A DNA stretch of 64,000 bases from Rhizophagus irregularis (taxonomy: Eukaryota; Glomeromycota; Glomeromycetes; Glomerales; Glomeraceae): the NCBI RefSeq assembly GCF_026210795.1, contig NC_089452.1, positions 2,046,001 through 2,110,000 on the forward strand. Reading direction: 5' to 3'. The translations under genes were made by a program, and so were the position numbers. Of the stretch, positions 1-64,000 are shown in pieces; position 1 is the first letter of the stretch, and every line of letters begins with the position of its first letter. The notes below the pieces were generated by a model, which made no database searches, had not been told where the DNA came from, and saw nothing but the letters and a program-made list of their open reading frames with translations.

Positions 1-993
1 GATTTATGAAATTTTATGAAATTATCCAAAGTATTTCGCGATCTCGAAAATTTTACGTATTTTTTTGCGTATAGATATCATTAAAAGATTATTTAATTTA
101 TCAGTCTTTGAAAAAAAAAAATGAAATGATAACTAAAAATAAATCATACTTCATTAAAAATATATATAAAAATAAATTAAAATGAATTAATTTATTATTT
201 AATGAATTTCTTTTTTTAACTTCACATTTTCACGTTACGAACACAAAATTATTTTTAGATTCTCGTAACGTAAAAGATAAGGTCATTTGATTTTTTTTTT
301 TTATGGAATTTTTTTTTACGGAAATAAAAAGAAACTCAATTATTGAAGGAGTTCATCGTTTACATTGTCAAAAAAGTCAAAACAAACTTTCAAAAATGTA
401 TCCGTTAATTTCTTATTTTATTATTTTAATGATACATAGAATTTTACATTTTAATTTATTTATTTATTTAAAGAATAAGTATGACAAAGTCATGGTTTCA
501 GAAATTTCTAGACCCTAAATTTTTTAAATATACATTTATGTACATTGAATAAATATTGTAACATACAATGTGTTTCACACGTTTCACAATAGCAGTAATT
601 TTTTGAAATGTGTTACTCCGGATCAGCCTATCTTCAATGTCTCAATGAAGTGATTCTTTTCTGTATTACAAATAAATTCCGTACATTCCATACATTACTC
701 CTTAGAAAGTTTCCATATGCTGAATTATTCTATATATGGAAAATTTGCTTTGATGTCGATCATTTTTGAAAGAAAAAAATATCCAAACATTCTCATTCAT
801 TTTTCATTCAAATTGAATGCATAAAAACGTTGGCAGCTTTTTGAATCATTAGGATAATCTAATAAAAGAATAAGAAAAGTTATAAAAATGTCGGATTTTT
901 TTTTTGTCGTTGGTTTAGGAAAAAAAAAACAATTCTTTTTTCTCAATATTTAAATTTTATAGACTTAATTTATATATTATAATTTAATTCATA
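1..993. other. AT-rich intergenic, no gene seen
   Basis: This stretch is extremely AT-rich with long A and T runs. The only open frame of note (303-518, plus) starts inside a T tract and has a low-complexity, phenylalanine/isoleucine-rich composition, so I do not call it a gene. It must contain the promoter and 5' UTR of the methyltransferase gene that starts at 994, but I see no element that I can assign with confidence. Confidence 0.5.
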
Positions 994-2220
994 ATGTGTA
1001 TTTCAAGGAAAAATATAATTTATAAACCACATGATTGCGTTCCATTACCACCACCAGATTTTAATTCATTTTATCATAAAGGAAATCGTAAATACATCAA
1101 TCCATCCAGTGTAATTCCTGTTGACGATGATGAATTCGATAGAATACAACAACAACATATTATTTATTACAATGTTTGGAAGAATCATTTTTCTGCTCCC
1201 GTAAATGAATTATTAAAGACGGAAGGTACAAAAGTACTTGATGTTGGGTAAGAATATTTATATATTAAATTTAATTTTGTAAATAATTTGCAAATTTTTT
1301 AATAATCCTTTTGTATTAAATAGTTGCGGTCCTGCAATGTGGATATTAGAAATGGCGTCACTATATCCAAAATCTAGATTTACAGGCGTGGATATTGTAC
1401 CAACATACCCTATTCACACGAAACCTTTAAATGTCGAATTTCTTCAAGCAAATATAATTAAAAATGGCTTACCTTATGAAGATAATACTTTTGATTACGT
1501 ATTTTGTAGACTAGTGAATTTTTCATATACTATTAAAGATTGGAAGGTTGTTATTAACGAAATATGTAGAGTATGTAAAATTGGTGGTTATGTCGAATTT
1601 ATGGAAAAAGATGTTAAATTTGATATTAAAAATGAATATACAAAGAAAGTATTTTCTCGGTGTAAGTATTCTCATAAATAATTTTATTAATTTTACGTTA
1701 TAATATGGTATAATGTTAACCATTTTTTAATTCACTTTTTTTTTCAGTTATAAAGAATTTACAAAAAAGAAATATTGAACCAATAATTTCATTAAAGATA
1801 GAACAATATATAAAGGAAACAAATAATTTTCCAGTTATAAATCATGAAAAAAGAGATGTTCCGACAGGAGAATGGGGTGATAATGAGAATGATACATTTA
1901 AAATAGGTAAAAGTAATAATGGAATCATCAAATGGGGTGCGGAAAATATAAAAAATATAATGATAGAAGATGGTGATTATGATGAAAAGGAATGGAATCC
2001 AATCGTTAATAATTTTATGAAAGAACTTGATGAAAAACATATTTATGATAATATTCATAGAATTTTTGCTAAAAAAGAAACAGAAATTAAGGAAGTTTGT
2101 GAATGTAGAGAATGTAGACCTCCACAATCTTTACGTCAATTAGAGCATTTATCATCTACAGGACTTTTTTTCAAGTTTAAGTATCAAAGATTCAAAAAAT
2201 TTATTAAAAACATTGCATAA
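994..2220 (+). CDS. SAM-dependent methyltransferase (class I, methyltransf_11/25-like), copy 1
   Basis: Three exons, 994-1247, 1324-1661 and 1748-2220, splice in frame through canonical GTAAGA..TAG and GTAAGT..CAG introns to a protein of about 354 aa. The first splice junction falls inside the SAM-binding motif I, which becomes LDVGCGPAMW around residues 80-90. Next come the motif II acid (FTGVDIVP), a region ending NGLPYEDNTFDYVF (motif IV position) and a motif VI region INEICRVCKIGGYVEFMEKD. This is the Rossmann-fold core of a class I methyltransferase, with a C-terminal tail that ends in an Arg/Lys-rich helix. The substrate cannot be read from sequence. Two paralogues lie at 25842-27070 and 28218-29383 with the first intron in the same codon of motif I. 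The start codon at 994 is the only upstream in-frame ATG that gives the family N-terminus (a short basic segment, then PVDDDEFDRIQQQH, which the paralogues share). It looks intact. Confidence 0.88.
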
Positions 2221-2746
2221 ATTTATTGAGGAGTAACTGATAATCAGTATAGAAAATATAATTATATTGTATGTATTATTATTTAGACATTAATATAATC
2301 CATTTATGTAATACTTTATTTTAAATGCTTATTAAATAATTTAATAAATATTGTTTCTTTCCATAATAATATAATATGATCCTTTTTCCGTTAATCTAAA
2401 TTAATATCCTTTGCTATAATTCATTTAGAATATATAAAATGTCATCAATAAATCGAGATCACAAAAATTGCTGTTATAGCTTGGTAAAAATGTTTTTCGG
2501 AACCCATTTTAAGGGTCAAGATAATAAACAGGGTTATATTCTAGATAAGGAAAAATTCAGTTTTTTTCCATTAAGTTAATCATTGTCCGATGGTATCTTC
2601 AATTGTAACAATCTAAGACTAAGACTAAGAGTACACAATGTACAAAATAGATTGGCCATTAAATGCGTTAACTCGTGAAATTTTTAGATTATTCCAGATG
2701 GTCAAAACAGTGGATAGTCACTAGGTGAGAAGAACTTACGTTAGGT

Positions 2747-3611
2747 TTGTTGAAGAGTCTAATTTGTGCTCATTTCCGTTATGACACAAAAAATGAATAT
2801 ATTAGTATTTACCGTGGTGGGTATAATAAGAAAATTCATACATCATTTAAAATATCCGATAACAATGATTTAATAAAAGTGGCATGGTCTTCATATTACT
2901 GGACAAGTGTTGAATTGTTTGTCGAAAAGCTGCAACAAACTTTTTCACACTGGAGCTTTCGACATTCAACTGCTTCGGGATGCGTTCAAGCTTAATGTCT
3001 CTAACTGGAGCACTAGAAGAATTTCAAGGTCAAAGATGTGACGTATCTCAGTGTCAACAAAGCATAGACTATGTTGTATATGACTAATATAAGTTATTAT
3101 GGCGGCAAGTTACTTTACCATACATCCCCACTGCGAGCGAAGCTACCCAACGAATGTTGCACTGAGTTGTCTACTGTTTCAATGGGAAATAAAAGTTGAA
3201 TATGAAATAGTCGACTCGTTTGGCAGAGGTTCAGTCAATTGGGCTGCTGTCTTGATGAGCGATAAAATTATAGTAATTACTGAAGCGAAAAAAGACAATA
3301 TTGAGCAGGATATATCGCAGAATACAGTTCAACTGCATTCTGCTATTCAACGTAATTCGAGATTATGAAATTCCAATGAACATATTTCCACCGAATTATA
3401 TGAGATAGTAACTACTGCATTGGAATGGTTTATCATTAAAGTAATCGAAACCGACTGCATAGAGGAACCTATAGACGTTAAAATAAGTAATCTTACAACT
3501 AGAAATCTGCCGATTACAGATAAAAAACTTAGCAAAGACAAACTTCTAGAACCTGTTAAAGTTCTGTTCGGTCAAATTCTTTGGATCTTCAATGACCAAT
3601 TCCAACAATAA
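2747..3611 (+). pseudogene. decayed PD-(D/E)XK nuclease-like family gene
   Basis: The best part runs 3099-3611 in one frame, broken by a single in-frame TGA at 3366-3368; reading continues smoothly after it (NSNEHISTELYEIV...). The segment VNWAAVL..IIVITEAKKD has the shape of a restriction-endonuclease-like core, in which an acidic residue precedes an E-x-K motif. Here the expected first aspartate (VDW in the relatives I remember from Glomeromycotina) is asparagine, so catalysis would be lost. The last part (LLEPVKVLFGQILWIFNDQF) is also typical of that large family. Upstream, 2747-2995 in another frame (with an LLRDAFKLNVSNW reading nearby) may be the N-terminal half after frameshifts. Family assignment is from memory of sequence style and is moderately sure; that the gene is broken is directly visible. 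Confidence 0.5.
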
Positions 3612-3692
3612 TATCTATGATAGTACAACAATAATGGACGAGCCGTATCAACAATGACATGTATATGATATATATATTTACATATATCTTAC

Positions 3693-3772
3693 ATATATCG
3701 GGTACCCGATTTTCTGCATTAATACTACACATATCGGATACATATCTGATACATATTTGCTACCCGATATAT
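3693..3772. repeat. 80-bp inverted-repeat (foldback) element
   Basis: A perfect 12-bp inverted repeat, ATATATCGGGTA at 3693-3704 and TACCCGATATAT at 3761-3772, bounds a sequence with further CGGATACATAT/CTGATACATAT repeats. It could fold into a hairpin. It may be a short MITE or the remnant of a terminal repeat. No clear target duplication was found. Confidence 0.45.
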
Positions 3773-5760
3773 TGGTTTTTGACCAGTGCAGTGTGCTCGA
3801 GTGCCTTCATACGTGATTGATTGCAGGTGAAACAGGGGACATAGTAATTGATGACAGCGATCAGGAAAAGTATAATCCAATTATTTGGCAGTGTTTTTCC
3901 GAAATACTTGTACCATCCTTCGATTTTTCAGTCTTACGATATCACTACAACTTATGTTTTTAACACCCTTCAGGTAATTTAGTATAGTATAAGCTCAGAT
4001 CAACACAAAAAAAATAAAGTCAGAAGTTATTTAATAAGGCGATAGACATACATCGTCTTAGTATTAAGGCAAAGTAATCTACGACCCAATTATCTGAGAA
4101 TTTGCGAGTTAATGATACAAGTTATGAAGAATGTCAGAATTTTTTTATTGAAAAAAGTAAGCAACATCTTTCATCAGAACTAACATTGTATATTTTTTAG
4201 TAGTACAAATTACCAGTTCCCTTTCATGACAGAAAATAAACCGTGAAATTAATCTTCAAAAAAAGTTGATTACAAAGAGAGGCCTCCAACAAGAAAGTAC
4301 CACGCAAATAGACCAGTAAGTATATATTGAATTATCTGAAAGAAATTCTGGTGGAATTGCTGGCAATAAGTTATCTGAATAAAAGACGTATAAAGAAATT
4401 ATTTACTTTTACTTACATGTGCGATTCTTTGGACCGTTCTTTTGAACTATGGTTTACTGACACCATCGTTATCACTTCAGAAAGCTCCAACCAATCTCTT
4501 TCTCTTCGTTACCATCATCATTACATCATCATTATGTTGTTACATGATTCGTAGTCAAGTTGCTACTATTAGATAAACGAAAATGCAACAGTACATTACG
4601 AATTAATGTGTCACATTGCCAAGCAAGGCATTTCACGAATACCCTAAACATATATTTTTTGTAACATTAATCAGAGAGATGTTATTGTGTTATCCACTCA
4701 AAAAAATGACTGAATCGGAATGAAGGTCTTAAAAAAAAATTAAGAATGACATCTTGCAACAAACACATACCACCATAATTTCCTAAATAAAATAACTTCA
4801 AAGTATTTATGAAAATCAAACGTTCTTTGAGTAGTGATACCAAAGGGAAACAATTTAACCAAAGTCTGTTATTGCATTATCAAGAGACGTGATCGAGATT
4901 ATCATTTCACCTGAGAAAAATGTGGCATAGCCGAAGACCAGAAAAACTTCAGCAGGTGTGACCGCTGAAAGAAAATATGGCACAGGATACCAAGTCCCGA
5001 CTGCTTCGCATGGAGCAGTGATTTCGTTTGTAAAACTTTAGTATGCATCAAACTTTTCTTTGCGATTGCAAAACATGCGGTTACATTATTTTTTTTGATT
5101 TGTTCTTATTTAATAATGTGTTGGTTATATTTTTTTGGAGCCTTTTCAGTTTTCATTATCACAATGATTTTCATATCTATACTATCTCTTCATGTTTGAA
5201 CCTACACACGTTGATTCAATGGACAAGTAATACGAGTTAGTAAACATGCAGATAAATGAGACATACTAGTGGCTATTCTCGGCGTACAACATTTTATCGA
5301 ACAATATGGCCAAATTTGTTATTCACAATAATCTGCATAATCTATCATTTATCAGGATGTTTTATTTTGAGTATACTACAGTAAATCACAATGAGTCAGC
5401 TAAATTGTAACTATAGGAATGTTACACTACCCAATTCAAAGTTGATTCAGATAAAAAGGATGGAAAATTTTTCATTATGATGTCCACTTTCAGGCAATTT
5501 GTAACTATTGTAATTTGAACTCATCACTTTTTGTAGAATCCAAAATATATACAATATAAACATAGTTGTCGACATAAAAAGGACTTCACATGAAAATAGT
5601 TTCTTCTGTATCAATAACCATCCCACTTGTCTTGACCATTAATAGTCTATCATGGTGTAGTGTGTAACAACTGTAACATATACACTATTGCGACTTGTAT
5701 GCGGTGTCACATGGAGTAATACAACCAAAAAAGTATAGTATGTCACGTGAAATAATCTCC
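3773..5760. other. gene-free stretch
   Basis: No convincing coding region on either strand. Open frames at 4327-4554 and 5043-5240 have no recognisable motif or codon pattern. Base composition is less extreme than in the AT-rich intergenic DNA nearby, so old decayed coding or transposon sequence is possible, but nothing can be named. Confidence 0.45.
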
Positions 5761-6006
5761 CACGAAGAAAGGAATCACTCATGAAGAAAGAAACCAACTA
5801 TGAAGAAAGAAACCAACTCACGAAGAAAGAAACCAACTCATGAAGAAAGAAATCAACCCACAAAGAAAGAAACCAACCCACAAAGAAAGAAAGAAAGAAA
5901 TCAACCCATAAAGAAAGGAATCAACCCACAAAGAAAGAAATCAACTCACAAAGAAAGAAATCAACCCATGAAGAAAAAAACAACTCACGAAAAGGAAATA
6001 ACTTAC
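5761..6006 (+). repeat. purine-rich minisatellite, about 20-bp unit
   Basis: About a dozen degenerate copies of a roughly 20-bp unit, AAAGAAAGAAATCAACCCAC with variants (CACGAAG.., CATGAAG..). The strand is strongly purine-biased. An open frame across it (5800-6024) encodes only a Lys/Thr/Asn/Pro repeat and is judged to be a by-product of the repeat. Confidence 0.85.
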
Positions 6007-6451
6007 AAAAGAACTGATTTATAAAAAGAAAAAAAAGTCTTAAACTGATTTATTACAAAAAAAATGAAACTAGTATCTACAAAAGCAAAAAAAATCTAGA
6101 ATCAATCTACAAAAAAAAGAAACTGAACTATCCTAATTTTTTTAAAGTAATAAAGGGAATAAAAAAACTAAAATTTATATAAAAGTAAAATAGCAAGAAA
6201 TAAAGAAATAAAATCAATTTTTTTTTTAAAAAAAAAGGAGGGTGATGAAGTTAGGAAAATGAAAAAGCTATTTTATCTTATGATAAAGGTTAAAGGGGGC
6301 AACTAAGTCAAAAAAAAAACATTTTTTATATGAACAAAGAAATTATTTTTTTTAAAAAAAGTAGCAAGTAGGAATAAAAGAATAAAATCATGAAGATAAA
6401 TAAAATGATAAATAAGAGAAAAAAATAAAATTTTTTGTAGTATTTTATCAA

Positions 6452-7102
6452 TTGAATGTTTTAGAATCCATTCATATCCTTCATTGTCATTCTTTAAATT
6501 CTGATTTTGTTCAACAAATTATTAAGATTATTAAACCTTTTAAATTGAGATCTCTGTTTATGGATGAAATATTACATGTAGTATCATTACAACTATTACA
6601 AAAATGTGGTGATTATTTAGAAAATTGAATATTGATAATTTTAATGTTTATCTGTTAATTGAAAATATTGGACAAACTATTAATTATATTACTAATGGTT
6701 TGAATGATTTTGATCCTAATTGTCAATATTTAAGTAAAATCATATTACAAAATTTAGGACAAGTTCTTCCTTCTAAATTAAAATATTTACATTTAGATCT
6801 TTTATTTAGTACAGATGATTTTAAAATGTTCTTGATAGATTTTCAAAATACCTTGTTAAGAAATTTCTGATTAGTGATGTGACGTATGATTTATACCATG
6901 AAGGTATCTTATTTTATACAAAGGAATATATTATGAAGAAGAAAAGGGTTAAATATTTGGCTATTACATTCAATAATTATTATGAATTGGTATTAATTTG
7001 AAATATGAAGCAATGGAACTTGGATTATATAATATTATTGTTAAAAAATATTTTGATTTATATATTAATATTGATAATATTATTTACAATATTAATCAAT
7101 AA
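6452..7102 (+). pseudogene. F-box/LRR-like family protein, frameshifted remnant
   Basis: Reading across three frames gives a continuous leucine-rich protein tail. 6452-6628 contains VLESIHILHCHSLNSDFVQQ and FKLRSLFMDEIL and ends at a TGA. The frame then shifts by one base at about 6622-6630 to NIDNFNVYLLIENIGQ..LPSKLKYLHLDL up to 6868, shifts again to KFLISDV..ILFYTKEYIMKKKRVKYLAI, and ends with a segment containing LGLYNIIVKKYFDLYINI up to the stop at 7100-7102. In the Glomeromycotina this pattern belongs to the hugely expanded F-box-like family (substrate receptors of SCF ubiquitin ligases), but no N-terminal F-box is visible here. The frame breaks are seen directly; the family name is recognition without a search. 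Confidence 0.55.
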
Positions 7103-9139
7103 AACACCATTGTTTGATGTTACTCAATTTAATAATGTATATTTTAATTTATTAACAATTTATAAATGTAAAAATAGTGACAAAGACTTCAAAGTGCTAA
7201 TCAATCCTAACAATTATCTAATAGTTTTATATTATGGCACGAGTTTTCATATTTTTTCATATACACAATTATTATACAGAGGATAGCTTAAACATGACAT
7301 CGAATTTTTTTAATTATATAGATAACGAAGTAAAAAAACGTTTTAAGCATAAAAATCGGATGATCATAATAAATACACTCGTATTATAAAGCATTAGAAA
7401 ATGATTTTTCTGTTACCAATATTGTGACTTATTACGTACATTGATCTTCTTTTCAAGCCTTTAAAATACTTTGTTAAATAGTCTAAACCAAAGCTTAGCT
7501 CACTTGTAATGCGTATATTAAGAAATTCTTGCCATTATTAGTTCTGAGAGTATTATAACTAAAATATTTTTTTTAAATATGCAATACAAGTTATTTATTG
7601 TTTTCTTGAAAAAGCAATATTTGCGGAATTGAAAATCATTTATAAATGTCAATTAAAAAATCTCTTTCTGATTTCTGATTTCCAATAAAAAAGTTAAATT
7701 ACGAACACGTCAGAGTAAAAAAAAAAATTATCCAATTAGATAATAAAAAAATTTAATTAACCCTTTATACAGGATCAAATTTTCACAAAATTTGATAAAT
7801 TATATTATTGTGCCACAATTAATGGTTAATGACTAACCTTGCATCAGCCCCATCAGTCTTAGCCTCATATATTTGTTTGCTTAATTAAAACAAATACTAA
7901 GCTTCAATTTATCCGAATTACAGCCTCTTTCTGACAATATATTTATTATTATAATATGAAAATAAATACTTGTTTTTACTAATATTAATATTTATTAATT
8001 TTTATTTTCGAATAATGAAATAAATGTATTATCACATGTAAAGACTACTCGGGTTACTTCTAAACACTACAAAAGCCTTCATAAGCCTCAAATGCAGTAC
8101 AGCCGATTATGTAATTACAAAATCCATACTTGCTATAAATAAGGTCTCACTTGGTACCTCAAAAAAAAGAGTACACTAATTTTTATTACAGTTACCTGAA
8201 ATTTTTTTCATTGCTTAAAAAAAGACTACTCTGATTCTAATCATTAAATTTAAAAAATAAATGCCTTTATAATAACAACTTACTTTAAAATTCTATAATA
8301 TCATTTCACTAAATTTACAGCCATAAGTTTTAAATGATTCTATGATTGATTAATGACCGTCCAATCTTAAATTAACAAATCAACTAGTATTCCAAAATTT
8401 CTTACCAGATTAGAAAATATGATTCCATAAATAAAAAAGAAAACATCAATATTGAGAAAGATCATAATATACAGAATAAGTATTTAAACATGTTTAAATC
8501 ATTGATGTAAATGAAGCCTATCAATCAATTATTAACATAATATCAAAACAAACCAGATCTACTGCTGACGAAAGACATTAAAATGGAAAGACAATAACCA
8601 TACATTAATTATTATATATGCAGTTGCCACCGGATGGGATGTTCTTGCCCTATTATATACGATCAACATCGGCAATCCTCCGATGGTACTTCTCTCAATC
8701 AACAGAAGAGATGGCTGTTTCAACATTTAACCCAATTGGCGAACTGGATACTGATTTTAGTGGGAACCGAAAAGATAATGCCAGCAGTAATAAATGCGGC
8801 ATGGAAAACACAGAACCTACATATTATATTTGTATATGCATTAATAAGCATAATTAGAATATCTCACAATGAATATTTGTATAATTTCATAAAATATAGT
8901 ATTTGGATATACTGTAAATAATTGATGTTATATTCTTTTTAGTCAGTTAGTAAGACAATATAATAATCAAACAAAATACAAAAAAACTTGTTACAAATAT
9001 TTCACATGTTAAAGAACTTTAATTTAAATAGAAATGGGAAATATTGAAACTTGATTGGAAGACAAGATTTGATTTACTAAAAAGACATGAGATTATCACA
9101 AGTTCATAACAGCTAGAGATATAATTCCTTCTTTAGGTT
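7103..9139. other. gene-free stretch
   Basis: AT-rich sequence with many stops in all frames. Overlapping frames at 8618-8857 and 8634-8921 have an unusually balanced composition (for example LPPDGMFLPYYIRSTSAIL) and might be an exon or an old element, but I recognise nothing in them. Confidence 0.4.
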
Positions 9140-9391
9140 AATACTATTTGTACTACAATTTTTACTAAATTTGGTACTTATGAGTTTAAAGTTATGCCCT
9201 TTGGATTATGCAACAAACAATGGATAAAGTTCTATGGGATCAAAGAAAAATTTGTCCTAGTATATCTAGATGATGTGATAATTTATTCAAAAACATCTAA
9301 GTCAAGAACACAACAATTTGTAAGTCAAAGTACAACAAGAAATGCACAAGTTGTTAGAGTTGTTGTTAGGGACCATAACAGCAATGAATAA
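9140..9391 (+). pseudogene. Ty3/gypsy reverse transcriptase fragment
   Basis: The frame reads ...FTKFGTYEFKVMPFGLCN, then loses about 20-30 residues and resumes with VLVYLDDVIIYSKTSK. These are two landmark blocks of a Ty3/gypsy reverse transcriptase: the MPFGL block and the YLDD catalytic box with IIYSKT. The intervening palm sequence is deleted, so this is a dead fragment. It is not part of the minus-strand gypsy element at 45-61 kb, whose catalytic box reads YIDD. Confidence 0.8.
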
Positions 9392-12300
9392 ACTTTGCAA
9401 ACTAATTGTTTTTTATTGTCATTTTTAAAAATTTATTTATGGAAAATATATAAAGCTTTATAAATATTCAACACTTAACATCATCTAATAGAGTAGAATA
9501 TATCAACAAAATGTCTTCTATATTCTGTCAAAATATACCAAGATGATAGAATGTTGCAATATGACACAAACATAGTAATTATATACAAGTTACTACAAGT
9601 TTCATATGGTTATTATGATCAGATTTAGATCCTTGTTCCAATATTAAAGTGGATTCATAGGCAGATGCTTAAGATGCTGGGAATATGACAGTCTCCTCTT
9701 TATCTCAGTCTCTACTTTCTAGTATACTTTTAATAAATGGGTATCACTTGTTGAAAAATTTCACACCATAAATATTGATGAGATAATAGAAATTCATAAA
9801 ATCATGTTAACATGGATGAGAACATTGAAAGAAATGCTATGAATTTGAATTTCTATATTTAAATATATTCAAGATAGTTTACTTACAGTTAAATGAATAT
9901 TATTAAAAAAGCTATAAAACATTTATTGTTTTATTCTACCCAAGTGAATATGAAACAGGCCATCATCTACTAAGGCTTAAGACTATTGAAATTCCTACAA
10001 CACAAAACATTTATTGTTAGATATTTCAAGCATAAATATATTTAATTTACCATATGAATGCTTAAAAGCATTTTCTCTATATTTTATTGCCAATAAATCA
10101 GCAGAAACAACCTGTCTCTTTCAAGTGATCTTTTACAAACCTATTACTTGAGAAACAATACCATCTTAAACTAAAGATACATGATGTATAAAGTAATAAT
10201 GCTATAATGGATTTCAGGGAGATTATAAGAGAAATTATGCAAAATCTGCAACATTACCATTCTTATATATATATATTTCTCCCTGTGTAAATTTTTTTGA
10301 AACAATGTTTCTTTTTCTATTTTATAAAAGTAAGTGACTAAATAATATTTAATTTTATTTTATCATTTTTTTTATTAATTTTTTTTTTAATAATACATTA
10401 TTAGAACTCTGGAAAGGTGCAATAATATTTGATATAATTTAGCATTTTAATATGAAGATGGAAGATTTCGTAAGCACATATTTTCCATGGGGAAATATAC
10501 CTGTTGAATTCAAGCGTATATACTGATAACAGCTTTTGACTTACTAGAAGGATTGTAAGTTACTATTAGTGTAATTAGCCATAGGTATTGCATATTCATG
10601 CTTACATTCATTCAATAGCTGGACATCTGCTACATATATCAATATATATTATCATCCTTTATACATGCAGAAAAAAACTATCAGAAATAACTGAAAAATA
10701 TAATACTATTAACAAATGACTTTCTTGCACTAGAATCAAATACTGGGCAATGGAAAACCAAGTGGAAGAAATGCAAAATAAAGTTGCCAAATATGAAGGA
10801 CAATGAATTGAATTCCAAGACAAAATATGTGAAACTTCAATATAATAACCCCTTCAAGAGAGAAATACTTATATAAACTTGTAAACTTGACAGAATATAT
10901 TCATACTAGTAATTATGTAACTAAAGTAATTGGAAAAAATTATCAAAAAGAGAAAGTCCAAATAAAATGTTGGCAATTATATCAGATAATGCAATGTGCT
11001 ACCTTTATTATATAGAAAAGTGGTTGTTTATGATTAAAGTATTTGGAATGTGCACCTTAGATTTCAATACCATTTGTGGATATCATAGATGACATTCTAA
11101 TTTAACTATACTATAAATTTTCTTCTTGATATAATTCCAATAAATGGATGGGCATTATTATATGAAATTGAGTAAATTAAATTGGGGTCTAGTTGCTACA
11201 TAGTTCATATAACTTTTCTTGGATAGCAAATAGTAAAATAATCTTTTAAAGTACCAAACTGAAATTGATAATTTAATACAAGAAACTAGAATATACAGTA
11301 TATTTTATTGGTCCTATCAATATTTGCTCAACATGAGTATGATAATTAAGGATGAATATTTATTAAACTCTGGCAAGAAAGAGTTAACATAAAAACATAG
11401 AATTAGATGATGCTAATTATTACTATCCAGAAGAAGTTGATAATAATTTGTTCTAAAGAATTTTTTTAAAATAATTTGTCATTGGAATTTGATAAGACAA
11501 GTAAGACAAACAAATAAATCACTCTAAATCTTGATGAAAAAGTAATACTACCTTTAAATAATTTAATATGTACTTTTTAACTTTAAATAAACAATTTGCT
11601 TTCTGACTTCTGAGGCACCTTCAAAATGACACAAACGCACCTCCTGTAAATTCCCGTGATATAGTTGTATCAAACTATGACTTCCCAAGTGAAGTACACG
11701 ACGAAGACTTCCATTATAGCAGATTTATAGCAGGTTTTGTTCAGGAAAAAGAAAAGTACAAAATTTCACTGAAAAATCTTATATAACAAAAAACTTTGAA
11801 TTACTTCCAGACAGATTAGCAGAAATTAAATATTAAGGATTGGAACATCATTATTGAGAAGACTTGTGAAAGCAATATGTTCAGATTTAATATTTTACAA
11901 ATTAAGATACAAATAATATAGTACTTTTTTCATAACTATAGAAAAAATCAAGTATTAGGCATTCTTTAGTATTGTTTTTTACATATTATGATTTATTTCC
12001 AGAATCTTAATTCTTGAACAAACTATTTTGATTTTCAATTTTTTATTATGCTACAGTAATTAAATATTTTTGTTGATTTTTATATAATGATAAGCTATTC
12101 AAACTTAAGACTAAATTCATTTAGAGTTGCCAATTCAGAATATATGACCTTTCTACTCAGTTACAAAAGAATTAATAATTACAGATTATTAATAGGTATA
12201 TTAGGATTAGATTCAATTAGATCAAATTTTTCTTATTGAGATAATAATATTTATATTAAAAAATGTGATTGGGTTGCACAGCCAAGTCACAACAATAATT

Positions 12301-12400
12301 TAAAAGCTTTGAAACAAGAAATTTAAGAAATTTTTATAGTTGAATATACTATACTAATTAAATAGCAAAGGTTGAAAACTTATCCAAACATTAAAAAAGA
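9392..12400. other. gene-free stretch, probably old retroelement
   Basis: No intact coding region. The fragment before it (RT) and the zinc knuckle after it suggest degraded retroelement sequence. A short run around 10741-10806 reads like a coiled coil (MENQVEEMQNKVAKYEGQ) before a stop. I could not define LTRs. Confidence 0.4.
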
Positions 12401-12404
12401 GTAT

Positions 12405-12510
12405 TTGGGTCGATGCTGTCAGTGTTGGCTGGAAAATCACTAATCTAAAGATTGTCTTTTAAGTAAAGAAAATAGCCATCCAACTCCTTTTAAAAAAAAT
12501 TTTTTAAACC
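12405..12510 (+). pseudogene. Gag-type CCHC zinc-knuckle remnant
   Basis: In the frame starting with CGA at 12411, the reading is CCQCWLENH*SKDC, which has the C-x2-C-x4-H-x4-C spacing of a retroviral-type zinc knuckle (12414-12455). A TAA stop occupies one of the spacer positions. It is followed by a segment containing PFKKNFLNP. A related knuckle with the same tail (PFKKNFLKP) lies at about 18318-18430, so the two are remnants of one Gag family on either side of the TTAA transposon. Confidence 0.6.
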
Positions 12511-12742
12511 CAACAGAGAAAATGTATCTAATAAACATATTTTACTATCTCATCAATATTGATTATTTAAAAGTATAGATAATATATTTGATGATGAAAT
12601 TTACATTATTTTGAAAAATGAAAAAGATTTTGAGCCAATTTCAATATTACAAGTCACTTATAGGAATACCAGTTAGTATGATTACAATAGAAATGTCACC
12701 TAATAAATAATCCAAGATGGATTGGGACCTATAAAAGTGTAA

Positions 12743-12970
12743 TTGAGTTTGCTTAAACTTGGAACTCATAAAAATCTTGATGTTGAATTTCATAATAAGA
12801 TCTGGGCTGAAGAATTATGGGAAGCCCAGAAATTAATTATTGATCAACAACGAAAAATAGAAGGAGTTGTCTTTGCAATATTAAAATACCCTACAGACTT
12901 TGAGAATAGCCTGTCCAATAAGGTTAATCAAATTATTAATAGCAGTATAAAGAAATTAGTTAATTCGTGA
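12743..12970 (+). pseudogene. ORF remnant interrupted by TTAA transposon
   Basis: A 75-codon frame with a normal coding composition (motifs such as HNKIWAEELWEAQKLI). It runs straight into the left target duplication of the transposon at 12960 and stops three codons later, inside the terminal repeat. It is probably part of an older retroelement ORF into which the transposon inserted. Function not recognised. Confidence 0.4.
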
Positions 12971-12976
12971 TCCGCC
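12964..12976 (+). repeat. left terminal inverted repeat, transposon A
   Basis: Thirteen bases identical to the reverse complement of 17211-17223, immediately after a TTAA duplication at 12960-12963. Confidence 0.85.
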
Positions 12977-13104
12977 TGTGAAACATAAAAAATTTGATAA
13001 ATTTATTAATGATCGGCGGTGATAATTGTTATATGAAAATTTGCTTCGCGTCTGAATCTCTCATTTCTTAAAATTACTAGCCTTTAAAAACCGCGTTTAT
13101 AACA

Positions 13105-16100
13105 ATGAACAAGTGTAAAAAATATGATGTTTCATTGATAAAAGTAGGAAAACTAGATGAAGAACTACATTTTGGAGCATTTGGACGTTTCTGGTGGAAG
13201 TCACGTGACAATATATTATATCCTATACGCTTAGAAATGAAAACCCTTGTCACACTTAATAAAACTCACTTTATAATTACTGTAGTTAAAGGAACTTCAG
13301 TTGCTGCCTTTCAACCTGGTTATATTTGTGAAGCAAATGGCATTACAAGTTCTGTTTACGATACTCCCTCTGGTGCGATTAACTTTTTATACCACATATT
13401 ATTCAGTTCAAAAACAAGATTTTCTGGTCCGTTAATATGTGGTTTTAATGATAAGGAAATTAACAAACGAATTTTGGATGATATTCCTTTTCAACCATTT
13501 ACAATAATGGTCGGTAATTTACAAATATTTATTGGAATGATTGGAGTTTCAGATCAGGAGAATTTGGGATATGTAGGTCCGGGATATTTGTCTTCTTTCA
13601 TTTATAGAGTTGGTGAAGAAAAAATTCGAACATTATTTGTACAGCAAATTCATCAGCGACATTGTTCTGTGGCTTTATACCAAGATGAGCGAATTAAATT
13701 AAAATATAGCGGAAAAAATCCAGTTGAAGTCTGGAAAGAAGTTTGGAAAAAAATTGAAGTGCTACAAAATTGGGATGGAAAAACTTTATTTGGTATTAAT
13801 CATGAAAAGACTCAAAATCTAGTGAATATTCTTCGAACGCCTTCTTGTACAATTAATGAATGGAACAATGAAATTATGATGACACAATTATATAAACAAC
13901 ATTTATATAAGTTTACCCCTGCCAGCATCCCTTGGTATGAATTTTTACTTAACTGGAAAGAGTATAAATGCAATATAATAGAACTATATAGCGCTCTTGA
14001 AAATATATATCCAGAAGAATATCAATTTAAAGAAAGAGAATTTCGTGCTTGGAAAGCACTACTACGTAGCGTTGGATGTACTAATATTACACCATTTGAT
14101 AAAGATAAATCGGATGTGAGTTATGTAATTGCTTTGGAAAAAAATTTTTTTTTATTTTATTAATAACGAAATAATTTTTTAGAAGGAATTTTGGACTAAA
14201 GCTGAAAATCCAATTGATGATAAGCATGTTCTTATCTATTTGTATGAGAATAATTTTCTTGATATGTCTCTCCCAGATGACAATCCTAATCCTATTGTGA
14301 ATAAATTTTGGTCTTGTTTTAACGAATCTTTAAAAGTGAACAAAAAAGGGATTGATGGAAAAAGAAGAATTCTATCAATAATTGCGGATGATTTTTCATA
14401 TGAAGAAATTAGGACAAACTTACTGGTTAGTTTATTGATTTACCCAGTTATTTTTTTTTTGTTACAATTTTACTTATCAATTTCCAATATAGGTCGCTCC
14501 TACTACAATTTTTGATGCTCGCAAATATGCTAGATTAAATGGTCCAGGCGCTAAGCAAATTGAGAAACCTATAAGAACAGTAGCTAAATTATCGCAAGAA
14601 AAACTGGAACAATTTAGCATTTTTTTTGAAGACAAAGCAAACGTTATTATGTCATCTTACAAATCAGATGCCAAAACTCAATTACCTGTTCTTTATCTAA
14701 AAAACACAAAAAAAGCACTTTGGGAGAAATTTCAGGAAACATATCCAAATGGTTTAAAAAGAACGACCTTTTATTGTCAGTTGGAAGGAAATCGCTACCA
14801 ATATCGTGAAGATATGGGAGGACTTTGTGCAATTTGTAATACTTATGGTTACGAAGTATTTGGATATTTGAAAAACCTAATTCAAAAAGAAGTTAGTTTG
14901 ATGGAAATTCAGGTAAAGTTAGATTAATAATTGATATACAAAACAAACAACTTATTAACTAAATAATTTTAGAATAATTTCATTCAACGCGCTGAGAACT
15001 TACAACGTTACCTTAAAAAATCATATGAACAAAAGTTCACAATATCAGAAAATGGTACAACCAGACATGATCCTTGCATTAATCATTGCTTGCTATACGC
15101 TTTTGGAACGTGTGATAAATTACATACTCAAATATGTAATGAATGTCAAGAGTTATTTACTTTCTTTAATGATCTCAAAAAAATTATTGGCTTGGATTCT
15201 CTTGACGATTTGAAAATATATGAAGAAAAGCTAATCTACTACCTATCGCATCAAACAAGAAAAGTTTACTTGAATTCTCAATTCAATGCAACAATATTAG
15301 AATTAGATGAAAAGGGGGCAATTTTCTTAGTAGATTATAAAATGAAAATCTTACCACAAACTGCAAGAGAAACAAAGCAAGATTTTTATGGTAAAAAAGG
15401 GTGGTCTTTGCATTCTGTTCTAGTTTATACAAAATCCAGTAACAGCCAAATCCGTATTGAAGCTTTTGATCACTGGTCGTGTGATGCAAAGCAGGACGCG
15501 TGGTTTACTGCTTCATCTTTACATGGGGTAATAGAAGTTCTTGATAAGAAGCCTGAATGGATAAGCATCATTTCGGACAATGGTCCCCATTATCACAATT
15601 CTGAATTGATGATAATATTGAGTTATTGGAAAGAATGGTACGATATAAAAGTAAATAAATGGGTATTTCTAGAAGCAGGAGAGGCGAAAACCTCTATCGA
15701 TTCCCATCATGCACAGGTATATAAAAGTTCTAAATTTATTCAAAATTTTCTTACTTTATTAATTGTTGAATTAAATAGATCTCACAATCAATCAAAAGGC
15801 GTGTTAAATTGGGATTTGAAATAAGGAATGGTGAAAATATTCAAGAAGCAATTGAAGATATTGCTGGAATTCGTGTAGCACATTTAGAACCTGATAGAGA
15901 TAATGGTAAATAATTTTTTTGTTAGAGAATTGATTTTATGCATAATTTAACGCACTATTTGAAATAATAAAGAAAATAAAGAAAATAAAGTAAAAACAAT
16001 TCCTGGAATTTCGAATTATTTTGAATGGAGGTGGCCAGAAGAAGAAGGATTAGATGGGTGTATACAAGCGAGAGCCTTACCTCACATTGGCGAATGGAAA

Positions 16101-16923
16101 ACCTTTACTCCAAATCAAATATCCAATTGGGCGAAAGCTGGAATGCACATGCCGCAACCTCAAATTTCCTTGCACACGACATCAAAATCCTCTTGGAAGA
16201 TACCAATGCCACATAGTTCAAGTAAGTGTCTTGATTACATTATACAAATAAAATCAGATAATTGATAAATCAAATTTATTTACCAGATATTGGTGTAAAG
16301 CGACTAAAGGTAAAACAACTGCAAGAGGAATTTGAAAATCGAGGAATAATGACAAATGAAAAAGAAAATCGTGCAGGAATGATTGAAATTTTAGAAAATG
16401 AAATAGCTAAAGAAATGCAAACCAAAAAAATTGGTAAGTTTAAAAAGTCAATTGTATAAAAGCGCCTAATAACAAGAATCTATTATAGATAACGAAGGGG
16501 GAATCTTAGGTAATATAACCAATACGTCATATGACAGGTAAAATAAAAAATTATAAAATATTCAATATCGCTTAAGAAGAAAAGTCTGATATTTGTAAAT
16601 CAAACAGCAACGTAAGTGCATTTCCTTTGCTATGTGGTTGGGCACTAAAGCATAATCAAAAATATGGTAAAAAGGGTTCAGGAAAAAGAATTGCACCTCA
16701 AGTTATAGCTTTATTAGAACGGTTCTTCTTGGATGGTAATGTTCACAAAAACAGAAGAATGAATGGGCATAATATGCGAGATAAACTAGTTGAAAAACAA
16801 GAAAACGGAGAATTAGCACGAGACATTGAAATTCCAGAAGTAACTTCTATTAATAATTGGATAGCAAGATTTGCCGCAAAGTCCAAAAAGGACTTATCTG
16901 AACAAGCTATAGCTGGTTTTTAA
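13105..16923 (+). CDS. DDE transposase with N-terminal FYR-like modules and SAP-like domain (copy A, intact)
   Basis: Nine exons: 13105-14115, 14183-14425, 14493-14912, 14973-15716, 15779-15905, 15973-16221, 16287-16433, 16489-16509 and 16577-16923. All introns are GT-AG and the product is about 1102 aa. The exon 6 acceptor and the small exon 8 are the least sure boundaries. Residues ~15-130 and ~135-245 each look like an FYRN-FYRC module: a YPIR/GYLSS start, then an aromatic strand, ending SGPLICGF and DGKTLFGI. A Cys/His cluster follows (GGLCAICN, C530/C533; then HDPCINHC..FGTC..H..CNEC, ~590-620). The catalytic core has VDYKM (D679), SDNGPHYH (D760) and FLEAGEAKT (E792), an RNase-H-like D-80-D-31-E. 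Exon 7 encodes a SAP-like helix pair (KVKQLQEEFENRGI), and a conserved domain ends the protein. By inference it cuts and integrates the element in the nucleus. The superfamily is not settled; the motifs do not look like piggyBac. Confidence 0.8.
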
Positions 16924-17210
16924 GTAGTTTGAGGCAAAAATTGTCGTTTTTCGTCATTCTTAATAATCAATAAAATACCTGGAATCTCACATTCCGGGAA
17001 GGCAAAGTCAAAAAATTTTTTTTAAATCGTTTCGATTAAATTCATAAAATAAAAATTCAGGATTTGTCACGTTATAATAAGGAGTTTTTTTTTTGTATTA
17101 CGCATTTAAGTCGTACTCATAACATGATCAATTTTTACAATTTGGAATCTTTTATTATATGATCGACATAAAATTCACCAAATTTGTCTAATTAATTTTT
17201 ATGGTTTATT

Positions 17211-17223
17211 GGCGGATCACGAA
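17211..17223 (-). repeat. right terminal inverted repeat, transposon A
   Basis: Exact inverted copy of 12964-12976, followed by TTAA at 17224-17227 (the other half of the target duplication). Confidence 0.85.
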
Positions 17224-17227
17224 TTAA

Positions 17228-18033
17228 TTAATTGTCAATTTACAAATAACATAATTTACTAATGGTTAATAATTATGAGAGATTTTGCTAAATTTATCAA
17301 TGGTGAAACTGTACAATCTTCAGATTTAAACACAATGGAGCATCTTTTGATGATATTTTTTAAAATAAGCTTTAAGAAAAATTTTTTTATAATTCTTGGC
17401 AGGTAGTGATTAATTTTCAATAGGTTTGCTGGGTGCTTAGCAGAGAAAGTTATGCTAGATACCTGGCAATTAATAGTTCGCTAGTGGTGATTTTTCTATG
17501 GATTCTCACCAGATGGTTGTTACCATTCATGCTCAAAATTTTTCATTTTCAATACAATATTAAACAGTAATAAACGTGCTTTATAGCCTTTGCATAATTA
17601 AATTATTTAAAAACCCTTTAGGAAAATTCAAAAGGTTTAGATGTTAATACATTTCAAAGTTAATTGAACACAAACCCTTATTCATAGGAAAACTACTTAA
17701 ATAATTGAGATTTCTGCATAAATTCTTTCAGAAATCGCTAATAATTAGCTCTTCTCTACATAGTTATCCAAGAAAATTCTGGGTTTCCAGATTTGTGAAT
17801 AATTTAAAAATATTCAAAATTCTATTAAACTTTTATTAAAAATTTGCCACTTTGCAATGGATTGGTTGAAAGGTTGAAATACAATAAATTATTTCCTTCA
17901 ACACCGATTAGACAAAACATTGTATTTACATTAAGGCCATTAGAATGTATCAGCAGTTATTTAGAAATTAGGTCCAGATTAGATATATATACAATACCAA
18001 GTATTTATTGTCAACTAATGTAATGGAAAAGAT
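17228..18033. other. gene-free stretch
   Basis: AT-rich sequence continuing the old element that transposon A interrupted. Nothing recognisable is seen, although 17900-18030 gives short Gag-like readings in several frames leading into the next remnant. Confidence 0.35.
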
Positions 18034-18440
18034 ATGAAAAAAACATTTGAAGAATTATTGCTAGCTTCAAAGGAGTTTCAAATCTTAAGGAAGAGGAAAT
18101 TGTTACCACATAATTATATCTATATATATTATGGCATACCTCATTTCTTATCATGTAACATGCTAAATTTTATTTCCATTTTATCATATACTAGGCATGT
18201 TATTTGTAGAATCATTTATACAACTTTATGCGGTTATGCCTATTTGATATTTTTTAAAAAATATTGCTATGAGTTGTCTGAACATACAACAAATTTAACA
18301 AAATTACCAAGAAAGTGTTACAGGTGTAGGCCAGCCTACATGAATCAAAAGACTGCTGCCTAAAAAAAGGTGTAAGAAAGCCTATTCCTTTCAAAAAAAA
18401 TTTCTTAAAACCATCCAATTTACTCAAATTTCTGGAAAAT
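18034..18440 (+). pseudogene. Gag-like remnant with broken zinc knuckle
   Basis: A 109-codon frame (18034-18363) ends in CYRC, the first half of a CCHC knuckle. After a frame shift the second half reads HESKDCCLKKG and continues to PIPFKKNFLKP. That tail matches the one after the knuckle at 12405-12510, showing a common family. The piece is clearly inactive. Confidence 0.5.
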
Positions 18441-18674
18441 TCGAGATGCATCATAATATAATAATTAGGTGGTCTTTAATCAATCAATTATAATAATTCA
18501 ATTGTAACAAAACTGAAATCTATTATTTTATACCTTTTATTTGTATTCAGTATTAATTTAATTCATATATATTAAATGAAAACGACTGATCCACTGTAGA
18601 AATCAGTATATGGTTTTATCTAAATATATACTTGGATGAATTATAACTCATTTAAACCAGATTTTAATATTATT

Positions 18675-18765
18675 CCATCGCTCAATAACTCAACAAAAGT
18701 TTTCAATTTTCCATCAGTCAACAACTCAACAACAGTTTTTGATATTTCATCAGTCAACAATTGGT
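18675..18765 (+). repeat. 36-bp short tandem repeat, 2.5 copies
   Basis: Units beginning CCATCGCTCAATAACTCAAC, CCATCAGTCAACAACTCAAC and TCATCAGTCAACAATTGG follow each other within a 70-codon frame (18636-18848). The peptide would repeat an SVNNSTTVF-type unit. It is too small and isolated to call a gene. Confidence 0.6.
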
Positions 18766-19237
18766 CAAATCTTTTTGAAATATTTCGTAAATATATATAT
18801 CTAGTATTACTAAACAAAATTGAAAAGAATTCATTGCATAATTATTAATCAAGTTGCCACAAATAGTTTAACATTGAGTTATAAAGTTAAGTTTGTTTGG
18901 AATTGAAGTATTGCACTTCATATGGCAAACGTTCTGACAGAATGATGGTAAAGGAAAGTGATGGAGTTGAAATGCTCATTGAATTCAGTATACATATAGT
19001 GTAGTGTAGTTTTTGGAGTGAATGGTACAATATAATGATGTTTCATAATATTTTTAACCTTTAGAATATTAATTCAAATGTGGAAGTACTCATACATACC
19101 AAGTTAGACAATCTACAAGAACAATAGATTAGATGAGAAGTAAATCAGGATGTGTCAGTTTGCCATATACAATATGTTCAGGAATTCAGCAGTCAAAAAT
19201 GCATCAAAAACTCTTTTTAAAAGAAATTTAAAGTGCT

Positions 19238-22020
19238 AAAAATATTTGAAATACTAGTGAAAGCAGCAAATAGTCTAAACTACAAAACATGAATTATAAC
19301 ATAAATAAGCAATAAAAAAAATAATAATAATTTGAGAAAACATGTGAACAAACTTTTCGTGTTTTGTTTTGTAATATTATTAAGTATTTTTAATAATTAA
19401 AGACGGCATTTTTGTGAAGATACTTTACCAATAACTTTTCTTCCAGCAAGTGAAAGTTATTCATCATTATATCAGTCATATAAATCAGCTATAGAGGATG
19501 ATATAACAAATTTTACAGATTTTTCCATGCTATTTAAATCAATATCTTGTAAATATTTTAGCACTTTTTACTTTACAATGAATTTTATTAAAATGCCATC
19601 TAATTACATAGGACAATGATGAATTATTATAATTTTTTGAAATCAACTAAGAAATTTTTTAAAACTACACAATTAGGAAAATATATAATTTAAAAGAAGC
19701 TTTCAGAAATATAATATTAAAAATATACCAGTAATTTGTCAGATCTTAGTTTTAATATGCCTGACAATTACATTAATGAAGATGGTACCAACAATAATAA
19801 TAATGACAAAGGATTTGAAAATTGTTGATAGCCTGAAGTCTGTGCGAGATATTTTAAATATATCTGTGAACTAGTCAATAATTATATAAAAAAAAAAATA
19901 CACACTTTGACAATGATACTTAATGCTATGTTTTTTTGGGTGCATTGATACTGTATACTGATACTGTATGTTTTGATACTGACAATATTAGAACAACTTA
20001 CCACTGCTGCTACCACCTCTCTGGCTGTTACTGCTACTCTTCCTCCAATCTCACAGCCAAATGTTATGAAATATTCTTAAGACAGCTAAATATTTGAAAT
20101 ACTAGTGAAAACAGCAAATAAGTTCTTAACTAATATGAATTATGAATTATAAATATAGTTAATAATATTTATAATTAATAATGATTATGATTAATAAACA
20201 CAATCAAAAATAATAAGAAAAAACACATGAACAAACATTTCATGTTTTATAGAATCTGGAATAACAAAGTTTACTAGATTTTTCCATGCTATTTAAATCA
20301 ATATCTTGTAAATCTTTCAGTACTTTTTAATTTACTATGAATTTTATTAAAATGCCATCTAATTACATGGATAATGATGAATTATTATAATTTTTTGAAA
20401 TCAACTAAGAAATTTTTTTAAACTATACAATTGGGAAAATATATAATTTAAAAGCTTTCAGAAATATAGTATTAAAAATATACCAGTAATTTGTCAGATA
20501 TTAGTTCTAATATGCTTAACAATTACATTAACGAAGATGGTACCAACAATAATAATAATAATGAAGGATTTGAAAATTGTTGATAGCCTGAAGTCTGTGC
20601 GAGCTATTTAAAAATATCTGTTAACCAGTCAACAACCATAAAAAATAACTCCAATACAATACACACTTTGACAGATACTTAATGCTATATGTTTTTTTGG
20701 GTGCATTGATATTGTATACTGATACTGGATGTTTCAATACTGACAATATTAGAACAACTTACTGCTGCTGCTACTACCTATCTGGCTGTTACTACTCCTC
20801 CTCCTATCTCATAGTCAAATATTATTAAATATTCTTAAGACATTTGCTAAATATTTGAAATACTAGTGAAAGCAGCAAATAAGTTCTTAACTAATATGAA
20901 TTATGAATTATAAATATAGTTAATAATATTTATAATTAATAATGATTGTGGTTAATAAACATAATCAAAAATAAAAATAATAAGTAAAAACAAGTGAACA
21001 AACATTTCGTGTTTTATAGAATCTGGGATAACAAATTTTACTAGATTTTTCCATGCTATTTAAATCAATATCTTGTAAATCTTTTAGCACTTTTTACTTT
21101 ACAATGAATTTTATTAAAATGTCATCTAATTACATAGGATAATGATGAATTATTATAATTTTTTGAAATCAACTAAGAAATTTTTTAAATTACACAATTG
21201 GGAAAATATATAATTTAAAAGAAGCTTTCAAAAATATAATATTAAAAATATACCAGTAATTTGTCAGATCTTAGTTTTAATGTGCCTGACAATTACATTA
21301 ACAAAGATGGTACCAACAAACAAAGGATTTGAAAATTGTTGATAGCCTGAAGTCTGCGCAAGATATTTTAAGTATATCTGTCAACCAATCAATAACTATA
21401 AAAAATAATTCCAATACAATACACACTTTGACAGATACTTAATGCTATATGTTTTTTTGGGTGCATTGATATTGTATACTGATACTGGATGTTTCAATAC
21501 TGACAATATTAGAACAACTTACTGCTGCTGCTACTACCTCTCTGGCTGTTACTACTCCTCCTCCTATCTCATAGTCAAATATTATGAAATATTCTTAAGA
21601 CATTTGCTAAATATTTGAAATACTAGTGAAAGCAGCAAATAAGTTCTTAACTAATATGAATTATGAATTATAAATATAGTTAATAATATTTATAATTAAT
21701 AATGATTGTGGTTAATAAACATAATCAAAAATAAAAATAATAAGTAAAAACACGTGAACAAACTTTTCGTGTTTTATAGAATCTGGGATAACAAATTTTA
21801 CTAGATTTTTCCATGCTATTTAAATCAATATCTTGTAAATCTTTTAGCACTTTTTACTTTACAATGAATTTTATTAAAATGTCATCTAATTACATAGGAT
21901 AATGATGAATTATTATAATTTTTTGAAATCAACTAAGAAATTTTTTAAACTACACAATTGGGAAAATATATAATTTAAAAGAAGCTTTCAGAAGTATAAT
22001 ATTAAAAATATATCAGTGAT
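19238..22020. repeat. tandem array of about 760-bp units, four copies
   Basis: The marker CCATGCTATTTAAATC occurs at 19525, 20284, 21051 and 21811, so the spacing is 759, 767 and 760 bp. Each unit begins near AAATATTTGAAATACTAGTGAAAGC and includes GGTACCAACAATAATAAT, GTGCATTGATA..GTATACTGATACTG and a CTGCTGCTACTACC tract. The first copy is longer and more diverged; the third and fourth are almost identical; the fourth ends abruptly at about 22020. Stops occur in every frame, so it is not coding as it stands. Confidence 0.88.
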
Positions 22021-22630
22021 TTGCGCTTCTGAAAATTTATATCTAAATCAATTTGAGGTAATATATATATTGATTACAGTTTTATTGTATTTTTAATATT
22101 TTAATATTAATTATTATAAATTTAAATTTAATAGGCACTTGAATATATTGTATTTCATGATAAAGTATTTATTTTTATATTTGAATAATTGTATAAAAAA
22201 AAATAATTGCTAAAATTTATGTATATATTTTTTTTTTTAGAAAATTAAGTGGATATTAAAATCTGCCAGATGAAATATTCTCAAGACATTTAAAAAAAAA
22301 TATCAAATATCACAAATGAATAAAAAACATGAATGATGTGATGATATATCAAATATCACAAATGAATAAAAACATGAATATGTGATGATATATCAAAATA
22401 TCAAAAATATCAAAAAACGAATAAAAACATAGATGATATACATAAATTGGAAAACCAGTCTTTGGAATGTTTTTTCTTACTCGTTTATATTATAACTTTT
22501 AAGAGAAATTCTTATAGTTAAAAGTAGAAAATTTCTCTCAAAACTCAAAAGGAAAAATTAAAAATCCATTAAAAGAATCTCCGTCATACGTTGAATTGAT
22601 ATATTATTAAATGAATTCAACCTAATCTTT

Positions 22631-23100
22631 TTGATGATGCAGAACTCAGTCATCAGTTTCATCCATGTTTCTGAAATTAAAATCTTTGAAGATAACCGGA
22701 AACAGCTTGATGTGACTACAGCTGGTTCGGTAGTAAATACTTTGATAAAAGACCTGGATGAACAAATGTTTATGCACAACAACGGATATAGATTCAAAAA
22801 TCGATCCAGACCGTGGAATAAAAGAAATACGAACAGATACGAATATAATTACGAAGATCAAAGTATAAATAATTGGGGTGAGATGCGTAACGTTACGAAA
22901 GAAATGAAAGAAATTTACATAATGGAACGAGAAAAGGAGGTTCTACGAGAGCAATGCAAATATTAGAATTAATAATGAAATTAAAAAAAGAATCGGAAAA
23001 TATTTCAAAATTAATGAATTATTTCTTGGAAGAACAACAAAAGATGAAAAAAGAAAGTCAAGGACTCCAACTTAAAGAACCAATTACGTACAGAATTGAG
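22631..23100 (+). other. unrecognised ORF remnant
   Basis: A 111-codon frame (22631-22966) has a charged, coding-like composition (for example NRSRPWNKRNTNRYEYNYED, then KEMKEIYIMEREKEVLREQ). It overlaps by 13 bases a second frame from 22954 with a coiled-coil pattern (LKKESENISKLMNYFLEEQQ). The two may be one protein split by a frameshift. The basic/aromatic and coiled-coil layout would fit a retroelement nucleic-acid-binding protein, but this is a guess. Confidence 0.3.
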
Positions 23101-23152
23101 AAGATCTACAACAGTTATTATTTATTTTCATTATTTTTTATAATTTTATTAA

Positions 23153-23510
23153 ATGTATTCAGAAGCAGTGATTTTTTATCATTATTTATTTTAAATATTA
23201 AATGTATTCAGAAACAGTGATTTTTTATTATTGTTATTTTCATTATTTTTTGTTCAGAAACAGTGATTTTTATTATTGTTTATTTTCATTATTTTTTATG
23301 CTTTTATAAAATATTAAATGTAATTCAGAAACAGTGATTTTTTTATTATTGTTTATTTTCATTATTTTTATACTTTTATTAAATATTAAATGTATTCAGA
23401 AACAGTGATTTTTTTATTATTATTTATTTTCATTATTTTTCATACTTTTATTAAATATTAAATGTATTGAGTAACAGTGATTTTTTATTATTGTTTATTC
23501 TCATTATTAT
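23153..23510. repeat. minisatellite with CAGAAACAGTGATTTTTTATT units
   Basis: Six degenerate copies of a 47-72-bp unit containing CAGAAACAGTGA followed by T-rich sequence (TTATTATTGTTTATTTTCATT) and ending near TTAAATATTAAATGTATT. Confidence 0.8.
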
Positions 23511-23941
23511 ACTGTACCAACATGCACGAAAGAAACAACATATTTTGTATTTGCCGCAGTGCAAAAAAAAGAGATAATGTATAATGTAATACGATGCTTA
23601 CTATTCTAAATAAACTTAGCGTTGTCATTTATAAATTCTATAATTTTATTGGTTAATTACGCGATGTTGAAATAGCTTATAAACCAACATTTTCTATAAA
23701 TTTTACATTTTCATTAGTCAATTACATGACATGACAGACGAATCCTATACTTCATTTGGACAATAAAGTGAATAAAGTGAATAGAGTGTGTAATATTTTT
23801 TAAACATACTTATAGGGGGCTCATTGATAATGTATTATAAAAAATTAATGCCTTGACTATTTTCAAATTTTTTTAATTTGTCCGATATAAAGTGTCAAAT
23901 AAAAGTGTTTATAACTTTATATTGATCGCCTTTTTTTTATT

Positions 23942-24068
23942 GTCCGGAGCGAAGCGAAGGACAATATATGTCTACGCACTATGAAAAAAAAAATCGATCA
24001 CGTGAATTTCTCTGTCCGCCACGTGATCACCCAATTAAATCGCAAAATTTTAGTTTTTCGCTCCGGAC
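23942..24068. mobile_element. 127-bp MITE-like inverted-repeat element
   Basis: GTCCGGAGCGAA at 23942-23953 and TTCGCTCCGGAC at 24057-24068 form a perfect 12-bp terminal inverted repeat. The interior has two CACGTGA motifs and is much more GC-rich than the surroundings. I know this GTCCGGAGCGAAGCGAAGGAC sequence as a frequent repeat in Rhizophagus. No transposase is present; if mobile it would be non-autonomous. Confidence 0.6.
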
Positions 24069-25841
24069 TTACAACGGTTCCCGTTCCCTAGTATTATAAA
24101 TAATGTAGAAGACGATTGGTAGAAGTTTGACTAAGTAACACTTCTGTGCCATTTGTCAATAGCGTTGATGTCGTTCCAATCGTAAGATTTTGGGATAGGA
24201 TAGTTAGGATACGCCACATCTTATCTCTATTCGTTGGGGATAACTATTGCATAAGTAATATTAAAGGATTTTTTAAATTATGATTACATCAAAAAATATA
24301 TCTCCTTTTTAATTATGACATTTTAAACCCTGATAAAATTACATTTTATTGAAATAAACCTATAGAAAAAAAAAAGAACTTATAAAAACATATATCTGAA
24401 ATATTCATATTTCTCATATTTTCTGTAACGTTTAACGAAAAAATTCATGAAAAATATAAAGTTTAACAGATCAAGGGGAAAAAAAAATAATTTTTTTTTA
24501 TTATTGGTTAGATTGTACACAAATTAAAAAAAATTCAAATAAAAGGTGTAACTAAATGATGCAATGAATAATTTATCGTAAAAGACGATTAATGTATTAC
24601 TACCGCACAAGAATTTTTTCATCATCATTCGTGAAATGTTGTACCGAAATACCTGATTAAGCGAATATAATAATATTACATTGTTTGTGTATTATAATAA
24701 TTTATTAGTGAAATAATATAATAATAATTTTTTTAAGAATTTTTTCGTAAAATAAAAGAAATATTTAATAATTATTCTAAGTATCGTATTTCTTTCTTTT
24801 GTGATGAGATCATTTAATTTTTAAACATAACTTTTATTAAATTATTTAATAATTGAATAAATAATTTTTTTTTACAGACAGTAGCTCATAATTCATAAAA
24901 AATTCATATTATAAAATTTTTTTTCCCCAAAAAGAAAGCACCTGTCCACCCTTAAAATGATGAAAATTACATTCGATATGAAAATTATTTCCAATAATTA
25001 ATTTCTCTTTTTCAAAAAAAAAAGACTATTCTCAAAATAGAAAAGAAATTCATAATTCATAACATGAAAGAAATAAGGTAAAGTATATTACATTTTTTTT
25101 TTTAATTAAGAAAGCAAACACTATTTATTATGAAAGAACCGTTACCGAAAAAAAGTCCTGTGTAACAAAAAAAATTCCACAATGAAAAATTTAATGTTTC
25201 ACTACATGTTGCAGCTGAACAAATTCATATTAAATCGGTACCCCAAAGACGTTCATCCCCCCTTGAAAAAAAAATATTTCAATATTTAATTGTGAATGTA
25301 TGTAATAATACATCATAATATGTCCTCTTTATTGTTCAAAAAAAAAAAAGATTTACAAAACAATAAAATTATAAAAACAAAAAGTTTTTATCTCCCCTAA
25401 AAAATTAATAATCTGCAAAAGGATGGTCAGTTGGTCACCTTGGTCACCTGAATGATTAAATAAGTTTTTACTTCGCCAAGTTTCCTAAAATTCTTTTTAT
25501 AAATGCTTTCAATGAATTTCTCTCAAAGGATATACAAATTACATTGTTTTTACATTTCTTTTAGAAATTATAATGAATTTTTTATTATTAATCAAAATTT
25601 GATACAAAGATAACGCTCTATTTTTTTTTCCCAGGATTCCTAAATAGAGTGAAACAATAAATTGTAACAAACAATATCAAGTATGTAAATAAGGTTTTGT
25701 TCCTGCATAATTATATATATAACGCCTATTTTCGGTGGAAAAAAAAATATATATATTTCAAAACAATCATTTTTTTTTCTCGGTCAGTAAAACAACAAAA
25801 ATATTTTTCGAACATTGTTTAATAAAAAGTCTTTTTCTTAA
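24069..25841. other. AT-rich intergenic
   Basis: No coding region was recognised. The last few hundred bases must hold the promoter of the methyltransferase gene at 25842, but nothing specific is assigned. Confidence 0.45.
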
Positions 25842-27070
25842 TTGATGGGATTCACAAAAACAACCAAAAATCGACAAAAACGACAGAGTTTATATAAAAC
25901 AATTCATTACTTACTCACATATAACGATGACGAGATCGATAGAACTCATCATCAACACTACGTCTACCGAGAGATATGGTCCGAGGATTTTTCGGCTCCT
26001 GTCAAAAATTTATTAATAAGTGGTGTCGATGTTTTAGATATAGGGTAAGAATATTTATTATTTGTTGAAATATATATTATTTGTTGTTATGTATTATTTG
26101 TTGATATGATAAACAAATACTATTTTCTAACTCGCTATCAATATTTACAAAAGATGTGGGCCAGGAACTTGGATTTTGGAATTAGGAACAAAATATGAAA
26201 AATCTAATTTTAAGGGTATTGATGCGTTCGCTTTTTTTCCATCCACCATAAAACCTCAAAATGTCTCATTCGAACAACATAATATTCTTAACGGTCTACC
26301 GTTTGAGAATAATAAATTTGAGTATGTCATCATGAGATTTATGATGTTCTCGCTTTCCCTAAAAGAATGGGAGAATGTCATCAATGAGATGGTTAGAGTA
26401 TGTAAACCAAATGGTTGGATAGAAATTATGGAAGGTAAATATATATTAAAATATTTTTTTTTTTTGCGTAAAAACAACCGAAATTTTTTTTTAATAACAT
26501 CTTTTTCTTTAGATGATCTGGTACTTCATAATAGAGGACCAAGAACAGATTTAATGATGAAGATAAGTAAGTAATCTCCTTTTTTTATAATGGAATATCA
26601 TCAGTGATGTCAAATTGATTTCCGATTTTAATTTTTAATCATCAGTTATAGATGAACTAGAAAGAAAAGGAGTCGAGACCATAATTACTCCACATATACT
26701 CAAGTTCTTAGAAACAAATCCTGAGTTACCCAACATAGCCAATGATGAAAGGTATATACAGTTGGGTAAGTGTAATAAAGTAGGGGAATTATACTTAGAA
26801 AGTCTTAAATGGGGTGCAAAAAATCTATTTGAATCTGAACATTTATTTGAAAGAGGACTTAGAGGAGTAAGGTATGATGGACTTATAGAAGATTTCGTAC
26901 AAGAATGTAATGAAGAGTGTACTTTTACTACGAGCGTAAGATTTTACGCTCGAGTAAATAAGAAACATGTGGTGGAGACAAAGAAAAATTCTTCAAAGAT
27001 AAAAGAATTCTTTAAAAAACTACAAAAATTTAAAAAATTTAAAATTTTGAAGAAATTATCACCCGTTTAA
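25842..27070 (+). CDS. SAM-dependent methyltransferase, copy 2
   Basis: Four exons, 25842-26044, 26154-26434, 26513-26566 and 26646-27070, join in frame to about 320 aa. As in the other two copies, intron 1 splits the glycine codon of motif I, giving LDIGCGPGTWILEL. Later motifs are FKGIDAFAFFP (motif II acid), NGLPFENNKFEYVIMRF (motif IV region) and MVRVCKPNGWIEIMEG (motif VI). The N-terminal DDEIDRTHHQHYVYREIW is shared with the paralogues. This copy has one extra intron, after the IEIMEG block, which leaves a 54-bp exon 3. The C-terminus ends in a Lys/Phe-rich tail. No defect was seen. Substrate unknown; cytosolic or nuclear location is likely, as no signal or membrane segment is visible. 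Confidence 0.87.
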
Positions 27071-27155
27071 TTATTTACTATCATAATTATTATTTAATTT
27101 AATTTAATTTAATTTTAACGATTACAATTTTTTTTTTTTTTAAACAATAGAAAAT

Positions 27156-27186
<31 letters not shown>

Positions 27187-27419
27187 GTAATAATGTAATT
27201 TAGAGATTCTATTATTGTACAGTGTATCGGAATCTGTGATCTCCGATACCCCCTCGTTTAAATATAAATATTTATGTTAACCCTTGCATAATTGATGCAT
27301 ATAGTATATATATTTTTAATAAAAATCACGAGCTTTGCAGGAGTAGGTCTACAACCAAAACAATTTTCAGATATTGTGTAATATCAAATATAAATAAACC
27401 CCAGATTTTCAGTACATAG

Positions 27420-27703
27420 AAAGAACGAGATTTTTTTTTTTTGTGAACAAAAAAATACGAAGTTTTTTTTTTGTGATGGCAAAATGGACAAAAAAATACG
27501 AGGTTTTTTTTTGTGGTGGCAAAATGAACAAAAAAATAAGAGGTTTTTTTTTTGTGATGGCAAAATGGACAAAAAAATACGAGGTTTTTTTTTTGTGATG
27601 GCAAAATGGACAAAAAAATAAGAGGTTTTTTTTTGTGGTGGCAAAATGAACAAAAAAATAAGAGGTTTTTTTTTTGTGGTGGCAAAATGGACAAAAAAAT
27701 ACA
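27420..27703. repeat. 40-bp minisatellite between convergent genes
   Basis: About six copies of a roughly 40-bp unit, GGCAAAATGGACAAAAAAATACGAGGTTTTTTTTTTGTGAT with variants (GGTGGC/GATGGC, ATGAAC/ATGGAC). It lies between the 3' ends of two methyltransferase genes that face each other. Open frames across it on the minus strand encode only a repeated hydrophobic/Lys pattern. Confidence 0.88.
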
Positions 27704-28217
27704 ATTTTATTTTACATTAATTATTATTAATTATTCTTTCTAATAATAGTAATTTCAAAACAATAAATGAATGTTACAAATATTTTTTTAAAGAGAGAGA
27801 GAAGAGTTATTTCTAATGGAACAAAAAAAAAAACAAAAAAAAGAAAAGAGGGAATAAGGACAGGGAAGATTTTTGTCGTGTTTTTTTTTGTTTTCTATAA
27901 TGTGAAATTTCGGTTATTTACAATATTTATATGTTATGTGAAAAAAAAAAGTATGCTATTATAATAAATAAAAATGAAAAAAAATGTGTTGGAAATATAT
28001 ACTATATACTTATATAAAAAAAATCTATAAAAAAAAAAATAATAATAATAAAAAAATAATATATATAAAATAATTTACAAAATATATATTCGATGTATTC
28101 GTGGATTGTTACTTTTCTTTTCTTTTTTTTTTTCCAGAAAGTTAAAAAAAAATTTTTTTAAACGAATGAAATGAAAAAATTTTTCTTTCTTGGAAAAATG
28201 AAGTTCAAAATGTTTTT
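27704..28217. other. AT-rich intergenic, 3' flank
   Basis: Homopolymer-rich sequence with A/T runs and no coding region. It holds the 3' UTR of the minus-strand methyltransferase that ends at 28218. I see no recognisable terminator or RNA gene. Confidence 0.45.
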
Positions 28218-29383
28218 TCAATTTTCGTTCTTTTTAATCCAAAATCTATGGATTTTATCGTAACCTTTACGTTCTTGTAATTGTTTTAAACAAATATCGA
28301 CAGTTTCATTCCATTCATCTTCGCTAAAACCAACATCGATCATAACATTTTTCAAATTTTTAGCTCCCCAAGAATATAATTCTCTATATAATTTACCCAA
28401 TTTACCTCCCCATTCACCTAAGGGGACAACCTTTTCATCATGATTAACGGTAGAATGTTGTGATAGGACTTTTTGTAAAGTTGGTGTGATAACAACTTCC
28501 ATGCTCTTTTTTTCTCTTAGTTCTTCCGCCACTAAAATAATAATAATGAATGAACCGTTAATTCATGTTATCAAAGAAGATTATTTTTTTCTCCTAAATC
28601 TAAATAAAAGATGATACTCACTGACTGTACGAGCGGCCTTACAGAATGGACCTTCATTGAACCAAAAAATATCCTTTTCCATTAATTCAACATATCCACC
28701 AGGTTTACATACTCTTACCAATTCATTTATGGCAATTTCCCAATTTTTTAAAGTGAATGCAAAGAGCATAAAACTCATGTGAATAAAATCAAAAGTATCA
28801 TCTGGAAAAGGTAAGCCCACAAGGACATTTGCTTGAGAAAAAGAAACGTTCTCTGGTTTTATTTCTAAAGGATAAAGGCGAGCGATATCAACACCTGTAA
28901 AATGAGCATTTGGATATTCGGAGGCCATCTCTAATATCCAAGTACCAGATCCACAACTAGATATTTATATATATGCGATTAATTCTCGTTTAAAAAAAGA
29001 ATAAGTATAACTTAAAATATATAATTATATACGTACCCAACATCTAAAATTCTCATGGAATCAGATTGTAATTCTTGTTCAATAGGAGAAGAAAAATTCC
29101 TACCCCAAACATGTTTATACATAAAATGTTGCATTTGACTTCTATCGGTTTCGTCATGATCAACAGGGTAAACATAATTTACATAATCATTCCATTTATA
29201 AAATCTTCTATTATCAACATATTGAAATAATTCTTCTTCATTTGGAGATATTTCTTGTGAGGAATGTGAAACTTCACTAGATGAAGTAGTTGAAGTTGAA
29301 GAGAATGAATTTGTTGATAGTTGTCTTTGTTTCTTCTTCGATTTAAGTGAATAATGAACCGTTTTAGAATTTACTTTTCCCAT
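28218..29383 (-). CDS. SAM-dependent methyltransferase, copy 3
   Basis: Three exons on the minus strand, 29383-29037, 28956-28622 and 28531-28218, give about 331 aa. The N-terminus has a Ser/Thr-rich low-complexity segment (residues ~20-45). It is followed by PVDHDETDRSQMQHFMYKHV, the family's conserved pre-motif region. Intron 1 (GTACGT..TAG) splits motif I to give LDVGCGSGTWILEM. Motif II (FTGVDIARLYP), motif IV region (VGLPFPDDTFDFIHMSF) and motif VI (LVRVCKPGGYVELMEKD) are all present. The C-terminal GEWGGKLGKLY and DKIHRFW blocks also occur in copy 1 in similar form. It is an intact member of the same small family, on the opposite strand to copy 2 and converging with it. Confidence 0.88.
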
Positions 29384-32300
29384 TTTTAGTTTGGTTTTTT
29401 TTTTAAATTTTAACCTTTTTTAATGATGATAATAAGATTACGAATAGACCAAAAATTATTCGATCAACGAAAAAAAAAATTTAAAATTTATAAAGAAAAA
29501 GGTTAAAATTTAAAAAAAAAATCTACTCTCTCTCTCTTTATCAAAAAGAAAGTTTTTTTCTATAAAATTGTATTTTCAAGGAGAAAGATTTTTTTTTTTC
29601 CAGAATCTTGCGAATCCAATTATATATTTATAATGTTTTTTTTTATTTATAATAAATTATATTAAAAATACACGGTTTTTTTTTTTATATTATCATAATA
29701 TTTATTATTTATTAATTTATATTAATTAATTAAAAAAAAAAAAAAAAAAAAGAAAAGAAAAAAGAAAAAAAAAGTCCGACAAAGAAACGATTCGCTGTCG
29801 TACAAAAAAAAGAGCTAAAGAGATTTGCCCCCTATATAGTAATTGATTATTTGTAATAAAAATAAAGGTTTATTTATTTTTAAAAATTCTTTTTTAAAAA
29901 AATATATATATAAAAAAAAAAAAAAGCTTCTGAAATTATTTAGAAATGTTTTACTATTTTATAAAATCATGTAAACATAAATGTTATAACAAAGAAAATA
30001 TTTTCCTTCATTTTAGACCTGTTTTCCTAATATGGAATATAATAAAATCAGGTTTTTTTGACGATCACCTGTTCATCCAGTAACACTACTTATAAAATAA
30101 GTAAATTATAATAAAATATCTTTTTGCGTAAAGTTTTTAACCGGATCTTTTGTTTAATCTTTTTTAATCTATTTTTAATCTATTTCAAGTCGTATTGCCC
30201 ACATTATTAAGGTTTATAGAAAAATAATTTTTAAGTTTTATATTGTATAACATTCCCGTTAAAATTTTAAGAATCGCGTAACAAAACACGAATAAAAAAT
30301 TATTTAAAAAGTCATATGTTAATTAGGACTTATTTTAATTCAAAAATTGGATCAGAAGAAGAAAGAAAGAATGGAACTAACCGAAACGGATTCGGATATT
30401 ATTAAATTTAGAATAGTTTTTTTTTGAATAATATGCACAATGTTATTGTAGAAAAAATTCTTGAAATGTGAAGTACAGATTGCATACAATTAGAACAGAT
30501 ATGCATTATGCATGGAAATTTTCTTCTGTTATACATATACGAGATACATACACATACGAGATACATTAAATGCACTCCTTGAACTTTATACACTTTATTT
30601 ACTTTGGTTCCAACAAAAAAAAAAGGACCCATGTTTAAATTCTTTATTGGAAAACCCATTAACAAAAATTAATGATTCAACAAATGAAATTAATAGAAAA
30701 AGAAAAAATTTTTAGTTTTTTCTGTCGTGGGTAAAAAAAAGATATTCATCAGTAAATCATTGTATCATCGGTTTTATAATCGGCAGTACTCCGACGGCGT
30801 AATTGTTTATTTGTTACCATAATGATAATCCCCTTGTTGGGTAGATAAATTTTTCATAAAACTTTCCGAATTTTAAAAAATCATACGAAACCCGAATGTT
30901 TCCGGTGAAACATTAAAACATTTCAGAATTATACACATTCTACACTTTCCTTTTTTCCATGTTTTTTTTTATCAATAGAAAAAAAAATGAGATTTTAAAG
31001 ATCTTTACTAATTTTATAAATTCAATAACTTTAGTTAACACTTTTACGGTAAATTCTTACATATATTATTTAGATGGTTTAAATTTTTAATCAAATGTCA
31101 CAATTGTCACATCCATGAAAAAAAAAGATTAAATTATTACACAAATATAAATATTATTTATCTATATTAATTTATTTGTAACATTGAAAAAAAAAACAAT
31201 ATAAAGTTTAATCTATATATGAAGAACAGCATTTATATGATATTTAATATGAGAAATATGAGAATAAAAAAAAAAAATTATTTCTAAAATTTCTTTAATC
31301 TTTTTTTAAAACAGTAAACGATTACGAATTAAAATTCTTAATTTTTTTCGTTAATGAAATTATTTCCTTTTTCACTAAATAATTCAAAAACAACAATGAT
31401 AAGGAAAATAAATCAACCAATCATATTCAATCATAATCAAAGTGACTATTAAAAAGACTTTGTTCCATTATCAAAAGTTTATTTTCATTAAAGTTAATTA
31501 TCGGAATTAGTTTATTATTTACTTACACAAACATTTCAAACATTAAATATTTACCAAGGGCTGAGAGGAGTTTTGATTTTTGCCCTATAAACTATTAATT
31601 AATTTGAAAGTACAAATATAAATAAAGAAGTTTATTAAAACAAAGAGTTTGGTAGTTGGCACTTTTATAATTGAAAAAACCTGAAATATTGTTGTAAATC
31701 CTTTTAAAACTGTATTATTGACATTTTATTACTAAGAGTCTAGAATGTTTATCCTTTCTACGCATACAGTATATTACTTCCTTGTTATTTAACACGAAAA
31801 GGTTTATTTGTGAATTATTAGTTATTAAGTTATTAAGTTATTAAGTTATTAAGTTATTACGTAGCCTTGGATGATATGATACCATACAAAACACCAAATT
31901 CCTAATTTGGTTTAAACAGAGTAATTTCTCTTTATTCCCTGCTTTGTTTTCAAATAAAGTAAATTACTAAACTGTTATTAACATTGTGTGAATAACATGT
32001 GTGAATTAACCACTAATGATTAAATATTTTCACGTGGTGATTATTGAGATTATTGAGATAACGGATATAATTTCGGAATAAGTTATTATAACGTGGATAA
32101 AGTATTTTAGTATTTACCGAGTTTTTATAATCTGGGGTAAAAATCGCATGGTAAAATATTAAAATATTTTTGGTGTTACGTACGTTACTAAAAATAACGC
32201 AAAAAAATTTTTAATTTTTAAATTTTTAATTTTTTACGGACGCAAATAATTTATTACGATAAAATAAATAAAATAAACCATCAAAACTTATCAAACCTCT

Positions 32301-34020
32301 TTTTTTAGCAATTTTCACTTATTAAGGACTTGTAAGGGGCGCAGCATGAAAATATCATGAATACATTATAAACACATTTTTTTTTTTTTCACATATTGTG
32401 ATATTTTTGGATATAATATATTTAATATATTACATTGTTTATTAAATTATTTTTAAAGAAGACTTTTCTCTCTTCATTGTTGTAATAAAATTATTTTATT
32501 TATTTTACTTTTTAGTAGAAAGTTTGATCGCTCAAAGTTTTTATTTCATGATTATGATATACATTACATACTTTGAGTTAAATTAGTTACTTAATTGAGC
32601 AATTAAAAGAATAACTTTAAATTTTTTGGTTAAACATTATCTAATACTTAAAACAAATAAATGACATAACCTTATGTGGTACAACGCAGTTGATTGACAT
32701 CTTATTCGTCTTATTTCGTCGAACACATTTATGAAATCACGTGTTATGCATTTTATGAGTCATGAATTATGAATTTTTTGAGGAGGTTTAAATTATTATG
32801 ATGAAATATTTTTGTTCCGATTTTACTTTTTTATTTTTTTACTCGAAACAGTTAACAAGAAGAAATTAATATTATTATTGATTTTTTTTAAAAAAAAAGT
32901 CTTTAATACGGGTCTAGTTCAAAATCGATTATAATAATTAATTATTACCTTAATTTGTATACGGAAAATACGGAATAAAAATTATAAAATTTATTATTAT
33001 TAATTATTTAATCACTTAATATTTTTTTTTTTTTTGACGGATATAATTTCGGAATTGTAACTTTAAAAAAAAAAACCAGTTATCAAACAATCACGCGTTT
33101 CACTCGATTAATTAATGATTACAATCATGTTTTGCATAATAATAAAATAATCACCCAATTTAGTCTAAAAAGAAAGAAAGATATCGTTGTTAACTAAAAA
33201 AAATTATATTATTTATTATAGGCTACTATCGTATTTAATTAATTTATACCTAAAACCAGTTTTTTTCATTTGTTACATTATAAAACAAAATTATTGTTGT
33301 ACTAATAGTATCTTCTTTATCCCTGAATTTATGAAAAAATACTGGCGTAAAAAAGTTTTTTTTGTAAATAATACTTAAACCGTTGTCTTTTTTTTTATTT
33401 ATTATTATTTGTGGTATCCTTATTCCTTAATTTTAAATTTCGTAAATTTTGTAAGAAAATTGTTATTGCGAGAACATGGAATTGATATTTATTTTCTTTT
33501 TCTAATTTAATGATCCAAATAGGTTTTATTTTATGTGCTGATCAAATGATTACGCTCAATCATCATGTGGTGTGACGTAATATAGTAAACCGGTGCAGTC
33601 GGACCCACTAACAAGGTTCGTTGATCAGTGGTGATATGCGTTTTACATGATTGTACCAGCTATTTACATGCTCAACACAAGTCATAATAATAACGTATGA
33701 ATTTATTATAAATCATACGATAAATAATATTTCTAAGGAACGAAACTCCGATATATAATATAATATATGCTGTGTATATTATTTGCACCCTCAAGAGATT
33801 TAAATTAATTTATCGCTTGTTCCAAGAATTCGTACTACACGGGTAATATATTGACATTATATTTTGATTTACTTGTTCCAAGTTTTCATAAAATGAAATT
33901 TCAAGTCAGTTTTGTATAGAATTCCATAAGCAAAAGGCCTTTACGCACCAATATTGAAGCAGGCGAACTATTAAACCGTTTAGCTGGAAATTATTGATAG
34001 TATGTCTCATACAATTAACG
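29384..34020. other. 4.6-kb AT-rich region without a recognised gene
   Basis: Long homopolymer A and T tracts and stop-rich frames. Frames such as 30408-30665, 30512-30715 and 33187-33378 have intergenic composition. The first few hundred bases (pyrimidine-rich CTACTCTCTCTCTC near 29521) are the upstream region of methyltransferase copy 3. No RNA gene was recognised by eye. Confidence 0.45.
31821..31860. repeat. octamer tandem repeat (GTTATTAA)5
   Basis: Four exact copies of GTTATTAA followed by GTTATTAC, occupying exactly 40 bases. Confidence 0.9.
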
Positions 34021-34260
34021 TTAGCAAATTTTGAAAAACTCTATAAAATTCCAGAATGTTTCTGCGTGAAGACTATGTGTCGTTATTGGATAAGCGATAC
34101 TCGTATGCTGTTTATTTCTGTTCGGCACTAGAATGCTCCACACTGTATTTAACATTGCATCAGCTCTTTTCTTTTTTGTTGTTCCAGCAAATTGCGTTAC
34201 AATGGTATCCACTCCATTTTTACATTCTGAAGGAGTATCAAATCCCAAAGAAGGATTGAA
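34021..34260 (-). pseudogene. protein-coding fragment, unrecognised
   Basis: A 75-codon minus-strand frame has a clearly protein-like sequence, including GFDTPSECKNGVDTIVTQFA and an LVPNRNKQ..IAYPI stretch. It starts without a convincing upstream gene and runs into a stop in the middle of what looks like a domain. I take it as a fragment of a Glomeromycotina-type family of unknown function. Confidence 0.3.
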
Positions 34261-34985
34261 CGTTCATTTTTGAAATAAAAAGTTTAATAAAAAGTTTAAT
34301 AAAAATTTCATACCGCCTTTTTTGCTGGCTGACACGCACTAAAAACATGTATTCAAGATCTTGAAACGATTATCTTACTAGTAGTCAAATGTTTCCTTAG
34401 AAAACTACTTACCGGTAAAATTAAAAGCAAATTACGAAAAGAATGATTTAATTGCTATAGAAGTAGGGAATTTATACGAGAAGAGAAAAAGTATGGAGTT
34501 AATAAGTTTCATAGAAAATCCAGGTGAATGTGGTGAATGTATTGAGATGATAATCATTGCAATAATTAATAATGTTTGGGACAAAAGGATTCACTTTTTA
34601 TTCCCTTCGTACAGTAGTTGCGACCATAGCCTGAACTCAATCATCATATCTCTATTGACACTTCTACAGCAACTACTGATGATCAATTTAACCGTCTATA
34701 ATTAAAATATCTTGTTGTTTAGGACGTTAACTCTAGTTGATCATTTCCTTAATTTAGTGCTGACAATTTTAATAGTAGTAAACACTATGCAAAAAAGAAG
34801 TTGAAATAAATTTCGCGTTTATTATAAAAATTATTCAAATGACGGAACTTAATTGCAAATATATTCTAGATAACATGGCCAAAGGATTTGTTAAATCAAA
34901 TTTTAATTTTGGGATTTGTCATTTCGTTTCATTTGAAAATCATTATTTTGTCATTTGAATATTTTCCATTGGTGATTCATATGGT
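34261..34985. other. gene-free stretch
   Basis: AT-rich sequence with no recognised coding region. The 70-codon plus-strand frame at 34493-34705 shows no family motif. Confidence 0.4.
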
Positions 34986-35182
34986 ATAAAATTTTTACGA
35001 CTTCGATTTTGGCCAGAATTAGTCGAGTTGGTAATTTTGGCAGAAATTAAAGAACGAATGATCGCATCACATGTCCATTTAAACGATAAAATTTTTACGG
35101 AATTCGACTTTGGCCAGCATTAGTCGAGTTGGTAATTTTGGCAGAAATTAAAAAACGAATGATCGCATCACATGTCCATTTA
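34986..35182. repeat. 100-bp direct duplication
   Basis: The block starting ATAAAATTTTTACG at 34986 is repeated from 35086 with only a few changes (for example GGCCAGAATTAGTCGAGTTG against GGCCAGCATTAGTCGAGTTG). Both end in GATCGCATCACATGTCCATTTA. It is a simple tandem duplication; no coding role is seen. Confidence 0.88.
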
Positions 35183-35724
35183 TCATGACCACATGATTAC
35201 GCTTAATTTGTGAACCAATAATATTTTACCATGTGATGTAAGCAAAATCATTTTTATGGTGTTCGTTCTAACAAATGTTTTTTTAGAATTTTGTGACTTT
35301 TAATTATTATATGCATTTCCCATTCCCTTACTATGAAATAGATAATAATAATAAATTCTAGCCGGTCGGTTTACGAAACAAAATCTTATTATATCACACC
35401 TAATATTATTATAAAAGGTAAATAAAAATCATCAACGCAAATTGTTTGAAAAAAAAAAACTATAAACAGAAAGACAATGAAGGCCGAAAAAGAGCAACAA
35501 TAACACGTGAGATTTATAATTCATACCATTTACTCGTGAAAAATTTCAATTATTGTATTATTTCCGAAATTTCCAACTACTGGCAAAATCATTTATGTAG
35601 GTAATATATATAAGATTTACACGAAACTTCCAAAGACAAATAATATGCCACCATAATTGAACTTACTGGCATAAGTCACTTCAGTTGGTACGCCATGATA
35701 TTATTGGCATGCCATAATATCAAC

Positions 35725-35857
35725 TAGGGATGGCAACGGTTATGATCATAACCGTTTAACCGACCGTTTAACCAATTTTTAACCGACCATAACTGACCGT
35801 TTGAATTGCTATAACCGATTATAACCAACCGACCATAACCGACCGTTGCCATCCCTA
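35725..35857. mobile_element. hAT-type MITE, 133 bp, perfect 8-bp target duplication
   Basis: Ends TAGGGATGGCAACGG and CCGTTGCCATCCCTA are inverted repeats. The flanks are ATATCAAC at 35717-35724 and 35858-35865. An 8-bp duplication with a TAGGGATGGCAA-type end is characteristic of hAT elements. The interior is a run of ACCGACCATAACCG-like repeats and has no coding capacity. Confidence 0.9.
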
Positions 35858-36302
35858 ATATCAACAAAATAGGATAGTACAGAAGATAAATATAAAAATT
35901 TTTTTATTATTAAAATGTTTTCCTTACAAATAACAGGGATGAAATTTAGAAATATTATTTAATTATATAAAGAAATCATTCATTGAAGGAAACCAATTGA
36001 AAATCTGAATTCGAAAAATAAATATCAATTCCCTCGGTTGAGCCTACTTGTACTCCTGGACCTGCAGAGAAAATCACGCTATTTGTGAAAAACTTAGAGG
36101 CCAGATGGTAATCATAATAATAATTGCAGTTGAAGTTGTACGACGACTTGTTATGCTTTTTTTCATACATGAATTAGAGATGCAGCATCCGAAGCGAAGT
36201 TAGCAAATTTTCACAAGTTTCTCTTCGTCAGGTAATTATACACTTTTTTTAAAAAATTCTCCTAAATTAAATAAAGTTTAAAATTTTTAATAATATATAT
36301 AG

Positions 36303-36482
36303 GAGATACATGAGATGAAGTCCTACCCCAGGGACCCATATTTACTTTTTTTGGCAAGTAAAGATCAATCCATACGTTTATGGAATGTCGATATTATGCA
36401 GACCGTCGCTATTTTCGCCGGGGAGTGCGGCCATCGTGAGGCGCCGTTAAGCATTGTAACGTTTTCTTTATCATTAAAATGA
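36303..36482 (+). pseudogene. isolated WD40 exon resembling Polycomb protein EED/ESC
   Basis: After a splice-acceptor-like sequence (TATATATAG) a 59-codon frame includes EIHEMKSYPRDPYLL, then ASKDQSIRLWNVDIMQTVA and IFAGECGHREAPLSIV, and ends at TGA 36480-36482. This closely follows the EED/ESC WD repeat pattern as I know it (an I-x-E-L-K-F-H-PRDP block, SKD..LRLWNI, a VAIFGG..GHRDEVLS block). EED is the H3K27me3-reading subunit of PRC2. I find no neighbouring exon with further WD repeats, so this seems to be a lone captured or leftover exon. The motif match is strong for its length; whether it is expressed is unknown. Confidence 0.6.
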
Positions 36483-39400
36483 ATCCGTAGAGCCGGCAAA
36501 TCTGAAAAAATATTTTTACGTTTTCTTCTAACAAAGAATTTTTCAAACATTCCGTCTAAATAGCTTAATATTGCATTTTTTTTTGCATTATCAACAATGC
36601 TTTACTGACTTCAAATTTCTTTAATTAGATCTAGGTTAAGGGATTTTGAAAAGAATTTTGACAGTTTCAATATCAATTCTTGAAAATTGTTAAATAACCC
36701 AAATCAAGGCCGAACACTTTGCGTAAGCCATTATTTAAGAAAAGTATCAAAAAAAGTTGAAAAGGAAGATTAATGTACGTTATAACTATAGCAAGTATAC
36801 ACAATATTACGTGTGTATTCATTATGATCATCCAATTTTTTTTATGCATAAAACGGTTTTGACTTTCATTATTTGTAATTATTAACAAATATTTTCGCCA
36901 AAATTATTATTTATTCAGATCATGTAATTTTCGTAAAATGCTTTAAGACTTAAGCTATCGTTGATATAATTATGTAAACTACATAGTGTTTCAGATGTAA
37001 CGATATATTACTAATCATCCATATATAAACTAAAATGAAAATGTATTGTGCTCTTCAAGTTGAATTTATATTCCGTGACAGCATGTTCTTTGTGATTTAG
37101 ATTTTTTTCAGATGAACGAATAGAAGAGTATTTTATTAAACAATTTCTGCTGTGCATACTGCATACTTATTTTACTAATTAATTAATTGAAAAATGTTAA
37201 TATACAACATCAAATATTTTATTGTCATCTGCAATAAATATAAACTTGTTATCGATTTCTAAACCTATAAAAATAAATGTTTGTAGCACACAACTAGTAA
37301 GTTACAGTAAAATGAATTGCAAGAGAAGGATTACACAAAATTGCGTGATTTTCATGTGCATCATACCTTCTCACACATATATAAACAAAGGGATTACTAT
37401 GTTGGTATATAAATATTTTATAAATTCAAATTAGGTCATATTTCGACATACAAAACCCTGTATGTAGCACAGCAAATTAATTGGATTTATTTTTTCCAAA
37501 CAAATAAATAATTAATGCATGTTTCTTAAAAATAATAAACAAATAATGAATGATAAATAAATAACGTTCAAAGACACTTCAGAATATTGTATCTTAACTT
37601 TTTCCATTATACCGGTTATCACCTTCAAACACTAAACCGGACGGCAATTTCTTAACCATATTATTAAAAACAACTAAATGGTCATAAACTTTTCAAACTT
37701 GACAATCCACTAAACGCTCAGCATAGAAATTACATAGCAGAAACTTATGATTTTAAGACAACACTTTCACTATGATGTAACATCATGGTTGTAATAATGT
37801 GACAATGCATTTTACATTAATGCAAAGTTACAATACACTCACGATGCTGTGACAGTGTTGTTAGGCATATCGTAATGATACTGTGAATTTAAATTTTTCA
37901 ATGTTATAAAACGGTAAACTATTTTAATATTAATAAATTTCAGAATTGTCAAAAACATAGTTATAATACTTGTAATTGCATAGTGATAATATTGAAACCG
38001 TATTAAAACGGTGTGATACACTGATACTATACTAAATTATCATTAAATAATCATTAGTAATCATATAAAAAACAATGTTTACTGAATAATATATGAATTA
38101 TTTTATTAATTTAAACGTAAATTTAACCATCTTTTAACATTAAATGTACATAATCAAATGTAAATATACAGATAATTGATTTAACAATTTTATGTAAATT
38201 TGAAATTACAATGAAATAAGTATAACATTTATTATAAAATGACTTGTACAGAGACTTTTATACACGTATTAAACAAAAACATAAATATAGAATCATAAAC
38301 TTCGTAGCCACGCTCAATTAAGGCAATGTATTACTAGACCTACACTAAAGATGACTTTAGCAAGGCTTTCTTTGTGATTTTAAAGAAATTTCATACACTT
38401 TGCCAGCTGGTGAGATAGCTTATGACTTCTAACCTCAAATCAGTTTATACTTTGTCTAATTTTTATTGAAATGCATAATTACACCAAGTCCAAAGAGTTG
38501 AAGAACAAACCATCTGAAAAAAGTAATATGAATATTAGTACTATTTATTAAAAGAAAAATCAAAGAAAAGAGTTAAATATCTTACAAAATTCGCGTACAA
38601 AGATACCATTCATGCACCTAAAGAGCCAAAGACTAATCTAAAGTAATGAAAATGAAATTGTAGGTTAATGTTTTGTTAAATAAAGATGGAATTTAAAAAT
38701 ATAAAAAAAACATACTATTCTCACGTCCAAAGACCTGTAAATGTTTGTTAAAGAATAATTTAATAAATCACTTTTCTTACCAAAATCCCACGCGTCTAAA
38801 TATTTGAAGACTACAAAAAAGAAATAATAAATAATAAAAAAAACCTTACCAACCAAAGCTAGATATTGTATTTCATTTACAAAAAGAAAAAAATGAAACT
38901 TTAATAATTGTTTCAATAAGTAAGTAAAGAAAAAATGGTAAAAAAGTTTTTTTTTTTAAAGAGAAATTTAGGAATCTGTGTCTAAGGAAATTCAAAGCAG
39001 CCACTAAAAAAAAAAGTAAAAGAAAAAAAAACAGGAGAAAGGGAAGGTGAAAAAACAAAAGGAAAAAGAAAGGAGAAAAAGAAAGGGGGAAGAATAAAGG
39101 GAAAAGAGTGGAAGATGGAAATGGAAAAGAGGAATTATAAAAGGGAAGTGAAAGTTAACGAAAAAAAAAGATTTTAAAAGCTTAGTCTTTAATAATTATG
39201 CAGTCTGCAGATCATCAATTCATCTTATTGCAATTTGCAAAATGATCATTTTATTTACGATGTGTTTTTATAGGGTTAATATGAAGTCAAAAAAATTAAA
39301 CTTCATGAAACTATTAAATAAACTTAATTTATTTCATGTCAAACTCTAATCAACACTGGTAAAAAAGGAAAATTTTGATCGGATTACATTTTGTATCACG

Positions 39401-41024
39401 TGTATCACGTGAAATATTATTTAAAATTCGATCTCTGATTTTTTTTTAACTAAACTTTCTCTCTTTTGCTCTTTCTCTTTCGTTCTTCCTTTTCCTCCCC
39501 TTTCGTTAACTTTAGAAATACAAAAATTCCAAGAAAACAATATCCCAAGAAGAAAAAAAAATAAAGTTTACTGAAAATATGGAGACAGCCAGGTGGGTGT
39601 TTATTTTTTTCTTTTTTTTTTAGGAGACCGGCTCTTATGATCTTTAGACGTTTGGAATTTTGCATGTGGGTTCTTCTTTAAATCTTTATTTTAATAAAAT
39701 GTTTATTAACTAACATTTTATTCATTATTTCTTTTAGGCTTTTTATAGGAATCTAGCTCTAAACTCGAAGACACCAAATATTCTGGTAGGTTATCATACC
39801 AATAACTTTTTAGTATAAAAAAAATTTAATTTTTTGTTTTCTATTTTGTAGGGACTCCAGCTTCGGTCCCTATTTGATTTTGGTAGTCGTACGTTTACAA
39901 AATCTAATAAAAATTATGCTAATACATACGAAAGTTTAAAATTTTTGCACAACTTTGAATTTCGTACTAGCAAATTTGTTATTGACAAATACTGTATATT
40001 ATATTACTGCATTTTTTTTATCTCTGAATTAATGTTATGGACAGATTCCTTAGTAAGTTTGATCACTTTCGAAAACTTACTTTAAAAAAAAATTTTATTA
40101 ATTATTATTATTTTTTTTTTTTATTGAAAGACTTTTGCTCTGATTTAACCACTGGCAGAATTCTGGGAAATAACTTTAAAAACTATGAAACCTGAGTAAG
40201 TTTTCAAAAATTTTCAAAATCTATTTTAAAAAAAATGTAATTTTTGTAGAATTCACTCGCTAACGTTAAATTTGGGCTTTGAATGCAGACTAGTTTGAAC
40301 GGAATGTATGTAAGATGTTACATTCTGATGTATAAATATGAAGACTAAAGCTATCTTTTTTTCATTGTTAAACACTTCTATTTTAGGATCATACTATATA
40401 CCGTAAATTGACTGTTGAAGTTGAATTATTGAAGGCAGATGACCTGACCATAGACATGTAAGATTCGGCCTCTTTTAATCCATTTCAACATTTATTTTTT
40501 TAATGAAACATTCGTTAATGTATCTATTTTTTTTGTAGGTTCAGTCCTAGGTTCGGATTCAATGGGAACATTGGATATTAGGAATATGTTTAACATTCTT
40601 CTTATTTTCTATCTTATAGGTTCTGGTTGGTTTTGACTTTTGAATTATGTTTCTTTTATTTTTCTATTTAGACATTTTTATCCATTTTATACAAGAAATT
40701 ATATTAATACTTAATAATGTATAGTTAGTGTTGCAATGTAAATATAGCATTATTTATTTTATTAAATATATATAATTAAAGTATGTTTAGAACGTTGTAA
40801 ATAAATAATTGTATATTGACTGTATATTCGTAATAGTGAAATGGGTATAGTGAATTCGTTGTTGCAGTAAATTAAAAAAGCATAGTGGCGATACATTTTC
40901 TCACTTTTACAATGCGTCGTATGACGTTCAATAACGACGCACAAAACAACGGCTTAATCACGTGATTTTGGCGTAGTACCAACGTTGTTTAAAAATATGA
41001 TGTTTCTGCAATGTAGTTTTTCTC
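36483..41024. other. gene-free stretch
   Basis: No gene was recognised. 39590-40620 holds several GT..AG-bounded short segments that might be exons of an unknown gene (for example around GGACTCCAGCTTCGGTCC near 39852), but no frame gives a family motif. 38870-39170 is strongly purine-biased (A/G tract). Confidence 0.35.
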
Positions 41025-42237
41025 ATGTCCTTTCAATATATTTACGCAAATACTAGTTTTAATTGTCCTCCAAAACGAAAATTTTCTAAGAAATTACTAT
41101 TCTTAATCAACGGCAAATTGTCAGCTATCCTTTTGATTTTTCTACTTTCGATTCCCACAGTTAGAGCTGATGATGATGATGAATACGCAAATGTTTATTT
41201 TTATCTTGCTGATATACTTTGCGCTATATCTAGCATCTGCGTTTGTTCAAAGCTCATTTGTCCAAGGGTAGGAGACAGTAGACGATCTATCAATTAATTT
41301 AATAAGTGTAATTTTCGGTGCGCTTGGATCGTTCTTAGGACGTGGTAGAACAATGCGAGCTGGCATACAAGGATAATTCTCTATAGTTTTATGGCTTTTA
41401 CCGTCAATTTCAATGCTTCCAAGTCACAATGAGGGGTTTGAAAAATTTGAAACGGAAAATGAAATTTTAACATCTTGTATAAATTTCTTAAATATAATTC
41501 GTCTTTATTTTTTCTCTGGTGCAGGTCGTGAAATGTTAACGTGCATCGCAATTTTTAAAGTAGTTTCATTTTTGATGAGTATTAGTAAATTTTTACCAGA
41601 TCAATTATTATTAATTGTATCATTTAGTTTAGAGTGTTGGATTTTATTTCATAGAACAAATGATCCTACCATCCAATTTTTATTAATTTCTTCTTTTGTT
41701 TCGGTCTGGGTAATATTTTTTTTAATATGGTTTATACGGTTTCTAAGATTTAGGAGGATGAGGATCTATTCTAGCATTAGACTTTCAGATTATATAGATT
41801 ATATTAAGAGTATCTTTTCTAGCGTTGAACGTGAATTTTATAGACTTATAGTGATTTTTGTTGTCTTACTCATGTTTGGTTTCTGCTTTGATTTCTTCAT
41901 ATATAATTTCATGATAATTATGACATTTTTATTAATTTATGACTTTCTCGTTATAACAGCAGCACCTATAATGTTCTCTAATATTTTCATTTGTTTTATT
42001 CCAATTATGATCTACGTGGGGATTTTAATTTTATTAAGCGGGGTAAAAAATTTTATTAGGTATTCTTTAGTACTTATTTCTTTCTTTACTTCGATTCCTT
42101 ATTATAAGTATATACCTGCATTATATTTACAATATACTATGTATCTAGTAGTAAAATTTGCTATTGGCTCAATGAATTTTGTTTTCTTATTATGGGATGC
42201 ATTATTTGTATTATCCCCGTTTCCAGAAAAATTTTAA
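41025..42237 (+). pseudogene. multi-membrane-span protein with signal peptide, frameshifted
   Basis: The first part (41025-41270) has a basic stretch followed by a signal peptide or first membrane helix (LLFLINGKLSAILLIFLLSI, then PTVRADDDD). The frame then shifts at about 41271 to a segment with NLISVIFGALGSFLGRGRTM, shifts again near 41383 (IILYSFMAFTVNFNAS) and again near 41434 into the long open frame 41413-42237. That frame has six or more hydrophobic segments. In order, the pieces form a plausible polytopic membrane protein of about 390 aa. I think there are three single-base frame breaks; a tiny 11-base GT..AG at the first break is far too short for an intron. The family is not named; related proteins may exist as a paralogous set in Glomeromycotina. 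Confidence 0.5.
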
Positions 42238-43279
42238 TATCAAAATTTTTTATAAGATATAAAATTAAAAATCACATTTTGCGAGGAATATCTTTTACGT
42301 CTAAAAATTCGATCAATTATCAAATGTAAAAGTGTCAAGGTTATTAAAAAAAATTATTTAAAATTAGCTTATAAGACAAAGATAACCTTCCGAATCAAAT
42401 AAGCAAATGTAAACTTGATTGCTTTTTTTGTCACTTAGACGTGCTGGATATTTTCCATACACATCTTTATTAGGAAATGTTATTATGATCTAGAAAAAAA
42501 AAATCATAATAAATTCGTAAATGATTACTAAAATAATTTACAAATGTTGTAAACGAAAAAGTTCTAAAAAATATTTTACAATTTGATCGGTTGGATTATC
42601 TGTCAATGTTTATTATAAAATAATTATGAATAATTATGTATAATGTCATAATGTCTTGTTTTAATAATATAATTTCTTAAAAAAATTAAAAAAATAGAAA
42701 AATATTTTGCAGGTTTTAAATAAATATTAAAAATCAAAGTTAAAAATGTAAATTAAATACAATCAGCTCTTGAAGTGAATATAAAAATTTTACATTATTT
42801 ATTTTTAATTTTATACATTAAAATGGATTTTATACTTATTATTATTTTGATAATTTTATATTTAATAATTGGAAAAGTTATTATAAGAAAAAAGATTTAT
42901 TTAAATTACAAACTAAGAAATTTGTAAAATATTTACTACTCTAGTAGTGTTTAAATAATTCTAATAAGAGAATACATATATTTAATATTTGTAATAAAAT
43001 ATATCAAAAAAATGAATTATTTAAATTGCAAACTAAGAATTCACTTAAAAAACTATAAATTTTTTTTAAAACACAAATATTAGTTAATTTTCATTATTTT
43101 TAATAATAAATGTTCGGTTATTCTAATTTCAAGTTATTGACTCACATATAACAGTTTAGAACGCCCTGTCAAGGACTAAGGCAACTTGTTTCTTAAATAT
43201 GATTTGTTCAAAATGTGATACATCTGATCGTTATTAACCACAAAATTATTTGGATGTTTAACAAGTCTCGCTTTATATA
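42238..43279. other. AT-rich intergenic
   Basis: No gene was recognised. A 34-codon ATG frame at 42823-42927 would make a single hydrophobic helix followed by a basic tail; in this composition it is most probably chance. Confidence 0.35.
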
Positions 43280-43426
43280 TGTTGTATGTGGTTCTGAATA
43301 CCGGTGGAAATCAGTTGCCCAGCATTACGAAATCCTAGTCCGGCACTATGCTTTAATTCTGGCCAAAATCCCGTATCCACATATGTGGATTCGGAATCCA
43401 CATAGATTCCGTTTCCACCTACAACA
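43280..43426. mobile_element. 147-bp inverted-repeat element (MITE-like)
   Basis: TGTTGTATGTGG at 43280-43291 and CCACCTACAACA at 43415-43426 are inverted repeats with one mismatch. An internal palindrome (CCACATATGTGG) and a near copy (GGAATCCACATAGATTCC) follow the same theme. No clear target duplication. Confidence 0.45.
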
Positions 43427-43728
43427 CATATATGTATATATATATGTCGAACATTTTATCGGTAAAAATGGCTCATTGTTAGATTCATAAACATTTTTAC
43501 AAGAAGATCTAGCTTTGGAAAGTCTTCAATTATTTAATATGCATAATAATAGCTAGTATTTAGCAGTTTTTTTTAATATAATCCAAACACACTCATTTTT
43601 ATAAATTATTATAGTAATAAGTAGTACTGTCTGGTTTTATCATAGTGAGGATCAAATATTTTCTTTTTGTGTACCGATAATATTTGGCAAAAGTTCTACC
43701 TATACTATCTCTCTAATGGTATTATGAC

Positions 43729-44085
43729 TAGGGATGGCAATGATTACGGTCATAACCGGTCATGACCGGTTAATAACCGTGACCGATATCGGTCAGTCAA
43801 AGGCTCTGACCGACCATTTAACCGACCATTTAACCAACCCTATTTATTTAACACTTTTTTTATGAACTTAATCAATAAAAAAAGTTGTATAATGTTTTTG
43901 TTAGTGGATTCATCAAAAAAAAAAAACTTTTTAACATTTTTTCTTAATTAAATTCACCAAAAAAATGGTTAAACAGTTGGTTAAACAATCAGAAAAACGG
44001 TCAGCCAAAACGGTTAGTCGGTCAAAGACCCATAACCGGTTATGACTGACCGATAACCGACCGTGACCGACCGTTGCCATCCCTA
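43729..44085. mobile_element. hAT-type MITE, 357 bp, perfect 8-bp target duplication
   Basis: Same ends as the 133-bp element (TAGGGATGGCAA...TTGCCATCCCTA), with interior ACCGACC/CATAACCGGT repeats at both ends. Target duplication ATTATGAC is at 43721-43728 and 44086-44093. This is the longer member of the same family. Confidence 0.9.
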
Positions 44086-44999
44086 ATTATGACAGTAAGA
44101 AAAAACCTTCTTTCCATAAATTCTACTAATAAAAAGGGGAAAAAAAAATACGTAAAATTTTCCCAGGTTGTGCCACGCCACTGTAACCCTAAATATCGAG
44201 ATAATCATGTGATCGGAAGAATAATTATCCGAAGGATAAATAATATACCGAATGGAACAGGGATAAATATTCAGCCAATGGAAGAATATTTAACCGAAAT
44301 AATTAGAAAATACATTATTATAGTTGTACAATAGTTAGCTATTTATAGTAATATTTATTTATAGTTCAGTTATTCATAATTATTTATATTATTAGATTAG
44401 TTATTATTAGTTTAGTATGAATAGATTATTATTACGTTAATGAAATAATATAATATTAGGAGGACTTTGACAATTTAATCTATGAAATAGACAAATTACG
44501 GATAATACCAAATTATGATGGGAACAGTTTGGATAAAATCATGGAAAATGATAAATTGTAATGGAAAATGATAAATTGTAATGGAATTGCAATGGGAAAT
44601 GTTGAGTTTTAGATGGATAATCGAGAGATAATCAATTTATTAGTGTAACTTGAAAAGATATTTAAGATCGAGGTGTTGGAGTTAATTGAACTTCACCAAG
44701 TTTTGACTTGGAATTGGGAATAATATTGGGGATTTAGGAAAATATAATGATAATTAATAATTGTATTAGTTGTTAATATAGAGTTACTAATATGGCTTTA
44801 TATTAGAAAACGTTTAATAATTAATAAAATTAATATTTAAAATAAAATTAATAAAACAAAATAATGAAGTTATGAAAGCATTAAGGGAAATTATCGCAGT
44901 TTGAAATTTGAATAAATTCAAATGATAAAATCTAAACCAAGCAAGGATATATAATTATAAATGTTAGGATTTCGTCTATCGGTATGTGGCAGGTGCCGG
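44086..44999. other. intergenic, left flank of the gypsy element
   Basis: AT-rich sequence. A frame at 44074-44334 has a basic composition but begins inside the MITE end and is not called. 44539-44582 holds a 21-bp direct repeat (GGAAAATGATAAATTGTAAT). Confidence 0.4.
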
Positions 45000-45502
45000 T
45001 GACACCGCCCATAGGATAAATAACTATTTATTGTATGTTGCTACTGACGTGTTGAGTTCTTATATTATCTTCGCTTGGTTTAAAATAAAAAAAATTAGTT
45101 ACAAAACAAAATTTCTTACCAAAATTTCAAATAGCGATAATTTCCCCAAATTTAATATTATGAGCGAAATAAATTTAATTAATTTTTTTTTTTATATTAG
45201 AATCATTAATTATTAATCGTTGTTCATAGTGAAACTACTATGATAACTCTTTATTAATATTAATTTCATCCTGAGTCAAGACATAAAATCAAGACTGCGG
45301 AATTTCCTATCGAAATCCACTTGTATTTATACATTTTAAGAAAAATATTTTTAATATTTACTATCTTTTTCTAATAAAATATTATCATATGACTATCTCG
45401 TTACACTAAACTAAACTATAAATATAATTTTATTGGCTAATTATTTACCCATCGGTTAATTATTTATCCTTATTCTATTTTATTGTATTTTTGGTTATTA
45501 CA
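45000..45502 (-). repeat. 3' LTR of gypsy element
   Basis: Reads TGTAATAACC...GGTGTCA on the minus strand (TG...CA ends). It aligns over its whole length with 60914-61457, but lacks about 32 bp near its outer end (ATATGCATTTATAATATC.. in the other LTR) and a short GAAGATCT stretch. Confidence 0.9.
45324..45331 (-). promoter_or_regulatory. TATA box of LTR
   Basis: TATAAATA on the minus strand, present at the same place in the other LTR (61238-61245). It is a plausible core promoter for the retroelement RNA; position and conservation support it, but there is no start-site evidence. Confidence 0.45.
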
Positions 45503-45516
45503 TTTATCCTCCACTT
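45503..45516 (-). other. polypurine tract
   Basis: AAGTGGAGGATAAA on the minus strand lies directly before the 3' LTR, where the plus-strand DNA primer of reverse transcription is expected. Confidence 0.7.
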
Positions 45517-45566
45517 GAAAAATTTATGTCCCATAAATTAAGAATCAAACTCGGGTCTCAAACATA

Positions 45567-46790
45567 TTATATTATTATATATGGTTCAAATATTTCCCTA
45601 TCAAAATATTCTTTTAATAATTCTCCATTTACAGGTCTTCTTAAAATCCTCCCATCTAATTCTTTAATTTTGTATGATCCATTTATTATTACTTCGTGTA
45701 TATAATATGGTCCCTTCCATTTTTCTTCTAGTTTTCCTGTATGTGTTTTATATTTCGCCGTGTCAAAGTATAATACTTTATCTCCTATTTGAAAGTTTTG
45801 TTTTCATTTTCCAATTTTGTTATGATATTTCTTTTGTTGTTCTTGTGCTTTTTCAATATTCTTCTTTGCTTCATATCTTTTTATTGGTAATTCTTCTATT
45901 ATGTGTTCTATTCTTTTAATCATTGTAATTCCTTTAACTTCTTCATCATTTGGTAATATTACTCTTCTTCCATAAGTCAAATAAAATGGTGTCATTTTAC
46001 TTGATTTTTGTATTTTACTCCTATATGCAAATAATATTGGTGCTATTCTTTGATCCCAATTTTTATCTTCATATTCGCTATTTCTATATATCGTTAATTT
46101 TTCTTTTACTAATTTCACTAATGATTCTATTAATGTTTTATTAAATCGTTCTACTAATCCATTTGTTTTAGGGTGATAAGGAGTTGAAAATTTATGTTGA
46201 ACGTTAAATTTTTCGGTAAGATTTTTAGTTAATTGATTATTAAATTCTGATCCATTATCTGTAAGTATTTTCTTTGGACATCCATGTTGACAAATTATTT
46301 CTTCATAAATGAATTTTGATATTTCCTTTGCATTTGCTTCTTTTATTGCTTTTGCTTCTGGCCATTTCGTAAAGAAATCTATTGCTACTACTATGTATTT
46401 ATTTCCTTCTTCTGTTCTTGGTAATGGTCCTATTACATCTATTCCAATCATATGAAAAGGTTCTTTTACTTCTATTGGATGTAATTCATTTAGTCCTTGT
46501 GGATTATTTCTTCTTTGACAATTATCACAACTTTTTACATATTTTTCTATATCTCGTTTCATATTTTTCCACCAATATTTTTCTTTTACTTTTTCATATG
46601 TAGCTTGAATCCCAAAATGTGCTGATAATTCATGATCATGCATCATATACATTATTCCTTCTAATTCGAATCTTCTTATTACTCTAAACTTATTTTCGTC
46701 TTTAATTTTATATAAAACTCCATTTTCTTGTACATAATTTTCTTCTTTTTCTATATTCTTTAAAATTTTATCATATTCTTTTTCATCCAT
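45567..46790 (-). pseudogene. gypsy integrase, with one in-frame stop
   Basis: The N-terminal HHCC zinc finger is visible (HDHELSAHFGI ... CDNCQRR). The catalytic core has IGIDVIGPLP (D), ILTDNGSEFN (D) and GLVERFNKTL (E), the D-D-E triad of retroviral-type integrases. The first 328 codons are open (46790-45807). A TGA at 45806-45804 then interrupts the frame, but reading continues through GDKVLYFDTAKY and EEKWKGPYYIHEVI (the GPY/F module) to TAA at 45569-45567. No chromodomain is seen after the module. A frame break upstream separates it from RNase H. Confidence 0.88.
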
Positions 46791-46984
46791 TTATTAATAA
46801 ATTTTCTATTTCATTTTCAAATGGTAAAATAAATTTTATTTCTTTATCTTCAAATAATATGCAATGATAATTTATATTTGTATGAATTATGAATACATAT
46901 ATTTCTAATCCTATTCTTTCAACCATTTTTAATTTTATTTATCTCATTATTCATTATTATTTATTATTTTTAATTTTATCCTTC

Positions 46985-47428
46985 TCATATTAACCTTGAC
47001 ATTGCATCAGCGTTTTTATTTTCTTTTCCTGGTCTATGTATTATTTCAAAATCATATTGTTGTAATTCCATCATCCATCTTCCTCTTCTTCCTTTAGGAA
47101 CTTTTAATGTACTTATAAATCCTTTTAATGCTGCATGATCTGTTATTACTTTAAATTTTCTTCCAAATAAATATTTATGAAAATATTTTATTCCCCAAAA
47201 TACTGCTAAACATTCTAATTCTGTTATCAGATACCTCTTTTCTGCATTTACTAAACTTCTACTCGCATAACTAATAACTATTTCTCTATTATTTTCATCT
47301 AATTGTTCTAATATAGCTCCTAATCCTTCTCCTGATGCATCTGTTATTAATATAAATTCTTTTTCAAAATTCGGATGTTGTAATATTGGATAATTTATTA
47401 ATTTTTCTTTTAATTCTTCTAATGCTTT
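46985..47428 (-). pseudogene. gypsy RNase H, frame-shifted from RT
   Basis: After the RT frame ends at 47419, a one-base frame change brings a reading through FILITDASGEG (D), LITELECLAV (E), VITDHAALKG (D) and NADAMSR (D) to TGA at 46987-46985. These are the four acidic residues of RNase H. The region between RNase H and integrase (46791-46984) is also frame-shifted and gives no motif. Confidence 0.85.
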
Positions 47429-48411
47429 TGTTGTTTATCTGTCCACACAAAAGGAACATTCTTTCTCATTAATTCCATTATTGGTTTTACTATTTTTGAA
47501 TATCCTTTTACAAATTTTCTATAATATGAACATAATCCATTTATTTCTCTTATTTGTTTGATATTCTTTGGCAGTTTTAAATTTTTAATCTTTTCTATTT
47601 TCTTATCATCTGGTTTTAACCCATCTGTTCCTACTATGTGTCCCAAATATTCTACATTCTTTTTCGCCCATTCACATTTCTTTAATTTTAACATCATATT
47701 TGCTTTTCTTAATTCTTCTAATACTATTTTTATATGTTGTAAATGTTCATTCCAATTTTTTGAATATATTATAATATCATCTATATATACATTCATAAAT
47801 TTATCTAAGTATTCTTTAAATATTTTATTCATTGTTCTTTGAAATATTGCCGGTGCATTTTTTAATCCAAACGGCATAACATTAAATTCATATAATCCTT
47901 GACTACAAATAAATGCTGTCTTTTCTCTATCTTCTTCTTTCATCTCTATTTGCCAATATCCACTTGCTAAATCAATTGTTGTAAACCATTTTGCTACTCT
48001 AAATTTTTCTAATAAGTCATCTATTCTTGGCAAAGGATATGCGTCTGTTATCGTCATTTGATTTATTTTTCTAAAATCTATACAAAATCTTTTATCTCCT
48101 GTTTTCTTATTTACTATTACTACTGGTGATGACCATGGACTATATGATTCTTGTATTATTCTCTCTTTTAACATTTTGTCTATTTCTCTTTTTATTATTT
48201 CTCTATTTTCTGTACTTTCTCTATATGCTTTTTGATTTATTGGCATTTCATCTTTTAACCTTATATTCCATTTTACTATATTTGTTTTACTTATTTTCTT
48301 ATCTCCATATATACAAATATCTTCATATTCTTTAACTAAATCTTTTAATTTTTTTTCTTGTAATTTCTCTAAATCTTTATATTTTATTTCGTCTGTCCAA
48401 TCTTTATGCAT
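47419..48411 (-). pseudogene. gypsy reverse transcriptase
   Basis: An open frame of 330 codons covers the whole RT: the VVIVNKKTGDKRFCIDFRKI fingers block, FTTIDLASGYWQIEM (first catalytic Asp), VMPFGLKNAPAIFQRTMN, and NVYIDDIIIYS (YIDD catalytic box), then the thumb (VEYLGHIV) up to PFVWTDKQQ. The domain looks intact but is cut off from protease (frame change near 48465) and from RNase H (frame change near 47428). Plus-strand open frames here are antisense shadows. Confidence 0.92.
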
Positions 48412-48443
48412 CTTTAATGTCTCTCCATTATTATGGCCAAGAC

Positions 48444-49004
48444 CTAATAGTTTTCCTCTATGATATGTCCTTTTTCTTCATTATTTATTAAGTATATTTC
48501 TTGTTCACTTATTTTTTCATATTCATTTTCACTATCTTCATCTTCACTATCATCATTATCATTATCATCATCAATATCTTCATCATTATTTTCATATTTT
48601 ATTGGTATTTCAATATCTTTTCCATTTTCTCTTAATATTAATGTCTTTTCATTATAATCGATTATTCCTTTCTTTTCTCTTAATACATCATTTCCTAATA
48701 TTAATTCTTTTTCTACTGATTTGATTACGTCCATAATTATTTTCATTTCTGTATTTTCATCTATTTCTATTGTTATTTCTATTTTTCCTTTTGATGCAAC
48801 TCTTGTTCCGTTAGCCATTACAAATCTAATATCACTTTTTTTTATTATTGGAATATTTAATTCTTTTCTTAATTTATCTGATATTAAACTGACTAATGCT
48901 CCTGAATCTATTATTATTGATATTAATTTTCCTTTTATTATAACTTCACTTCTCATTGCTCTAGTTTCACTTTTATTATCTATACTTTTTATTGGTTGGT
49001 CCAA
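48444..49004 (-). pseudogene. gypsy aspartic protease
   Basis: The active-site loop reads ISIIIDSGALVSLIS (DSG, as in many gypsy proteases), and a second loop ILGNDVLREK follows. A highly acidic linker (runs of D and E, about residues 140-170) comes after. The frame is continuous with the preceding zinc-knuckle segment except for a TGA at 49013-49011, three codons upstream of this open part. Confidence 0.85.
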
Positions 49005-49128
49005 GTGTAGTCATACACTATTATATCCATCATAATCTCTAGCTATTTTTCTAAATTTTGGATTTTCATTATAAATTTGCCTATATGTTATATTTGCGTT
49101 TTCATTAAACATATCCATTACATATTTT

Positions 49129-51682
49129 GAAGGGGAACTCTTCCTGACGATCTTTCGGACCAAAATTTTACGAAAGAAAAATTTTATTTTATTTGACAAA
49201 ACAATTAATAAAACATAACTTAAAATAACAAAAATGGAAGAAGAAACTCTCAAACAATACATGAACGAATACTATAGAGGCTTTACAGGTTTTGAGTTGG
49301 AACACTTAGAAGACTTCGCAAAATGTTTAAAAGAATACAAAGAATTTAATCTAGCAGACTACGAGATAGCACATTTGGATAACGACATTTTATTTCCGCC
49401 AGGTGATATTAAAATAGGAGTCCGAGATGCCAGAACAACATCCAAGAGCAATATAAGCAAAAAGATTTTAATGGATATCGCAGTCTTCACAATGAAAATG
49501 GGCGGCGAAAACGTTAAAAGAATTTTAGAAACAATCCTCTTGGAAAAATCTTGCAAGGACACAGCAACAACAAAAGACGCAACAGGCGAAAATACAACAG
49601 AAAAAGAAATAGATAGAGAACTAATTTCAAATTTTGTAAAAGAATATATGTTCTCATTTTATAAAAATTTTTTTGAGTTCGAGAAACAACATGTAGATGA
49701 CTTTGTAACAGCTATCAAAAATAAAGAGCAAGTCAACTTGGTAAATTATGAAACAGAACATTTAGATGAAGATTTACTCATAAGAAGGGGAAGGACGCCA
49801 CAAGGAGTTAGAGACAAAGAAAAAAAAATGGGTGTCGATGTAATCAAAGACAATCTAATGGATATAGCGGCCTTTACAATAAAAAAGGGTGCAGCCATTA
49901 CTACGAAAATTTTGATTTCACTAGGTTACGACCACTTCGAAAATCTTCAAAGAAAAGACGCTGCAGTAGAAGAATTAAGAAAGACAAAGGATGAATTAAA
50001 TTCCCTATTAGCTAAACACAAAGAAGACAAAGAAAAGATAGACGATTTAGAAAAGGAAAAAAAGATAGCAGATGAATGAATAAGAAGTCTAGAAAATGAG
50101 ATGATAAAATTAAAAGAATCAGAGAAGAAAAAGATAACGAGTGAGAATACTATATCAAGTAAGCCGGAAAGTAAGACAAAAAGCCACAATCGACGAAGAA
50201 AATCAAAAAAAAGAAATCATCTACACAAGAAATCAAAAAGGGGAAGATCACCAAAATTCCGGTTCAAACAACTTCTGATGATGATTATCTGAAAAAACAT
50301 TTTTCCGAAAGATCACGTGACTTAAAATTTTATGATTTTCCAGCTTATTGGAAGGACAATGAAATTTATGATTCTTTAAAACAAGTAGGATATATAGAAA
50401 GATTAGAGTGCAAATGGAATTACAAATATAGGACTGTTCGAGCTAGAATTCGCCTTACAACAGAAATGGAAGAAATTTTCGTCAAAGGTGGATCTAACAT
50501 AGCGATCAAGAAAAAAGATCAGTACTATTTTTTTAGGATGTTCGACGCAAAAATGAGCACCACAGATATAAAGAAAAGATATGAATGGCAAGCGTATAAA
50601 AAATTTATGGATTTACCAGGGAGGTCAGAATATGAAGGAATAAAAGCTGAGAACTTGAAATACGGTGGTCATTTTTCAAAAATTATCAAAATAAACAAAA
50701 TCAAATATATTTTGATATATTTTAACAACGAAAGTGATTTACTAAGAGCAATTTATAAATCGACAATGGAAGAAGACAACATGGAAAACGGTCTGAAGAT
50801 TAAAAGTCAAGACGAACTGATCAGCGAAAATGGAACTTACAAAAAACGTTTTGGTATTAACAAATTTAATATCCCACAAAAACCAAAGGACGGATTTGTT
50901 GATGTACCTACTGATCTAATCTCAACGATTCCAAGATCTTCAGAAGAACACGAAGAGTTAGATAATTTGAACAACAATTTTAAAGAAAGATTAGAAGAAT
51001 TAAAAATGACAACAACAGCCACGACACAAAGAAAAGGGAAAAAAAAAGTAACTGAGCTATCGGATGATGATGTTGAAGAAAAGAAAAATGAAAACAAAAA
51101 GCGTGTAGTGCGAAAGCAGGGAGAAAGGGAAAATTCTGATATAGAATGAACAAATTATCCCCATAAATTTTAACAATCTTGAAATTTATTTTTAGAAGAA
51201 CGTTACTGGAATTTGATCAAGTTGCTACTTAACAATAGAGAACTTGTTAAAGTAAAAACGTTGATATTTTCCGCGATAGTATAGTTTTTCTTTCTTAATT
51301 TTCAAGACAGAATTTTATTTTGCTTTATTTTTATCGCTTTTAATGTAGTTTAAATCATTTAGTTTTTATTTGAAATTTCTTCACAATTAATTTGATTGAA
51401 TTTAAAATAGTAAAGCCTCAAAACATATAAAATAGCAAAAACCAAAAAACATCGTAAAATACTAGTACAGTAGCGTATTTGGAAACAATATATTTATAAA
51501 ATCGAACACAATGTATTAGTTTAGATTTTATATTAATAGTTATAGTCAGATAAATACTCAGTTATAGGGTTTAGAAAGTCTTTGTACTTCTTTGCTCTAG
51601 GTGCTTTTGTATTGGTTACCAGATTTTAAATCGATTTTAACTAATAAAGCGCGTTACTGTTTAAAAAAAAAAAAAAAAAAAA
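49129..51682 (+). mobile_element. poly(A)-tailed retroposed insert with 16-bp target duplication
   Basis: ATCCATTACATATTTT occurs at 49113-49128 and again at 51683-51698, right after a 20-base A tract (51663-51682). That is the signature of LINE-type target-primed reverse transcription of a polyadenylated RNA. The insert is 2.55 kb and intronless, with a 5' UTR of about 105 bp, a coding part (49234-51149) and a 3' UTR of about 510 bp. No reverse transcriptase is encoded, so it is a non-autonomous copy or a processed gene mobilised by a LINE. It interrupts the gypsy gag/protease frame and is therefore younger than the gypsy insertion. Confidence 0.88.
49234..51149 (+). pseudogene. LINE-ORF1-like RNA-binding protein, one stop and one frameshift
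   Basis: The coding part would be about 637 aa. Residues ~1-110 and ~130-240 are a tandem duplication (compare FTGFELEHLEDFAKCLKE..ADYEIAHLD with FFEFEKQHVDDFVTAIK..VNYETEHLD, each followed by GVRD and LMDIAVFTMK/LMDIAAFTIK). A charged coiled coil follows. It contains a TGA at 50077-50079 and, further on, an eight-A run (50206-50213) where one base must be lost or gained to continue. The C-terminal half has two RRM-like folds: FYDFPAYW..YRTVRARIRL, then YYFFRMFDAKMS..KYILIYFNN. It ends in a basic tail at 51149. Such RRM-like proteins are typical first ORFs of LINEs in this fungal group, as far as I recall. Confidence 0.6.
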
Positions 51683-51891
51683 ATCCATTACATATTTTTC
51701 TGGTGGTACATTAACTCGTACTCTAATATCTTTATTTCCTCTTTTCATTCCTGGATTTGGACATTCTTTTATAAAATGACCTTTTGCTCCACATCTTTCA
51801 CAACGATTATGTCTTCTTCTTGCTTGATACGCTTTATCTCTATCTTCTTTATTAGAAAATCCTCCTTTTCTTTCACCATCGATATCCATTT

Positions 51892-54800
51892 TCATGTCAT
51901 ATTCTCTTTTGGCGGTATTGGAACATCTTCAATTTCCATTTCATTATAGTCGTCATTCAAATTTCTATTATATATTTTACCACTTCTTAAAGTTGGATAT
52001 ATTTTTTTTTCATAATTATATATTTCGTAATTATTATAATTTTCATTATCATTATATCTATTATTATCCATTAAATTTACATTTCTATTATTATCATTAT
52101 TTCTTCTTTCATTACTATTATTTCTATTAAAATTATTTTGCGTTCTATAATTATTTCTTTGTCTTAATTGTGGACATTCTGGTCTTATATGACCTACTTC
52201 ATTGCATTCATAGCATCTCATAATTCTTGCATTTCTTGTATTTGTATTTCTATTTATATTTCTTCTTTGTTGATTTCTTATTTCATTTAACATTTCTCCC
52301 ATAGCTATTTTTTCTGCTCTAAATTGTTCTAACGCTTTACTTAATTCATCAATATCTTTTTCATTAACTGGCTTTTGCATTTTTTTATATATTTCATTTT
52401 CTTCTTTTTTATTCATTTCTTCTTTTAAAATTTCTTCTATATTCTTTTCTTGTCTTATTTGTTCTATATTTACACCCATTGTTTTCATTATCAATTCATT
52501 TTTAGCTTCTTCTTCTCTTCTTGCTATATTAATCGCATTATTTAAATTCGTTGAATTACTTCTTCTAACTTGGTATCCTAATGTAGGTTCTAATCCTTGG
52601 ATATAATAATTTACTTGATACATATCATGTAATGCTTGACCTCTAGTTGCAATTCTTAATATTGACCTAAACCTTCTAGTATACTCTTCAACACTTTCAT
52701 TTTTTTCTTGTTTAATCCTTGTTAATTCTATCATTTTTCTTCTTTTAACATCTTCTCTAGTGAATCTATTAATTAATTTGTTTTTCAAATTTCTATCATC
52801 ATCATGATTACACCAATTTACTAAATTAGCTGCTACTCTTTCTTTTTCTTCATTATATCATTGTAATGCGATTCCTCTTAAACATGTTATTGCTATATTT
52901 GCTTTATTTTGTCTACATACACCTCCTCCAATATTTCCTTCTAGTCTTCCACTTACTGCAAATGCTACTTCAAATTGTCTAATCCAATCGTTAACATCTT
53001 CATCTTCTTTTCCACTAAAAGTTGGCATACCTACTATTCCTCCCATTCCTGCAGTTTGAACTATATCTGTTAAAGTTTGTCCTGCTCCTAATGCATTATC
53101 TAATGCATTAGGTGCGAGTCCTATAGCATTTTCTACTATTCTCTTTATTTGATCTTGGTTTGCCATATCTAACAATATATTCTCTTGAAATAAATCTTGT
53201 AAATTATAATCAGATATTTCACTTTCACTATCAGAATCTTCAATATTCAATGAATTATTCGAATCTGAATTTTGACTTAAACCAAAACCTTTTATATTTA
53301 TAACATTTTCATTTTCACTCTCAAATTCATTCTCATCAAAATCTCTAACATTTTCTTCCCAATTCTCATATTCTTCTGGATCTAATATTTCTCCAATCTT
53401 TTCTGAATCATCCGTATCATCATTTTCTTTTTCAATTTCTTCTTCACTTTCTTCAATTTCAAATTTCTTTAAATATTCATCTAATATTTTCTTTATTTCC
53501 TTTTCTGACTCATTTTTATATTCTTGAAATAATTTTATAAAGTCTGCACTTAAGATATCAATATCTCTATATTCCATACTTATTAATCTTAATAATTCTC
53601 CATCAGAAACTTCAATTTCTAAAACTTTAATTAAGTTTTTCAATCGTTCTAATCTTTTTTCTATTTCTGTTTCATCATCCAATTCATTCTCATCTTCTAA
53701 ATTTTCTAATCCTTTTTCATAACAGCTTTTACATATCCTTTCTATAAATTCTCTATTGTATTCTATTGCTTCTATTGCTTCTTTCTTTAATATTATTTTG
53801 TTACATATTGGACATTTTATTGTATACATATAATGCCATATTCTTAATTCTTCTTCTATTCCTTTATCATCTAATTCTTCAATAGTTTTGTAAAAACTCA
53901 TAAATTCTTTAGTTTTTATTATTTCATATTCCACTCTAAAATTTATTATTCGTCTTATTTCTTCAATATCAATTTCATAACCATTCTCTAACCAATAATT
54001 TCTGTATATTCTTTCTATATGTTCGTCTCCTTCATTTGAACTTGATTCTTCTACATCATCTGAACTTTCTAGTTCTCCTACGTCACTATATTCTTCAACA
54101 AAACCTTTTGTTTCTACAATTTTCTCTATTATCTTATCTGTTAAATCATCATTTATCCATGGTTTTGGATATTTATTTCCATCCCACCATTGATATGTTA
54201 TACTTTTCTGAAACTTCTTGACTTTCTCTCTACTTTCTTCTTCTGCTATATTTTCTTCTAAATGTACTAATATTTCTTTAAAATTTCTCATAGTACCATA
54301 TCCTTTATTCTTAATAGTTATTGATTCTATTTCTTGTAACCATTCTTCAAATTTTGCGAATCTTATATCTAATTCATCATCTTCTATGATATATTTATAT
54401 GTCAACAATTCTTTATTCCCTAATAAATTTTCTTCTGTTTGATTGTCTAATATGAACTCGTTATCTTCACTAAGTATATAATGTTCACATATCATTTTTA
54501 TTATTGATATAATTCCTATTTTTCTATAATCTGATTTGTTTCTATACCTGATTGAGCTCACAACTATATCTAACAGCTTTTCTCCTTCTTTTCTCATTTT
54601 CTTAAATTCTCTATCTCTTTTCTTTTTACTAGATGGATAATTTTCTTCTCCATCCTTTCTTGTTAATATTATATATTCCATTAATTTCACATACGTGTTT
54701 CTATTATAACTCATTGCTTCTAGTATTACCTTTTGAAAAATTTTCCAAAATCTTTTAAACCAATCTCCTATCTCTATTTCATCAGTACTATAACATTTTA

Positions 54801-54900
54801 AGCATGAAGGATCTACTTGATATTTTTCTCTTGATTCATTATGTTTCTCTATTTCATGTCTTTTTCTAATCTCTTCTAATTCATCGTATATATCAGACAT
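51892..54900 (-). pseudogene. gypsy gag with long N-terminal extension and one in-frame stop
   Basis: The frame runs 1002 codons from 54900 to TGA 51894-51892, with one internal TGA at 52860-52858 (codon 681). The core Gag region is in the second part: FSGKEDEDVNDWIRQFE, then after the stop VEEYTRRFRSIL and YYIQGLEPTL (retrotransposon_gag pattern), followed by a CCHC knuckle (CYECNEVGHIRPEC). The first ~580 residues are an unusual acidic extension. It has a CLKC near residue 33 and a zinc-ribbon-like pair, CPIC at 363-366 and CKSC at 390-393, and ends in Glu/Asp/Ser-rich stretches. The start at 54900 is the first ATG and is preceded by an A/T-rich leader. TGG or CGA to TGA would explain the internal stop. 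Confidence 0.8.
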
Positions 54901-55782
54901 TTTTATTTATTTAAACATTTCATAATTTCATTTTTATTTATATTTTATAAAATTTTATTATTAACTTAACATCATTTAAACTACTATTTTATCTTTTACT
55001 TCTTTAAAATACAATTTAAATTCTAATATTTTCAAAGTTCCAGCTTTGATTCTATAATTTTCTATATATTCTATAATGTAATTTATAATCACGATTTTAT
55101 TTATAAAATTCCTATATCTTGCGCAAATAAACTGTGATCAAAGCTAGGGATTATTTATAACTGGGGCCGCCCAGTATCAGACTAATATGATCACCGACAA
55201 AATAAAGGCTTATTTATACTGGGTCCTCCCAGTGTGCTCTTATTTATACTGGGGTTCTCCCAGTTCTATACACAAAATTAAACTTTTAATAACTTTTAAT
55301 CTTTTTCTTATATTAACTTTCAAAATATTTATTTCAAATCTATTTCATATTATTTTATTTCTCATATTTCATTTTATAATTCATTAATATTCTCTTATTA
55401 TAATTGGATAGCCACGGATTTTTAAGCGATCAACATACTAAAATTTCTGTCAACAAACGCCCCTGGTGACACAACTATTTATTCTATTATTTCCTTATTC
55501 ATTTATTATTTTTATTAATCAGTCGCCCCTGCCCAAGGAGCCGCTATATTTTTCTTTTACTGCGCCTCAATTGCGTGACTTATATTTTCTTTTATTTTCT
55601 TTTCTTTTACTGCGCTTCACATGACTTGTACTACTCACGTGACTTATGTAACATTTCATTTTCTACTGCGTTTTGATCATGTGATTTTTACTGCGCTTTT
55701 TAACACATGACTTGTCGCAGTATAATTCTCATTTTATTTATTCATTTCTGTAACTGAACTCATGTTCTCTCTTTCTGATTAA
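54901..55782 (-). other. gypsy leader, 3' part
   Basis: Non-coding leader between gag and the inserted transposon; it continues on the other side at 60115-60913. It contains three tandem hairpins (55160-55264), annotated separately. CACGTGA/CATGTGATT-like motifs recur near 55630-55720. No coding region. Confidence 0.6.
55160..55264. repeat. three tandem CTGGG/CCCAG hairpins in the gypsy leader
   Basis: ACTGGGGCCGCCCAGT (55160-55175), ACTGGGTCCTCCCAGT (55218-55233) and ACTGGGGTTCTCCCAGT (55248-55264). Each has a perfect 6-bp stem with a 4-5-base loop, and each is preceded by TTATTTATA. The stems are conserved while the loops differ, which suggests structure is kept. In the element's RNA (minus strand) they form equal hairpins. 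Confidence 0.75.
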
Positions 55783-58700
55783 GATCCGATTCGCGTATGA
55801 ACTACAGAAAATTACTATATAAATTTGGGGAACGGTTATTATAAAAATGGCAAAATTGGCAAAATATTACAGATTATAAAAACCGCAGATGATCACGCTG
55901 TAGCACCAAAATTCACGTGATGAAACCTTAAATGCTAAAGATAATAATGATCAAAAAAAATCGGGAGTTTTATTTATTTCTTAAAAACTTTATTTTGAGG
56001 CAGCGTCAGATTTGGCGGAAATATATATATATGTATTTGCAATGTTTAAAACACGCACTATGATTATTTTTTATAAATTAACAAATAAAAACAATTAGAA
56101 CTATATTTTACACATTTTTATACGTTTAGAACTGTTTGTTTTATACAATTATTTCATTTTCTCTTGCCTCTAATTCACGTATTGCCATGATTTCTTTCCA
56201 TTTTTGGGAGAAACCAGTAATCCAATTCTGAATAGTAGAGATTTTAGGTACATCATTTTCGTCTAATTCTCCAAGTTGAACACGTCGCACAAGTTCCTCA
56301 TACATTTGTTGAGCTGAAAATTTGTTATTTGGATTTGCTGTTCCGGTATGAAACATATTTTCTAATAAATGTTTCGCACTTTTAGATATTCACTTCCATG
56401 ATTCCCGCTTGTAATTCTTGTTAGATTTTAGGGCCCACCCAGATACAAATACATCGTGACTATTGTTGTCAAACAAAACCAATTGTTAGTATAATTGATT
56501 TATAAGCTTTTATTATAATAAAATATCTTACATTTGCTTTTTTGAACTTCCTATTACATTTGTAATATCCATACTATTCAAACTTGAATTCAAAAGATCC
56601 TATATATTGAGTAGTTTTTATTTTTGTGAAAAAAAAAATTTTTTCAATTTTAAATTGTTCATACCAATTCCAAAAATTCATCATTGGTGACAGAATCATC
56701 TGGATCACGAAATATTATTAGTTTCATGGGGAATTTGAAATAAATGCAAAAAACTATCATACCTTTACTGACAACAATAGGTAACGTCCATTTTTTAGAT
56801 GGTTCTGTATGAGTAGAATATTCTGGATTGGGCTTTTCATTTTTTCTCTGCTTTCGAATTTTTTTTATTTGAGCTGGAGACCATTTCTTCCATTCTCCAA
56901 TTCCAGGCAAAATCCTAGCACATACGAATCCTGTATCCTCTCCTTGAGCTGGCCACGTCCATTCATGTAGACTTTTAATTCCAGCTATTGTACCAATTTT
57001 TTCTTTTCCTATACGAAATAAATATTATTACTGACAAACAAAAATATTGTACATAATTTCTTCAATTATTGAAATACCTTGATTACGATTTGGCAGCAAG
57101 TTGGCAACTTTTGTTCCTGCAATATCATGAATTGCTGCCTCTATATCATCACCAGATTCAATTGTACAACCCAGTTTGACATGACGTTTTATTGCTTGTG
57201 ATATCTAATAGGAATAAATCAAAGGTAAACAAAATAATAATAGAATTTATAATAAATGAAGTAAGCAATATAATAACTACTTGAGCGTGATGGGAATCTA
57301 TCAGTGTTTTAGCCTCACCAGCTTCCAAAAAGATCCATTTTCGAGGAACAATATCATACCATTCTTTCCATTGACCTATTATCAGCATCAATTCTGTACA
57401 ATGATAGTGAGGCCCATTGTCCAACATTATTGTTATCCATTTTGGCTTTGGATCAAGATTTTCAAACACGGTATGAAGAGAAGATGCTGTAAACCAGGCA
57501 TCTTGGCCAGTATCGTCACTCCAATGGTCATATACTTGTATATCAAGCTTGTTATTTGTAATATCTTTTGTATATACTAGTGATGAATGTAGAGTCCAAC
57601 CCCTTTTACCAAAGAATTGAGATTTTGTTTCCCTTGCAGTGTGCGGAAGTATCCTCATTTTATAGTCCACTATAATAACTGCTCCATCTTCATCTAACTC
57701 ATCAAGATTAACCTGAACGTGAGTATTTAAATAAAACTTTCATGCATGATGTCCTAACCATGAAATTAATTTTTTCAAATAATCATCTAATAATTCATGT
57801 AATTCTTCATCTACCTGATTTTTTATTAGATCAAAAAATTGGAATAATTCTACACAATCGTTACATATTTCAAAATGCTGAAGATTACAAATTCCAAAGG
57901 AATGGCTAAGGCAATGGCATATGCAAGATTTATGTGCCAGAATTCCTGAAGAGGTAATTTTCAAATTCTTTATGTATTCACGCCTCATATATCTTCTCAA
58001 AATATTCAATTTTCGAGTTAACTCCTCCTGCATTATAGAATATGATTAATTTCAATATCAAATTTCTGAATACAAAAAATTCTTGAATATAATACCTTCA
58101 AAGATTCATCTTCTACATGAGTAGCAATGATGGTATTAATAGACGCAAAGCTCTCATATCCACATTCATTGCATTCTGAGCAAAGACCACCTAAATTATC
58201 TTGATAAACAAATCTACTACCTTGTAAACGTGTCATAAATGCTGTATGACGCATTCCATTTGGATACTCTTCAGAAAATTTCTCCCAAAGAGCCTGCTTA
58301 TGGTCCTGTAAATACATTATAGGTAATCCTGATTTTAAATGAGTTCGGTAAGAGCTCATGTTGACAATATCCTTTCTCATGAAAAAACTATCAAACTGAT
58401 CAATTTGCTCTATTTTAAACTTTAGACGATGAAATTTTGGCTTTTCAATAGGTGGAGCACCAAAACCATTCAATACAGCATGTCTTCTTGATTCAAGAAC
58501 GGTATAAGATGCTACCTGTAATATTAGATAATTAGTTATTGCGTTCAAAATTACTGCCAATATTATGCTAATTACAAAAACATATTCTTACCCCTAAATT
58601 ATATTCTAATTCTTCATAGGTAAAATCATTGGCAATAATTGATAAAATACGCCATTTTCCATCTCTGGTTTTTTTATTATCATCCAATGCTTGTCAAAAA

Positions 58701-60110
58701 CAAGACCAAAAAGTTTCTGTAGAATTTGAAGGATTGCTGGAAAGAAATCCCATCTTGTAAAGAGTAGTAAATATCTGTTTTTCTTGTATTGGATTTCGTG
58801 ATTTAGTCCAAAGTTGATACTATAGAATTAAAAGTTATTTTTTATTCGTGTTTATAATTTTTCAATATACAACTCAATCATACCTCAGATTTACCAGATT
58901 TATCATGGGACCAAGGAGTAATATCAGAGCATCCTGCAGCATGAAGCATAGATAACCATGCACCCAGTTCACGATCAGAAAATTGATGCTCTGGTGGGTA
59001 TAATAATTTTAATTCTGAATTTAATTCTATTACATTACACTCATTTTGATCCCATCTAACAAATAATTTTTACCATTCAATTTTAGCAAAAGTTTGACGC
59101 TGAAGATGATATTCATATAATTTTTTCATTAGTTTGAAATTATTCCATTCATGAGGAGCGCATTGTGGAATACGTAACTTATTTAATTTTTGTAATGTAA
59201 TTTGATCTTCCAACCCAAATAATTCTTTTCCTGAAAATTTTTGAATATAACCTGAATTTTTCCAGATGTCATCTGGGGTAGTTCCTACAAATGTTTTTTG
59301 AATTTTAAAATCTTGATAAATATAAATGTAACATTTATCATCTTTAATTTCAGATACAAATATAGCTGCACGTTTCTTATATGTGTGAATAATTGATGAC
59401 TTGTAACCATTGCCTGCTTGATTCCAATCTGAACGTGTAGATGAACCCAATCCATAAATAAATATTTCATAATCACCAAGTTTACATGAAAATGGACAAA
59501 AATCAATATTAGATGAAAGAACATCTATTATATTTTTATTATCCCATCCCATAATAATAGAACCAGAATAACGAGTTTTTTTTTGAAAAATATTTTGATA
59601 AACTTCAGAAACTGCCTTAGTTGCACTTGTTTCTATAACCCAAAACTCACCACTTTGACAAAAATACTCAGGTAACATTTGATTAGAACTGGAAATCTGT
59701 ACTATTATATAAAAGTCACGTCTATTCAAACAAGCATTAGTTTTTTGGCCTGCTCTAATTGGAAATCTGAGTTGGGTATTTGCGTCAGGAATACTTAGAA
59801 TTTCCCACCAGTAGCGTGAATAAGGTCCATAGTGAAGATTTTCTATAAGCGAGCCAAGTTCTACTAGGATAACATACATTTGAGACATGGTTGGCTTCAG
59901 ATTTTAGCATTTTTTACGAGTTGGTTTATATAAAATTTTTTTTTTGATATTATTCTTTGCATTTAAGCCTTATCACATGTTCATTGGTGCTACAACATTA
60001 TTATCTACGGTTTTTATAATATATGATGATATGCAAATCTTATTAATTTAACTGTTTGTTTTCCCCGGATATATATAGTAATTTTCTGTAGATCATACGT
60101 GAATTGGATC
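55783..60110 (-). mobile_element. 4.33-kb TTAA DNA transposon (copy B), nested in gypsy leader
   Basis: The ends 55783-55832 and 60061-60110 form terminal inverted repeats matching at 44 of 50 positions (GATCCRATTCRCGTATGA.CTACAGAAAATTACTATATA.). TTAA flanks both sides (55779-55782 and 60111-60114). Subterminal TATAAAAACCG motifs occur inside both ends. The encoded transposase has the same nine-exon plan as copy A (12964-17223), but its TIR sequence differs, so it is another subfamily. It inserted into the gypsy leader after the gypsy element arrived. Confidence 0.92.
56141..59888 (-). pseudogene. DDE transposase with FYR-like modules (copy B, four in-frame stops)
   Basis: Exons (minus): 59888-58884, 58819-58592, 58515-58096, 58027-57281, 57204-57078, 57008-56763, 56699-56665, 56599-56532 and 56459-56141, equal to 1064 codons plus stop. 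Exons 3 and 5 are the same length as in copy A (420 and 127 bp). Two FYRN/FYRC-like modules are present (LRFPIRAGQKTN..RYSGSIIMGW; GYKSSI..FSGKELFGLED). The zinc cluster GGLCSECN and CICHC..CNDC is kept, as is the catalytic VDYKM, LDNGPHYH and FLEAGEAKT. Four in-frame stops are at 59070-59072 (TAA; Tyr278 in copy A), 58694-58696 (TGA), 57740-57742 (TGA; Arg in copy A) and 56390-56392 (TGA; Arg in copy A). No frameshift or splice-site loss was seen, so inactivation looks recent. The exon 8 region is a weaker SAP-like segment than in copy A. Confidence 0.85.
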
Positions 60111-60114
60111 TTAA

Positions 60115-60913
60115 ATATTTTTTTACATTTTTATATATTGTTTACACAACATGCTTACGCAATTTCTTTTTATTTTTATATTACATCATTATTACATCAT
60201 TTATTTCATATAATTTATTATTATCTTTTATAATCTCTCATATCGTTCTTTTATTGTAATAAAATTATTTTTCATATATCAAATAATAACATTTCATTAT
60301 TTCTTATATTTACAATATCATTTAATTTTCTCTTTCATTTAGTAACCTATACCGGGCTTGCCTTTACCTTCTTTATAGAAGTATAGTAGTTTACGGGTTT
60401 GTTACTAATAACTTTTCTTTTCTTATTATACTTTTGAATTTTTCAATCATTTATTAACTTTTTATAATACACAAAATTTATTCTTATTATAAATTTTTAT
60501 TTTCATTTAATTTTTAAATCTTTTCATTATTATCTTGAATATTTCATTCATCCTTTCGATATATACTTTTTCAATATATCGTATATTTTCATTTAATTTT
60601 ATTTCTCATATATTCCGTAATATTCCTTTTTCATAATATTACTTTCTCTTATATATTTTCTTTTACTATATCCTTTTTCATATATAGTAACATTTTTCTC
60701 ATATTTCAGATAAGTCTTCCTTATCTTTTTCATTTCTTTGATGATTTCTCATATCATCCTTTTCTTATCTTTGATGATTTCTTATATCATCCTTTTCTTA
60801 TTAATTTCACAAAATTTTCTTTCATTTTCTTATATAATTTTCTTTTATTTCTCATTTAGATCTTGTATGAAGACAACAATCTTTTAATTTCTCACGAGCA
60901 TGCACCAAAAATG
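60115..60913 (-). other. gypsy leader, 5' part
   Basis: Non-coding, AT-rich, with repeated CTTTTTCATATA-type motifs. It belongs to the leader next to the 5' LTR. The stretch next to the LTR (60907-60888 on the minus strand, TGGTGCATGCTCGTGAGAAA) begins with TGG five bases inside the LTR and may be the tRNA primer-binding site; I cannot name the tRNA. Confidence 0.5.
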
Positions 60914-61457
60914 TGACACGCCGCCCATAGGATAAATAACTATTTATCGTATGTTGCCACTGACGTGTTGAGTTCTTATATTATCTTCGCTTGGTTTAAA
61001 ATAAAAAAAATTAGTTACAAAACAAAATTTCTTACCAAAATTTCAAATTGCGATAATTTCCCCAAATTTAATATTATGAGCGAAATAAATTTAATTAATT
61101 TTTTTTTATATTAGAATCATTAATTATTAATCGTTGTTCATAGTGAAACCACTATGATAACTCTTTATTAATATTAATTTCATCCTGAGTCAAGACATAA
61201 AATCAAGACTGCGGAATTTCCTATCGAAATCCACTTGTATTTATACATTTTAAGAAAAATATTTCTAATATTTACTATCTTTTTCTAATAAAATTTGAAG
61301 ATCTATTATCATATGACTATCTCGTTACACTAAACTAAACTATAAATATAATTTTATTGGCTAATTATTTACCATCGGTTAATTATTTATCCTTATTCTA
61401 TTTTATTGTATATATGCATTTATAATATCATCTTTAAATTGATTTTTGGTTATTACA
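60914..61457 (-). repeat. 5' LTR of gypsy element
   Basis: Minus-strand ends TGTAATAACC...CGTGTCA. It is nearly identical to 45000-45502 apart from a 32-bp extra segment, an extra GAAGATCT and scattered substitutions. The TATA box lies at 61238-61245. Confidence 0.9.
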
Positions 61458-61976
61458 AGGTAAAATAATTTGTTGCGAAAATACTGACTAATTCAGAAAT
61501 TTTTTCTCACATAATTTTACTAAGCCACAAATTGGGTTAACTAAAATAATTATAGTGTATTTTTTTTTCACACTAAAAAAAGATTATGAAAGCAAAAGAT
61601 TTATACTTTGCTAATTAATTATGTCAATACAGCGTCAAAATTGATTACATATATCAATTCATCAAAATTACATCATTACGTCAAATTTGTCAATATAATT
61701 GACTATATAATTGTGACAAAAATTATAGAAAGGAGAAAAAAAATTTTTTAACAGATATAGGTAGGCGGGTATAATCAATAAATAAACTATATGTATAAAC
61801 ACTTAATAAACAATCCAATCAGACGTGTAGTATAGCACTGTACGTCAGTATATACTCCCAACACGAATAAAGGATTAAACAAACAAAAACAAATTTATAT
61901 TTCGTTAAATTCAAATAACAGTTTATTTAATATAATCATTAGAACCATTTTTATTAAGAAAACTCTTCTACTGAAC
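61458..61976. other. intergenic, right flank of the gypsy element
   Basis: AT-rich sequence between the 5' LTR and the foldback element. No coding region or recognised repeat was seen. Confidence 0.4.
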
Positions 61977-62651
61977 CCCTATAAAAAATAAGTGTCTGGA
62001 AATTGTCCAGAAATTGTCCGGAAAATTTGTCTAAATAATTGTCCAGAAAATGTCCAGAAAATGCCAGGTACCATGTCCGGAAATTGTTCCGAAAACACAC
62101 TCGTTTCTGGACACTCATTTTGTCCAGAATTTGTCGGAAATTGACCTGAAATATTTTTTCATAAAATTTGGCACAAAAAGATGATCAACAGGTGACCATC
62201 ATTATAATTGCTTTAACCTAAAGTTTTATATCATAGATATATAGTATTTTTGCCTGCTCAGCAAATTTAATTAGTATGACAAAGAAGGTTATGAATGTCA
62301 GTCTTGTACTTTTTGCAATTTTTTACAAAATTAATTTATCCTTTTTTGGAAGTAGCGTCCAGAATTTGTCCAGAATTTTTTCATGTCCAGAATTTGTCCA
62401 GTTCAAATTATCTGAATTTTTACTATGTCCAGAATTTGTCCAGGTTTATCTGTCCAGAATTTGTCCAAAATTTTATACTGGACAAATTCTGGATATATTC
62501 TGGACAAAGTCCGGATATGTCAAAATTTTAGGTATCAAATTTGTAGCAAAAAATAGACATTTTCCGGACAATTTCTGGACATGCCAGATTTATTCTGGAT
62601 AATTTCCGGACATTTTCGTAGACATTTTCCGGACATTTATTTTTTATAGGG
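61977..62651. mobile_element. 675-bp foldback element with TGTCCAGAA-rich interior
   Basis: CCCTATAAAAAATAAGTGTC at 61977-61996 matches the reverse complement of the right end (CCCTATAAAAAATAAATGTC) at 19 of 20 bases, and AAC flanks both ends (61974-61976, 62652-62654). Inside are many copies of TGTCCAGAATTTGTCCAG on the left half and their complement on the right half, making a large imperfect hairpin. Open frames here (62276-62602) are only repeat translation. It has no transposase; its superfamily is not assigned. Confidence 0.75.
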
Positions 62652-62890
62652 AACTTGAACTTCATTCAACTACCTTTCGTTCTGCTACAAATGCTCCACT
62701 ATTTATAATTATTTTACTCTAATTAATTAATGTTAAATATATCTAACATATTGCATATATTAAACATATTTAATATGTTGCATATGTTAAATATGTTAAA
62801 CATATCAAACATTTGTAACATTTGTAACATTCGTAACATTTGAAACATAGATTGACAATCCCGTGATTAAATTGAATTCTGGTCATGTGA

Positions 62891-63094
62891 TCGATCGTTC
62901 GCTACAATACAATTGTCACAAATCTTGGTGCATTTGTTCGTCAAGCTGTCAAAAATGTTCTTATTGCTCAAAATAAAAATGAAGACACTCAAGCTATTAT
63001 TAAGAAATGTAATGAATACACAATTGACTTAAAAATTCCAACAAAACTTGGAATAGTAAAATCATTACCGGTGCGTAAACTATTAATGTGTTAA
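62891..63094 (+). other. possible exon or coding fragment
   Basis: A 67-codon stretch without an ATG has a clearly coding-like composition: NLGAFVRQAVKNVLIAQNKN, then QAIIKKCNEYTIDLKIPTKL. It ends at TAA 63092-63094, with a possible splice donor GTGCGT at about 63070. Family not recognised. It could be an exon of a gene that extends beyond the window. Confidence 0.3.
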
Positions 63095-64000
63095 GGTATG
63101 AAAAATTTATACCAAGTTTGGAGATGGGAAAATTATTTGTATTAGTTGTATGAGCTGATCACCAGCAGATAAGTGAATGAATCATCATTATTTCACAATG
63201 ATGGACCTTAAAAGGAACCAACTTTTAAGGTTAAGTAATTCATTATCTTAATTGTGCATGGCTATTCAGTTCATAAAAATATTTAAATTTAATATACAGA
63301 CAAAAAAATTTTTCCAGACCCCATCTTAAGCTTTTTCTTTTTTTTTTTATCATTTTTTTTAATTTTACTTTTTTTGATTTTACTATTATTTACTATCATT
63401 ATTATACTATCTTTTCAGATAGACAGATGGTTTTTTTTGTCATCTCCCATAGTAATCCATATAGTGATAAATAGGATTAGTTATAGTAAAATATTATGAA
63501 GTTGCATCTATCAAATCATTGATATAGAAGATTATAGCGTTATTTTCATAAGAGCGTCAACATATTAAAAACACATTTCTGAAATAGTTGTTATTTTTTT
63601 TATTTTTTTCAATTATTGCATTATTTTATTTAAAGTTGTAAATTTAAACGCATATGCAAAGAATATTATTAATATGTTTTAAATATGTTTTAAACATCTT
63701 ATATTTTCATTGCATACATTAAAATACTTTGACTACATGTTGAGTATACAACTGCTATCTATTTGTTATGGTTTTCTCATTTTTCAAATTTGACATGTTT
63801 CAGTAAAGTTGATTACATCAAGCAATAAATTAATATATATATTCATTTTAGCATGTACATTTGCACTTGTACATCAAAATAGAATAAGGTTAGAGGACTT
63901 TGATTTATCAAGAAATAAAAAATAACTAATGCATTAAATTATAATCCAGCAGATATCCTTGGTGTAGAGTGTAGACGTGTAGTTTCTTATCAAAATATTT
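63095..64000. other. AT-rich stretch to window end
   Basis: No gene was recognised. The last 60 bases give a short open reading (NPADILGVECRRV) that could be an exon cut by the window edge. Confidence 0.3.

Follow-up and report, generated by a model that had tools for sequence, protein, structure and literature searches.

What kind of mobile element occupies positions 12964-17223 of this stretch of the Rhizophagus irregularis genome, is it still able to move, and where does it belong among the known DNA transposons? The window, by which we mean the whole stretch of 64,000 nucleotides that was analysed (C24:2046001-2110000), was compared with the 146.7 Mb of the genome searched, in 32 contigs. 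We conclude, with a probability of roughly 0.9, that the element belongs to the autonomous class II DNA transposons, encodes what is most likely a DDE/D transposase, inserts at TTAA sites and probably represents an undescribed lineage of the Glomeromycota.

The element spans 4,260 bp, is coding on the + strand and has TTAA on either flank (12960-12963 and 17224-17227). Each end carries TTCGTGATCCGCC as a perfect inverted repeat of 13 bp, on the left at 12964-12976 (+ strand, with an imperfect extension to about 12991) and on the right at 17211-17223 (- strand). Imperfect complementarity between the ends reaches 87% over 38 nt (12954-12991 against 17196-17233). The 13-bp repeat has two matches in the window at up to two mismatches, compared to a mean of 0.10 in shuffled sequences, of which 1 in 100 gave two matches. 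Across the genome the 13-mer occurs 41 times, and 40 of these perfect ends are preceded by TTAA; the reversed-pattern controls gave 0 occurrences both with and without the TTAA requirement. These end, flank and genome-wide counts bear out the claim, made in an earlier note on this DNA, that a TTAA transposon lies here in complete form, its 13-bp terminal repeats matching perfectly. The copies with the same ends and TTAA flanks that such an element should have elsewhere in the genome were also found, both as the 40 occurrences of TTAA plus 13-mer and as further full-length copies.

The TTAA on the two flanks arose by duplication of a 4-bp target, as indicated by empty sites with a single TTAA and by one copy that has ATAA on both sides. 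The latter, a short copy on contig C8, accounts for the one perfect end without TTAA, and its two ATAA flanks are in direct orientation, which identifies them as a duplication and not as part of an inverted repeat. It thereby rules out a TTAA that lies within the inverted repeat and is accompanied by a 2-bp TA duplication. For empty sites, the joined flanks of eight insertions were searched against the genome, and 40 of 411 candidates were scored. Five of the eight insertions had at least one uninterrupted match across the join, and 10 of 12 uninterrupted paralogous places held one TTAA in register; the two remaining places read ATAA (L089) or were ambiguous (L091). For the insertion on C22, the empty site lies on C28, is identical at 218 of 220 positions and carries a single TTAA. 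Five of the single-TTAA places correspond to a second, diverged element in the window, and no empty site for the insertion at 12964-17223 was found among the 40 of 411 candidates scored in its own genome. The left duplication is supported by the sequence, by the uninterrupted places that match sibling insertions and by the copy with ATAA on both flanks, and the right one by the sequence. Alternatively, the uninterrupted places could be old precise excisions. The second base outward of the TTAA is T at 29 of 35 distinct ends genome-wide (p = 6e-7 against local composition, for the best of 12 positions), which suggests that ANTTAANT may be the favoured target.

The gene is predicted to consist of nine exons on the + strand, from a start at 13105 to a stop codon that ends at 16923: 13105-14115, 14183-14425, 14493-14912, 14973-15716 (exon 4, which holds the catalytic core), 15779-15905, 15973-16221, 16287-16433, 16489-16537 and 16608-16923. 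This frame of 1,101 aa was the longest among the GT/GC..AG intron combinations tried near eight positions, and alternative acceptors give shorter variants of 1,094-1,100 aa. The intact nine-exon frame described in the earlier note stands as a splicing prediction, and the length of 1,102 aa given there is corrected to 1,101 aa. Exon 7 looks SAP-like by eye; a SAP domain (PF02037) is precomputed for the relative P0090 only, and a Pfam scan of the window protein gave no SAP match. More generally, Pfam scans of the exons, of the spliced protein and of 26 relatives yielded no transposase model among the families listed (for the relatives, 25 of 38 matches). Sequence searches of the PDB returned three antibody chains, none meaningful and the best at E 0.059, and in a second search no chain at E <= 10. 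Viral contigs gave 24 pattern matches, none of them a relative, and a viral structure library gave no match at E <= 0.001.

What the protein is most likely to be emerges from predicted structure. Models of two relatives, and not of the window protein itself, show an RNase H/integrase fold (pTM 0.50 for the long relative), and the predicted RNase H-like core contains three conserved acids, as expected of a DDE/D transposase or integrase. In the numbering of the window protein, the conserved acids are D679 (codon 15333-15335), D760 (15576-15578), E795 (15681-15683) and D801 (15699-15701), all encoded in exon 4, together with E792. Judging from the alignment, E795 and D801 are candidates for the third catalytic residue and E792 is likewise conserved; 34-40 residues lie between the last two acids. 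Foldseek TM-scores against Hermes were low, about 0.15. The top whole-protein Foldseek match, an acetyl-CoA carboxylase (E 3.1e-4), was taken as an artefact because the aligned model comprises 1,067 residues. In one modelled relative, P0033, the region that corresponds to exon 1 of the window gene is predicted to adopt an N-terminal FYR-like fold. The FYRC profile scored 12.2 bits on exon 1 of the window element, below the cut-off of 21, and had no match in the scan of the full-length window protein; 3 of 26 relatives match it at E <= 1 (best 4.6e-4). We consider the window protein most likely to be a transposase with an RNase H (DDE/D integrase) fold.

Given this fold, the spliced 1,101-aa transposase would bind the inverted ends and catalyse excision of the element, by what we infer to be a cut-and-paste rather than a copy-out route. 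Joining to the two strands of a TTAA target would be staggered by 4 bp, and repair of this stagger by the host would leave TTAA duplicated. Relatives of about 0.5 kb, which have the same ends but are internally unrelated to the element, are probably mobilised in trans by this transposase. Both perfect ends, TTAA included, lie 495-514 bp apart at nine places genome-wide. Eleven such short copies that were compared are 487-506 bp long and 93.6-100% identical to one another, and can be aligned to the long element only over about 31-60 bp at the ends. From their sequences, they look like non-autonomous partners of the long element.

Two further full-length copies, 99.98% and 99.8% identical to the window element, bear on whether it still moves. 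The copy on C19 differs at one base in 4,268 and has an intact frame. The copy on C22 (L062) differs by seven substitutions and one deleted base, and is broken by a stop at codon 617 and by the frameshift from the 1-nt deletion. A fourth copy, also on C19 and 97.5% identical, is interrupted: 7.4 kb separate its left end, which has one mismatch, from its right end, exon 1 is in two pieces and C-to-T decay is heavy. Movement may have stopped, given that the C22 copy is broken and the fourth copy is interrupted and decayed. It is nevertheless unlikely that the element is a fixed remnant that has lost its mobility. Arguing for a remnant, one of the three full-length copies is broken and the fourth is decayed. 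Counter to this, two intact copies one base apart sit at unrelated sites, and the short copies are near-identical. We therefore prefer the reading that the element was recently active and probably moved by cut-and-paste, with present activity plausible. The proposal in the earlier note of a potentially active element is strengthened by these signs of recent movement and by the second intact copy.

The decay has a recognisable spectrum. Relative to window positions 12960-17227, C-to-T or G-to-A changes account for 6 of 7 substitutions in L062 and for 71 of 81 in L063, likewise a decayed copy; in L063, CpG is over-represented among the changes (23 of 71, compared to 176 of 1,309 C-dinucleotides). 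This excess fits deamination of methylated CpG, and CpG methylation of R. irregularis transposons is reported in the available text of one study (PMC8647823). The broken C22 copy also appears in the protein database. Protein P0002 (GLOIN_2v1884984) has residues specific to this copy, its first exon corresponds to sequence that flanks the C22 insertion on the left, and its model omits the stop-bearing stretch and takes a later acceptor for exon 8. The annotation looks as if it had been stitched around the stop and frameshift of this copy.

Beyond these close copies, the family is large and diverse. A genome search with the exon-4 frame gave 139 matches at 38-100% identity; several may belong to a single copy as separate pieces, and the family has at least this many matches. 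The corresponding number for exon 1 is 122. Across 12 loci, pS exceeds pN for exon 4 in 65 of 66 pairs and both round to 0.00 in the remaining pair, with the loci picked for absence of stops and most pairs near synonymous saturation. The family is under purifying selection. Searches by shared 5-residue words found 90 and 95 protein relatives, and a third search contributed the best 120 of 201. All named matches listed are from Rhizophagus, Diversispora, Gigaspora or Entrophospora (Glomeromycota), a statement that leaves out P0030, P0039-P0041, P0043, P0114 and P0124 as well as the weaker relatives beyond the best 120, possibly outside Glomeromycota. Within reach of these sequence searches, the lineage is probably confined to the Glomeromycota. 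The excess of pS over pN, the near-saturated synonymous sites and the spread of relatives indicate an old, diversified, coding family.

The second element in the window is a diverged member of this family, 4,336 bp long and TTAA-bounded, at 55779-60114 on the - strand. Its inverted ends of 54 nt are 89% complementary and start TTAAGATCCGATTCGCG; this subfamily has three end pairs (at up to one mismatch), two on C24 and one on C28. The element begins with GA, unlike the TT..AA of the two other subfamilies seen. One of these, represented by two paralogues that were compared (L009/L011), ends at TTAA and reads TTAATTCGTAATTCGG inward. The host of the second element is a Gypsy-like LTR element at 45002-61416 with genes on the minus strand, and the insertion lies in its 5' part. 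The LTR ends (45002-45493 and 60918-61416) are near-identical, with ungapped pieces at 96-100%.

To which superfamily does the family belong? Lacking a match to the tested family models, the element may represent an unnamed lineage of DNA transposons. A literature search by title and abstract, with most subscription papers and Repbase outside its scope, found no description of this family. A curated study of R. irregularis included profiles for Kolobok, piggyBac and Sola-1 to -3 in its screen, and its available text names Sola-1, Sola-2, Transib, Plavaka and others with no TTAA family among them (PMC11075540). The lineage is apparently undescribed, with Sola compared through its description and a DUF7869 stand-in. 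We put forward, at somewhat under even odds, that it is a new superfamily-level lineage restricted to Glomeromycota that came to target TTAA independently of piggyBac and Kolobok and whose transposase bears an FYR domain of the chromatin type.

The strongest competing possibility, which we regard as doubtful but deserving of attention, places the family within the Sola superfamily, as a divergent branch related to the Pfam DUF7869 proteins, which we take to belong with Sola. Sola elements encode DDD transposases, and Sola3 uses TTAA. The window family shares a 4-bp target duplication with Sola, and its acids are compatible with DDD, with D679, D760 and D801 conserved, though E792 and E795 are equally so. 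DUF7869 has 21 matches in the R. irregularis genome, and the four fragments read carry CDN...GHTKxxxD where the window family has SDN...GEAKTxID: in both, a D-N pair is followed by GxxKxxxD about 40 residues on, with 41 and 40 residues, respectively, between the two D. However, profile comparison of the family with DUF7869 by hhalign was not significant (E 0.27 and 0.18; equally high scores came from 60 of 200 controls with shuffled columns), so the likeness is at the level of motifs. We know of no FYR-like N-terminus in Sola. Size and short inverted ends also fit the description of Sola in the text available (PMC10741241).

Retroviral/LTR integrases and the transposons akin to them (IS481EU, Ginger) share with the window family the predicted fold of the catalytic core and the 34-40-residue spacing of the last two acids. 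The family differs from the retroviral/LTR integrases in its strict TTAA target, and no PDB chain matched at E <= 10.

A Kolobok element is very unlikely, and the suggestion in the earlier note that the protein may be Kolobok-like loses ground because two Kolobok features are absent. The C/DxxH motif between the second D and the last acid occurs in 0 of 54 rows (those with both D, out of 62). The termini do not follow the 5'-RR..YY-3' rule given for Kolobok in the accessible text (PMC9587614): the element at 12964-17223 and the L009/L011 subfamily both have TT..AA, although the second element in the window does start with GA. THAP likewise had no match in the window protein at E <= 5. Shared with Kolobok are the 4-bp TTAA target duplication and the presence of short same-ended relatives. 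The sources, as available, also report Kolobok from fungi (PMC9587614) and give an ATAA flank for one Xenopus copy (PMC6004289). PF20700, which we assumed could stand in for Kolobok, had 7 genome matches, none at the family's places, and was given no weight.

A piggyBac element is extremely improbable: piggyBac ends differ from those of the window family, the window gene has nine predicted exons, and PF13843 (DDE_Tnp_1_7) misses the window protein at E <= 5 yet has 28 matches at other loci in the same genome, none at the family's places when compared by eye, a positive control that upholds at profile level the earlier observation that piggyBac-style motifs are absent. The TTAA target duplication is common to both, as is ATAA, an alternative piggyBac target according to the text available (PMC8634313).

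The classification matters given that, in the available text of the curated study, repeats make up about half of the R. irregularis genome, and before a 2024 curation two-thirds of the transposable elements had been reported without a class (PMC11075540). For this unclassified repeat fraction, the family provides a unit with exact ends, a target rule and a coding model. If it is truly outside the known superfamilies, the number of independent origins of TTAA targeting has been underestimated. R. irregularis is hard to transform, and a TTAA element that moved recently and has short copies to match might serve as a tagging tool. Elsewhere in the window, positions 19304-21982 form a tandem array of about 3.5 copies of a unit of ~760 bp, and minisatellites occur at 5763-6018 (~20-bp unit) and 27444-27768 (~41-bp unit).
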